From the NCBI GenBank assembly GCA_948567375.1, contig OX419756.1, forward strand, positions 45,584,333 through 45,648,332: 64,000 nt of DNA, read 5' to 3'. How positions within the stretch are numbered: position 1 is the stretch's first letter; every line of letters starts with the position of its first letter. The notes below the pieces were generated by a model. That model had not been told where the DNA came from and ran no database searches. It saw only the letters and a program-made list of their open reading frames with translations. The DNA comes from Lunularia cruciata. Taxonomy: Eukaryota; Streptophyta; Marchantiopsida; Lunulariales; Lunulariaceae. Below are positions 1 to 64,000 of the stretch, piece by piece. The position numbers were made by a program, and so were the translations under genes.

Positions 1-329
1 TAACTAATCTTGTTGTAGGACTACTCTTACTACTGTGCTTGATGCATTTGTAACCATCTTGCTTGAACATTTTCGGTCATACCATTTCAAAATTGGTGCA
101 TGTAGTAATGCATCATTCAACTCTTGAAAGGCCAATTCTTGTGTGATTCCCCAGATCTACTTCTTCCCCTTGCACAATAGTGCTATTAGAGGTTGTGCAC
201 TCTTGGAAAAGTCCTTGACAAATTGATGATAAAACTTCATCAATCCCAAGAAACTCTTGAGTTGAGTCTAATCCTTTAGAGCACTTCATTTCTGAATGCA
301 TCTATTTTAGCTATTAGCACTTGGCTACC

Positions 330-1185
330 TTCTACACTTACTGTATGCTCTAAGTAATCTACTTCAGATTTCCCATCTTGCGCTTTGAGATTTTGGCATA
401 CAATCAATTTTGTCATAGAATTTGGAGGACTTCTTGTAGATGTTGCATGTGCTCTATCGTCTTCTTACTATAGACTAAGATGTCATCAAGGAAAATGATA
501 ATAAATTTATCCGAGTATGGACAAAATATATCATTCATCAAACTCATGAAAGTGGTTGGAGAGTTGGTGAGGCCAAAAGGCATCAATAAGTACTCAAATT
601 GACCATACCTTGTCTGAAAGGCTATTTTGTATATGTCTTTCTTTGCAATCCTAATTTGGTTATAACTGCTACGTAGATCAAGTTTGGTGAAGTGCTTTGC
701 CCTAATTAATTGATCAAACAAGTCATCCATATGAGGTAATGGGTATTTTCTCTTCACTATTTGTTGATTTAGTCCTTGTAGTAAATGCATGTGCACAACA
801 TTATGCCATCCTTCTTCTTCACAAACAATACAATAGCTCCATATGGTGATACATTGGGTTGGATAAACCCCTTCTGCAACATATCCTTGATTTGAGCCTT
901 ACACTCCTCCAACTCATGAGGTGATAGTTGATATTGTGGTTAACAAGGAGGTCTCTTCCCATGAAGTTTCTCAATTTTATGATCTACTCTCCTTTTTGGT
1001 GGTAAACCTGTGTGTAATTCACCCAAAAAGACATCTTTCAATTTCTCAAGAATTTTTCCATTGTATTGGGCACTTTGGATTTCTCTTATTAGACCCATGA
1101 AACATCTATTTGTCTTACCAATAGATGTGCTTCCTATGATAATAAAGAGCAAACTCTTGCCTTTGTGGTCTTTCTTTAACCCCAA
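330..1185 (-). pseudogene. Ty3/gypsy reverse transcriptase (broken)
   Basis: The longest open stretch (413-796) carries the RT core: [27 protein letters not shown] and the catalytic box [11 protein letters not shown], with FLDD in place of the usual YVDD. The upstream thumb-proximal and fingers part (about 1185-800, with an HELEE-type segment) is in other frames and contains stops. The reading continues below 300 as an FLGL.FYHQFVKDFS-like segment, typical of the RT-RNase H linker. The family role is copying element RNA into DNA in cytoplasmic particles; this copy cannot make a full enzyme. Confidence 0.85.
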
Positions 1186-1389
1186 AGATCTTCCATTGAC
1201 TAGTTTTCATTACTTTCTTTCTCTAATCTACTATAGGATTGTAGTGCTCCATCCACAACATGCCTTAGATTGCATCATAATGAGCTAATTGTATCACTTA
1301 CCACTTGATTGCTTCTTAATACTCTCCTATAAAGACTACTAAATTTCTAGGTAATGACTTACTCCTTTCTATCTAACCATTAGGTAACT

Positions 1390-1587
1390 CTACTTCTTCA
1401 TTCTCATCCTTCCATCCCCAACTATTGCAACAAAGCAAGACAAGAAATTCTCTATTGCTCCAAGGTCTATCAATATTTTCATTGGATTGCCTTTTAGGAC
1501 TCCATTTAAACAATTAATTATGCATTTGTCTTCCTCCACCTTTGCACACTTGTCATCTTCCTCCCCCCCTTTTACTCTCTTCACCAA
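1390..1587 (-). pseudogene. Ty3/gypsy aspartic protease remnant
   Basis: A 65-codon open stretch contains ILIDLGAIENFLS, which aligns with the retropepsin active-site pattern (L-[IV]-D-[ST]-G-[AS]-[ST]-x-x-F). The Asp is present, but the following Ser/Thr is Leu, so catalysis would be lost. It sits between the zinc-knuckle region and RT, as expected for a Ty3 polyprotein. Confidence 0.6.
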
Positions 1588-1639
1588 GCCAATAAGGCCG
1601 TAAGGTACATTTATTAGTAATCTTCATTTTCCAATGTGA

Positions 1640-3313
1640 TTTCAGCATCCACCTCTTCAATTTGGCTCTCCATGTGGTTCAAAGGTTGCTTGTATGGAGG
1701 TTGAGTGCCTCTAAGATGACAAGCACAACAATTGATGGTTATGTGCCTAATTCGGCCACAATTGTACCAACATCATCGTTTTGCTCGTGCCCCTTCTCTC
1801 CATATGGCTCTTTCTCCCCTTTCTTTAACCCATCTCCCTTCTCGTTGGAGGAGTCTTGCTCCTTGGTCTTGGAACCAACTATTGCCTAATTCCATAGGAA
1901 TTGGTCCACCAAAATAGTATTTCTCAGCCTAATAGTTTTGCATTGATGTTACCACTTCACTTCTTCCAAGCACCCTTACTATTCTTTGAGTGCAAGCAAT
2001 GGCTTCAAAAACAATATAAGGATTGTGTACCATTACTTCTTGGCAAATTTACTCTTTTAATCCCCTTTTGAAATTTTCAAGAGCATTGGTTGGACTCATA
2101 TTGGTTATCACAACCTATAGATCAAGAAACGCTTCCATGTACTCTTGTATGATATTCTTCTACTTCAACCCCTAAAATTTGTTTTAGGCTATTTGCACAA
2201 ATCTACGGATTGGAAATTCTTGAGCAGCCCTTCTTGGATGGCTGTCAAAGTGACCTTTCTTCCTTCTACCATAAATGATCATTCTTGAGCATCATACCAT
2301 GTGAGGGCTTTATCAATCAAGTACCCACATGCAAACACACATGCAAAATGACCAGTGATCTTCATTGTGAACAATCAAAGATATCAATTCATTCTTGAAA
2401 TCTGATTTTCCACTACTCTCATGGAACATTATTCCTTTTAAGGCTCAATGTTGCAAGTCTTTTTCATTTGTAGTAAAATATGGCTTGCTTGTTGATTGGA
2501 ATTAGTGTCATCTACGTGCATAATTCTCTAGGTACTTCAATTTCTAATGCTAGTTGTTAAGACAACTCCCTTGCATTACTTGATTGTTCTTGATGGTACT
2601 ATTTGATTGTGCAATTTGTGCATGGTCATCTTGATTTCCCAAAACTTGTTCAACATCTCCTACATTCCTTGCATCAACTTTTGTAATTATGGATCCATGA
2701 TTCCAACACACGGCCAATGGTCAATTGCTACTTCCTACTTCAATAGAGGGTTAGAATGATCACTCCATAAGGAGCACAAAATATGGGGACTACCATTGGG
2801 ACCTCAGAGGCTATCACTCATTGATAATATTCCTCACCAAAATTGTGGACTACAAAATCCCTAAACTTTTGGTCACTACACAACAAAACTTGCATATTGA
2901 AAGGGTCAAGATTTGGAACATTCAAATGCATAACATCATAAAAGAATGAAGATTTTCAAATCCCACTCTCTATCGTATACCACTTCAGGTACAATCATTG
3001 GGTTTGGTGAATTCATCATTATGTCCATGAATTTTGCTCCAAAATGATAAACAAGAGATATTCTCATTTGCTCACACTAGATATATATAATCTTGATGTG
3101 TAGTGGATTCAAGAATGGAAAGCTAAGTGTAAGAAATTGTCTTCTAAGTGCATCCATCACATCCTCTCTTTGAGACACTCCCCTAAGTCTAACAATTGCA
3201 CTATGTTTTCTCTTCTCAAAATTACTCAATTTAAGTAGCAAGTGTTTTTCCAAGAGGGGTGATCCACTCTCTTGGATTAAAACACCTACTTTTACACCAT
3301 TATAATACTCCAT
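1640..3313 (-). pseudogene. Ty3/gypsy gag region with a damaged zinc knuckle
   Basis: Around 1729-1780, a minus-strand frame reads WYNCGRIRHITINC. This is a CX2CX4HX4C knuckle whose first Cys has become Trp. Upstream (about 2000-2450) are scattered gag-like fragments, and 3077-3313 is a 78-codon open stretch at the element's 5' end. Many stops are present. Gag would coat the element RNA; the call rests on the knuckle and on its position. Confidence 0.55.
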
Positions 3314-3896
3314 TGATAAAAAGAACTCTCCAACAAAGATACAAGAGAGAAAATATAAGCTTCAAACTCAATATTCTGATGCCCCAAAGGAGCACCTTCT
3401 CTTTATTATATAGCAAAGAGTATCCCTCAAAAGAAGCTCCACCTTGGATCAAATACATGGATTGGTGACATGGCAATGACCTCCATGCTTAGATGAGTTG
3501 CTTGGATGGATGATGGGTCAGTCCTTGTCCTATCTAGTTGGTCAAACAGGTTTCACCAAAGGGAATCTTTAGGAAATCTTCCTATACAAAGCTCAAAATC
3601 ACGTGGGTGAGTTACCATTAGAAAGCTCTTGATGACACAAACCCATGGAGAAGGAGGCAAGCCTATTCTCCCAAAGGAGGAGAAATGTTTCCATTTTCAA
3701 GGCCTAACTCATCTATTTAGGCCTCTGAAATTGGCTCTAAAGTTTTAAGACTATTTTTGACTTCTACATTTTTAGTAGAAGTACTCTTTTGATCACACTT
3801 CTATCTAATATACCTAGCCTATCATACACACATCCTCCTAGATGTTATTTAGCTACTTTCCACCTCTAGATAATATGTTTAGCTATTGGTATTACA
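3314..3896 (-). repeat. LTR-A copy, probable 5' LTR of the left-edge Ty3 element
   Basis: It shares its body with the other LTR-A copies (12633, 24747, 30623): the GGAGCACCTTCTCT stretch, the TATTATATAG stretch and the ending ATTGGTATTACA at 3896. The left end is diverged and was placed at TG 3314 by alignment. No clean 5-bp target duplication is visible (TCCAT before, TCCCA after). By the TATA-like sequence its sense strand is probably minus, matching the element at 1-3313. Confidence 0.65.
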
Positions 3897-5106
3897 TCCC
3901 ACCACCTCTGGAAACATCATCCTTATACACAAAATCCGTGAAATAATCAAGTCCCAAGCCTACTACAAGAAGATCATCAATATATCTATGAACTTGGGGT
4001 AGGTCATGCAATAGTGCAACATCATTGGCATCCAATAATCTGCATATAAAATCAATATCATAGTGAAGAGGTATAGGTTAGCCATGAAGACAACACAAGG
4101 TGTCCCAATAGGAATCCCAAACTCTTGATGGAAGAGCTTATTCCCAAAAGTGATATAAAGGCTATCAAAAAGAAATAACATCTAATAGATAAAAAGTTCC
4201 TCATCAACCGCCAAGAATTTGAGGTGTTTTTCTGATTGAGAGATTTTGTTTTGTTTTTAAGCAATCTATATTTGAAGTCAAGAATAAAGTTCTAGACAAG
4301 CAACACAATTTTCCTATTAAGAGCTATTGTTTCTACTTTTAAGACATTTATATTTAAAGTCAAGTGTAGAGGTTTTGACAAGCTACGCTATTTCTCTATT
4401 CAAAGTGAACCTATAATGGAAAATAGATCTGATGAGAGTAGACAGCCTTGTTTTAATATCATGGAGGTAGATCTTTGTATAGAGGGTGGTGAAATCAAAA
4501 CTCTAAAAAGTAACTTTCTCCAAGGTGGCACGAGTCTACTACTAACTAGAGGTTGGTGGAGTAGGGGATCTTGTCTTCCATAATCTTTGCACCTTCTCAA
4601 GTAAAAGTGGAACTCAAGAAGGGTCATCCAAGATCTAGCTAAAATTGACCATCAGCCCCACATGTAAGAATTCATTTGTCTAGAGCTCATTTGCAAAAGG
4701 TAGTAGTGCTTTGAAGAAGGAGCTTAGCCAATGAGAAAGTTCAGATAATGAAGTAGAGTATTGTGCAATGATGAATCTAGGAACAATAGGAGACTTATGG
4801 AATTTCCAAGCACAGCACAAGTATGGGAGTTTCTTGGAATCCTTGGAAGTGCAATCCCTAAGAAGTATTAAAATTGTGGTGAGAAAGTAAGAGCTAGGTT
4901 TGAGAAATCAATGAGTGTTTATAGGTATCTAAAGGAGAATGAAGCTTGTTGAGTAAATTTTGAATGTAAAATTGTCTACAAAAAAAAATAAAAAATGTAG
5001 GGCACTTATCCATATAAGTTATTATGAAATTGGACTTGAATTGAGTAAGAATTTTTCTATCATGAGGGGAATGGAAAATCAAATCAACAGAATTGAAATC
5101 ATCCAA
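3897..5106 (-). pseudogene. Penelope-like reverse transcriptase (broken)
   Basis: The catalytic YIDD codons lie at 3973-3984 and are intact. The upstream FDFTTLYT box supplies the other catalytic Asp at about 4500. At least three frame changes separate the motifs, and the 3' part is lost to the LTR insertion at 3896. PLE RTs are related to telomerase RT and prime on DNA ends or nicks; no product is expected from this copy. Confidence 0.8.
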
Positions 5107-5570
5107 AATGGGAGGAAGATTGAGTAAAAGTTTAAATTTTTATAGAAGGGTGATTTTCCATTTGTCAAATATACCTTTGTTGCCCAAGATCACTTCATAA
5201 GAAAGAGAAAAGTTGTAAATGCAAGTTTGAATAATAATGAAAGTAGAGGAGGAAGAGGTGGGCAAAATACAAAAGTTGGTTTATCTAGAGAAGAGAAGTG
5301 ATATGGTAAAGGAAGGTAAAATCTGAAGTGAAGCTATAATGACATGTCCATATTTAGGGGTAATGAAACCTAGATGATGAAGACAACTGCAAGGAGAAGG
5401 AGGAGAAGAAAAATTTGATAACTTTTATGATAGTGAGGCAAAGTTAAAATGTAAACAGCCCAAATTTTTCCCATACTTAAAAGCAACAATGTGGATAGTA
5501 AATGGAGTACCTAAAGGTAAAGCATATAAGACTTCTTGGTCCCACAACAAAGATTGTAAGCAAGCTTTTT

Positions 5571-6257
5571 CTATATCCTTGAAGTAAAAGGGAGAATGAA
5601 GAAGGTGGGATGAATGCTTGGAGAAGATCTCCAATTTGAGAGGTATGGGGAGAGAAAGAGCAAAAGGCAGTGGAGAAGTGTAGTGATGTCAAACTCAGTC
5701 TTGAGTAAAAATATGGAAGAAGTTGTTTTAAGGACATGAATAATCCATAGCAAGCTACAAACTCTAAAGTAGGTGACAAAGGAATCAAAGATGGTGTCAG
5801 AGTCAAGCATTATGAAGAGATGATAAACTCTAGGTAGGTAGTTTTTGTATGCATATCTTCTAGAAATGGGAAAGGTAGTCGTAGGGGATGTAGAAAGGGA
5901 AGAATTATCCCATACAAAAGAAAAAGAAGGTGTGATAGAAGAGAGGAAAAGGGTGTTTTCTCTCAAATAACTCTGGAAGTGGATGTGAGAAGCTCTTCCA
6001 CTAACAACGTACCCTTGAAGAACCCAATAGTTGAGGAGACAAATCCAAAAGAGCTCTTCCACATTGGCAAAATCTCTAAAGTAAGTACTTGGAGGTACTT
6101 TGACTATAGGGAACAACTGGAAGCCATGGAACCCAAATTTGGCCATCAATGGAGTACATTTGAAGGCAAAAGAATGACAAACCAAGAGATTTTTCCTAGG
6201 CGGCAATTTTGTTTGAATCGCCAAAAAGTATAACTTTTCATTTGGCCCACATAACAT
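5571..6257 (-). pseudogene. Open 228-codon stretch in the PLE 5' region
   Basis: This is the longest open frame upstream of the PLE RT motifs. I recognise no domain in its translation, which is rich in Phe, Leu and Ser and looks more like non-coding AT-rich DNA or an off-frame of a decayed PLE N-terminal region. It is listed because it may mark the 5' extent of the element. Confidence 0.25.
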
Positions 6258-6260
6258 TTG

Positions 6261-7870
6261 TCATTATGCACAGAGTAAATGATGTATATAACTCCAAGTC
6301 ATTTAAGGGATGAAGAAACAAAACATTCCTTATATGGTGAAATTGCAAAGCCCTTAATTGCTATAGAATGGGATCAAGGTTTGTAGAAAAATGACTAGTG
6401 AGTAAACATGTCCTAATTGTGAGCCCATCAATTCTTCTTGGAGGGAAAGGGAAAGCATGTGTAAGGTAAAGCATAAATATTGATCTAAAAAAGGTATGTC
6501 CATGCAAAGAGGTCCTTGTGTGTGCCACATGGACAAGGTAAAGTGTAGGTGAAAGAAGGACGGGTAAAGCTATAAATTGCATGATGGGGAATAGCAGTCT
6601 GCTTGATATGCCACAAGGTGAGTCAAAGAGAAATGCCTAATATGGGCAGAATAGTGTAGGGATCACATCTATAATTCTGATGTGGATGGAGGTGAGCCAA
6701 CATAGTATATAGGCAGAATAGTGACCATAAATAGTAAGGTTGACATGGATGGAGGAGAGTCAGCATGATACATAGGCAGAACAATACCCATGAATAGTAA
6801 GGCGGATGTAGATGGAGGTGAGTCGCCATGGTGCATAGGTAGAACAATGACCATGAACAATAAGGCTGATGTGGATGGAGGTGAGTCAGCATGGTCCAAG
6901 AAATGAGGATGAATGATTGCTATGAACAGAAAGTGGCAGACCAAAGGAGGCTGATGTAGACCTTGGGACTAGGACAGAAATAAACAAAATGAGAAAGACC
7001 TAGTACATAGGCAAAATATTGACTATGAACAATAAGGCTGATATGGATGGAGGTGAGTCAACATGGTACAATAAATGAGGATAAAATGAATTCTATGAAC
7101 AAAATGCAGCCGACTAGACTAGAGGAGGTTGATGTGGACATTGGGATTAGGATAGCAATAAAGAAAATAAGGACCCAAAAAAACTATGTTAGCACCAAAC
7201 ATGGGTAGAACAACGACCATGAATAGTAAGTCTAACGTGCAGGAGCAAAGTCTTTTTGGGGCAAAAGTCATATTCAAAACAATTAATACATTAGATGGGA
7301 AATGAATTGATTCAATGATCAAATAATCATTAATTCATGGACTTACTTGTCCTAACCAACTATGTAGTGTCACCTTAATGTGTTATGAAGAAAAAAAGAA
7401 TCTATTTCCAAATAAAATAAAGAGGTGGCTGAGCACAAACCCTGTCATTGTGGTCTCATAGTGCGAGCATGGTATATAGGTATATGAGAGCAGAAGTTGT
7501 TCTAGGAATGAGTTATCTAGAACTCATGAAATGCAAAAGATCAATTAGCAATCTATACATGATTCATGATGCTAGAATAGTGATAAATCACTAAGGTAGA
7601 ATGCATTGAATGTAACCTATAGCAAAAGCAGAATTAAAACAAATTGAAAATAACATATGTCTAACATACTAGTAAACAACATGAAATTGAGAACATCCAT
7701 GCAAACAACTGTTAGTAATAGGAAACATTATGTAAATTGAAGTCAAATAAGTAGTGCATGAATGATAAATATGAAAAATATGGGCTAGAGTTGGATAAGA
7801 ACATTTTCAACTCAAGAGGTCAAGCCTGGAATAATCAAAGAGCAAAGGAAAAATACTAAGGAGAGAATTA
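6261..7870. other. Intergenic repeat-rich stretch without a gene
   Basis: The stretch holds the 63-bp minisatellite described separately and otherwise anonymous AT-rich sequence. Short open frames over the minisatellite are products of the 63-bp (21-codon) period rather than evidence of a protein. Confidence 0.6.
6622..7260. repeat. 63-bp tandem minisatellite with a longer-order repeat
   Basis: The marker GATGGA begins at 6685, 6748, 6811 and 6874, an exact 63-bp period over about four copies. A further copy has its marker at 7045, 171 bp on. Sequence from about 6900 (GAGGATGAATG...) recurs at about 7076 (GAGGATAAAATG...), giving a second, longer unit of about 171 bp. Copies differ by several substitutions each. 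Confidence 0.85.
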
Positions 7871-8442
7871 TGTAATACCAATAGCTAGACATATTATCTA
7901 GAGTTGCAAGTTGGCTTGGTAACATCTAAAAGGATGTTATGTATGATGGGCTAGGTAGATCAGATAGAAGTGTCACCAAAAGAGGACTTCTACTAAAAGG
8001 GCAAGAACCAAAAATAGCCTATAAACTTCATAGCCAATTTTGGAGGCCTAAACTGATGAATTAGGCCTTAAAAATGTGCAATTCCTCCACAACAAAGAAA
8101 CATTGGCCTTCCCTCCCCCAGGTATGTCTCATTGAGCTTTCCAATAGTTCCTCATCCACATGATCTAGAGATTCCTACAAGAAAAATCCCTAAATATTCC
8201 CTTTAGTCAAAGATGTTTTGACCAACTAGATAGGATCATAACAAACATATCACCCATGCATGCAACCAATCTAAGGGTAGAGCTTGCTTACAATTCACCA
8301 ATCCATGTTTCTTGCTTTGGAGTAGTCCCATTTGCTATATAGTACAATCAAGGATTCTTTGAAGGCATCAAAGGTTGAGTGAGAAATTGTGTGCTTCATC
8401 TTCTATGTTTCTCTTCAAGTCTACTATCCTCAAAAGATTACA
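7871..8442 (+). repeat. Solo LTR-A with perfect target-site duplication
   Basis: It starts TGTAATACC and ends AGATTACA, and is flanked by AATTA on both sides (7866-7870 and 8443-8447). It is 572 bp, reverse-complementary to the copies at 12633 and 30623. There is no internal element sequence next to it, so it is a solo LTR left by LTR-LTR recombination. Confidence 0.85.
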
Positions 8443-9064
8443 AATTAGCTCGGGAATGGAGGATTGGAGCAATATGAGAACTATGGGATGGTGTGGCTGC
8501 AAGAACAGGTTATAAGTGTAACATTGTAATGAGAGCAAAGCAAAAGAAGACAAGATATAAAGTATATGACAACAAGCACTATAGATGCTTGAGTCTTGAG
8601 ATACTAAATAGCAAAAGGAAGTAGAAGGCTGCCGTAGTAAACCTCCACAAAAACAGCTATGACTTCATTAGTGCCTTACACAATGCTTAAGTAGTAAGCA
8701 ATTGTCAATATCTCTCATACTAAATTTCTACTCAACAAATCAAGAGTGCAAAGGCAAACTTGGTTGCTCCACTAAAGTGCCGCTTGTAAGTAGTGGGAAT
8801 GTTTAAAGAACAAAAGAACTGAAATCAACATGTGGAAATAAAGTGCAAGTAGAAGTATAGGCACATAAACAAGCACAAGAGTCTTAGCCACATAATGAGT
8901 ATAAGGCAAGAAAGAAAATAATCCACATGAGTAAGAAGAGGGAGGAAAATGAGAAATACCTGATGGATGCTTGAAATGACAAACATGCATTATTGGAGAG
9001 AAAATCCAAGACACGTCAAAAAGAAATAATCAAGCACAGGGTCAAGAATTGATACAAGTAGGGA

Positions 9065-9290
9065 GCAAGAAATATCAATGCTGCTTGGGAAGGGACTGTG
9101 CAACTCAAATAGGAGAAACAAAGGTGAATAGAGAATCAAACAAAAGTCTAAAGAGAGTTAGTGCAAGAAACATCAATGCTGCATGTGAAGGCACAAGTGG
9201 AAAGCAAGAAACATCAATGCTCCACAAGAAGGAACTAGGCAACTCAAACAAGAGAAACAAAGGAGAACAAAGAAGCAAATAAAAGTATGA
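9065..9290. repeat. Imperfect 138-bp direct duplication
   Basis: GCAAGAAATATCAATGCTGC at 9065 recurs as GCAAGAAACATCAATGCTCC at 9203. GCAACTCAAATAGGAGAAAC at about 9099 recurs at about 9237. Both pairs are 138 bp apart. An extra partial copy of the first motif lies near 9162. Confidence 0.7.
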
Positions 9291-11500
9291 AATGAGTTAG
9301 TGCATCTCACAAAAGGGAAATCTCTGTATTATATGTAATACAAATGATCATCAACTCTATTTTCATTCTCCTCTTGCTAAAGAATATAAATTTTATGCTT
9401 AACCAATTCTATATCTACTATTGAGTTAGTTTAAAGGTCTATTTATTTATTTATTTATCTTAATCATTCTTCAAAAGTAGCTTTTATCCTTTATTTCCAC
9501 ACTCTTTTGTTATTCACATAAGTCTTGCCTTTCTATCTTGATACTTGTGTTAATTAACTATTCTTATCTTTAATAAAAATTTCAAATATATTTAGCTTGT
9601 AGTAAGATTTCAGTCTATCTTTTACTTATGCAACAAAAAATTGAATCTTATTGTATACTCTAATAATGAAACTATTCTATCATATATTTACCTATCATAG
9701 TTGTCTACAATTATGTATGGTAAATGCAGCCTGCTCATTTATCCTTTAACATGAAATACAAAAGTGGTGTTTAGATTAGGTATTAAAAAAATCAGATTAT
9801 CTTGGATTTGAACCAAAGAACAACATAATTTTATCAATACTTATTCACTAGTCACATTCAACAAGAATCAATTCAACACATTTTGATTTGAACTTTAAAA
9901 AGTAGATACTATACTATAAGGTTTTCATGGATGTCAACCCAAACAACATCCTCTTATTGATACTTCTTCATTAATTAAATTCAATAAGAATTGAACTTAA
10001 AGTGATAAGTATTTATCTATGTTCACATGAACACATATATTCATATTTATGTTTTTGTATTAATAATTTTGGCATGTCAATAATTCAAGTAAGCAAGAGT
10101 GGAATTAAATCCAATATATTTACATAGAAAATGGAACTACTCTAGTCAACTTGATATTATGATTCTAAAAAATTTCAAAATTATAGTGAAGCTACTTAAT
10201 TACTATCCATTTTTATTATGATTATACATTATAATTGTTGTTTTGAAAAAATGAAGTTTTACATATGGAAGAATGTTTTTTTAGGTGAATACAAAGGTAA
10301 GTTTTCCCCAATTCACAAAAGATACCAAGATTCTAGGTGGTCTACAGACCATGTATTTGATTAAGTTATTACCTACATGGTCTACAAGGTCAATGTATGG
10401 AAATATCAAATAAAAATTAGCAAGTAAAGGAAAAAGAAATGTAAGATGACCACTATAAATATCTCTGATCAAGTTGGTCAATTTTTTGCACATTGTTATA
10501 CTCATTGCGCATAGTTTGCAAAATTTGGTACTCTTTGTTTGAAAAAACAGTTGGATATTGTGACTAAAGCGTCAAATTTTCTATCTTTTCCCAATTGCAT
10601 TAGAATGAGAATTAATCTTCATGCATATTGTTTAAATTTAGTCCCATGAAATCCCAAAAAATGAAGTTACATGAAGTCCCAATAAACAAATTTATATTTC
10701 TTGTCTAAGATGCATACTAGATATTGCAAATTCAAATCAAGTTCATTCAATCTTCAAGCAAAAATTATAATAAAGTATAATAATTTGGTATTTAGAAAAG
10801 AAGAATATTAAAAAGACTTCATGAGCAACCAAATATAATTTATTGGATTGTATGATATGTTGGTAAAAGAGATTAAATTTAAGAATATTATTTAGAAGAT
10901 AAATGCATAAGATGCCAATAAAGTCAAATTGGACATCATTCAAAAGCTTATAGTTATGTGTGTGCATATATACCATTAACCTACTAGTTTTTTTATTAAG
11001 GTAACCATGATAAAAAAAGAGTTTGTTTATACTCATGAATGATTGTAATGACATAGATTCTAAATTAAAAGTCAAGATATGACTTTAAAAGCATATGGAA
11101 CTATTGTGTTACTTATCATAATACACATGGTGGTTGTTTGAATATAGGTTAACTTATACATGCTCATGTTGAGAAATGGGTTTAAATGATCAACATCTGA
11201 AAATGAAATTTGAAGATGTCACATAAATGATACTTTGTTTCAAATATATAATAATTTTAGTATTTGATGACAATCTTCCACCATCTATTGCTTATATTTT
11301 CATTATACATATGCCAAGCAAGATCACTTGCAATAAGTTATGACTAGTGGAGAACCCAAACATTAAAGTTTGAGAGATCAATAACACTCCATTATAAATA
11401 AGCAATGTGACAACATATCAAGACACATATCAAAGAGAACAAAATGAACAGAATGAACGTGTGCTTGAAGACCAAAAGAATACAACAATATTAGAGACAT

Positions 11501-11624
11501 AACAAAATACAGTGCTACACGTAATAACATTATGGATAATTAAGAAACTGAAGAGTATGAATAACAAAATACAGTGCTACACGTAATAACATTACGGTTA
11601 ATTAAGAAACTGAAGAGTATGAAT
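11501..11624. repeat. 62-bp tandem duplication, two copies
   Basis: Copies 11501-11562 and 11563-11624 both start AACAAAATACAGTGCTACAC and differ at only two positions (TATGGA versus TACGGT). The near-identity suggests a recent duplication. Confidence 0.9.
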
Positions 11625-12632
11625 AGATGCTTAAAGCCTAAAAGAACTAAAAACAAGAAGAAAAATCAAATAGGGTGAGCTACACACAACATTAATAAAG
11701 TATGTTCATTTTTTATGAACCAACTACTTTTTGAAATATCCATATTTGTGAAAAGTTGAATTTATTCTCCACTTATAGGTTCATTCATTCTCTTCTACCT
11801 ACATATATACATTATTGGACTATAACACAACAAAAGCTCCATTGAATCCTTATTTCAATACAATTCACAAAAAACTATAAGCTTAGTTTCAACTTAAGAC
11901 TTCCCATGATAATTTATCTTAACCCAATAGAGATAACTTATGGATCCTCATACATTTCCAATAACATTTTTTAAATAAAAAAATATAGAATTTTATTTGT
12001 AGATAATAATTTATCTATCTTAATATATCATAAAATAATAAATACGATTGATTTAAGACAACAAATAAAAACAATTATTTTAACTTTATTACAACCTTCT
12101 TTGTTAATACCAAATATGATATACGCCAACCCTTATGATAACTCTTTGTCATTCCCTAAAAGAGTATGAGAATTTTGAATTATGAATTGTATATACATTT
12201 TGGATTCATACAATGAAAATATATAACTTTTTATTTATGTAATGAAATTACTTGATTTGTATGTCAAATTTTGAAAAATTATTGGACTATTATAGAAAAC
12301 ATATATTCAATAAATTTTGAAATTTGAAACAAGCAACAAGATAAAGAAATGCTAGTCTATAGGAATTTATTTAACACAAAGAGAGTTTGGATATTGATTG
12401 ATATAATACCTTACTATCACCAACATGCTAAACAATTTCTATTACAATAAATTCCTCATAGGTTTTTCCATATGTTTGTCAAGAAAGATCTCAAATGAAA
12501 TTTATGAAGCTATAGGGGTGCGGATTGACTATAATTGTTAGTTTTGATATAATAACTCTTACTAACCGTAAGCTATACAAGCCCAAACATTAAACTTAAG
12601 TTGTTTGATTCCAAAATCTTAAAGTAGGTGAG

Positions 12633-13375
12633 TGTAATACTCCGAGGACAAGAGAAGAGAGAAAACCCAGATTACACACTCAGCATTTGGTGCCCCAAAG
12701 GAGCACCTTCTCTATATTATATAGACAAAGAGGATCTCCTCCAAGGAAGCTCCACCATAGGATTAGGCACACAGATAGGTGACATGTGCTCAAGCTCCAC
12801 CCTTGGATTACTTACTTGGATGGGTGACATGTCGGTCTAGGTCCTATTTGGTTGGTCAAACAAGCTTTGACCAGATGGAATCTTTTAGGGAATCTTCTTG
12901 TAAGAGTCTTAGAATCACGTAAGGTACCGTTGGAAAGCTCTTGAAAAGACAACCCAAGGAGGAGGGAAGGCCAAACTTTCCTCTATTAGGTGGGGGGGGG
13001 GGGGGAATCTGCACATTTTTTAGGCCTAATTCATCTGGTTAGGCCTCCAGAATTGCCTTCAAAGATTTCAGGCACATTTTGGTTCATACTCTATTAGTAG
13101 AAGTCTCCTTTTGGTGATAAATCTTTCTGATCTGTTTAGTCCATCATGTGTAACATCTTTCAAGATATTACCAAACCAATTCTCACCTTTAAATCATATA
13201 TCTAGCTATTAGTTTTAAGGTTCTCAAGTATATTTTGGTTTTTGCTCTATTAGTAGAAGTACACTTTTGGTGATACTTCTATCTGATCTATTTTGACCAT
13301 CATGTATAACATCATTCTAGATGTTACCAAACCAAATTTCACATCTAGATCATATGGCTAGCTTGTAGGATTACA
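12633..13375 (-). repeat. Solo LTR-A, 743 bp
   Basis: It starts TGTAATACTCC and ends AGGATTACA. It is flanked by GTGAG (12628-12632) and ATGAG (13376-13380), a target duplication with one mismatch. It contains a 14-G run at 12992-13005. A TATA-like stretch near 12713-12722 reads as TATATAATATAG on the minus strand, so the sense strand is probably minus. Confidence 0.85.
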
Positions 13376-16170
13376 ATGAGATATCTTAAAAACTTACATA
13401 GTAATTCTTATCTTACACTAAACTTATGAGGACTTCCTCAGCACATTCATTCATGAGAGTTATTCAAGGTGCATAGCAAAGCCATTTGCATAATCAGTAG
13501 CTAATATTATTTTAATGTAATAAACATTTAAATATAAATGAGAAGTGTTGATAATTATAGTCTCAAGGGTTGAATATAATTAAGGAATTGTTAAATACAC
13601 CACAGCTAGTGTGTAATACTCTTCAAAGATACCAATGCAAAGTGTGGTGTGGTGTGATTGTGGTGTATTTAGTTTAGTAGTGATGCATGGTGTGGTGTAT
13701 TAAGTAAAAAGTGTGGTGTGCTTAACAAGTCCATATAATTAACAAGAATGGTATTTTGGGAATCTAATAAATAATTAGCATTAAGACCACTTTCTTCTAC
13801 ATAAAAAGAATCCAATCATCCAAGGTTACCTACTTTATTCTTACTTTGCAAGGTTGAATATCTCATTTACACATTTAAGTAAACTAAATAACATTTATAA
13901 TAATCTTCTAATATATCAAACATGAAAGTTTAGATTTATTCAAGACTGCAAGATCTCATGTATTTTCCTAACCTAGTATAATTCCACAATAATAACTATG
14001 AATAAAGAGTCCAAAAAAATGAAGAGATCTATCCATACCATACTTCTTTAAATACTAATTCTGAACATAGATACCAAATCCATAAAAATATAAGTATATC
14101 ACTTCCTCATGTTGTATATAAAGACTATATGCTTTCAAGAATTCAAGACTTCCTCTTCTTTGTAGTTTTGGAGTCAATATCCTTGACAAGTGAAGGCTCT
14201 CACTACCTTCCATGGACACAAAATCAAAGTTATTTATATAGTAATATTAATTTTCCATGTTATAAAGTCAAACTGCTTTCAAGAGTTTGAAATTATATCA
14301 TCTTTATATGGATTTGAGGTTTGAGTCTATTATAATATTCACAAATTCTCTTTTCTTGAAGAGCTCCAATCTATAACATGTATCAAGACACTTAAAGAGT
14401 ATAAATCCTTTGAAGTATTTACCACTATATTAAGAATGGAACTTTCTTATGTTATCAATATGATTTGTTACTTTAAGGTCTAACCATGTTAGAAAATATA
14501 TTAAGGAGTTTTAATAATCGTTTTTTCAAGTACTTGTAAATCAATGTAAAACTTTTGTATGTGTAATTCATAAAAGCTTTTTGTGGAGCATGGTCTGTGT
14601 ACCTGAGTACATAGGTATGTAAAATTTGATGGTATTGAAAAAGGAGATTATATAGATATGTATATATATTCTAGATATCTATATTTATATAGATTACAGG
14701 TATTATGTAAAATTTAATGATCTTCAAGTATTGCAATATATTTTTACAAAAGATAATTTACTTTTGGAATCTTAAAATTTCAGTGCAATATTTAAAATAA
14801 TTTTGTTTTGGGTAGCATGGCAAGGGTATTTGCATCAAATGTGAAAATATCCACAACAACATCAAATTTGATGTGTTGAAACACATGACACATAAATTTA
14901 GATGGATCATATGCATTATGTAAAATTTAATGATCTTGAAATTTGCGATAAATTTTTTTATGTAAACTTATTTTCTAAAATCTTAAAATTTGAGGGCATA
15001 TATATAAATAAGCCTTATTCTTTTTTTTAAATATCCATACATAATTTATAGATATCAATTAGAGTCAATAGAAATCCATAAGAATTAATATTAAAACATT
15101 AATTGATATCAATATTTTTATATTTTTTATAAATTACTCTATAATATAATACATTGATCACAAATACCAATATTGTAGAATTTTCCATTTATACTAGAAA
15201 TTTACAAGTGAACCTTGGAAAATAACCTTAGTAGACTTGCTTTTAAGATAAAATAAAGAGAAAACTTTCCATGGTAAGATCAATCGCAAATAACAAGTAC
15301 AAAGAAGAGAAAAAGTTCTTAATCTTTGTAAATTAATAATAAGACAAAGCTTGACGTGTGTTTAGTATAAGATCATTAAATTCCATTGCTATGGCTCCGA
15401 AATTATAATAAATTATGATTATTTTTATTTATTTATTACATAATTACTTACAAGTAATATTATAAAACATATTTTTTATTTTTTGAGATATATATAATTT
15501 TGATAAGACAATAACAATATACATTTTATCACCATATGATAAAAGACAATTATCACCCTATGGTAATGTATGTACTTGTTATCCAAGTATTTCTAGAATT
15601 CCTTGTTGATGCAAGAGCAATCCACTCTTTAGGATAAAATACATGTGTATTATTGGTGTATTTCACTTACATCCCCAAGTGTAAGTACATGTCATTTCCT
15701 ATGGTGCAAGTGCGATATGTACTTCAATTGTAAGCTCTTAACAGTCATATATTACATTCAGTTGGAGTGAAAAAATATGGATTTTCTGTAAGCCATGTGG
15801 TCGTTGTATATGTGCACGATGCACAAGGCTTACACTACCACGTATCCAAGATAAGAAAGAGCCAATAATTTCACTTTAGATTTATGGTAAAATCAATACA
15901 CTCTTTATTACTCTGCAAACTAGAAAGCATGTGATTTGCTTGTATAAAACAATAAAACAATTTTATATCATATAAAATAATACAAAACAATACTTTTTCC
16001 AATACACCATTGATGATTACAATCAATATTAATATTAACATATAAGATACATACAATAGAGCTACATGGAGAGAGGAAGAATAATAATTTCATATTATTT
16101 AATATATTTATATCTTTTTGAAGTGGATTAATAGACTACACATACTCTTGAATGTTTATGTCACACCATT
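13376..16170. other. AT-rich intergenic DNA, no gene seen
   Basis: The stretch contains short GTGGTGT-rich repeats at 13610-13735 and otherwise AT-rich sequence with dense stops. A short stretch near 15595-15640 faintly resembles a retroviral protease active site, but it has no context and was not called. Confidence 0.55.
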
Positions 16171-16603
16171 TGTAGCATCGCACATAGATTGCTTGGACTC
16201 TGGAGTAGCAATGTTTGTAGTCATGAGTATTTTGGTAGTTCCTCATAGACTACTTGTTGATGGTCAGATTTCATATTTGGGGTACTGATTACATGGTGGG
16301 ACCCAACTTCACTTGCACAGTTTGCACTATTGGGTGTGCCATCAATGGGACCATTAGGGTTTGAGATCTAGCTCAAGTCCAGGGGGTAAACTTTTGAAGT
16401 GTAGCTCTAGAGAGCTCAGTTCTATGATTTTGATCCTTTGAGTTTTTGGCTATGGTGGATAGAAGCGGGTGATTGTCACTTGGATTCTCTTACCTAGAGT
16501 GGGTGTGGTTTGATTGTAGTTAGTGCCTAGTTGTTTGCAGATTATTGAGTGATAGATTTAGTACTAATATGATTGAGTGTGATCCGAGTTGTGTGAACAA
16601 ACT
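16171..16603 (+). repeat. E3 5' LTR (partial)
   Basis: It aligns with 36495-36926 over about 430 bp with many substitutions. Shared blocks include TTTGGTAGTT, CTCTAGAGAGCTCA, CACTTGGATTCTCTTA and GTTGTGTGAACAAACT. The left part corresponding to 36376-36494 is missing here. No convincing primer-binding site follows it. Confidence 0.6.
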
Positions 16604-17770
16604 GATAATGATACGTGTCATTTTGAGCCTAAGAGATAAAAACAAGATAAATTTGGTGCGAGTTGAGCCAAAAAAAGATGGAGTTGGGAACCCATCCTTA
16701 TGAATTTGTGATTTGGAGAACCCCGTCATTTCAATTTGGCTTGAGTAGAGAGTTAGCAAAGGATTTTACAGTCAGCCAATATTAGGGATTTATGTTAGAG
16801 TTTGGTTGAATTTTACCTTAGATTTTTGGCTTAATTCAATAAGTTTTGCCATATTTAGAGAAGGTTCAAAGTGGCAAGAAGAAAGGCCTCATTTGGGCAT
16901 TTAGAGGGGTTTAGGCATAGGGCTCTAGGCTATGAGAGGCTATGAAGGCCTAGAAGAGCCAACAAGCCAGCTTGCTAGCTAGTTTAGAGTAGATTTTGTT
17001 CATTGTTGGGCAAAATCTGCCCATCTTGCTAGATTGTGTGCAATAGGGTTTGTTCCCTAGATATGTGGTTCTTAGATTGGTGCCCTAGCCAATTTATCCA
17101 TCCTCATTTGTTGTCCTAGTGACTATTCCATTATTATATATACACTTATAGCTTTGGCTAAGAGAGACAATTTGATACTATTCTTGGTGATCTTGGTAGC
17201 TTAGGAAGTAGAGACTCCTATTATGTCAAATGCCAAATGGTGGTAGAGTCAATCCATTGTTGATCTATGAGATGGAGATTTTTCATTTAGATTCTTGTGA
17301 TTGGACCCCCTCCATACTCTACTTCCTATTTGTGCACCACATTTGTGTGAGGTGCCTTGACTTTAGAACATTGGTGCTTTGGTGTGCTTTCAATAGTGAG
17401 GCTTGAGTGATGACCAATCAAACTACTTATGTTTCTCTTTGATGACCAATAAGACTACTTATATTTCCCTTTGGGAGGCAAAAAGTAATGATCTACAGAC
17501 CATGAGAGTGCATGTTGTGCTAACAAGTTATAGGTTGCTCTAACCCATATTGTAGTTGTTGTAATTAGAGCTATATTAGTTGAAGACATTTAGTTGGTGG
17601 TGTTGGCACTTGGTGGTGATTTTTGGTGGGGTACTTGCAATGGTTTTGGTTGCGGGTTGTAGTTCTTGGTTACTTTGTCATGATGGAGTTCTTGGTGATT
17701 CCAAATGAGATAGCTTTGTAGTAAGCAATGGGTTTACTTGAAGTGGTACTCAATATCAACCTATATCTCA
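16604..17770 (+). other. E3 leader and 5' gag region, no recognisable coding
   Basis: This lies between the E3 5' LTR and the E1 insertion. It has stops in all frames, and I recognise no protein motif. By position it should be the untranslated leader and the beginning of gag. Confidence 0.4.
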
Positions 17771-17874
17771 TGTAAAAGACCAAATCCGAGGAGAGAAATA
17801 GGAGAATGGAAACTCACATTGGGACACTTGAATGAGGGAAAACTCCAAATGCCTAGCATGAGCTTTGGCTTTGG

Positions 17875-17882
17875 TATTTATA
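17875..17882 (-). promoter_or_regulatory. TATA box of LTR-B (E1 3' copy)
   Basis: TATAAATA on the minus strand. The same octamer is at 26512-26519 in the E2 LTR, and an equivalent CTATAAATACC is found near 38871 in E4. Transcription would start about 30 bp downstream, which sets the U3/R boundary near 17850. Confidence 0.7.
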
Positions 17883-18024
17883 GGTAGCATACAAGGCCCT
17901 TGAGAAGCTTCTCAAGAAGCTTCCTCAAGCCACTTTCTTAGAGTGCAAACCAAGTTAACTAGGAAGCTTCTCAAGAAGCTTCCTTCTAGAAGCCGCCTAC
18001 TTGGCGTGCAAGCTAAGCTAGTTG

Positions 18025-18065
18025 GAAGCTTCTAGAAGCTTCCTTCTAGAAGCTTCCTTCTAGAA
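18025..18065 (-). promoter_or_regulatory. Heat-shock-element-like array in LTR-B U3
   Basis: GAAGCTTCTAGAAGCTTC (18025-18042) is a perfect run of alternating GAAnn/TTCnn units, the consensus heat-shock factor site. TTCTAGAAGCTTC (18044-18056) and TTCTAGAA (18058-18065) follow. The array lies about 150-190 bp upstream of the LTR TATA box in the sense direction. Shorter versions persist in E2 (26369-26381) and the right-edge element (63340-63358). Binding or heat response is inferred, not shown. Confidence 0.6.
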
Positions 18066-18144
18066 GCTACTTACTTAAGGTGCAAGCTAAGTTAACTAAG
18101 AAGCTTCCCAAGAAGCTTCCTAGATATTTCCGGAATATTCTAGG

Positions 18145-19050
18145 CTACTTTGTCTTATGTGCTACTTCGTAAGCCCGACTAACTTTTTCGCTAAACTCCA
18201 TATTGTTACATATTCCACTGCCGCTAGTTGGTGACGTCCTCGTCGCCAGTGAAGCTTCAAATTCCTGGATGGCCGTTTGTGCATTCTGGAGGTGAGAAAG
18301 AGGCTCCCAGGCGGCATCATGAAGGGGATACCCTTTCCAAAGGACTTTGTACTCCGTATGTTGGCGACGGCCTCGTTGGATATGGCGACACGCAAGGATA
18401 CAATCAACTTTGTACTCCTCATGATCATTGATAGAGATAGGAAGAGGGGGAGGTTGGACTCGAGAGGAAAAGGAAGAGGGGTTATGAACAAAGGGTTTCA
18501 ACTTGGAAACATGAAAGACATGATGGATACGCATGTGACAAGGTAAGGCAAGTCGATAAGCAATAGGAGAGACAATTTGGGTGATATCAAAAGGTCCTAT
18601 CCAGTTAGAGGCAAGTTTACAAACTTGGGTATCAAGTGGGAGAGGGAGGTTACAGGAGGATAGCATGACTTTATCACCAACTTCAAAGGTGAGATCACGA
18701 CGATGGTGGTCCGCATATTGTTTTTGGCGATTCTGAGCAACAAGGAGGTGAGACTTGGCTTGTTGGAGCGATTGGGATATAGTGGTCAAGAATGTAGAAG
18801 TATGAGGAACTTGAGATGGAGGGGGAGGAAGAAGAGAATCTGGAACAAGCGGATCTTGGCCAAAATTGAGAAAGAAGGGAGAAAATCCGGTGCTTGCCTG
18901 TTTGGAATTGTTGTAGGCAAATTCTGCAACTACAAGACATTCATCCCAATTGGTATGGTGGACATTGACAAAGGCCCGCAACATATCCTCCAATGTACAA
19001 TTTGCACGTTTGGTTTTTCCATCAGTTTGAGGATGATAGGCCGTGGACAA
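18145..19050 (-). pseudogene. E1 integrase C-terminal part with chromodomain, ending inside the 3' LTR
   Basis: A 301-codon open frame. Residues 1-60 are the end of the integrase core (AYHPQTDGKTKRAN; the DDE Glu, normally in QTE, is Lys here). About 149-156 is the GPY/F motif (NWIGPFDI). About 211-265 is a chromodomain (EEYKVDCIL...YKVLWKGY...AAWEPLSHL). The last 21 residues and the stop are encoded by the 3' LTR. Chromodomains of chromoviruses direct integration towards marked chromatin. Upstream, two stop codons at about 19055-19100 separate this frame from the integrase core, so the polyprotein is broken. The aromatic residues of the chromodomain cage (Tyr, Trp) look preserved. Confidence 0.9.
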
Positions 19051-19104
19051 AGCAAGCTTGGTGCTGAGTATCTAGAAGAGTGCTTGCCAAAACTTCCTGG
19101 TAAA

Positions 19105-19404
19105 TCAAGGATCACGGTTAGAGATGAGTACACATGGCATCCCATGATGCTTGAAGACATTGTCGAAGTAGATTTGCGCTAAGGTTGGAGCATCCACGGT
19201 ATCATAGGTTGGTGCCAAGTGGATTTGCTTAGTAAGCTTATCCACAAACACCATGATTGCGGTGTGTCCTTGTTTTGTCTTTGGCAAGGATGTGATGAGA
19301 TCCAAGCTCACATGCTCCCAACAAGCCGATGGAATGGCGAGTGGTTGAAGGAGTCCACTCGGCTTCTGGTTACTGGCCTTGTTACATTGGCAGCTCTCAC
19401 ACAA
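19105..19404 (-). pseudogene. E1 integrase core (catalytic Asp lost)
   Basis: This frame carries the end of the HHCC zinc domain (CESCQCNK) and the first catalytic Asp (SLDLITSLP). Then come the family segments VFVDKLTKQIHLAPT and HGMPCVLISNRDP. The second catalytic Asp, normally in SDRDP, is Asn. The N-terminal zinc half continues upstream to about 19640 in another frame. An active integrase would insert the cDNA into chromatin; this copy lacks two of three acidic residues. Confidence 0.85.
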
Positions 19405-19987
19405 TCTGACAAATTCTCAAACATCTTGTGTCATGTTGGGCCACTACTATTGACGTTGGAGGGTATCCAAGGTCTTGTCCACACCCATGTGACCAGCGAT
19501 GGGTAAATCACAGGCTTCTTGAAGACGCACAAGTCGAAGATCACCTTTGGCTGGAACATAGATCCAGCCCGCATGGAATAGAAGTCCTTCCTTGAAGGAG
19601 AAGGTGTTGTACTCCTTGTCACTTGTTTTTTGACGACCATGTACCATTTGGGAAGAAGGAATCTTGTTGTAGAGCTAACCGAAACTTGTTATGGATCTTG
19701 GGGTCAATTGACACCATCGTAATTGCTGCCGCGATGAGAGGAAGGGACTTCAAATTAGGTCATCGTGATAGAGCATCAGAGATGACATGGAACCGACCTG
19801 ATTTGTATTCAAGTTTGATGTCGAACAATTGAAGTTGCTCTTCCTATCAATGATGTTGACTCTTCATGTACTCCAAGTGTAAGGTTTGCAACAATGGCTT
19901 GTGATCAGTTTGCATGATCACTTGTTTCCCCAAGAGATAATGCCTCCATACCTTGGTGGCATATACCATTGCAAGTTGTTCCCGATC

Positions 19988-20299
19988 TCAAGCAGAGTAA
20001 TTTCTTTCAGCTGTATTTAGTTGGCAAGACACAAAGGCAATGGGATGTAGTCCATCCGGAAATTCTTGTTGCAACACAGCTCCAATTGCAAAGTTAGAAG
20101 CATCAAAATCAACCACACAAGGTATTTGAGGATCATATGGTTGAAGAATGGGTCTTGAAGACACCATATGTTTCAACTTCTGGAATGCTTCTTCATGTTT
20201 GGTGTTCCACTGGAAGCTCAAGTTCTTTCCCAAGAGGTCAGTCAATGGTGCAGCCACATGAACATAATAGTGGATGAACCGCTGGTAAAAATAGGCCAA
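19988..20299 (-). pseudogene. E1 RNase H
   Basis: It starts with the RT-RNase H linker (AYFYQRFIHYYVHVAAPLTD) and contains VDFDASNFAIGAVLQQ, the first catalytic Asp region of Ty3 RNase H, then IAFVSCQLN and AERNYSA. A single in-frame TGA in the linker (about 20310) separates it from RT. The remaining RNase H sequence runs on towards 19700 with stops. Confidence 0.85.
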
Positions 20300-20311
20300 T
20301 CCATTGAATGC

Positions 20312-21097
20312 TCATACTTCTGTAGCATCCTTTGGGATAGGCCAATCAGTAATGGCCTTGATCTTCTCTTCCTCTATCTTGATCCCCTCTAATGAGATCT
20401 TATGACCCAAGAAGGTAATCTCCTTCTGCCAAAAAGCACACTTTGACTTCTTGGAGTAAAATTTCCATTGTCGTAGTCGTCTTAAGACTTCTTGCACATG
20501 ATTCAAGTGTTCTGGCTCTGTCTTGCTATAGATGAAGATATCATCCAAGAACACCACCACTGACCAATCCAATAGTCCATCCAACACCCAATGCATCTGA
20601 TCCATGAAGACTACTGGAGCATTAGTGAGTCCGAAAGGTTGAACTCTCCACTCAAAATGTCCATACCTTGTGTGAAAGGCAGTCTTTTGCACATCTTCTC
20701 TATCAATCGGAATTTGCCAATAGCCGCTACGAAGATCCAACTTGGAAAAGTAACATGCTCCACTTAGTTGATCAAGTAAGTCATCGATCCGAGGCAAGGG
20801 ATATGCATTCTTCACGGTTTGCTTATTGAGCACACGATAATCAATATAGAAATGAAGTCCTCCATCCTTCTTTGGAACAAATAGTACCGGTGCTCCCCAA
20901 GAAGAGGTACTATGTTGTATGAAATCCTTCTCCAACAACTCTATAAGTGTTGTTTGCAACTCCTCCAACTCCTTTGGTGAGAGCCGATAGATTGGTCTAC
21001 TCACTGGGGTACTCCCTAGCAATAACTCAATCTTGAAGGGCATACCTTGGTCGGGGGAGTAATCCCTTTGGCAGATCATCCGAAAACACATCTGCAA
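20312..21097 (-). pseudogene. E1 reverse transcriptase
   Basis: A 261-codon open stretch covers nearly the whole RT domain: RPIYRLSPKELEELQ, WGAPVLFVPKKDGG, DYRVLNKQTVKNAYPLPRIDDLLDQL, YFSKLDLRSGYWQI, FEWRVQPFGLTNAP and VVVFLDDIFIYS (FLDD codons at 20540-20551). The thumb and linker follow to 20312. Catalytic residues appear intact. It is broken only at its ends: an upstream stop near 21100 and the TGA before RNase H. Confidence 0.9.
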
Positions 21098-21484
21098 ACT
21101 CCTAAACTATCCGATCAACCATCGCTTGATGCGGCACTTGGCCCTCCTCAGATTGTTCTTGTGCAATCGGCTTGATCCACACCGTGAATATAGACTTATC
21201 TTCCTCCAAAGCTTGCTCTATGGTTGCCTTCCTGGCAAACTTCCCATCCTGGGACTCATCTCCCTTCCAGATTTTCTCTATGGCTACCTTCTCAACAAAC
21301 TTCCCATCTTGGGACTAACTATTCTTAGGTGTCTTACTCAGAGGTGCCAGACAACCTAATTGGAAATTCCTACCTTGGTGTTGTACTTGAATTTGGCATC
21401 GGGTCCAATCAAATTAAACCTTATGATATTCAAGCCAAGGTAGACCCTGAATGATATCATAGTGTAGAGGTGCCACTACAAACC

Positions 21485-21751
21485 TCATACACTCCAAATA
21501 CTCCTTCCCAATCTTGAAGGTAATAGGATGCAAAGTGCGGAATGTAGAACCCTTTCTCTATCCGCCATCATCAAACTACTTCCAATCATTGGCTTGATAG
21601 GAATACCCAATTCCTTTGCTACTTGCATAGACATGCAATTCTCTGAACTTCTAGAATCAACCAAAATCCTACAACCCCTATTAGATATCATACCTTGCAA
21701 GTGAAGCAGACTTGCATAGGTCGAGCCTTCAATCCCATTGGAACTAATCAA
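21485..21751 (-). pseudogene. E1 aspartic protease with DSR instead of DSG
   Basis: The active-site segment reads ILVDSRSSENCMS; the flanking LGIPI and LMMADRE segments fit a Ty3 retropepsin. The essential Gly of D-S/T-G is Arg, a GGA-to-AGA type change. The E2 copy has the same DSR, whereas E4 keeps the Gly but has Phe before it (DFG). Confidence 0.8.
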
Positions 21752-21777
21752 GCTCCCAATAGGCGGCTCGAAATCTC

Positions 21778-22197
21778 CTACTGGGATTCCTCGTTTCCCT
21801 GATCATTCCGCTCCACAACCTCCACTTGGGCAACTTGTTGAGGTCGTCCATTCTTAAGTGGACATTCAACAATGCGATGCCCCAACTGGCAACAATAAAA
21901 ACAATCACCATTTTGTCGTAGTTTCTCCCAGTCTGCCATGCCTAGTGGTCTTTGTTGAATTGCATCAATCTCCATTGGTGATGGCTCCTCCAATTGTGTG
22001 TAGTGTATTGGCAGGCTTTGTGGGGGTCGAGGTCGAGACCAAGTTGTTGCCACCAAGGAATCAAAATGTTTGGCCAACCACATGGCTTCCTCCAAGTGTT
22101 GTGGCTCTTGCATGGTTACCTCTATTTTGGTTCTTGCCTTCAAGCCCCTCATGAATTGATCCAGAGCTTCACCTTCCAAAATATCTGGAATTTGCAT
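21778..22197 (-). pseudogene. E1 gag C-terminal part with CCHC zinc knuckle
   Basis: A 139-codon frame with gag-type segments (EALDQFMRGLK, TWSRPRPPQSLP) and CFYCCQLGHRIVEC, an intact CX2CX4HX4C knuckle at 21862-21903. Knuckles bind the element RNA. The N-terminal gag part runs on to about 22700 in other frames (for example 22398-22700), so gag is frameshifted. Confidence 0.85.
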
Positions 22198-22941
22198 GAT
22201 GGTGTTTTGGAACTACGTGATGTAACTTCTTACAGAGCCAATCTGTTTCAACTCTGCCAACTTATCCTGTGCAGCTCGTGTGGCATTTATAGCTTGGAAC
22301 CGACTGATTATTGCACTCTTGAATTCTGCCCATGTCAAGATCAGTGCAACCATCTATTGTTTGGCTCGCTCCACTCAAAATCTCCACCATAGCTTTGCTA
22401 CTCCATCCAATTGGCTAGAAGCCAAGAGAATCTGTTTTTGCTCATCTTGTAGATTGGTAGCTTCAAAATAACGTTCACAATCAAACACAAAATTCTCCAC
22501 TGCACCCGGGAGATTCTTGCCTTCAAATACCTTGGGTTTAGGGAATCTGATCCAATCTTCTCCTTCTCAAATTGGTACTCTCTCCACTTGCTCTTGTCGT
22601 CGAAGATCTCGTTCATCCAACAATCGAGTAAGGTGCTCGATTTGTTGTTGCATAGCAAGGATAACATCAGGTATTGCCGCCATGGTTGCTCCTCTATCAC
22701 ACTACTCCCAATCTATCTTATTTATTAACACATAGAAATAGCACGTCCACCATTCTCTATAAGTTACAACCAGAAGCACCAAGGGTTCCTCAGATATGGT
22801 GATCATATGTAGAAAATCTTGTCCAAAGTGCAAGGTGATGAACTGTATGAAATGATGCTTGGGTAGTATATGGATGCAAAAATCCCAATGGTTTGGTGGA
22901 AGTGGATTTAGTGGTCCATAAATTCCATCCATCCCATTCCT

Positions 22942-22953
22942 GCTCTGATACCA
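22942..22953 (-). promoter_or_regulatory. Primer-binding site for initiator tRNA-Met (E1)
   Basis: The minus strand reads TGGTATCAGAGC, the complement of the 3' end of plant initiator tRNA-Met, starting one base inside the 5' LTR. This fixes the element's direction as minus. Confidence 0.93.
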
Positions 22954-22954
22954 A

Positions 22955-23366
22955 TGTAAAAGACTGAATCCGAGGAGAGAAATAGGAGAATGGATACTCA
23001 TATTGGGACACTTGAATGAGGGAAAACTCTGAATGCCTAGCATGAGCTTTGGCTTTGGTATTTATAGGTAGCATACAAGGCCCTTGAGAAGCTTCTCAAG
23101 AAGCTTCCTCAAGCCGCTTTCTTAGAGTGCAAGCCAAGTTAACTAGGAAGCTTCTCAAGAAGCTTCCTTCTAGAAGCCGCCTACTTGGCGTGCAAGCTAA
23201 GCTAGTTGGAAGCTTCTAGAAGCTACTTACTTAAGGTGCAAGCTAAGTTAACCGGGAAGCTTCCCAAGAAGCTTCCTAGATACTTCCGGAATATTCTAGG
23301 CTACTTTGTCTTATGTGCTACTTTCTAAGCCCGACTAACTTCATCGCTAAACTCCATATTATTACA
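22955..23366 (-). repeat. E1 5' LTR (LTR-B), 412 bp
   Basis: It starts TGTAAAAGACTG and ends TATTATTACA on the plus strand. It has a single GAAGCTTCTAGAAGC unit near 23209-23223 where the 3' LTR has two extra 14-bp repeats. This copy should hold the active promoter. Confidence 0.93.
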
Positions 23367-23371
23367 TCTTA

Positions 23372-24746
23372 GGTCCTAGTAAAGGAGGAGATTGACTCTA
23401 AGTTAGAGTTTGAGATAGGATCTGATATAATTGAGAGTGCATTTTGTGTGTTTGCACCGTCATTGTGGGACATGGACAAGATTTATGGAGCCTCCAAAGG
23501 CCCCAAGTGTTACTATGGTACAATGGGTACCATTGAGTTGGATAACTTCATCTAGGATTTTGATAGTTGGTGTGATCTATAGTAGATGCAAAACCCAACT
23601 TTGTTCATACCCTTCATGGCATGGAAGGCGTCAGCACTTGGAGGGTCTAATGATGGATGATTACCATAAATTAAAGAGAGCTTGCTTGGAGGAGGTTGAG
23701 CTATGGAGATAATATTGGTCTCCAAACTATCTCTCCATCACGTGAAGCTCAATTTCTATGGGTAGATCAACAATACCCACAAATTCTAGCTCTAGTATTG
23801 TTGGTGGATCTCTTAGAGATGGTGCTACTACGATTGGAGGTACTACTACATGAGGTGGTGTAGTACCAGGGTTTAATCCCATGCTGTAGTTTTTATAATG
23901 TTTGAGGCAAAACTACCAAGGAGTGCAAACTGACAAGTTAAAGAGCTTACAAGAGTTCCAATAGAAGGCTAGAGAGAGCCTACAAGAGGCATACACTCAC
24001 ATGAGATGGCTGATCAATTTTACTTAGTGAGTTATTGAGGCCTAGGCAGTCTAGTTTTGGTATGGGATACTTGATAGGGAGTTGCAATGTAGAGTTTGTG
24101 ATATTATGTTGTTATAGGCTACTTTGCCTACTTTGGCAGTGGTCTTTGGTTTGGTTGAGCCTATTGAGCTCAACATGGTGGAGGAAAGAGTGGTGACATT
24201 TGAAATTTGGTAAGGAGACCTCATCCATTGTTTTTACTTCTTTCAAAGTGCAGCAGAGTGCACCACGCCATGTTGGTTTTTGAGGACAAGAGGGCCAACC
24301 CAAATCCTATGGAGCGAGTGGAGGGTCTAGTATAACTAGACCCTTACCTTCATTTTTGGGTCAACAATAAACAATGAGTGATGGTGTTGTTTGTTGGACT
24401 TGTGGTGGACCATATCATAGAAGAGAGTGCACTTAGGGCAATAGACTTGATACCTTTGGTGCATCACAACCAACACAAAGATAGTGTGAGCATTGCCATA
24501 GAATTGTTCACACTAGTGACCGATGCTTTGACCTACACCTAGAGTTACGGAGTGGTAGGGCTACTATGGCAGGTGGTATAGGAGCTCCAGGTCTTGGAGG
24601 ACAAGGTGGGAGAGGAGCCATACCTAGTAGGGGTGCAATACCTACCTTTACTTTTGATACAACCATGGCTACTCAAATTGAGCAGTTGGAGAAAAGATTG
24701 GCTAGCATGGTCCTATCTTAAAGGAGATCAGATTTAGGTGCTGAGG
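23372..24746 (+). pseudogene. E3 gag with two CCHC zinc knuckles
   Basis: Two CX2CX4HX4C knuckles are visible in one frame: CWTCGGPYHRREC (24392-24430) and CEHCHRIVHTSDRC (24485-24526). They are followed by a Gly-rich tail (GAPGLGGQGGRGA) and a possible coiled segment (QIEQLEKRLASM). Upstream gag sequence has stops. Double-knuckle gag differs from the single knuckle of the E1 family, which supports a different Ty3 lineage. The LTR-A at 24747 interrupts it. Confidence 0.75.
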
Positions 24747-25642
24747 TGTAATATTGTGAGGATAATAGGGAAACACATATGCACAAACACAAGTTTCACA
24801 CTCAAACTCTGATGCCCCAAAGGAGCACCTTCTCTTTATTATATAGACAAAGAGGATCTCATCCAAGGAAGCTCCACCATAGGATTAGGCACATAGATAA
24901 GTGACATGTCAGAAAGCTTCACCCTTGGATTACTTACTTCAATGGGTGACATGTTGATCCTGGTCCTATCTGGTTGGTCAAACAAGCTTTGATTGGAGAG
25001 AATCTTTTAGGGAATTTTCTTGTAAGAATCTCAAAATCATGTGGATGAGGTACCATTGGAAAGCTCTCAAAAAGACAAAGCAAAGAGGAGGGAATGCTAA
25101 CTTTCTCTTTGTTGGGAAGGAATCAACATATTTGAGGTCTAATTCATCCGTTTAGGCCTCCAAAATTGCCTTCAAAGATTTCAAGCATATTTCAATTACT
25201 ACTCTATTAGTAGAAGTTCCCTTTTGGTGATACCTCCTTTTGATCTATTGAGTCCATCATGTGTAACATCCATCTAGATGTTACCAAACCAATTCTCACC
25301 TTTAAATCATATGTCTAGCTATTGGTTCTAAGGTTTTCAAGTCTATTTTGGTTTTTCCCTATTAGTAGTAGTACTCTTTTGGTGATACCTCCTTTTGATC
25401 TATTGAGTCCATCATGTGTAACATACTTCCAAATGTTACCAAACCAATTCTCACCTTTAAATCATATGTCTAGCTATTGGTTCTAAGGTTTTCAAGTCTA
25501 TTTTGGTTTTTCCCTATTAGTAGTAGTACTCTTTTGGTGATACTTCTATCTGATCTATTTTAATCATCATTTATAAAATCATTCCAAATGTTACCAAACC
25601 TAAGTTCACATCTAGATCATCTAGCTAGCTCTTGGCATTACA
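24747..25642 (-). repeat. Solo LTR-A with internal 155-bp duplication
   Basis: It starts TGTAATATTGTGAGG and ends TTGGCATTACA, and is flanked by a perfect TGAGG duplication (24742-24746 and 25643-25647). At 896 bp it is longer than its relatives. A 155-bp segment starting CTTTTGGTGATACC at about 25221 is repeated at 25376. Confidence 0.88.
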
Positions 25643-25647
25643 TGAGG

Positions 25648-26223
25648 CTTCCACCTCATATGTTGATGATAGAGACATCTTGGATTTCATGTGTGGAGCA
25701 ACGCAAGTAGATGTATCTATTGCAATGACTTAGAGTGCAGTACATGCTTTAGAGCCTAGTGGAGCATCAATGGAGTTGGACCTACAAAGAAGAGAGGTTG
25801 GTAGACAGGTCAGACTTCCCCAATCTTTTACACTCAAGCATTATAGATGACATCCACGGCTTTTAAACATCCTAGTGCAAGTGTGGTAGGTGGTGATGGG
25901 GTGCATGATGAACTATCTGCTAGTCAGCTACTTGCTACTACATAAATTGAGTGAGCACAATGTTGGAGGCGGCTAAGTTGATTATACACTTTCCATATTC
26001 TTAGCCAATGACATGTGTACATTGGGAGTTGATCAAACACCAATGTTTTGGTTGGCTACTATGCCGTGTGACAATAAGGATGATGTGGTTCCTTTTACTA
26101 TAGTAGAGGTGGTTGAGATTGGATTTGAATTGGTTGATGAGCATGAGATCCGCTCAATGACAAGTGGTTTATGGCAAGCAACAACAACTAGATTGGAGGA
26201 GTTACTAGCTAGATTGGCCTTTG
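25648..26223 (+). pseudogene. E3 gag-pol junction fragment
   Basis: A 71-codon open stretch (26013-26228) reads GVDQTPMFWLATMPCD...VVPFTIVEVVEIG. I do not recognise a catalytic motif. By position, between the zinc knuckles and the protease-like segment at 29992-30617, it is probably the gag-protease region of E3. E2 inserted at its right end. Confidence 0.4.
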
Positions 26224-26621
26224 TGTAACAATATGGAGTTTAGTGACAAAGTTAGTAGGGCTAATGAAGTAGAAAATAAGACAAATTAGCCTAAAATATT
26301 CCAAAAGCATCTAGGGTGCTTCTTGGGAAGCTTCACGGCTAGCTTAGCCTACACCTCAAGTAAGTAGCTTCTAGAAGGTTCCAACTAGCTTAGCTTGCAT
26401 GCCAAGTAAGCAACTTCTATAAGGAAGCTTCTTGAGAAGCTTCCCAATTAACTTGGCTTGCACTCCAAGAAAGTGGCTCAAGGAAGCTTCTCAAGAGCCT
26501 TGTATGATCCCTATAAATACAAGAGCCGAACTCATGCTAGGCATTTGGAGTTTCACTCATTCAAGTATCCCAATGTGAGTTTCTATTCTCTTATTTCTCT
26601 CCTTGGTCTTTGATTTTTACA
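26224..26621 (+). repeat. E2 5' LTR (LTR-B), 398 bp
   Basis: It runs TGTAACAATATGGAG...TGATTTTTACA. TATA box TATAAATA is at 26512-26519, and an HSE-like TTCTAGAAGGTTC at 26369-26381. A degenerate primer-binding site (TGAATCAAAGC in place of TGGTATCAGAGC) follows at about 26623. Confidence 0.9.
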
Positions 26622-26999
26622 TTTGAATCAAAGCAGAAATAGGATGGAAAGAATTTATGGACCACCAAATCCACTTCCACCAAACCATTGGGATTTTCAT
26701 GTCCAGATATTACCCAAGCATTGTTTCACCTAATTCATCACCTTGTGTTTTGGGTAGAATTTTTCTATATATGATCACCTTGTCTATGGAACCCTTGATA
26801 CTTCTGGTTGTAACTTATGGAGAACGATGGACGTGCTACATCTACGTGTTAATCAATTAGGTAAATTGAGAGTAATGGGATAGAGTAGTAGCTATGGCAG
26901 CAATGCCAAATGTTATCCTTATGATGCAGCAACAAATCAAGCACCTTACTTGATTGTTGGATGAACAAGAGCAACAATGACAAGAACATATAGAGAGCA

Positions 27000-27748
27000 C
27001 CAGTTTGAGATGGAGAAGATCACATCCTATTTCCAAAACCCAAGGTATTTGAAGGCAATAATCTTCAAGGTACAGTGGAGAATTTTGTGTTTGACTGCAA
27101 ACTTTACTTTGAAACCACCAATCTTCAAGATGAACAAAAATAGACTCTCTTGGCTTCTAGCCAATTGGATGGTGTGGCAAACTTTAGTGGTGATTCCGAG
27201 TAGAACAAGCTGAACGACAAATTGTTGCACTAATTTTGACATAGGCAGAATTCAAGGATACAATACTTGGTCAATTTCAAACTGTAAATGTCACCTGAGC
27301 TACATGAGATAAACTGGCAGAGTTGAAGCAAATTGGCTCTATAAGGAGCCACATCACATAATTTCAGAATATCATCATGCAAATTCTAAATGTACAAGAG
27401 GGTGAAGTTTTGGATCAATTTGTGCAAGGATTGAACGCACAAACCAAATTGGATGTGACCATGCGGGACCCACAAAATATAGAAGAAGCCATGCAATTGG
27501 CTGAGCGCTTTGATTCCTTGGTTGTCACAACTTGGTCTCCACCTCGACCTACACAAAGCCTACTAGTACATTACGCACGGATGGAGGAACTGGCACCAAT
27601 AGAGATTGATGCTTTCCAACAAAGACCACTTGGTACAATAGATAGAAAAAGATTGCAACAAAATAGAGGTTGTTTTTATTGTTGCCAAGTTGAACATTGT
27701 ATTGTTGAATGCACACTCACAAATGGGCGACCTCAACAAGTTGTCTAG
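27000..27748 (+). pseudogene. E2 gag with CCHC knuckle
   Basis: Gag segments similar to E1 (VLDQFVQGLNAQTKLDVTM, FDSLVVTTWSPPRP) and an intact-spacing knuckle CFYCCQVEHCIVEC at 27671-27712. The 5' half (26977-27213) is in another frame. Confidence 0.85.
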
Positions 27749-27814
27749 ATGGAGTTTGTGGAATAGAAAGATTAGAGTAATGAGGAATCCCAATAGAAGA
27801 TTTTGAGCCACCTA

Positions 27815-27960
27815 TTGGGAGCTTGATTAGTTCCAATGGTATTGAAGGCTTGACCTATGAAAATTTGCTTCACTTCAAGGTATGATATCTAATTGGGGTT
27901 GTAGGATCTTGGTTGATTCTAGAAGTTAAGAGAATTGTATGTTTATGCAAGTAATAATGA
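27815..27960 (+). pseudogene. E2 protease remnant (DSR, stop)
   Basis: It reads GCRILVDSRS, then TAA, then ENCMFM. This is the same DSR substitution seen in E1, plus a stop two codons after it. Confidence 0.75.
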
Positions 27961-28167
27961 TGGTATCATAATTTTAGAATATCATCAAGCAAGTTTGCCA
28001 AGAAGACAACCATGGAGCAAGCTTCAAAGAGAGATGAGTCCCTAGATGGGAAGTTTGTTAGTGAAGCAGCCATAGAGCAAGCTTTTGAGGAAGATAGATC
28101 TATTTTTGTGGTGTGGATCAAGCCGATTGCACAAGGACAATATGAGGAGAGCCAAGAGCCTCATCAA

Positions 28168-28800
28168 GCAAGGGTTGGATTGGTACATGGTGGTGTTCTT
28201 GGATGATATCTTAATCTTTAGCAAGATAGAGGCAAAGCACATGAATCACGTGCAAGAAGTCCTTAGACAAGTACGACAATGGAAATTTTACAACAAGAAG
28301 TGCAAGTGTACCTTTTGGCAAAAGGAAGTTACCTTCTTGGGTCACAAGATCTCATCAAAGGAGACAAGATGGAAAAGGAGAAAATCAAGGCCATTATTGA
28401 TTGGCCTACTCCAAAGAACGATATAGAAGTATGGGCATTTAATAGATTGGCCCAGTTTTATTGACGGTTCATTCCTTATTATGCTCATGTGGTTGCACCA
28501 TTGATTGACCTCTTGGGGAAGAACTTGAGCTTCCAATGGACCACCAAGCACAAAGAAGCATTCCAGAAGTTGAAACATATGGTGTCTTCATGACCCATCC
28601 TTCAACCGTATGATCCTCAACTACCCTATGTGGTTGATTTTGATGCTTCTAACTTTGCAATTAGAGCCGTGCTGCAACAAGAATTCCCAGATGGACTACA
28701 TCCCATTGCCTTTGTGTCTCACCAACTAAATCTATCTGAAAGAAATTACTTTGCTCAAGACCAAGAATAACTTGCAATGGTATATGCTACCAAGGTATGG
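28168..28800 (+). pseudogene. E2 reverse transcriptase (C-terminal half) and RNase H
   Basis: The RT fragment begins LDWYMVVFLDDILIFSK and continues through FYNKKCKCTFWQKEVTFLGHKIS. The RNase H part (about 28490-28750) includes VDFDASNFAI and FVSHQLN. The RT fingers and first palm motifs are deleted, so no activity is possible. Confidence 0.85.
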
Positions 28801-29129
28801 GGACATTATCTCTTGGGAGAAACAAGTGATCATGCAAACTGATCATAAACCATTGTTGTAGACCTTACACTTAATACACATGAAGAGTCAACATCATTGA
28901 TGGGAGGGACAACTCCAATTGTTTGACATCAAACTTGAGTACAAACCAAGTTAGTTCCATGTCATCCCTAATGCTCTATCACGGTGACCTGATTTGAGGT
29001 CTCTTCCTTTCATCACAATAGCAATCACAAAGGTGTCAATTAACTCCGAAGTCCAAAACAAGTGTCGGTCAACTCTACAACAAGACCCCTTCTTTCAAAT
29101 GGTACATGGTTGTTTTACAACATGTGACA

Positions 29130-29745
29130 AGGAGTACAACCCTTCTCCTTCAAGGAAGACCTTCTATTCATGAGGACCAGATCTATGTTCTAGGCAAAGG
29201 TGATCTCTGACTTGTATGCCTTGAAGAAGCCCATGATTTACTAATAGTTGGGCATATGGGTGTGGACAAGACCTTGGGTACCCTCCAACAACAATGGTAG
29301 TGGCCCAACATGACACAAGATGTTTCAAAGTTTGTATGATCATGTGAGAGCTGCCAACATAACAAAGCCAGCAACCAGAAGCCAAGTAAACTCCTTCAAC
29401 CAATCCCCATTTCATCCACTCAATAGGAACACGTGAGCTTGGATCTCATCACATCCTTACCCCAGACAAAGTAAAGACATACAACAATCGTGGTGTTTGT
29501 GGATAAGCTCAATAAGAAAATCCACTTGGTACTAACCTTTGATACCATGGATGCTCCAATTTTAGCATGAATCTACTTTGACAATGTCTTCAAGCATCAT
29601 GGGATGCTACGTGTACTCATCTTTGATTGTGATCCTTGATTCACCAAGAAGTTTTGGCAAACACTCTTCCAAATACTCAGCACCAAGCTTGCTTTGTCCA
29701 TGGCCTATCATCGTCAAACTGATGGACAAACCAAACATACAAATA
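29130..29745 (+). pseudogene. E2 integrase (5' two thirds)
   Basis: HHCC zinc-domain and core segments match E1 piece by piece (CESCQHNKASNQKPS, VFVDKLNKKIHL, FDTMDAP, FKHHGMLRVLIFD) with stops and frame changes. The frame ends where integrase is fused to interior LTR sequence near 29740. Confidence 0.8.
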
Positions 29746-29986
29746 AGCAACACCAAGTAAACAACTTCTAGAAGGAAGCTTCTTGAGAAGCTATTTAATT
29801 AACTTGGTTTGCACTCCAAGAAACCGGCTCAAGGAAGCTTCTTGAGAAGCTTTTCAAGAGCCTTGTATGATCCTTATAAATAGAAGAGCCGAAACTCATG
29901 CTAGGCATTCAGAGTTTTCACTCATTCAAGTATCTCAATGTGAGCTTCCATTCTCCTATTTCTCTCCTTGGTCTTGGACTTTTACA
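29745..29986 (+). repeat. E2 3' LTR-B fragment
   Basis: It starts mid-LTR (CACCAAGTAAACAACTTC) and ends TTGGACTTTTACA. It keeps a TTCTAGAAGGAAGC HSE-like unit near 29767 and the CTTATAAATAG TATA region. Confidence 0.85.
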
Positions 29987-29991
29987 CTATG

Positions 29992-30617
29992 AGTGAGTGC
30001 AGTTCACACCTAGAGTTGTCCTATTGGATAACTATAGGCAGATTTCTTGTTTGATAGGATCTTTTAGGAAGGTTTATACCTCATAGAAGGTCTTACTAGA
30101 CTTTAGTGTATGGCCTTTTATGTTGGGAAAGGCTACAATAATTGGTTTGGAGTTATGGAAGACCAATGTGGAGAGGTGTCCATTTTAGATCTAGACATCT
30201 CTATGGGTGGTTCTACAAAATAAATCACATGCAAAAAGCTTGTTATTCAGATTTAGCCCAATCATCCTATAGATAGCTCTATGGTGAGAGCTCAAGCCAT
30301 TATGATACTAATTGAGTCATATAATGTGTTAGTTGGGGAAGCATTGTTATAGTTCATGGGCTTCAATATTGACTATTGGGAGGAAACAACCTCCTATAGA
30401 CCAGGTTGGCAGTCAAATGAGGTATGAGTATGTCACCTACCAATATGCTTTAGTAGTCGTAGTCTTGGCTCACTATAGTCCAAGACCATGGCAACATACG
30501 TTTCAACTTTTAGTGGTTTTGTAACTTGGCCTAATGACTTATTGGAGGAGAATGCCCATGTAGAGGATACTCCAATACCAAAAGAGATCACTCGGATTTG
30601 GAGTACAAGTAGGATTG
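29992..30617 (+). pseudogene. E3 protease-region fragment
   Basis: One frame gives ESYNVLVGEALL followed by FMGFNIDYWEETTSYRPGWQ, with one stop. It resembles the end of Ty3 protease domains, where a DVILG-type Gly motif precedes a conserved Asp/Trp-rich segment. I cannot place the catalytic Asp with confidence; it may lie in the decayed sequence before E2. Confidence 0.45.
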
Positions 30618-30622
30618 TTCTA

Positions 30623-31363
30623 TGTAATACTCCAAGGACAAGAGAAGAGAGAAAACACAGATTGCACACTCAAACATTTGATGCCCCAAGGGAGCACCTT
30701 CTCTTTATTATATAGACAAAGAGGATCTCATCCAAGGAAGCTCCACCATAGGATTAGGGACACAGATAGGTGACATGTCAGCAAGCTCCACCCTTGGATT
30801 ACTTACTTGGATGGGTGACCTGTCTGGTCTAGGTCCTATTTGGTTGGTCAAACAAGCTTTGACTGGAGGGAATCTTTTAGGGAATCTTCTTGTAGGAACC
30901 TCAGAATCACATGAGTAAGGTACCGTTGGAAAGCTCTCAATGAGACAAACCAAGGGGAGGGAAGGCCAGCCTTTCCTCTATTGGGGGGGGGGGAATCTAC
31001 ACATTTTTGAGGCCTAATTCATCCGTTTAGGCCTCCAAAATTGCCTTCAAAGATTTCAGGCATATTTCGGTTCCTACTCTATTAGTAGAAGTCCCCTTTT
31101 GGTGATACCTCTTTCTGATCTGTTTAGTCCATGATGTGTAACATCCTTCTAGATGTTACCAAACCAATTCTCACCTTTAAATCATATGTCTAGCTATTGG
31201 TTCTAAGGTTCTCAAGTCTATTTCGGTTTTTGCCCTATTAGTAGAAGTACTCTTTTGGTGATACTTCTATCTGATCTATTTTGACCATCATGTATAACAT
31301 TATTCTAGATGTTACCAAACCGAATTTCACATCTAGATCATATGGCTAACCCTTGGTATTACA
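30623..31363 (-). repeat. Solo LTR-A with perfect target-site duplication
   Basis: It starts TGTAATACTCC and ends TTGGTATTACA, and is flanked by TTCTA on both sides (30618-30622 and 31364-31368). It is 741 bp, with an 11-G run at 30983-30993. It split the E3 open region just upstream of the methyltransferase. Confidence 0.92.
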
Positions 31364-31413
31364 TTCTATCCACCTCCAATTTGCCATTGTGGCATTTAGA
31401 GGATGCATTGTAG

Positions 31414-32512
31414 CAAAATGTACATCAGTTGGTGCAACAAGCTTGGAGTGGAGCCTTTGTACCACCAAGAGACCAGTGTGAGGCTGAGCCTCTAAAGTCA
31501 ATTACCTTGACACCTTTGGAAACCACCCTCATTGCTTGGCAATATCTAGTAGAGGAAGTATGTCTATTGGAGTTGTTTGGTGGGATTAGCACTATATTAG
31601 CCATGGTACCACAAGCGGGTTTACAAGTACAGAGGTACTTGTATGTGGAGAGAGATGCGACTGCTAGGTGAGTCTTTCCACATCATGTGGCACACTTGGC
31701 CTATCTGTATTCCACTTTATTATTGATATCAATAGTCAAGAGTTACCAAAAGACCCTACCAGTAGACATTACCTTGTTGGGGAGCGTAGGATTTGGAGAG
31801 ATATGGTCCCATTTGGTGATGTCAAGATAGCCAATTTGGGACATACACGTGTTGGTTGAGATTTGGGTCTTTAGGATCCCAATTCATGCATATTTTGGAA
31901 GATGTTATCAATACTATGGCATCTTTAGGTTCATTAGTCCATCTCTTTAGCTTACATTTTGGAGAACATCCCTTTGATGGGTGATTCTTCCACCCGAGTG
32001 GTGGTAAGAACACATCAGGTCCATTCTTGGATGAGACTTGCTATTTTGTAAGATGCAACCAAAGGGCTCATCATCTTTGTCTTTGGTGGATGAACCTCTT
32101 ATCTAGAGAGGTTCTACAATGTGCTTATGATAGGATTAAGTAACTTGACCACCTTACTATTGATGAGATCTTGGATGTTGGGCGTTAGTCTCAAATGGTG
32201 GGAGTGGCTGATAGGTCACATATGGGAGTGGTGAACCTAGTTGGGCAGCCTCAAGCTACTTTCCTCACACTTATGAGTTTCCCAAGCTCTCATGCTTTTC
32301 AAGAGAGAGATCCTAGGCTTGTTTGGGACTCACAATTGTAGCAATTGGTGGAGCTCAATGCTAATAAGAGAGAGCGGGCATTGGGTTTTTGCATTGGTAT
32401 AACCATTGTTCTAGTAGTGTTAGAGGTATCCAAGCATTAGGTGTTAGGTTAGGCTATGGACTTGAACTATTTAACATGGATTGTGAGCCTTGGTTTGGTA
32501 GAGCAAGATAAG
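31414..32512 (+). pseudogene. C5-cytosine DNA methyltransferase domain inside the E3 retrotransposon
   Basis: C5 DNA methyltransferase motifs appear in order on the plus strand. Motif I is LLELFGGIS...QAGLQVQRYLYVE (about 31564-31650, the S-adenosylmethionine site). The motif IV region follows VDITLL and reads IANLGHTRVG (31821-31855), where the family expects IAGxPCQGHxR, so the catalytic Pro-Cys dipeptide is gone. Motif VI is AYILENIPLMGDS (31950-31985, ENV-type Glu-Asn intact). The motif VIII region is RAHHLCLWWMNLL (about 32063). The C-terminal motif IX/X region has VVNLVGQPQA, RERALGF and VLG-stop-AMDLN (32441-32467). The 31429-31671 part is an open frame; later parts have stops and two frame changes. 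It lies between the protease region and RT of one Ty3 polyprotein. The family methylates cytosine in DNA; this copy is dead. The domain call rests on motif order, not a database search. Confidence 0.82.
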
Positions 32513-32949
32513 ATGCGCTTGATATGCATCACTACTCGGATACTATGAGCTCTGTGCCTATCGAGACAATTAGGCACATGTTAGGAGTGATGGACCAAGT
32601 GGATAAGGTATTCTTAGGATACAACCAGTGGATACTAGGGAAGGTGGTCTACTTGGAGTCCATCTAGATGAGCATGGTCTACTTGGATTACACCTTTGGT
32701 CTACTTGGGATGATGTTAGAGGACGTATGGAGCTTGCCACCATATCAAAAGGGAGTTTTTCACACTGAGATTGGGACCTTTAGTGGTTGGGAGCATGAAA
32801 CTTCTGCTCCCAAGGGCCCAATGTAGCAGCCAATCAATATAGGAACATGGAGACAAAATTGATTTAGAGCCAAAGTAGTGACCTTTTTGAGGTTGGTTTG
32901 GTGGAGATTTCACATGGAGAGTATGCATCAACTACAATGATGTCAACGA

Positions 32950-33480
32950 AGAAGGATATGCATGGAAACTACACAAATAGGTGGATGTGTGGAGATTACC
33001 ATCCTATCAACCAACAGACTAGGGCTGATTGATATGCCATACCTACACCAAAGGAGATCTTTGATGCAATTGGATATGCAAAGGTCTTCAATACTTTGGA
33101 TCTTTGAGCATGATATCATCAATTGCTGATCAAAGAGGAGGATAAGTCCCAAACAACATTTTGGACTATTGATCCTCACAAAAAGGATGTGTTGTATGAA
33201 TGGAGGTTCTTAGAATTTGGGTTAAAGAACACTCCTACCAAGTTCCAAATGGTCATGGATAGGATCCTAGTTGGATTAGATTTTGCTCGATGATATATTG
33301 ATGACATTTTGGTCTATAACACTAGTATGGAGGAGCATGAGAGACATCTGTTGGAGATGTTTGAGAGGTTGAGATCTCATAGACTCAAATTACATCTTGG
33401 GAAGTGAAGGTTCTTCCACAAGCAAGTTGAGTATTTGGGTCACATTATCTACCCTAGAGGACTTGGTGTTTAGTAGACCA
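32950..33480 (+). pseudogene. E3 reverse transcriptase
   Basis: Decayed but readable in one main frame: CGDYHPINQQT, YAIPTPKEIFDAI, FNTLDL, WRFLEFGLKNTPTKFQMVMDRIL and YIDDILVYNTSMEEHERHL, with the YIDD codons at 33294-33305. Several in-frame stops are present. The sequence is clearly different from the E1-family RT (YIDD, not FLDD). Confidence 0.85.
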
Positions 33481-34130
33481 AGGTGGAGGCTATTGCATGT
33501 ATTCCTTGGCTTATAGATGTGAGCGGAGAATGAGCATTCCTTGTGTTGGTAAACTTCTATCACCACCATGTTAGAGGATTTAGTGCCATTGCCAAGGCCT
33601 TGATGAAGTTGACCAAGCTTACATAGGAGTAGTTTTGTGGAGATGAGCAGGAGAGAGCTTTGTAGAGCTCAAGGAGAAGTTGACATTTGGTCCTAATTTT
33701 GAGGAGACCAATCAAAGGACGGTCATTTTAGGTTCACACTAATTGGAGTATGTTGGGGCTTGGAGTAGTGCTCACCCATCATGATGATGAGCAGAAGGAG
33801 TTTGTGGTGGCCTATGTTAGTCACTCCAACAATTCAACAGAAGCAAAGTATAGTTCACATGAGGGAAAATGCTTGGCAAAAATTTGGGCAATAGCATATT
33901 TTTATGTTATCTATTTGATAACCCTTTCACTCTCATCATTGATCATCAGCCATTGAAATGGTTGATGGAGTTTGATAAGCTTTAAGGGAAGCTTGCATGG
34001 TAGGCTCTGATTTTAAAGGAGTATGATTTCATGGTTATTCATAGACCTGGAGTGGTGAACCATGATGTAGATGGTTGAGTAGAAACCCATGTCCCAACCT
34101 ATAAGATTAGACCAAAGCATGTGGGCATGG
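33480..34130 (+). pseudogene. E3 RNase H
   Basis: The frame at 33750-33956 reads GLGVVLTHHDDEQKEFVVAYVSHSNN...KYSSHEGKCLAKIWAI, the Ty3 RNase H core with its catalytic Glu region (EGKCLA). Stops flank it on both sides. Confidence 0.8.
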
Positions 34131-34439
34131 TGAGACAAATGAGGAGATTATGCCAGGTTGGCATGCATTTGCACTTTTATGTATATTTTTATATATATGA
34201 GGCTATGGTGGTATCGCTCTCAGCACATACATGAGGAGTTATTGAGGTCATAGATCCAAAGAGTAAAGATAGTGGTACAATTTAGTGAGACATTCATGAT
34301 GATGTCTTAGTGATGGATTATGTTTGCATTGGTGTTGTTGGTGGCATAGTTGGGGCCAAGGAGAGAGACATGTCATTTAACAAGCTAGGCGGTTTAGATT
34401 GGAGAGAAGATAACTTTGGCATGTATGGGAGGATGGTAG

Positions 34440-35700
34440 AGTGTGAGTAGTACCACTTCCATCTAACAGACCACAATTGGTCTATCATGCTCATGAGGAG
34501 CTAGGACATTTTGGAGTAAAACATACATATAGCTTACTCCAAAGTCATTATTGGTAGTGAGGTTTGCAAACTGATGTACAACAATTTTTGCCATATGTGT
34601 GGTTTGTGACCAAGTTAGAGCTGTAACACCCATTTGTGCATGTGTGTGGTATTGTGATATTTAGCTTGGTATTACAAGTACTTGAGAGATATTATTTATA
34701 GAAAGATAAATGATGGTTCTACATTAGTCATGATTAGCTAAAGTTAATCATAATTATGATAGAGTGGACCTTACTCTAGAGGAAATGGAAAAGATGAGCA
34801 CCACTATTTTGGATTCTAGTGTGTTGACTTGGTATTATTCCTAGGTGTTTGGCTTTGAGGAAAGAGTTGAGAACTCTTGGGCCCGTAAGCCTTTTTTTTG
34901 GATTCTTCTATAGTCCAAGGATAGCCCATGTGAAGGAATCCTTGACTTAGTGGTTGGGTCAAGATAAAATCACATGCTAGTGGAATATGCCCATGTGAAT
35001 AGATATTCCTTTTTACTTTTTGACTTTACTTGACTTTTAGTCTAGTAACTTTAGTTACTACGGTAATTAGTAACTTTGGTACGTAAATATTTCACAAGTA
35101 TATAAACAAGGTGTGAGGAGGTACTCATCATCCTTTCATTTCCAACTATCTCTCTCATTGAGTTCTCTAGTAAGCAATGTCTTGAGTCTTGGAGTGTTAG
35201 CCTTGGAGAAGTATGATGGAGTTGGGGTTCCTTGCCTTCTTAGTCCATGGTGTGCTACCATAATAGCCATCAGAGATTCATCTTGAGTGAGAGACAGGCC
35301 GGCTCATAGAGCATCATTCAATGCTCCTATGCTAGAATTACACCCATTACCTATCATGGGGTTGAGTTACCATTGGAGTTTGGACTTCACTAGACCTTTA
35401 TCATTGATACGAGACATCATTGGTATGTTTTGGTGATGGTGGAGCACTTCTCCATGTGGATTGAGTTGGTGGCACTTCATGACAAGTCCAATGAAGGGAC
35501 AACTTACTCATTCTTGCATTAAGTTCTTAGTCATTTTGGTGCGCCAACTGAGGTTTTGACTGATCAAGGTATAAAGTTCTTGGAGGAGTTTTAGGTCTTG
35601 TTTGATAAGGCTTTGATTGATCATCGTAACTTGTAGCCATTTGTTGAGATGTTATTGTAGTGTTGTACTTGGATGATCTAGATGTATGGATAAGTGCATG
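34440..35700 (+). pseudogene. E3 integrase, split by an LTR-C insertion
   Basis: The HHCC zinc domain shows HEELGHFGVKHTY (about 34483-34530) and CVVCDQV (about 34590-34610). After the insertion at 34635-35342 the core resumes as HPLPIMGLSYHWSLDFTRPL (about 35343-35400), with the first catalytic Asp, and continues to VLTDQGIKFLEEF (about 35553-35592), with the second. I could not find the third acidic residue; the sequence after ALIDHR is badly decayed. Confidence 0.75.
34635..35342 (+). repeat. LTR-C, probable solo LTR inside E3 integrase
   Basis: About 710 bp that interrupts integrase coding, starting TGTGCATGTGTG and ending GAATTACA. It is flanked by a direct repeat of ACACCCATT (34626-34634 and 35340-35348) that includes the target duplication. 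It has a TATA-like TATATAAAC (about 35098-35107) and a pyrimidine-rich stretch after it. It is unrelated to LTR-A or LTR-B. The exact ends are uncertain by a few bases. Confidence 0.65.
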
Positions 35701-36199
35701 TTCTCAATGGGCAGAGACCTTTTAGAGAATGATGTTGGTGGCCTTTGAGAACTTGGCAATTGCTCAGCATAGGGATACCTTACATTATGCTACCATTCAA
35801 GGAGGAGGCTATGGACCATTGATCCGTTGATTTCATCCATATGACTATGTATATCTATAGCAAAGAGCACTGATGACACTTGATGTTTCTACAAGCCGCA
35901 CAATCTTGAGAGTGCACAAGGTTTTGCCATTTGGAGTCCTTTTTTTAGAAGCACATGATGGTGTTATTTGGAATGATCATGTGCGCAATTGTGTGCCATG
36001 CCACTTCCCAGACATTGATGGTACTATGGACCCAAGCTTGGCACTTGTACGTGTAGGCTTGTGGTGTATGTTATGCGGTTCTTTTGGTGGAGTTGCTACT
36101 ATGTTAGTGTGTGATAGCTATTTGAGAGGATGGCATATGGCATGTATGACTCCTCACTTTGTGGTGGTTCTTCAAGGATAGTGGTTGTGTCTTAAATAT
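35700..36199 (+). pseudogene. E3 integrase C-terminus with a PHD-type zinc finger
   Basis: A segment LAIAQHRDTLHYA (about 35752) leads into a 102-codon open frame (35873-36181) with SRTILRVHKVLPFGVLFLE and WNDHVRNCVPCHFPDIDGT. A PHD-like C4HC3 array follows: CMLC (36065-36076), CDSY (36110-36121), GWHMAC (36128-36145) and, after one stop, WLCLKY (36182-36199). Two of the zinc Cys positions are Tyr, each a single G-to-A change from Cys. PHD fingers read histone H3 tails. Here it occupies the place that the chromodomain has in E1. A different treble-clef zinc finger is possible, but the CDxC...GWHxxC...WxCxxC spacing is typical of PHD. Confidence 0.72.
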
Positions 36200-36357
36200 A
36201 CTTTACCTATAGCTAGTTCATCCTTTATATGGTATAGATTGCAGACAGGTGACTAACAATGAGACTAAATAGCACCCAACCTCCTGATCTTTTACCCACC
36301 ATAGGGTATACCATATACTTGGAGTAGATGGCTATCTAGAGTTAGAGAGACCTAACC

Positions 36358-36375
36358 GCCAACTAGGGAGGTGAT
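36358..36375 (+). promoter_or_regulatory. Candidate polypurine tract of E3
   Basis: AACTAGGGAGGTGAT lies immediately before TGTGGTATTTGAG, which I take as the start of the 3' LTR. It would prime plus-strand DNA synthesis. Confidence 0.45.
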
Positions 36376-36931
36376 TGTGGTATTTGAGAGTTCATGTATG
36401 ACTTATGTGTGAGTTGTGCTTCTATAGCATGTGATGTTGATAGCAATGTATGTTGTTTAACAAGGTATATATGCATGATAACTATTACACCATTTGTAAT
36501 GTCACACCTAGATTGCACAGACTCTGGAGTATCAATGCTGGTAGTCAAGAGTATTTTGGTAGTTACTCATATACTACTTGTTGACGATTGGGTTCATGTT
36601 CAAGGTACTTACTACATGGTGAAGCCCATTATCACTTGCACTATTTGCACCGTTGGGTGTGCCATCAGCAAGATAGTTGGGGTTTGAGACCTAGTTCAAG
36701 TCTAGGGAGTATGCTTTTGAAGTGCAGCTCTAGAGAGCTCACTTCTTTGATGTTAAGCTTTCAAGTTCCTAACTATGGTGCACAGAGTCCGGTATGCATC
36801 ACTTGGATTCTCTTAGCTAGAATGGGTGTGGCTTGACTATAATTAGTGCACAATTGTTGGCAAATTATTGAATGATAGATCAAGTACTGATCTAATTGAT
36901 TGTGATTCTAGTTGTGTGAACAAACTAGTTA
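36376..36931 (+). repeat. E3 3' LTR
   Basis: The part 36495-36926 matches the 5' LTR remnant at 16171-16603. The start is set at TGTGG (36376) after the purine tract, and the end by where a second copy of the start begins (36932). The unit is 556 bp. Confidence 0.55.
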
Positions 36932-37047
36932 TTATGGCACTTGAGAGTCTGTGTAAATGACTTATGTATGAGTTTTGCTTCTATAGTGTGTGATGTTGAT
37001 AGTGATGTATGTTGTGTAGCAATGTATATACACACACACTTGTAACA
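36932..37047 (+). repeat. Partial tandem copy of the E3 LTR start
   Basis: TATGGCACTTGAGAG...GACTTATGTATGAG...GTGTGATGTTGATAG repeats the 36376-36490 sequence at about 85% by eye. It suggests a tandem-LTR remnant or a local duplication. Confidence 0.6.
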
Positions 37048-38241
37048 AGTAGGCAAATTAATGATAATGCAAGTTTACCAATAACTATGGTGAGAGTATA
37101 CCACAAATAACCATAACAAATACAACAATTGCTAAGTAATCCATTCCATTCACTTGTTGCACACAATAATAAATTATTTTCCTTATTTATTATGTTATTA
37201 GCTTGTATTATCTATAATTTTTCATGCTTTAGTAAACAAAGTGTACTAAGTGGATTCTAGAACTACACATATTAAACATAATTAAAATTCAAAGAATTAA
37301 AATTTTAAATTTTAAATTTTAAAATTATATTTTAAATAAATTATTTTATTTTATTTTATTTTATTTTTCTCTTTATGAACCCATCTTACATGAAAGTGTT
37401 TAAGGACAACTTAGTTTGCTAGAATTTTTGACCAAATGCTACTTAATAGTCTTTTATGATGTAATAATTACTAGTTTATTTTACAATGCAAACACACATA
37501 TTTGAACTTTAACAACTTGTAATTATTAAGTAACAATTTAACATTACTTGGAGATAAAAAATATTCCCCTTGTTCTTATTAAGCCATATCAATAAATATG
37601 TTCTTAGAGAAGCAAAAATATGTGAGCTTATCAATTCTTGAAAGGTAACATGTAACAAGGAAGCCTTAAACTATACTAAATTCCATATTTGACACTAATG
37701 TTGACAATGTCTTCCTGTTTAGATATTAATGAAGTTAAGGAAGATATGATCCATAAAATTCTTGACCAAAATCCTTGATTGTTTGAATCAATATGCTTTA
37801 ATAATAAATAGAAATTGTGTGCAAATAGCAAATATGTAACAAATTAAAACTATAAAATTCATATGTTTATGGAGGTATTATATTTAAGTAATCCAATATT
37901 GGTATAGAAATGTATCAATTTGAAATAAATCAATAGCAAATAAATTATCATGATTCATATCACAAGTTTCATCCGGTGGGTAGCAAAAATATAAAATTTA
38001 TGAGTAGCAAAATATATAAAATTTATCAAAACAAGAAATCACCAAATATCTCTAGTTATTCTTTAGCTTTTTTAATGTGAGTACAAATTAAGGACAAATA
38101 ATATGAAGTTCTAAATAAAAAATCAATTGATAAAAACAAGGTACATTTAAAGAATGTATGGGATAAACAAAGTTCTATTATGATGTGCTTAAATGATAAA
38201 TGAAAGAATTTATTATAATAAATACATGAATGATAGCATAG
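37048..38241. other. AT-rich intergenic DNA, no gene seen
   Basis: The stretch includes AAATTTT-type low-complexity sequence and a (TTTTA)n run at about 37340-37368. There is no coding signal. Confidence 0.6.
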
Positions 38242-38533
38242 TGCAATACCATTAGCTTGACATATGATCTAGATGTGGAATTTGACTTAGTAATATCTTG
38301 AAAGATGTTTTATATGATGGTATAAATAGATCACATAGAGGTGTCACCAGAAGAGTACTTACACTAATACAATAGAGGTTGAAAACACCATGAAAATTGC
38401 ATAGTCAATTTTGGAGGCTTAAGTAGATGAATTAGACTTTCAAAAATGAAAGATTTTATACCCTTTTGGGCAAAAAGGTATTCCTTTGTCCTTATTTTTT
38501 ATCTTATTGAGAGTTTTCTAATGATATCTCACT

Positions 38534-38977
38534 TGTAACAATCTAGAATTTATAGATGAGTTAGTCAAGACTAACAAAGTAGCAAATAGACCAAATTAGC
38601 CAAAAATTATAAGAATATTCTAAAAGTATATATGAAGCTATTTGTTACCTTCCAAGTATTAGGTAATGTGCATGCCAAGTGTTGACTTCTAGGAGGAAAC
38701 TTATTATGAAGCTTCCAAACTAGCTTAGCTTGCACGCCAAGTAGATGGCTTCTAGAAAGAAGCTTCGTGGGAAGTTTTCCAACTAGCTTAGCTTGCACTA
38801 TAAGAAGGCAAATTTTAGGAAACTTCATGAGAAGCTTCTCAAGAGCCTTTTATATTCCCTATAAATACCAAAGCCTAAGCTCATGCTAAGTAAATGGAGT
38901 CTCTCTCACTCAAGTGTCTCAATATGATCTTTCACCCCAATCTTCCATTCTCTTAGTTCTCTCCTTAGTCTTTTATA
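38534..38977 (+). repeat. E4 5' LTR (LTR-B)
   Basis: It starts TGTAACAATCTAG. A TATA region CTATAAATACC lies at about 38869-38880. The GAA/TTC array is weaker than in E1 (TTCTAGAAAGAAGCTTC near 38752). Confidence 0.85.
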
Positions 38978-39239
38978 TTAATATGAAATGGGATGGATAG
39001 GAATGAGATGGATGGAATTTTTGGACCACCAAGTCCATTTTTACCAAACCATTGGGATTTTTGTTTCCATGTACTATCTAAGCACCGTTTCACATAGTTC
39101 ATAATCTCACGTTTTAAGCAAAATTTGCTATGAGATCACCGTGTCAGATGAACCCTTGGTACTTCCACTTGTAACTTATGAAGAATGAAGGATGTGTTGC
39201 ATCTATATGTTAACTTAGATAATTTTAAGTAGTTTGATA

Positions 39240-40145
39240 GAGTAGTAGCTATGGTGACAATGCCCAAAATTATCATTACTATGCAACAACAAATCAAACA
39301 CCTAACTCTATTGTTGGAAGAACAAGACCATCAACTATAATAGCACATAAAGAGAGTATCATTTTGAGAAGGAGAAGAGAAAATATGATTTCCAAAGCCC
39401 AAGGTATTTTAAGGCAAGAATCTCTTGAGTGTAGTGGAGAATTTTATGTTTGATTGCAAACATTATTTTGAAGTTACAAATCTTCAAGATGAACAAAGAC
39501 ATATTCTCTTGGCTTCAATTCATTTGGATGGAGTGGCAAAACTATGAAGGAGATTCCAAATGGTGCAATCTAAACAATAATTTGTTGCATTAATCTCAAC
39601 ATAAGAAGAATTCAAGAATGCAATAATTGTGCAATTTTGAACTATAAATGCCACACAAGCCATTCAAGATAAATTGGAAAAATTGAAGCAAATTGGTTTT
39701 ATAAGAAGCTACATCACTCAATTCTAAAACACTATAATTAAAATTCTAGATATCCTAGAAGTTGAAGCTCAAGATCAATTTGTGAGGGGTTTAAAGTCAT
39801 GCATCAAATTAGAAGTGACCATGTGGGAATCTAAACACTTGGAGGTAGCTATGTAGTTGGCTGAGGGCTCTAATTCCTTGATTGTGACAACTTGGTCTTG
39901 ACTTTGATCTTCACAAAATCTACCCACACACTACACATGGGTGGTGGAATTGATACCAATGGAGATCTATGCCATCTAATGGAGACCACTTGGTACAACA
40001 GATTGAGAAAGACAATGACAAGATGGTGGCTTCTTTTATTGTTACCAAATTGAGCATTGCATTGCTAAATGTACACTCAAGAATAGACATCCCCAACAAA
40101 TCTCCCAAATGAAATTTTTGGAGTGTGATGATCAAAGAAACAAAG
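39240..40145 (+). pseudogene. E4 gag with damaged zinc knuckle
   Basis: Gag-type segments are spread over several frames. The knuckle near 40027-40072 reads FFYCYQIEHCIAKC, so the first Cys is Phe. Confidence 0.7.
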
Positions 40146-40162
40146 AATCACAATAGGAAAAT

Positions 40163-40492
40163 TTGAATCACCTATCATATGGGAACTTGATAAGTTCCGA
40201 TGGGATTGAAAGCTTGACCTACAAAAATTTGCTTTACTTGCAAGATATGATATATGATCATGGTTGTAGGATTTTGTTTGATTTTGGAAATTCAAAGGTT
40301 TGCATGTCCATGCATTTAGCAAAGGAATTAAGTATTCTTATCAACCTAATAATTGGAAGTAGATTGATGATGGTGGATGGTAAAAAGGATTTTGCATTAT
40401 ATATCACATATCCTATTACATTCAAGATTGGGAAGGAGTATTTAGAGGGTATGAGGTTTGCAGTGGAACCCCTATACTATGATATCATTTGA
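40163..40492 (+). pseudogene. E4 aspartic protease remnant
   Basis: A 109-codon open frame collinear with the E1 protease (GNLISSDGIESLTY, GCRILFDFGNSKVCMS, LMMVDGKKDF, ITFKIGKEYLEGM). The active site is DFG, keeping Asp and Gly but with Phe for Ser/Thr. Downstream it enters the region leading to RT with stops. Confidence 0.8.
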
Positions 40493-40779
40493 GGTTTACC
40501 TTGACTTGAACATCATGAGGTTCAATTTGAATGGACTATACAACAAATTCAAGTACAAGACCAAGGTAAGAAATGTGGATTAGATTGTTTAGTATCTTTG
40601 AGTAAGACACCTAAGAATAATCAATCCCAAGATGAGAATTTTGTTAGTAAAATAACCAAGTAAGCTTTGGAGAAAAATATTCCTAGTTTGGCAATGTGGA
40701 TCGAGTCAATTACGCATGGAGAATCTGATGAGAGCCAAAGGTCTCATGAAGCAATGGTTGATCAAATAGTTCAAGAGTT

Positions 40780-41530
40780 TCAGATGTGTTTTGGATGATC
40801 TACCAAAGAGATTACACTCTTATCATAATATGCACTTCAAGATTGAATTATTGCAAGTAAGTATTACTATGAATGGACCAATCTATTGTCTCTCACCAAA
40901 GGAGTTCGAAGAGCTTTGAACAACATTTACGGAGTTGTTTGAAAAAGATTTTGTATGATATAGTATATATCCTTGTGGAAAACCAATAATTTTTGTCCCA
41001 AAGAAGAATAAGAGATTTTGCTTTTTATTGATTATTGTAGCATCAATAAATAAATAGTGAAAAATGCATATCTCATGCCTTAAATTGATGATTTCCTAGA
41101 TCAACTAAGTGGAGAACAATACTTCTCCAAGTTGGAACTCCAAAGCGGCTATTGGTAGATTCTCATTGATAAGAAGGATGTGCAAAAGACTATCTTTTGC
41201 ACAAGGTATAGGCATTTTTAATGGAGAGTTCTACCACTTGGGCTCACTAATGCTCCAACAATCTTCATAAATTAGATGCATCGGGTGTTGGATGGGCTAT
41301 TGGATTAATATGTGGTGGTGTTCTTGGATGATATTTTAATGTATAGCAAGGTGGAAGTAGAACACATGAATCAAGTGCTAGAAGTCCTAAGAAGATCACC
41401 AATGGAAGTTTTACTACAAGAAGTTAAAGTGTGCCTTTTGGGAAAATGAAGTAACCTTCTTGGGTAAGGTCTCATCAAAGAAGATCAAGATAGAAGAGAA
41501 GAAAATCAAGGCCATTACTAGTTGGCCTAC
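40780..41530 (+). pseudogene. E4 reverse transcriptase
   Basis: Fragments in several frames include LSPKEFEEL, YFSKLELQSGYW, VLPLGLTNAPTIF and VVVFLDDILMYSKVEVEHMNQV (FLDD codons 41331-41342), then thumb sequence. Multiple stops. Confidence 0.85.
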
Positions 41531-41559
41531 TCCAAAATATGCCATAGTAGTGTGAGCAT

Positions 41560-42130
41560 TTAATGAATTGGTAAGTTTTTACCAATGGTTCATCTACTAT
41601 TATGCTCATGTGGCCGCACCATTGACCAATCTCTTAGAAAAGACCTCAAACTTTTAGTGGACCACCAAGTAGAAAGAATCATTCTAGAAGCTGAAACATA
41701 TGGTGTCTTCAAGACCCATTCTTCAACCATATGATCCTCAACTACCTTGTGTGATCAATTTTGATGCTTCTAACTTTGCCATTGGAGTTGTGTTGTAGCA
41801 TGAACTTCTTGATGGATTAGATGCCATTGCCTTTGTATCTTCCCGACTAAACATTATAGAAATGAATAACTTTGTTTGAGATTGAGAACAACTAGCAGTG
41901 GTATATGCCACCAAGTTATGAAGACATTATCTCTTGAGGAATCAAGTGATCATGCAAACCAATATCAAACCCTCATTGCAAATATTACATTTAGAGCACA
42001 TGAAGAGTCAATATCATTAATGGGAGGAACAACTATAGTTATTTGATATCAAAGTTGAGTATATACCCAATAGTTACCATATCATACCCAATGCCCTATC
42101 ACAATGATGTGATTTGAATACTCCTCCTCT
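41560..42130 (+). pseudogene. E4 RNase H
   Basis: The linker segment and INFDASNFAIGVVL (about 41757-41798) are readable. Many stops follow to about 42130. Confidence 0.75.
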
Positions 42131-42159
42131 CATCATGGCGGTAATTACAACAATGTTAA

Positions 42160-43470
42160 TTGACTCAAAAGTCCAAATGGAGTTTGGTACCAGTTTACAA
42201 CAATACCTCTTCTTTTAAATCATACAAGGTCATCTTGCGGCACATGAAAAGGAATACAATATCTTCCTTTTCAAGGAAAGCCTTCTTTTTTGTGAGAATT
42301 AGATTTATGTTCCAACCAAGTGTGATCTACAACTTGTGCGCCTTCAAGACGCCCATGACTTACCAATCATTGGTCACATGGGTATGAATGAGACCTTAGG
42401 TACCCTACAACACCAATGGTGGCGGCCCAACATGGCACAAGATGTTTGAGAGTTTGTGCAATCTTGTGAGAGTTGCCAATGCAACAAAGCCAATAACCAA
42501 AAACCGAGTATACTCCTTCATCCACTTCCCTTCCCATCCCATCTACTCGATGGGAACACGTGAGCTTAGATCTCATCATATGATTGCCCAAGACAATGAA
42601 AAGTCACATAAAAACCATGCTATTTATCAATAAATTTCATAAACAAATCCATTTGGCACCAACCTTTAACAATATGGAGTTTAGCAACAAAGATAATCAA
42701 GGGTAATAAAGTAGCAAATGGGCCAAATTAGCCTAGAATATTCTAGAAGTATCTAAGAAGCTACTTGGTACCCTCCCAAGTATTGGGTAATGTGCATGCC
42801 AAGTGGCAACTTCTAGGAGGAAGCTTCTTGGCTAACTTAGCTTGCACTTCAAGTAGTTAGCTTGTAGAAGCTTCCAACTAACTTAGCTTGCATGCAAAGT
42901 ATGCAACTTCTAAAAGGAAGATTCTTGGTAAACTTGGCTTGCAATCCAAGAAAATGGCTCAAGGAAGCTTCTTAATAGACTTGTATGCTCCTTATAAGTA
43001 CTAAATCCAAAGCTCATGCTAGACATTTAGAGTTTGACTCACTCAAGTATCCCAATGTGATCTTCCATTCTCCAATTTTTCTCCTTGGTCTCAATTTTTT
43101 ACACAACCTTTGATATAGTGGATGCTCTAACATTGGCTCATCTACTTTGACAATGTCTTCAAACATCATACGATGCCTCATCTATTCATTTCCAACCATG
43201 ATCCTTGATTCACTAGAAAATGTTGGCATGCACTCTTCTAACTACTTAATACCAAGTTTGCTTTGTCCATGGCCTATCATCCTCAAACTGATGGACAAAC
43301 CAAACATGAAAATTGCATCTTGGAGGATATGCTTTATGTCTTTGTCAACATTCACATACCAATTAGGATGAATGTCTTGCAACTATTGAGTTTTCCTACA
43401 ATAATTCCAAACAAGTAAGTATTGGATTCTCTTCTTTCTTCCTTGATTTTGGCAGAGACCCACTTGTTCC
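42160..43470 (+). pseudogene. E4 integrase, interrupted by a solo LTR
   Basis: The zinc region is CESCQCNKANNQKPS (about 42465-42510). The core reaches FHKQIHLAPT just before 42665 and resumes after 43103 with FDIVDAL.LA, then FKHH..PHLFISNHDP and AYHPQTDGQTKHENC. The empty site joins in frame. The second catalytic Asp (SDRDP) is Asn here, as in E1. Confidence 0.8.
42665..43103 (+). repeat. Solo LTR-B nested in E4 integrase
   Basis: It is 439 bp and runs TTTAACAATATGG (TGTAACA start with one change) to TTTTTTACA, flanked by a perfect CAACC duplication (42660-42664 and 43104-43108). It proves that a family member inserted into an older member of its own family and later recombined out. Confidence 0.92.
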
Positions 43471-43568
43471 AGATTCCCTTCTTGCTCCTCTTCTATCTCA
43501 TGTCCCTTATACTTCCACCTTCTTGACCACAATATCACACTCCCTACTACAAACCAAATTTCATCTCC

Positions 43569-44064
43569 TTGTTGCTCAAAATTGTCAAAAACAATACGTG
43601 GACTAACATCATCATCATCTCACCTTTCAACTTGATGATAAGGTCATACTTTCTTCTAGTAACCTATCACTCCCACTTGCTACCCAAGTTTTTTAAACTT
43701 GTTCCTATTTGGGTAGGTATATTTGATGTCAACCAAATCATTCTCTTGTTGCTTATCAACTTGCCTTACCTTGTCATATGCAAATCCACCCTATCTTTCA
43801 CTTTCCAAGTTGAAACCATTTGTTTCTAATCTATCTTCCTTTCCTCTTGTATCCAACTCCCTCCTCTTCACGTCCTTATCAATGATCATGAGTATGAAAT
43901 TGATTGTATCCTTGCACATCACCACGCTCAACATGGCCATCAACAACATACTAAGTACAAAATCCTTTAGAAAGGGTATCTCCTTCATGATGCCACTTGG
44001 GAGCCTCTTTCTAATTTCTAGAATGCACAAACTACCATCCAAGAGTTTGAAGCTTCCATGGTGA
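43569..44064 (+). pseudogene. E4 integrase C-terminus and chromodomain
   Basis: A frame through 43886-44040 reads DHEYEIDCILA...TKYKIL, stop, KGYLLHDATWEPLSNF. The stop is TAG for the Trp codon of the LWKGY chromodomain motif. Otherwise it is collinear with the E1 chromodomain. Confidence 0.8.
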
Positions 44065-44096
44065 TGAGTACATCACCAACTAATGTTGGGGAAAGG

Positions 44097-44529
44097 TATA
44101 GCAATATGGAGTTTACAAACAAGTTCATCGAGATGAATGAAGTAGCAAATATGCCAAATTAGCCAAGAAGTAGAAAAATATTTTAGAAGCTACTTGGTAC
44201 TTTCCAAGTATTAAATAATGTACATGCCAAGTGGTGACCTCTATGCAAAAGATTCTTGGGAAACTCTCATGCTAACTTAGCTTGCATGCCAAGTAGATGG
44301 TTTCTAGAAAGAAACTTCTTGGGAAGCTTCTCGACTAGCTTAGCTTGCACTCAAAAAAATACAACTTTTATGAAACCTTTTGATAAGCTTCTCAAGAGCC
44401 TTTTATACTCTTAATAATACCAAATCCCAAGCTCATCCTAAGCATTAAGAGTTTCTATCAATCAAGAATCCCAATGTGATCTTTCACTTTGATCTTCTAT
44501 TCTCATGTTTCTCTCCTTGGTCTTTTATA
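44097..44529 (+). repeat. E4 3' LTR (LTR-B)
   Basis: It starts TATAGCAATATGGAG after a purine-rich GTTGGGGAAAGG (44085-44096, candidate polypurine tract) and ends TCTTTTATA. Confidence 0.85.
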
Positions 44530-44832
44530 TCACCCTTGCTGTTTTAAGCTTCTTATAAGAAGATTCTACAAAGGTTCACTCTAGTCAAACTTGTTTCACC
44601 AACCAAATAGGACAAGGATAAACATGCCACCAATTCATGTAGCTAATCCAAAGGCGGAACTTGTTAACATATCACCAATCCATGTATTTGATCCAAGGGT
44701 GCAACTCTCTTTGAGTGGTTCATCTTTGCTAAATAATAAATATATAAGATATTCCTTTGGAGCATCCAAATATTGAAGTATGAAGTCTTGTTTCTCTTGG
44801 GCTTTCTTATGTCCTCCAAACATTACGCATAG

Positions 44833-47800
44833 AATATAAAATATAATTTTCAACAATTCATAAGTAATCTTTGTATATATTTTTATATTGTTTGTTGTAA
44901 TTTATATGCTCTTTGAAAACTATAAATACACTTACTACTAATTATTAGAGCTAAATATCATTGATATAAATTTGATATAAGTAGACATAATTATTATACA
45001 AATTTAATTTTGAGTATGGATTGTTTACTTGTATTTTTATTTCAACTTATTAGACCTTTTTTAGGTAAATTTAATAATTTGACTGTCCTCATAACATGAA
45101 TTGGAATCATTTTATAAGAAATAATAAAAATATATAAAAATATTAAATAGTTAATAATCAATACAATGATTTATTTGAATACATATATTCATCCTCATAT
45201 AAATCAAGTAATATTATATATTTTATTCATCCAAATCAAGTAACATTATATGTTTGTTTAGTATATATGATTTTTTTTCACTCATATGAAATTTACAATA
45301 TAGTAAGTACTAAATAATAATTTATTTTAAATTTACATATTATATGTATCAAAATAATATACATCTATTACTATATATCTACAAATACTCACTTATATAA
45401 AGTTGAATTTTATCATTAAAGAGTGTGCAATAATCAATTTCATAACCACTTGAAGTAAAACATATAATATAGTTAAATTTAAATTATGCTTTGAGTTTGT
45501 CTATTCTTTAAATGTGTGAATTTTGACTGTAAATTTGATAAAATTTTAGGTACTTGAATGATGAATTTATGTAATCAACCATGTTTCACAAAGGATATAA
45601 AATTTATTTTTATAAATGAACACTAGCTAAGTTATCAAAGTATAATTAAATCTTAGAACTAAATTTAAATTTAGAATCTGTTTTGAATGATTATGATTTT
45701 TGTTAAGATTTTCATTGTAAAGTAAATTCTATAGTAGTATTTTTAAGTTTTTAAATCCTAAATTTTGTAACATAATTAAACATAATATTTTATATCTAAT
45801 TTTTTCATTCAATATTTTATAAAACTTAAAAATAACAATATAAAGTAAAAGACTATTTTGATTGAATTAAAACAACAACAAATGATTTTACTTGATCTCA
45901 GTTTTATCTTCAAAATAAATAATACATATTTTTAAATTATATATAATTTATTATCTATGGACTTCTCTATTACATGTCCTTTGGATACAGTGAAAGAAAA
46001 AACATTGAGCATCTAGATTTAGAGGAATACATAAAACATACAAGAGCATTTGATGCATGTCTAATCCCTCTCTTGATAACAAATTTCAGCAAAAAAACAT
46101 ACTTTTATTACTCACTAAAGACCAACAAATATATGTTATTTTACCTCCAATAATACTTGAATAATAAGGTTATAATTACCATAAAACAACAAATCTTTAT
46201 ATTATTAATTCACAAGATGATTTTTATTCCAATCAATTCCTATTAGGTTTTTCAATAACTTTTGCAGGGAGGAGCTCAAATGAAAGACAAAGTTCTTGAT
46301 ATACAAAGTAATTTTATTTATTTGCATTTTGATATGAAATTTTTATTTACACAAAACCCTACAAATCAAACCCTAAATCATAAATTTACCTTTTCATGTT
46401 TGCCCCCTAAACCATTGGGTAAAACTTTTGGATGTACCATAACTCCCAAGCTTGACATAAAGTGTCTCTTTTCCTTTTAGTCATTTCTTGGTGTGAGATG
46501 GTTAGTGACAATGTGAAGATTCTTATTATTCTTAAGAGACAATGGAGAATGGAGAAGCCACTAACATCATTTAGTCCAAGTTTATCATAAATATAGATAA
46601 GCATAATAGCCAATTTAACATAATCTCAACCTTTATGTATTATAATCAAAAAGAGTATTCAATATTTATATTATTGATTAATCTGAATCATTATTATTAA
46701 ATTTATGTAGTAGCATTATATAGAATAATATATTAAAAAGTAAAAATAATATATTAAATAATATCTCAAATATTTTCATTATTAAGGTGTGACTACAACA
46801 GATTTTTTACAATATTAGTGATTATAAAAAGTACATCAACTTAAGTATTATTATGTTCACCATCTAAAGAAGTTTGTTTATAATTTGTTACATTTTTAAT
46901 TTATAATATAATTGGTTGAAATTCAACAAGTTTTATTTATGTAGAAGGCTTGTAAAGTAGTCTACCTAACTTTTTGAATTCATGCATTGTAAAACCTAAT
47001 TAATCTTGAATATGTATAGATAATTCTTTGAATACTTGTGATTAAAAATTATCTGTGTATACTCTTACATATCTTATTTTATAAATTCTAATCACTAATA
47101 ATATTTCTTAAAATCAAATCTGTTTATTTAAAAACTTATATTAATTTCTTAATTTACAATTTTCTCTCAAAGTTAAAATAGATCTTCATTTAATCATTGA
47201 ATTATTAAAAACTGCTGTAAAATGACAAGAAAAGTAGCAAAAGTTTAAATTAAACTTACTTTATTACTCTAGTCATCTTTACATGAAAAAATAATAATTA
47301 AAATTTTGTTATATGTATTTAATATATGTAAAAATGAAATGATACAAATATTTTCCTTTTATTTTATCATGGACATAAATCTGTAATTTACCTATAGAGT
47401 AATTTTCAGAGATGAGTAGTATAATTAATTATACTACTCTGTTTTATAAAGTATATTTAAAATTAAATAAAGTTAAATAATATATAAATAATTTAAAATT
47501 CAAATCAATATTTTGTAAGCGAGTCAAGTTTATTTATAAATTTATTGGTATAAATTTTAATTTTTTTTAAGATTTCTATGTGAAATGTTTTTGTGAAAAT
47601 TTTGCATAAAAACCTATTATCATTTACAGTTTAATCAAGTTAAAATATTCAAAAAGAATTATTTATACACTGAATTCAAAGGTCTATACGAATGACTCAC
47701 TAATTATTTGTTTCTTACGTCTTCATGCATGTATTTAGTTTTTAAATTAATATAGATAATTCACAAGAGTTTTAAATATATTATATAATTTTCATTATAC

Positions 47801-48466
47801 ATGATAGTATATACACGATAAAATATTATTAAGGCTAGAGAACTACGTTAAAAAGGTCACTAACAATTATATAAGTTAAGTACACTAGAAAACATAAGAG
47901 AAAGATATATATTCTCTCTTTTAAAGTGTATGATTAATCAATCATTCTTATTTTTAAGAGAAGTTTTTATTATTTTCCAAGTTTTTATAAACCCTAAACT
48001 ACAAATTATGTAAATTAAAATAAATTCGGAATATTAGAACCTGCAGATGATAGTTATTAATATTTTAAAAACAATATAAAATTATAAAATTATCAAATCA
48101 AATTATCTCTAAAATAATTATGAAATATTGTAGGTTTTGGAGGGAATGAAAATGTATGAAATTTGTTCGAAGAAATATAATAACGCTAGGGTCTTTCTCG
48201 AATAATTATTCTTAAGTACAGTAAATCGTGAGAGAAACCAAACATGGATAAATAGTCATTCACGTATCATAATAAAAAGATTATATCATTAAATCTTGCT
48301 TAATAAGAACTTTCTTTGGAATAAAATCATGGACAAGTAGTCGTTTAGTTATCATAATATAAGTCTATACCGCTGATTCTTGCTTAACATAAACTTCTTT
48401 TAGAAAGAAATCGGTACACTTATTGCACAACTTTAAAAAAATTGTATGTAACATGGATCGTAAACA
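44833..48466. other. Very AT-rich intergenic DNA, no gene seen
   Basis: No protein or RNA gene is recognised. At 48240-48410 a segment of about 97 bp is duplicated imperfectly (ATGGATAAATAGTCATTCA / ATGGACAAGTAGTCGTTTA, each followed by ATCATAATA and CTTGCTTAA). Base composition changes sharply to GC-balanced near 48700. Confidence 0.6.
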
Positions 48467-48749
48467 ATGAATGAGAGGAATTTGGTGAATATGTTCTCTA
48501 ATATAAATATTGAGGACAAGATCAGATACTATGATTCAACTCTAATTAACATAAAACGTACTGTAAAGGATGAGGTAGATATTATAGGTCATAAATTTGA
48601 TGACGGGAGAAATAGATTATATTATTGGTCCTTAACTAGAAGATGGCGGGGAATGAGATTGGAGGAAGAGAGTCTTGTCATCGTGAACGAAGTTTGGGGA
48701 GGCAAATTAATTGAATGAGGATTATCTGCGATCAGTAGGTCTCATTTAG

Positions 48750-50132
48750 ACAAGTATGTGGTATGATGGGTGTGGAAGGTGCTGGCATGCAAAGTTAAAT
48801 GCATGATGATAATGATGGTGATGAGGATGGTGTCAGGTATGGGCAAATGGATGGGAGCACATGGACCGCATGGTGGTGATGGATGTTGCGTGGCGTGCAG
48901 GTATGATGCATGTATGGATGGGCAATGCATGCAGCCGGCGTCATTCAAGTAATTCGAAGGCATGTGCAGCACATGCAAACCGAGGCGCGGATGAGCGATG
49001 CGATGATTGAATGAATGAATGAATGCCTGAGGGAATGGGGAGCTTCAACTTTCTCATCGACAATGGATCGTCAAACTGTTCGAGTTCTCGTCCAATTTTG
49101 CCTGACAGTAGTCGTCGTCGTCGTCGAGGACGTCGCATCCGATGAATTCACATCTAAGATGATCATGTAGTTCCTTCTGCCCCGGTAATCTGTCACCTTC
49201 CGTTTTCCCTTCTACGTTTTCTTCGTCCCTTCTGTCACTCCCTCCAATCTGTTGCCAAGTCTTTTCCCGTGAGGCTGGTGTCTGGACGAAGAATTGGTGG
49301 TAAGGCGGGGTCGGGAAAGGGATAGGAGGGTTTGGCTAAGTTAGCTTCTGCAGCAGCGTGGTTTGATCCCCGTGGTATACTTGTGAAGAGATTAAGTGCT
49401 CGTCTAGTGAGCTAGTTGCAGGAGGAGGAGGCACTTGGCACGTTAAAGACTTTGGTCTTGGTTCTCCTGTTCATAATTGAGAGCGCGGTGTATACTGAGG
49501 GGTTTTGAGCTCCGAAGCAACCTGCAAGTCGCAGAAGGAGAATTTAAACAGCGTCTAGAAGTTTAGGTTTTAGTCAGGAGGGTGAACTTGAGTGGCGATT
49601 TCTATGGGGAGTTGAGTGGCGATATGCTTGGAATGGTACCGTCTCGGAGAACGGTAGCCGAAAGATTATTACGGTTTTGTTTAGTTTGGGTAGATTGATG
49701 AGCGGACTACGTAACTTAGACAATTAGGGGTTTCTGAACACGGAGGTGTTGGAGAGCATTTGGAGAATACGAGGGTGTATTTTTGCTATCCTATCGCGGG
49801 AAAATTATGGCTGCCGGTTCGGACTCTCGCAGCAGAGGTTTGTGCGCTGGTCTTTCCAGGAAGACATGTTTCTTCCTTTTGCTTTACTTAATCGAGTTAT
49901 GCTGCCCAGTTCTGTTTCGTTAGCTCCGGGGTTAAGTGGAAGGAGTGATATTTCTTGATCTGGCGGTATCCTTGTGTTGTCACAGTTCGGGTGTTCCTTT
50001 TCCTTCTTTCTCTATTTCTCTGGCACAGTAGCTTCTCATGTCTGTCAGTTTTAATGTGTCACTTCTTTGAGCTTTATTTTCCCTTTGATTAACGAGAAGC
50101 TTCCTTGAATGCTCCAGTTCGCAAGTGACAAT
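48750..50132 (+). promoter_or_regulatory. Upstream region and 5' UTR of the U-box gene
   Basis: GC-balanced sequence with simple repeats: GATGATGATAATG-type at about 48800, (GAAT)n at about 49008-49024 and (GTC)5 at 49111-49126. A pyrimidine-rich tract lies at 49190-49265, common in plant 5' leaders. A 5' UTR intron is likely: candidate acceptors are GGCACAG at 50028 and GCTCCAG at 50118, and a candidate donor is GTGGTAAGG near 49300. Several upstream ATGs exist. The transcription start cannot be placed from sequence. Confidence 0.45.
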
Positions 50133-53100
50133 ATGTCTGCAATGACCATGCACATGCCGAATATGGCGCCTCCCGGTCCTTCTGCTTCACAGGCCCTGAG
50201 GCCAACGAGCCCGGGCAATACCTTTCAGCACCAAGGACTTTCTGCCACCAACCACATGCAGAGTCTTGGAGCTTCTGGCTCTGGACAAGGGCCCGCTGCA
50301 TCAAATCTCTCTCTCGCTCTTCCCCTTTCAAATAATCAAGGCGCTTCAAATGCAATATTGAATTCTTCAATTACCAATGCGAGTCCAATGACGAGCTCCT
50401 CCGAGGGTTCAATGTCTCTCACAAGAGTTAAACTTGCCGACATGCTCCCTGAAGATGGAGCTCCGTCTGGGGTGTATACTCGTACCGTTGAGAATCTCTC
50501 AAGCTCTCTTGTAAGACATAATGCAGCTGTTATCGAACTCAGTGTGGAGGATGCAGCTCTTGTCAGGTGTGCGCTAGAGTCTGCCAAGTTGTATTTTAGG
50601 AGTAGAGGAGGTTCTGGAGGACAGGTGCAATCATGGGGCGCTGCAGATGGGACCAAGTCGACTGGATATGTCGCTGCACCGTCTCGAGATCTCTATCTGT
50701 ACCGAGCGGGTATTTTGGGAAGGTGAGTCCATCATCGATCTGTAGCTAGCGACCTGAGATATTTGGCCCGAGTGTTTTAAGTTATCACGCGAATGCTTTC
50801 GAATTGAGAGTCTATTTATGCACAGGACCAATGGGGAAGGATTTATCAGGAGATTTTGGCTGCACTGGTAAGCATGACATTACCTACTAATTAGCATAAC
50901 CGACGCACAAGTTTTAGCTACATTAACGCATATTCTTCTTGTACTTATGGGCAGATCCAACTCCGAGGACGTCGAATCTCCACCACCAGGCATGCCAGAA
51001 GTATTTCGATGTCTTGGGAAAGCTTCAAGAGCATCACTGAGTGCCATTGCACGGCAACTTCGTCTCCGCAGCGAGTACGTGGCCTCCATATCGGAGCAAT
51101 CAAATTCTAACCTCTGCCCACTTAGAATTCTATCTTTCGGCACATGGCGCGGATTCAGCAACATACACTCGTCTGATTGAACCTAATTTCCTTGGCAGCG
51201 TGTTTGGCTCCATGTTGGACGACTCCCCGCTGCCTTCGGGAGAAATGTCGTCCTCGGTCCTCACCGCAACTTCATTCCATCCCACAAGTGGAAGCTCCCA
51301 GGGAAAATTGATAGTCTCGGCAGACGGCACCCAAGGCGCTACTATGGGCCAGGAAGTCGAGAAGGGTCTACTCATGCTAATTGCTACTGATACGCCTGGC
51401 TTACAGGTATTGCGCTCCGCTACCCCATCCGTGATTCATGAATGAGAGAGCTTCATGAACAGTGATTTTTCTATGATCATACATGGCATACATATCCACA
51501 TCTTTCTCGGACGACGGACATACGCTATGTAGCTAGCCAGACAGGGCAGACACCAGAACGTGGATGCTATGCTGCTTTCGACTCCATTACCGAGAAAACG
51601 CTCCTGTAGTGCGCTACTACTGTTGAGAGCAGAAGAGAGAATCTTATGCATGATGTATGTGCATGATGTCCATGTCACCATATATCATGGCATGTCCGGT
51701 TGCTTCATGAATTGATGATGTTACCCATGCCTTAGCATTCGGATAGGTGTTTTACACACATGTTCGATTTTCCGGGACTCCTTGGCTCTTCTGGATGTGT
51801 TCTGATCATGTGCTATCTGTCTCGTCATGTTTAACATTCCAAAGTCTCAGTTGGCATGGAATGGATGAGATTACTTAGTACCGTCCTATCACCGCAAGGG
51901 AGGCACTCATTGTAAGATCATCAAGAACTGTGGAAGGAGACTGTGAGTAGGAGTTGTGATTTCGCCCCATGTCTGTCAATCATTTCCAAATTAGAGATTG
52001 GATTAACAGCCAAACCACCACATCTTCCTATACCTGTCTGAAGCTGAGCTGCCTCTAGAACAGTTGTGTTTCGTGTCGGTCGTCATAAGAGATGATAACA
52101 TCTCTTATAGTTGTAATATATTATGATGTTAAGGTACTGCTGGAATGTCTACCATGTTGGGCTGTGTAAACGAAGATCTCAGGTAGGTGTGAACACTTTC
52201 ACTTCTACAGGTGTGTGATCCAACTGGACGCTGGTTCCTGGCAGACAATGGAGTAGGTCCAGGAGATCTGATACTACTTACAGGAAAAGCGCTTCAACAT
52301 GCCACTGCTGGAATCAGGAAAGCATCTACGTATCGTGTGGTTCCTCTGCCTCCAAATCACGCACCAGGATCAGCAGGAAGGTGCGACTAGTAGTAACAGT
52401 CAGTCATCTCAACTGCATGCTGCCCTCCGTATAGACCAGAATCTTTTTATACGTACTAAAGAAGTACAGTGTGATGGTCAGCTCAAATGTGAATAGTGTG
52501 AACAGAAGATCCAATTCCATTGTGGCTAGAGCTAGACGAGAAGTATAGTCCTATCATGTTTACTATGCATTTGCACTGCCATGCTTTGTCATGCCTAACG
52601 AGATGCTGGGAAAATGGGTGGCAAAGCATGCAAGTGGAGTCAAGCATATATCCATGACTATTTATTTATCGCGGTTCTCAGTGCAATTGTCCCGTTGGTT
52701 TTGGTGCGGGTTCATTTGCGATTTCCGTTATACGCAGTTGTTGACCCATATGTCGAGGTTTCGAGTGTCCTTTGCGTTCACAATACTGCTCATTGGGTAC
52801 TTGTACCAACTTTGGCTGAAAACATACTTGCTGATCAATGCATATGTATACGGCCGAGTGTCCTTTGCGTTCACAATACTGCTCATTGGGTCCTTGTACC
52901 AACTTTGGCTGAAAACATACTTGCTGATCAATGCATATGTATACGGCCGCGGTTGAGCCTGTGACAAAGTGTGGTTCTCTTTTAACTTATGAAGGTTTCC
53001 TATGTCTTAGGTTTGTACTGAGTATCAAGTACAAACCTAAGACATAGGATCCGCGGTGTTATTGTTTGAACCGGTTTATTTGATTTTCTGATAGTTTATG

Positions 53101-55648
53101 TTTGCCCTTTGTTCAGGACTTCCCTTGGCTTTCGGTTGATGCCACGCAGTAATGCAACCATTGACTGTTCTCCAGTGCAAGAAGCTGGGCATGCTATTCC
53201 TGAAGGATTTGGACCCTTATCCGTCTCAGTTGCAGCATTTATGGACGGCCTGTCAGCAGCAGAAGCACTAATCAGCAATGGCTCCGAAAACAGCCTTGTA
53301 TGGATGAGCTACCTTATCCTGATGTCTAAGCGGCTAGTTTTGATTCTGTTTATAAAGCGTAGAGAGTTTATCCCGTTTCTAAATCCGAAATCAGGACTCG
53401 TGCCCACTGCTTCTACTTAGCGGAAAGTGTTTCCGTGCGAAGAGTAGCAACCTTTGATTTCAGATATGACTTGGTTTCTCTTAACTCAAAATGACTAACT
53501 GGCATTTCTAAACCCTTCTTTGTGGACAGGAAACATTGAATGCAAGTTCAGAGCCTTCACTGAGGTCCTGCTTAACTGATCCTATAAGGTGAGGTTATTC
53601 TCTGCATCGGGGTGCTGAGTAGTGCTTCTGTGTTGCATAACAAGTTTCCTTCAAATGCAGCCACAGCTTAGAGGTGGTTTCAACAGTCCGATTTTATTTT
53701 CTTGATAACCTAGCATGATGCAAAGGTGGATGCGTCTTCCACAAATGGCAAAGATAGGCCTTCTTCTTTGCTTTGTCTCGAGGATATTCTTTCCCGGCAA
53801 CCATTCTGTGTGGCGACTTAGTGAGATCCGGCCTTCCAACCTGATTAAGATCTTGTCGAATATGGTTTCAGCGGAAATTTCTTAGAGGATGCTATGGTTG
53901 CTCACTGTGGGCACACGTATGGAGGGCTAACGCTTAAGAGAGTGTTCGAAACGGTATGTCATGTACCCGAGTCCAATCGAGTACGCTGAATCTTGTGATA
54001 ATATTTGACTTTTGAATTAGGAAACTCATTATTTTTCATGAATTTCGGTGGCAAGAATACGAAGACAACACTTGACCTTTGAGTTAGGTGAATACATTTT
54101 ATGTATCATTACATAACGGCTTGGAAGCAACAATACAAAGGCGTCCTGAGAAGTTGCCTTCTTTAAAAATCTTGTACAAGACAGATCTCGTCCTGGTTTA
54201 TTGATGATGCAAATTTACTAGCACTGGATTTTTAGTATCTCGATCTGTCTATGTCAGTTTGGATCAACAAACTTAATCCTGTCTTGCAATCGTGGGGGGT
54301 GAAAAGATTACTTCTAGTATCTAACCTACTCCTGCTGTGGTGCAGCTAATATGCACTTCATGTGGTGCTGCAGTGGAAGGCAGTTCTTTGATTCCTAATC
54401 TGGGTATGATCCATTTTCAATGCTCATGATTGGACATCAGTTATACATTAAGGTCAAGTTGTCACCTGGTAGTTTACTAAGATAGAAGCGGTAGTATTCG
54501 ATAGATGACTTCTAGACTGTATGTTGTGTGTGTTGTTCAGCTTCTATTCGGATATACTAGTAGTGTTTACTCTTTCCAGCTTCTAGAGAAGATAGAGTCA
54601 TCAATTGCAACTAATGCGGTTCACCAATGACTTATCTGTGCTACAGCACTCAGAGCAGCTGCTGCAGCCTACAGACGCGAGTTGCAGTTTAGGAATCCTG
54701 GATCTTTCAAAGGAATCAAGCGAAGAAAAGACTCCTTGGAGCAAGCTGATCAAGCTAGATCCAAGAGACCCAACAAGGTCGGTACTCTGCTCAAACTTAG
54801 TAATTAAACGTGCTTGTTTGGGGTTGTTCCTCCGTTGAACTGGAAAATGGTTGTCAGAGTAGGTTCTGCCTTCCCATGTGACGGTAGGACGACTCGTGGG
54901 TTGTTGTTGCCTTGAATCTCAAATCTCCCTAATACTCGGCTCGCAAGGATGACCTGGAGCTTGTTCGTGTGATTCTCTGCAGCCTGATCGTCTAGTTTTG
55001 TGTTGGCAGGACCATCCAAGCTCGCCAACGGAGAAGGAGAATGTTCCCCGTGTAGGGGGAGGAAAGGGAGTTCAATATCCATTTTCTGTTAACGAGAGGG
55101 TGATGATAAAGGTATCTTTTAAACTTTATCAGATCTCCACACATCCTCTGGAATTGGAATTCCCTGACGCTTTGTTTGTTGTAGTCGAAGGCTAGGACAT
55201 GACAATTTGTATGTCTAAAGCTCTATCTTATCATTTGCAGGGAAACAAGAGAACCCCTGAAAAGTTTGTCGGAAGAGAGGCACACATCACATCTCAATGT
55301 TTGAATGGCTGGTACTTTCTCTACCTTGTTTAGTCATCTTGTCCAGGTTGGTGAACATATGCTGTTGACATGACATCGTCAATCAATAGTGTAGCACATT
55401 TCACTAAAATATGCGTAACAATCCTTTGGACTTTTTAAGTATAAGCGTTTCTACAGCCAGTGTGACGACGATTCACGTACAGGTTGTTCATATTGATCTT
55501 TCTGACTCTATTCTATATGAACAGGTACTTGTTGAAAACTTTAGATAATGGAGAGAGTGTCCGCCTTCAATACAGATCGTTGCAAAAGACAAGTGGTGAT
55601 CACAATGGCCTGGGGGAGGAGAGTAGAGTTCATGGGACACACCAGTGA
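50133..55648 (+). CDS. DSBH (2OG-oxygenase-like) and U-box domain protein, 12 coding exons
   Basis: Exons: 50133-50722, 50955-51074, 51199-51406, 52211-52380, 53117-53297, 53530-53588, 53872-53953, 54346-54403, 54647-54777, 55010-55111, 55241-55311, 55525-55648. All introns are GT-AG, phases agree, and the sum is 1896 nt (631 aa plus TGA). Residues 1-95 are low-complexity Ser/Pro/Ala. About 100-420 resembles the 2OG-Fe(II) oxygenase fold: ...RLRSDVFGSMLDDSPLP...EKGLLMLI...GLQVCDPTGRWF...PGDLILLTGKALQHAT...TYRV. The usual HxD is absent and the final His of HRV is Tyr (347), so it is probably non-catalytic. U-box/RING-like about 436-497: LTDPI, CGH 455-457, C473 and C476. Basic, NLS-like 511-533. 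SH3-like tail about 552-626 (VNERVMIKG...GREAHITSQCLNGWYLL...VRLQYRSL). A role as a nuclear E3 ubiquitin ligase with a repurposed oxygenase fold is inferred. An alternative in-frame start is 50109; 50133 is preferred because a likely acceptor AG falls at 50118. Confidence 0.88.
50830..50872 (+). other. Possible 42-nt cryptic exon inside intron 1
   Basis: Within intron 1 (50723-50954), GCACAG precedes and GTAAGC follows a 42-nt stretch (about 50826-50867). Both ends fit splice consensus. Including it keeps the phase but creates TGA at its junction with exon 2, so it would be a poison exon if used. Confidence 0.3.
52762..52947 (+). repeat. 93-bp tandem duplication in intron 4
   Basis: Copies 52762-52854 and 52855-52947, starting CGAGTGTCCTTTGCGTTC, differ at one base (GGGTAC versus GGGTCC). 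It lies in intron 4 (52381-53116) of the U-box gene. Confidence 0.95.
52998..53049 (+). repeat. Perfect 22-bp inverted repeat (hairpin) in intron 4
   Basis: Left arm 52998-53019, 8-nt loop 53020-53027, right arm 53028-53049, with no mismatches. It starts 50 bp after the 93-bp duplication. In RNA it would form a strong stem-loop. There is no terminator context; a small-RNA precursor or a foldback-element footprint is possible. Confidence 0.9.
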
Positions 55649-58000
55649 ACCCCGTCTAATTGCCTTAACTATCTGGGATTCTTCTGATGCGCTTTCTTAG
55701 ACAGACGGTTCGAGCATGTCTTGACCTGTAGTGCTTTGAAAATCTCGCATACTGTCTTCTGGAGGACTGTAGGAACTTTTGAAGAGGGTACGGTATATGC
55801 ACCGCCAATTGAGGTTGTAGATATTAGGTAAATTTCACGGTGTGTCGTTGATCTCTGTGTACGTCAGCTTGCATGGCCATTTTGGAACGCGGAGATCGAA
55901 CTTATACTTTGGCCGTATACATCATAGCAGGTTGATAGTTAGCAATTCGTAGGTGGTTCTTGCAAGGAAGTGCCCACGTCAGCAGCCTTAGCAGTAGCAG
56001 AGACATAGGATACCTCACAAGAGAAGGTGAGGTCTCGTTTCAGGGCACCCTTTCTTGAAGGGTACAAAATATCGGAGGCTCATTTGCCGATATAGGAGGT
56101 GTCGTAATCCGGCTAAGCATGTAAGTAGCTAGGAAATTAACAGGTTCACACTTCGTCAGAGCTTTTATTTTGGAAAACCCCCGAAAGCGATTACATTGAG
56201 AAGAAGAAACACGTAGATTAGAGTTCTCTACCTTGGGCCCTACACTGGAATTGAAATGTGCACATGTAGATTAGCGGGCGATTGTAGTTAATATGTCTAA
56301 TCATGGATCAATGACACCTGTTCGTGTCGTCTCTGGCGTATGGTCAAGCAAAGCTTTGCACCTGTCGACTTCAAACTAGGACAATAAATGTGAACAAGGT
56401 AATTTTTGTGGACTGATGTGTTTTTCATATCCTGGACTTTTGTGCTGATTTGAAACAAATTCTTCTCTATCTTTGTGAATGATACAGACCTGGCGCCTCT
56501 TCTTAGAGGAGGTAGGTCATGACAGGCGGAGCTGATGTCTAGTAGATCCGAGTTTTGTCTGAGTACTTTATTTACATTGAGATTGCCTGGACTTCAAGAT
56601 ATCGAGAGTTCTGCTTACGCTCACATGGTTTGATACTGGTTGTCTGCAGAGACATTAGAGTGGAATGTATTTAAACATTGGAGTCGTCTAGTCTTCTGTA
56701 CTGGTTGCCCTCATAAGCTTACAGAATGCACCGAAGGTATTCATGGGTTACAGTTTAGGAAACCAATCTGGAATTGAAGTTAAACTCTGGATAAACGCTA
56801 TGGGAACATCGTACTACTTCTGTCTTACTCGCTTGCCGTAATTCTTTCCCTCTTGCCTCTGAAATTATTTTCTTGGGTCTATGGTAAGTTCTCGTCTTAT
56901 GTTTGAGCTAGTTAACGAAGAACTGTGTGGATTGGCTACCAGAAACGAAAGGTCAAAAGCTCTCACATCGGGGAGAAGTTTACAGAACCCAGGTGTGATG
57001 TACCTTGGTAGGTGAAAGTCATCATTTTCAATAGCTCTGAAGTACGTGTGCGATGGAGAAAAAAAATCCATGCACGATGACCCAGTGTATCTGTGCTATC
57101 TTTCTCAGTAACGCCGAAGAAGTCAAGGAGTAGAGGCCGTCCCTTGTTCACCACTCTGTTGTTGTTCGTTTGTTCCTTCATCAGTAATTCAGAGATCAGA
57201 TCGTTCCGCACAAAACTTCTGTCCGTACCATTCTTCGTGAACGTCATTCCCAAGCGTCACTCATTTTTCTGCCTACTCGTTAGGGACCCGGACCAAAATA
57301 ACAAAGCCACTCTGCTCGTCGCGATGCCCGTAGGGCTGTTCACTCTTTTGTGTGTCGCATTCACCTACCGAGGAGTGCAGATTTAGGTGCTTCATGGTTC
57401 AGTAGCCACTCTACAGGGCATGCCTGGTTTGTCTTGGCCACCTTGGGGACATTCAGCGTAAAGCTGGTATATGAAGTCGGAGTCAATGAACGACCGCGTC
57501 TGATGCGAGACCTGCAGCGAGGGAACGTGGAGTGAGTGTGCACAGGTTGCAGAGCAGGTTTCCGAGGGCTTGGCGAGGTCGGGCTTCAATGTTTCCAGAA
57601 GAAAACGGAGTGAAATTGTCTGAGGACATTCCAAGGTGAATTTCATTAACGGTCGCCGAGGAATGCAAAATGGCAGGACAACCGCTGCAGAATGTGCTCG
57701 TTGTCTTAAATTGATTACCAAGTCTCATATTTAGACGACACATTAGACCAAGAGTAAAACCATCCACGCATAAATCTGTTCTCAAACATAAGATATACCT
57801 CAGTGGACAGTATTTCACGAAGATTCTCCTGCCACAAGCACGTCGGGAATATCTTGTCCAAGACTTTGAGGATGAAATGGCAACACAAACTGAAGATGTA
57901 ACTGAAAATATCTGAGTACCGTACCAAGTGACAGTTTTTGGAGTGATTAATAAGTTCTACAGAGGGAGCCTAAGATCTTTATCAAAAGTCACCCACTCTA
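55649..58000 (+). other. 3' flank of the U-box gene, no further gene recognised
   Basis: GC-balanced sequence following the stop codon, with short open frames on both strands that lack recognisable motifs. An AATAAA at 56383-56388 is a candidate polyadenylation signal but would imply a long 3' UTR. The true end is unknown. Confidence 0.4.
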
Positions 58001-59600
58001 GCCTCAGCCATTCGTCACTTAACAAACCCCCACCGCACCCTACTGCAAGGCGACTTGACATTCGGTGTAGTTACAGCTGACATTCTACCGGCGTCGAAAC
58101 CACTGTTGACCACAAACGAGAACTTATGAAATTATGATATTGAAACATCATGATCTTCGACTTGTGTCGGAAGGTGAATTACTAAATCTGGATACAGACG
58201 TAGTCCGGAAGAATTTTAAAGGTAAATCGTTTTATACTCATTATGTGTTATCTTTGAAAAACTATTACTGATCCAAATATTGAAGTTGAAAATTACAGGA
58301 ATCATAGCATGGAATACTATTTGCGGTTCTAAATGATAACATTCTGTGCTGAGTACATGTTATATCTACTTTGAAACTCAAGAAATGGAAGTAATACTAC
58401 TTCTTCGACAAAGAAATCTTTCTAATATTCTTGTCAACACTTCATTTCCACTTTTTTCAACAACAAAGACTAAAGTCTTGTTTATGATAATGATTTATCT
58501 CGGTTTAATTTCAAAACCATTTGAATTAAAAATTACATTTGCATCCAAAAATATTTGAGATAAGGTATGTCTTATTATAGCCATAAAGACGGACTTTTCT
58601 ATATCTATAATTATAAACAAAAAAATATCAAGTAATTCGTTTTTTATAGTGATAATAAAGCCGAAAGTTACTAACCATGAAAGGTCAATTACATGAAATT
58701 GAACTCCAACCAAAGACTACGTCAAATCCCAAACTAAAGCAAATGGATTGGTTGATTGGTTTTGACTTCAAACCCTAAACCTTAGTGCCTAGACCTATTT
58801 GACACCCCGTGCATATCACTTGATCAGGAAAAAGGACCATAGCAATCCCTGGTTCTACTAAAAGACTCCATATTGCAACTAGAACGGCAAAAAAGGTATA
58901 TCATACATACACTTTACCCCGTCCAAATGAATAGCCTCGGGAGTAACCAGATCTATACATTCTTTTGTTTGAAGAATATACATTTTAACCTAAGAACTTC
59001 CGTAAAATATATTCTTATAGTAATGTTGAAGATGAAGCAAGATTTTAGCGAAACTTATTTACTAGATCAAACTGAAAAATAATAAACGAAATCAACTTCA
59101 ATACATTCTGAATCAAAACAATATCTAGATTTTTTAGATTGATAAAATATCATTATTCTTTTGAAATAGGGAGGTGAAAACTAGGTCAGTGAATACATAA
59201 GGTGGGAACAAGAGTTAGCTACAATCTGATTACATTCTATAAATTCAAAAAACATAACTGAGACTGAAAACGAATTCTAGCATTTTTATCATACAGCAAA
59301 TATTTTTATCATCTGATCAGATTGTTTTGGGCGACCTCGACCGACGATTGATTCAAACTTTAAATATCTAAACTTGTTTTTTCTTTTCTTTCCGAATAGA
59401 TAGAATTTAAGTTTGTAATTTTGAATAAATTCATATATTTAAATAATATAATTTTAGATAAGGCTGCCTGTAATGTTATGAAAAGTCATACCCATCCCTA
59501 AGAAACATCCATGGCATGTATTCATATGTATTAGATGTATACATTTGAAGATGTATGCACTTTATGTATATATTTGAAGATCAAGGGATAAGATGAAAGA
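58001..59600. other. AT-rich intergenic DNA, no gene seen
   Basis: No motif-bearing frame on either strand. Two open stretches of about 70 codons (58346-58558, 58495-58713) overlap on opposite strands and look fortuitous. Confidence 0.55.
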
Positions 59601-60700
59601 AGGGACCGCGGGAGGAGGAGGGGAAGACACATCAAGCCATACAAGGAGACAAGAGAGAAAAATGGGGCTAAGGAGGAGGGGAAGACACATCAAGCCATAC
59701 AATGATGAGACAAGAGAGAAAAATGGGGCTAAGTTCAGATAGTATCGATATGAGATATCTGCCCTATTTCATCTAAGGTATTTGCATTATGGAAGTTGTG
59801 AGAAATTTGCGTTATTGCATCTAAGATATTGCATTAAGCAAGTAGTAAAATCTAGAAACTATAAGAGTAACTGAAGAATCATTATTTAGTGTGATTGTTC
59901 TCCTATTCATTGCACCAACCATTACTATATAAAGAATAATGGACATGCATTATTTGAAATATGTTGCAAAGTATGAGAGTGATACCCATGAATATGAGTT
60001 ATCTAAAATATGCTATTAAATATAAAAGTGATACCCATGAATATGAGTTATCTAAAATATGCTATCAAATATAAAAGTGATACCCATGATGTCTAATATG
60101 ATATGTTCTCACACACTCCTATAAGGCATTCTACACATGTATATCAATCCATAAATCTAGAAAAATATAAAATGGATGAGTATAATAATGATTGTCTAAA
60201 ATATGCTATGAAGTACAAAAATGATACCCATGATGTCTAATATGATATGATCTCACACATTTCTACCTATAAGGTGTTCCACACACATGCATGTGTGAAA
60301 CACAATATTAATCCATAAATATATAAAACTATAAGATAGAGTAAAAAGGCAACCACATAGAACACATGAAGGATGGAAAGACCCCATCAAGCCATACAAG
60401 GAAGAGACTAATGAGGTAGAATGGGTCTAGGCCCCAATAGTATTGATATGAGAAATTTGCCCTACCACACCTAAGATATCCAAGCTATGCAAGTTGGTAA
60501 GGTCTACAAACTACTAGAGCATTTGGAGAAGCATCAATTAGAGCGATTGCTCTCATATGGATTGCACTAGCCAATGCTCTATGTAGAGCAATGGACACAC
60601 ATTGTTTAAAGTATGCTAAAAGTATGAGAGTGAGAGTTTCCCCTTGCATCTAATATGATAAGCTCACGTGCACTCCTTGAAAAATGTGTCAAACATTATG
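59600..60700. repeat. Local duplications and a 49-bp tandem repeat
   Basis: GAAGACACATCAAGCCATAC occurs at about 59622 and again about 62 bp on. The whole 59622-59990 segment recurs, diverged, at about 60372-60640 (CATCAAGCCATACAAGG..., GATATGAGA, TTTGCCCTA). Within the first block, GATACCCATG starts at 59981, 60030 and 60079, an exact 49-bp period, with another copy at 60223. Confidence 0.75.
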
Positions 60701-60893
60701 TTCATAGCTCCATATATAACTCCAAGTCTAGAGGAACAAAGAGGTGACCTCACTGCATGCTCTTATACTTGTAGACCTTACGTGCTGCTGCTTTGCTTGC
60801 CGCTCATCCAAGAGGATGAGTAATCATTCCTTCCAAAACTACATCTCATGTAAGTTTTGTAACCACAACATCCACCATTGTTACCTAATCATC

Positions 60894-61235
60894 TCAAACC
60901 AAGTATACGTTTGCTTTGATATGTGTTGTATGCAAATAATATGAATGGTCCTTCCAAGAAAGGTATCCACTCTCTAGTGCCGTAGCAAACACTATATCTA
61001 TGATGGCATCATGGGTAGCTATCCTTTGTCCTCCATAAGGATACCATGTCATATAGACCGTTATTGCATCTAGTGTAGAACCACACTCATAAATGAGTAA
61101 TGAAGATGCAAAGAAGTGGACCAAACCTAGGCAAAACCTCATTATTGTAGAGAAAGTGGCTGGTGCGAGTTGGAATGCCAAAATGCATGTCAAGCTAGGA
61201 TCCAAGAGCCTGCATCCTTGCCGGAACAAGAGCAA
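60894..61235 (-). pseudogene. LINE-type C-terminal Cys/His region
   Basis: A 113-codon open frame. The family pattern is a C-x-C-G...H...C-P...G...RH-x(2)-I-x-D type tail found at the ends of some non-LTR RT proteins. Here it reads YECGS...YMTWYPYGGQRIATHDAIID, with several expected Cys/His positions replaced by Tyr. Its function in the family is thought to be nucleic-acid binding. Confidence 0.6.
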
Positions 61236-61523
61236 AGATTTGATCTAGTGGCATAAAGAATGGACGAGTCAACTAAGAGAGAATGTAGTATATGTTTGCA
61301 ATTGTCGCTCCATCAAGGAAGATTGCAAAACTTTGGTCCAATCTGACAATAGTGAAGCAAAGGATGGAAGGTCTTCCCATGCATGTGGAGATAGACCATC
61401 TCTCATCTGCCGCAATAGCTCTTGGAGAGAAAAGAATCCTTCTTCCACCTCAATCACAAAAGTCTTCAAAATTGGGCTATCAACAACCACAAAATGGGAG
61501 GAAAGTAGGGGTGGCGAGAGAGC

Positions 61524-62006
61524 TCAACTAACCAGAAATGCCATAAGTGCCATCTCTTCCATAGATACTTGGCCTACCTCTTGGCACAAGATCAATAGTA
61601 ATGTTTGTTTATCAAATGCCAAATCTCCTATCACACACTCAAATGTCCTTGGTTTGATGATATCACCAAAAACTCCCATAATCCTCCTATCAAAAGCTCC
61701 CAAACGAGATAGGAGATTCAAGGTAGGGAGAATTATGCAAAGAAGGTAAGTTGATTGACAGGTAATACTAGAGGAGAATATACCAAATGCCTCATGCAGA
61801 TCTCTTAGAAGAGGAAGGTCATCCACGTGGAGAATATCCTCTACAAAAGCCATGTCTAAGAAGGATGTGAAAAGATCCTTGGATCCTATTAGTACTCCAA
61901 GAATACATAGTCCATATGTAGATGTGACACACCTCTTTGGAAGCTCAAGGTGGGGAGGGATACTTGAAAGGGACCATACTTTGCACTTTGATACCTTGAA
62001 TCTCAA
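61524..62006 (-). pseudogene. LINE-type RT C-terminal half
   Basis: A 160-codon open frame immediately downstream (in sense) of the catalytic region. FKVSKCKVWS matches the N..K(C/T) motif that follows the RT active site in LINEs. The rest (LGVLIGSKDLF..., FGIFSSSITCQSTYLL) fits the RT thumb/connection of this group. It is open, but the upstream core is broken. Confidence 0.65.
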
Positions 62007-62187
62007 GCCTACAAGATGTAGCTAGATATTCAAGTGATCAAAGGCCTACCTAATCTAATCTATGAGGCCCACAACAAATGTGTTGTCTTCTAAGGAGAGA
62101 AATACACAACCTAGCATGGCCAAAGTAGTAGATAAGAGAGCTCTAAAGTGAGCCATGGTGAATAAAGGTCCCTCTAAAGGATCTCAT

Positions 62188-62291
62188 ACCAACAATTGAC
62201 TCCAAAACGGTGACTCCCTCTTGTGACTCCCTCTTGTGTACCAACAATTGACTCCAAGATGGTGACTCCCTCTTGTGACCATCCTTGTTGG
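62188..62291. repeat. 52-bp tandem duplication in the LINE
   Basis: ACCAACAATTGACTCCAA begins at 62188 and again at 62240, each followed by GGTGACTCCCTCTTGTG. It breaks the RT frame near its Gly-Asp-Pro motif. Confidence 0.85.
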
Positions 62292-63099
62292 TAGTAAAAG
62301 GAAGCAAGAGAGCCATAGAACAACCACAGAAAAGGAATAAGACTTGCAAAGGACACATCGACCTCCCCAAGCTCTCTAAAGATGGATGCCTAAGAGACAC
62401 TATTAAAAGTGTTCTCAACATCTACTTATAGGACAACCACTCCTGATGGATATCTAGAAGTGCCATGATTCCTAGGGAAATAGCCTTGCAACCTCCAAGT
62501 ATAACTACCCCAAATTGACATGGACTGAGGTGCTCTCAAAAGTGAGATGGATGTTGAAGGACAAGGGTGCAGCTAACCAAGCATACAAAGATCTCTCCAA
62601 TAACAATTGGTCTAATGCCCACGTGCTCATCTCCATCACAAGAAGTTGACTAGCCCTTAACACTTGACTAAATGATGTAGGAATATCTCTCCTTGCTACT
62701 CCTATAGCCACTTGAAACAACTCGGTAAATCCACTAAAAGGATCACCTTCCTAAAAGCAATCTCTAAGATCCTTATATACCATCCCTAACAAGCCTCTTG
62801 AGGAGAAGCGAGGAGTAATGCACAATGCTTGTGCAAAAGTGACCTATCAAGACATAAAAGTTGGTTAGGTTGATAATCTAAGACCTTTAATGGTACTCCC
62901 TCTCTTGCCAAAGGATGTAGTAAGCTTAAGGAAGTGATAGTCTCATCAATGGGACTAGCTATAGGTAAAAGGTGTAGTGCTCTTATTGCTCTACTAAACT
63001 CTCTTGCTTGATGCAATGTCCTACACCATTGTAATCAAGTGGAGTCTATGGTATCTTGTGGAAAAATTTGTCTCCTAAAACTTGTAGCCCTAACCAACT

Positions 63100-63488
63100 T
63101 GTAAAAGATCAAGATTGAGGAGAGAAATAAGAGAATGGAAGATCACATTGGACACTCAAGTATGTGAAACTCCAAATGCCTAACATGAGCTTTGGCTTTG
63201 GTATTTATAGAGAGTATACAATACTCTTGAGAAGCTTCCTTGAGCCACTTTCTTGGAGTGCAAGCCAAATTAACCGAGAAGTTTCTCAAGAAGCTTCCTT
63301 CTAGAAATCATCTACTTGGCTTGCAAGCTAAGCTAGTTGGAAGCTTCTAGAAGCTTTCTTTTAGAAGCTATCTACTTGGGGTGCAAGTTGAGCTTCCTAG
63401 ATGCTTCTAGAATATTCTAGGCTAATTTGGCCTATTCGCTACTTTATTAGCCTTGATTAGCTTCATTGCTAAATTCCATATTGTTATA
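63100..63488 (-). repeat. LTR-B, 3' LTR of a chromovirus running off the right edge
   Basis: It starts TGTAAAAGATCAAG and ends TATTGTTATA (CA changed to TA), 389 bp. It keeps HSE-like GAAGCTTCTAGAAGC at 63340-63354 and a TATTTATA TATA box on the minus strand near 63203. Confidence 0.88.
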
Positions 63489-64000
63489 TATTCTCCCATT
63501 GCTAGTTGGTGATGATCTTGTTGCCATTGAAGCTTCAAACTCTTGGATGGCTGTTTTTGTATTTTTTAGATAAGAAAGAAGCTCCCAAGTGGCATCATGT
63601 AGGGGATATACTTTATGGAGGATTTTTTACTCTATACGTTGTTGATGGTCTCATTGAATGTGGTGATGTGCAAAGATCCGATCAACTTCATATTCTTCAT
63701 GATCATTGATAGGGACAAGAGTAAGAAGAGGTTAGACTCAAGAGGAAAAAGAAGATGTGTTAGGAACAAAGGGTTTCAACTTGGAAACATGAAAGATAGG
63801 GTGGAGGTATATATGATAAGGCAAGGCAAGTCAATAAGCAATTGGAAAAATAATTTGGGTGAAATCAAAGGGTTCTATCTTATTAGGAGCAATTTTACTA
63901 GTTTGGATGATCAAGTGGGAGGGGTAGGTTACTAGATAAGAGCATGACCTTATCACCAACTTGAAAGGTGAGATCACAACGATGGTGGTCTACATATTTT
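63489..64000 (-). mobile_element. Internal 3' end of an E1-family element (truncated by the window)
   Basis: The sequence is collinear with the E1 chromodomain and integrase end (compare 18211-18700) but carries frameshifts: GAGCTTCAATGG, ATGATCATTGATAGG and GGGTTTCAACTTGG on the plus strand are shared. The remaining pol domains would lie to the right of the window. Confidence 0.85.

Follow-up and report, generated by a model that had tools for sequence, protein, structure and literature searches.

DNA methylation, a mark by which the host silences transposons, is directed mainly at these elements, and a transposon that conserves a methyltransferase of its own therefore runs counter to expectation. 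The locus described here raises precisely this question. In a 64,000-nucleotide stretch of the genome of the liverwort Lunularia cruciata (contig OX419756.1, positions 45584333-45648332; hereafter the window, whose numbering is used for coordinates), an original prediction made from the letters alone had placed a C5 DNA cytosine methyltransferase (MTase) between the protease (PR) and reverse transcriptase (RT) regions of a Ty3/Gypsy polyprotein. Is the segment an MTase, does it belong to the retrotransposon, and what might such an element gain from carrying it?

A methyltransferase remnant inside a dead retrotransposon

When the MTase of an intact genomic copy (L010) was used as a tblastn probe, a broken C5-cytosine MTase was identified at window positions 31480-32515 on the + strand (E 1.9e-115). 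The probe aligns in three collinear pieces on this strand (31480-31785, 31839-32063 and 32048-32515) at 67-71% amino acid identity, with protease matches immediately 5' of the remnant (29988-30619 and 31363-31482) and RT 3' of it (32835-33662), again by tblastn; aligned as DNA, 31364-32839 and L010 share 80.8% identity. The motifs on which the prediction had relied (I, VI, VIII and IX/X) fall inside the matched stretches, on the same strand and in the protease-to-RT interval. Motif IV, however, has been lost, as comparison of the letters with intact copies shows that the region around 31826-31842 contains a stop and lacks the catalytic Cys codon. Indeed, frame 1 of 31380-32700 contains 25 stops, and the window MTase is thus a pseudogene.

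The copy of the element in which the remnant lies is itself dead, and extends from 16159 to 37039 with its nested inserts, compared with ~9.6 kb for intact genomic copies, which bears out the earlier view of a ~9-kb element expanded by nested insertions. With intact-copy frames as probes, gag, protease, MTase, RT, RNase H/integrase and the C-terminal tail gave collinear + strand matches across 23463-36202, while the alignment gaps at 17773-23366, 24746-25643, 26223-29987, 30623-31364 and 34621-35307 represent nested or inserted stretches. The features of the window copy are as follows:

16159-16603, + strand: terminal repeat A1, the 5' end of the element (TGTC...), end approximate and read from the letters; 79.9% to L012 273-706 (window 16157-16591)
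16920-17773, + strand: 5' leader and start of ORF1; blastn 77% to L012 994-1832
23366-24746, + strand: gag part of ORF1, decayed; blastn 81.4%, tblastn gag 66-76%
25643-26223, + strand: ORF1 stretch in the gag-to-protease interval; blastn 79.4%
29987-30623, + strand: retropepsin-like aspartic protease region, with an extra stretch at 31363-31482; blastn 79.2%, tblastn PR 63-69%
31480-32515, + strand: broken DNMT3-type C5-cytosine MTase, motif IV lost, family and fold taken from the intact copy
32824-32826, + strand: TAG terminating ORF1, in the context TAG CAG CCA
32833-34621, + strand: RT, RNase H and start of the integrase (ORF2); blastn 86.4%, tblastn RT 76%, domains from Pfam of the intact ORF2
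35307-36202, + strand: remaining integrase and C-terminal tail with PHD finger; tblastn 68-76%, PF00628 in the intact ORF2
36374-36480, + strand: terminal repeat B1, with a polypurine-like tract on its 5' side, end approximate; 83.8% to B2 of L012 (36374-36478)
36483-36929, + strand: terminal repeat A2, ends approximate; 75.7% to A1 of L012 over 36487-36914
36930-37039, + strand: terminal repeat B2, the 3' end of the element; 88.6% to B1 of L012 (36931-37035)

No target duplication was recognisable at the flanks of this old copy. A Gypsy element of another kind, with long open frames, occupies 18145-21106 on the - strand (RT 21022-20156, integrase 19494-18853) and, as it lies in a gap of the MTase element in the opposite orientation, probably jumped into it. 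RT remnants of other elements are present at 97-772 (- strand), 28148-28590 (+ strand) and 41030-41711 (+ strand). A search of a plasmid collection gave no match.

It could be argued that the similarity is a chance match, or that a host gene has come to lie accidentally within a retroelement, given that the window copy taken by itself is broken and AT-rich. The E value, and the recurrence of this layout in further genomic copies and in other species, render this explanation so improbable that it can for practical purposes be set aside. In the six genomic copies read the MTase lies between protease and RT, and none among them is an intact copy with the MTase outside the element; 116 MTase matches were scored out of 13,882 first-look candidates in a protein search of the genome. 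The MTase of an intact genomic copy matched PF00145 at 33.4 bits against a cut-off of 22 (the window copy carries stops), and its structure does not belong to an unrelated Rossmann family but displays a DNMT3 fold. None of the three outcomes that would have overturned the original prediction was thus observed, and the prediction is correct in its essentials. The segment is the MTase of a Ty3/Gypsy-type retrotransposon family, in a copy that is dead and interrupted by nested insertions, a conclusion we regard as almost certain.

Organization of intact copies

ORF1 of the genomic copies (1,428 codons from stop to stop in both L009 and L010, up to 1,448 elsewhere) comprises a gag region, two CCHC-like motifs, a protease motif, which reads DSG in L009, L012, L013 and L014, and the MTase. 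ORF2, which has 1,037 codons in L013, encodes RT, RNase H, the H2C2 and core domains of an integrase and a terminal PHD finger, the corresponding Pfam families being RVT_1, RT_RNaseH, H2C2 and rve, in this order, with PF00628 in the tail. The domain order protease-RT-RNase H-integrase is that of Ty3/Gypsy (Metaviridae-type) elements.

In the intact MTase, motifs I-IV-VI-VIII-IX-X are linear and the catalytic motifs are conserved; the 50 rows listed in the fold comparison are all C5 methyltransferases. The domain resembles the DNMT3 de novo methyltransferases in fold, motif order and catalytic residues, but differs from them in displaying only ~25% identity in the structural alignment and in being fused to gag and protease. 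Neither an ADD nor a PWWP domain was detected by Pfam in ORF1 or ORF2. An origin from DRM was rejected, as the motif order is linear over 350 aa and DRM2 chains match only residues 25-150 of the query, the motif I-IV part. The family thus carries a DNMT3-type MTase inside a Gypsy polyprotein ORF, here ORF1, 5' of the stop.

This stop is a conserved feature of the family. An in-frame TAG CAG follows the MTase at the same position in 26/26 genomic copies, and the next codon is CCA in 24 of these, CTA in L014 and CCT in L024; TAG CAG CCA fits the leaky stop context of the tobacco-mosaic-virus type (UAG CAR YYA). The 25-base stop context gave 971 genome matches (480 + 491; control 0), a raw count without a denominator. 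Three of these matches, at G000:C1:5811800, 5840956 and 5870109, are spaced by ~29 kb on one strand, with no adjoining MTase motif among the 100 exact matches listed, and possibly represent a tandem duplication. Proteins of relatives display a comparable boundary. Among the 31 PR-MTase proteins longer than 900 aa, ten are from Marchantia; five of the ten stop 79-82 residues beyond the MTase and P0008 stops at 19, P0004 continues into RT, and three more are truncated inside the MTase or at its border. Many of the other proteins in this size class terminate 77 to 172 residues beyond the MTase. Proteins that end shortly after the MTase indicate that the enzyme is usually encoded on the gag side, before the stop. 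Single-frame relatives without the stop, comprising five environmental PR-MTase-RT-RNaseH-integrase proteins and one more with a PHD finger, speak against a general rule.

As the first step of a proposed mechanism, an MTase located before a leaky-type stop would be produced at a level similar to that of gag and be packaged together with the RNA. RT, integrase and PHD finger would derive from readthrough only. We consider this step probable.

Split terminal repeats and target duplications

The element starts with a repeat of 454 bases (A1), while its other end consists of a polypurine-like tract followed by B1 (107 bases), GC, A2 and B2 (107 bases), the outer ends of the element being TGTC...GACA. 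Ordinary complete LTRs were ruled out by this arrangement of A1 at the 5' end and B1-GC-A2-B2 at the 3' end. The B1-GC-A2 junction gave 1,637 genome matches (801 + 836; control 0), and the A2-B2 joint reads TGATTA followed by TTGTGG in 9/9 loci matched by a fixed-length pattern, which would miss length variants. No clear match to a tRNA primer site was seen by eye after A1. Two loci display unusual arrangements; near position 9846 of L033, A2 is followed by the sequence usually found 3' of A1, and this locus is a recombinant, while L022 (near position 146) itself sits in the B2 repeat of another copy.

A 4-bp target duplication is exact in 16/16 testable copies (17 of the 26 loci were examined), exemplified by CATA at L012 and TTGC at L028; the test of 15 flank pairs gave 14/14 testable, the L026 pair having no end pattern in the piece fetched. 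Duplications of this length fit insertion by a DDE integrase and, with the TG...CA ends, agree with the 4-6 bp duplications expected for Ty3/Gypsy elements. No tyrosine recombinase family was found by Pfam in ORF1 of L010 or ORF2 of L013, and the rve integrase is present. Split direct repeats of the form A1...B1-A2-B2 are characteristic of PAT/DIRS-like tyrosine-recombinase retrotransposons. The liverwort element shares these repeats, but is distinguished by its DDE integrase, its 4-bp target duplications and the lack of a tyrosine recombinase. The element works like Gypsy without the canonical LTR form, and the combination of split repeats and 4-bp duplications means that a DIRS-like repeat form needs no tyrosine recombinase.

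A second step of the mechanism can be proposed for how such termini are regenerated. If the transcript began in A1 and stopped in A2 or B2, ordinary reverse transcription would yield DNA with B-GC-A at both ends, and joining of these ends would generate a two-repeat circle, B-GC-A-B-GC-A. The integrase would then open one of the GACA-GC-TGTC palindromes, with loss of the GC, to give A1...B1-GC-A2-B2. This step is purely a reading of the repeat structure, and its chances of being correct appear to us to be even.

Abundance, selection and decay

In the 565,766,749 bases of genome searched, a 25-base stretch of intact motif IV gave 3,389 matches with ≤2 mismatches (1,695 + 1,694; control 0). If all of these were full length the family would occupy ~6% of the genome, a value that is arithmetic and not a measurement. 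Over the MTase, all 116 scored matches share 97-100% identity with L010, some containing internal stops, and A1 and A2 differ at 6/449, 9/449, 3/449, 15/449 and 10/454 positions in five readable copies. The low divergence between A1 and A2 indicates that the family jumped recently, on a scale for which no clock is calibrated in this plant. According to a 2023 paper (PMC9985172), Ty3/Gypsy bursts explain most of the larger L. cruciata genome, and the MTase elements would appear to be part of that burst.

Changes confined to one copy were compared with changes shared by several, the commonest letter of each column being taken as ancestral and ungapped full-length pieces being used (23 to 26 of the 26 loci, depending on the domain). 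In the MTase there were 59 N, 28 S and 3 stop changes in single copies, against 13 N, 22 S and no stops among shared changes (Fisher p = 0.0023; these numbers are low, and the selection of 20 of the 26 copies from the upper part of the MTase-similarity ranking favours stop-free MTases). Corresponding values were p = 0.007 for gag-PR, p = 0.012 for RT to tail combined and p = 2e-6 for all domains pooled, while the integrase alone was barely depleted (shared changes, 14 N and 6 S; single-copy changes, 39 N and 12 S). As shared changes derive mostly from active lineages, the data indicate that the MTase is kept by selection, as are gag-PR and the RT-to-tail region. Shared stops numbered five in RT, four in the integrase and one each in gag and tail; those in the RT and integrase pieces show that some non-autonomous lines exist.

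C-to-T and G-to-A changes account for 316 of the 418 singletons, and the frequency of C-to-T singletons per 1000 sites is 9.55 at CG, 9.93 at CHG and 2.23 at CHH. Similarly, the window copy contains T where L010 has C at 77/173 CG, 129/334 CHG and 104/1,105 CHH sites. The reverse, C in the window copy where L010 has T, was found at 1, 4 and 53 sites, respectively, and the 53 reverse changes indicate that the CHH excess is small. This pattern of decay fits host methylation of old copies, and its CHG component points to host chromomethylase-type enzymes. The MTase therefore fails to protect old copies against methylation by the host. Camouflage from host silencing, one of the strategies originally suggested for the element, is rejected as the main reading on account of the CG and CHG decay.

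A possible role for the methyltransferase

We infer that the MTase acts on the cDNA of its own element. In this third step the enzyme would methylate the cDNA, or the circle, at CG prior to insertion, such that the new copy enters the genome marked as silent self DNA, while the PHD finger would steer the integrase through reading of histone H3. The step, including the role of the PHD finger, is tentative, and we would place it somewhat below an even chance.

Two other roles merit consideration. The MTase may act on host chromatin, where broad methylation would feed host maintenance and tune copy number, providing a self-limiting brake. The preferential decay at CG and CHG does indicate heavy methylation of the family within the genome, and slower transposition is named as a possibility by de Mendoza et al. 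(2018; PMC5890265). The CHG component, however, suggests host enzymes, as the retroelement MTases found active in that paper act at CG, and thousands of copies speak against an effective brake; we view this role as unlikely. Alternatively, the enzyme may counter host defence by shielding the cDNA from deamination or foreign recognition, or by modifying RNA. Selection on the MTase domain is consistent with such a function, and roles of this kind are proposed in the same paper (PMC5890265). Old copies, however, display strong C-to-T decay, albeit decay that follows insertion, and counter-defence appears to us improbable. Taken as a whole, the identity of the segment together with the three-step mechanism, which culminates in methylation of the cDNA or circle, is very likely the best explanation of the locus.

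Relatives and history of the captured domain

Database searches identified relatives in the liverworts Marchantia polymorpha, M. paleacea, Riccia sorocarpa and Calypogeia fissa, the mosses Sphagnum fallax, S. troendelagicum and S. tenellum, and the algae Chlamydomonas eustigma, Monoraphidium neglectum, Haematococcus lacustris, Cymbomonas tetramitiformis and, by the label Chrzof1, Chromochloris. These are drawn from the matches listed in the searches (105; the best 120 of 196; 100), the rest being mostly metagenome proteins. No vascular plant occurs among the named matches listed, and no Klebsormidium nitens protein among the relatives listed. The nearest named relatives are liverworts, in agreement with the land-plant setting that had been surmised.

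When classified by domain, 299 proteins (three of them our own translations, and many incomplete) comprised 101 with the MTase alone, 89 with RT-RNaseH-MTase-integrase-PHD, 47 with PR-MTase and the rest in smaller classes. There are thus two arrangements, PR-MTase-RT and RNaseH-MTase-integrase, the latter being the algal order. Several individual proteins depart from these patterns. P0292 (Haematococcus) has a second PHD finger on the N-terminal side of the polyprotein. In P0112 (Chrzof1; 598 aa) and P0169 (Cymbomonas; 462 aa) the MTase occurs without detected retroelement domains, and these are either fragments or host-adopted genes. P0282, labelled as a protein of a Minisyncoccia metagenome-assembled genome (MAG), belongs to the MTase element family and is probably a contamination of that MAG.

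In the RT tree, whose 63 rows comprise 53 proteins of one order, nine of the other and one outgroup, the two arrangements are separated with a support of 98. In the MTase tree (72 rows) the algal-order group lies on one side of a branch with a support of 70, and the PR-MTase proteins form one clade except for P0103. When 11 bacterial and phage DNMT3-like outgroups were included (52 rows), the MTases of the elements formed one clade (SH-aLRT 100), in which the PR-MTase group had a support of 85 and the algal-order row P0290 fell outside its own group. The trees were thinned, to 72 rows of 196 usable MTase segments and to 63 of 108 usable RT segments plus two, and the outgroups are thin. They consist of a single DNMT3A piece, one or two host exons that cover just a third of the columns, and the 11 bacterial and phage sequences, L059 being omitted from 12 loci. 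These loci (L050-L061) encode phage and bacterial, mostly Bacteroidota, DNMT3-type MTases with a similar motif VIII and 23-32% identity.

It could be argued that DNMT3-like enzymes were captured twice, once by the algal RNaseH-MTase-integrase elements and once by the bryophyte-type PR-MTase-RT elements. The MTase does occupy two places, and the arrangements divide the RT tree and, with few stragglers, the MTase tree. Against this, the single element clade stands apart from the DNMT3A piece, the host exon and the bacterial and phage sequences, and a C-terminal PHD finger is common to both arrangements; we therefore regard two captures as rather unlikely. One capture followed by one relocation would be the simplest reading of the trees. 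A recent, separate capture in land plants is disfavoured by the trees, within the limits of the thin outgroups. Thus, of the two possibilities raised by a land-plant copy, the wider distribution holds, while a distinct recent capture is unlikely, as the element MTases of liverworts, Sphagnum and algae group in a single clade. The trees on which this rests contain DNMT3-type outgroups, few in number, and neither MET1 nor CMT.

The MTases of Sphagnum P0130, P0155, P0211 and P0025 are placed among those of liverworts, at forks (83/93 and 86/89) without starred support, and P0130 shares 71% identity with L010 across 76% of the query, a value near the 74% of Marchantia P0001. Horizontal transfer between mosses and liverworts may be considered as a lead suggested by this placement.

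Discussion

The original prediction noted that retrotransposon MTases had already been reported in charophyte algae and in dinoflagellates, and this is confirmed by de Mendoza et al. (2018; PMC5890265); similarly, a 2025 survey cites streptophytes and dinoflagellates for such enzymes. The closest precedent is KnitGypsy-Dnmt3 of K. nitens, which, as described there, shares with the liverwort family its Gypsy domains, a Dnmt3-type MTase in the polyprotein, the lack of introns, conserved catalytic residues and purifying selection, as well as a DIRS-like repeat structure combined with Gypsy domains. KnitGypsy-Dnmt3 was reported from one charophyte alga, with fewer copies than in Symbiodinium, whereas the liverwort family occurs in bryophytes and in thousands of copies. 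The MTase before an in-frame stop, the PHD finger and the 4-bp duplications also distinguish the liverwort elements, in a comparison by description only. SymbioDIRS-Dnmt3 and SymbioLINE-Dnmt of dinoflagellates are likewise retrotransposons with captured DNA methyltransferases, but belong to other retrotransposon classes and, according to that paper, are unrelated as elements. With respect to activity, the same text reports that the SymbioDIRS-type MTase methylates CG de novo in yeast, while the K. nitens Gypsy enzyme produced no methylation in yeast, a result graded inconclusive by its authors.

No earlier report of such elements in bryophytes was found among the matches listed in open-licence PMC papers. 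While a retrotransposon-borne MTase is itself known, the occurrence in land plants, the scale, the position of the MTase before the stop, the two architectures and the evidence on insertion are new.

These observations can be combined into a single history, which we offer as possible rather than likely. A retrotransposon lineage spread across green plants would have taken up DNMT3 once, either before chlorophytes and streptophytes diverged or at an early stage of one of the two, and in the line leading to bryophytes the MTase would have moved from the RNase H-integrase interval to the end of the gag-protease ORF. The elements would insert from a two-repeat circle that the integrase opens at the internal palindrome and that the MTase has marked beforehand, and their thousands of copies would have contributed to the Gypsy burst behind the enlarged liverwort genome.

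This study shows that transposons with a methyltransferase of their own extend to liverworts, including the laboratory model Marchantia, in which what an element gains from methylating DNA becomes testable.
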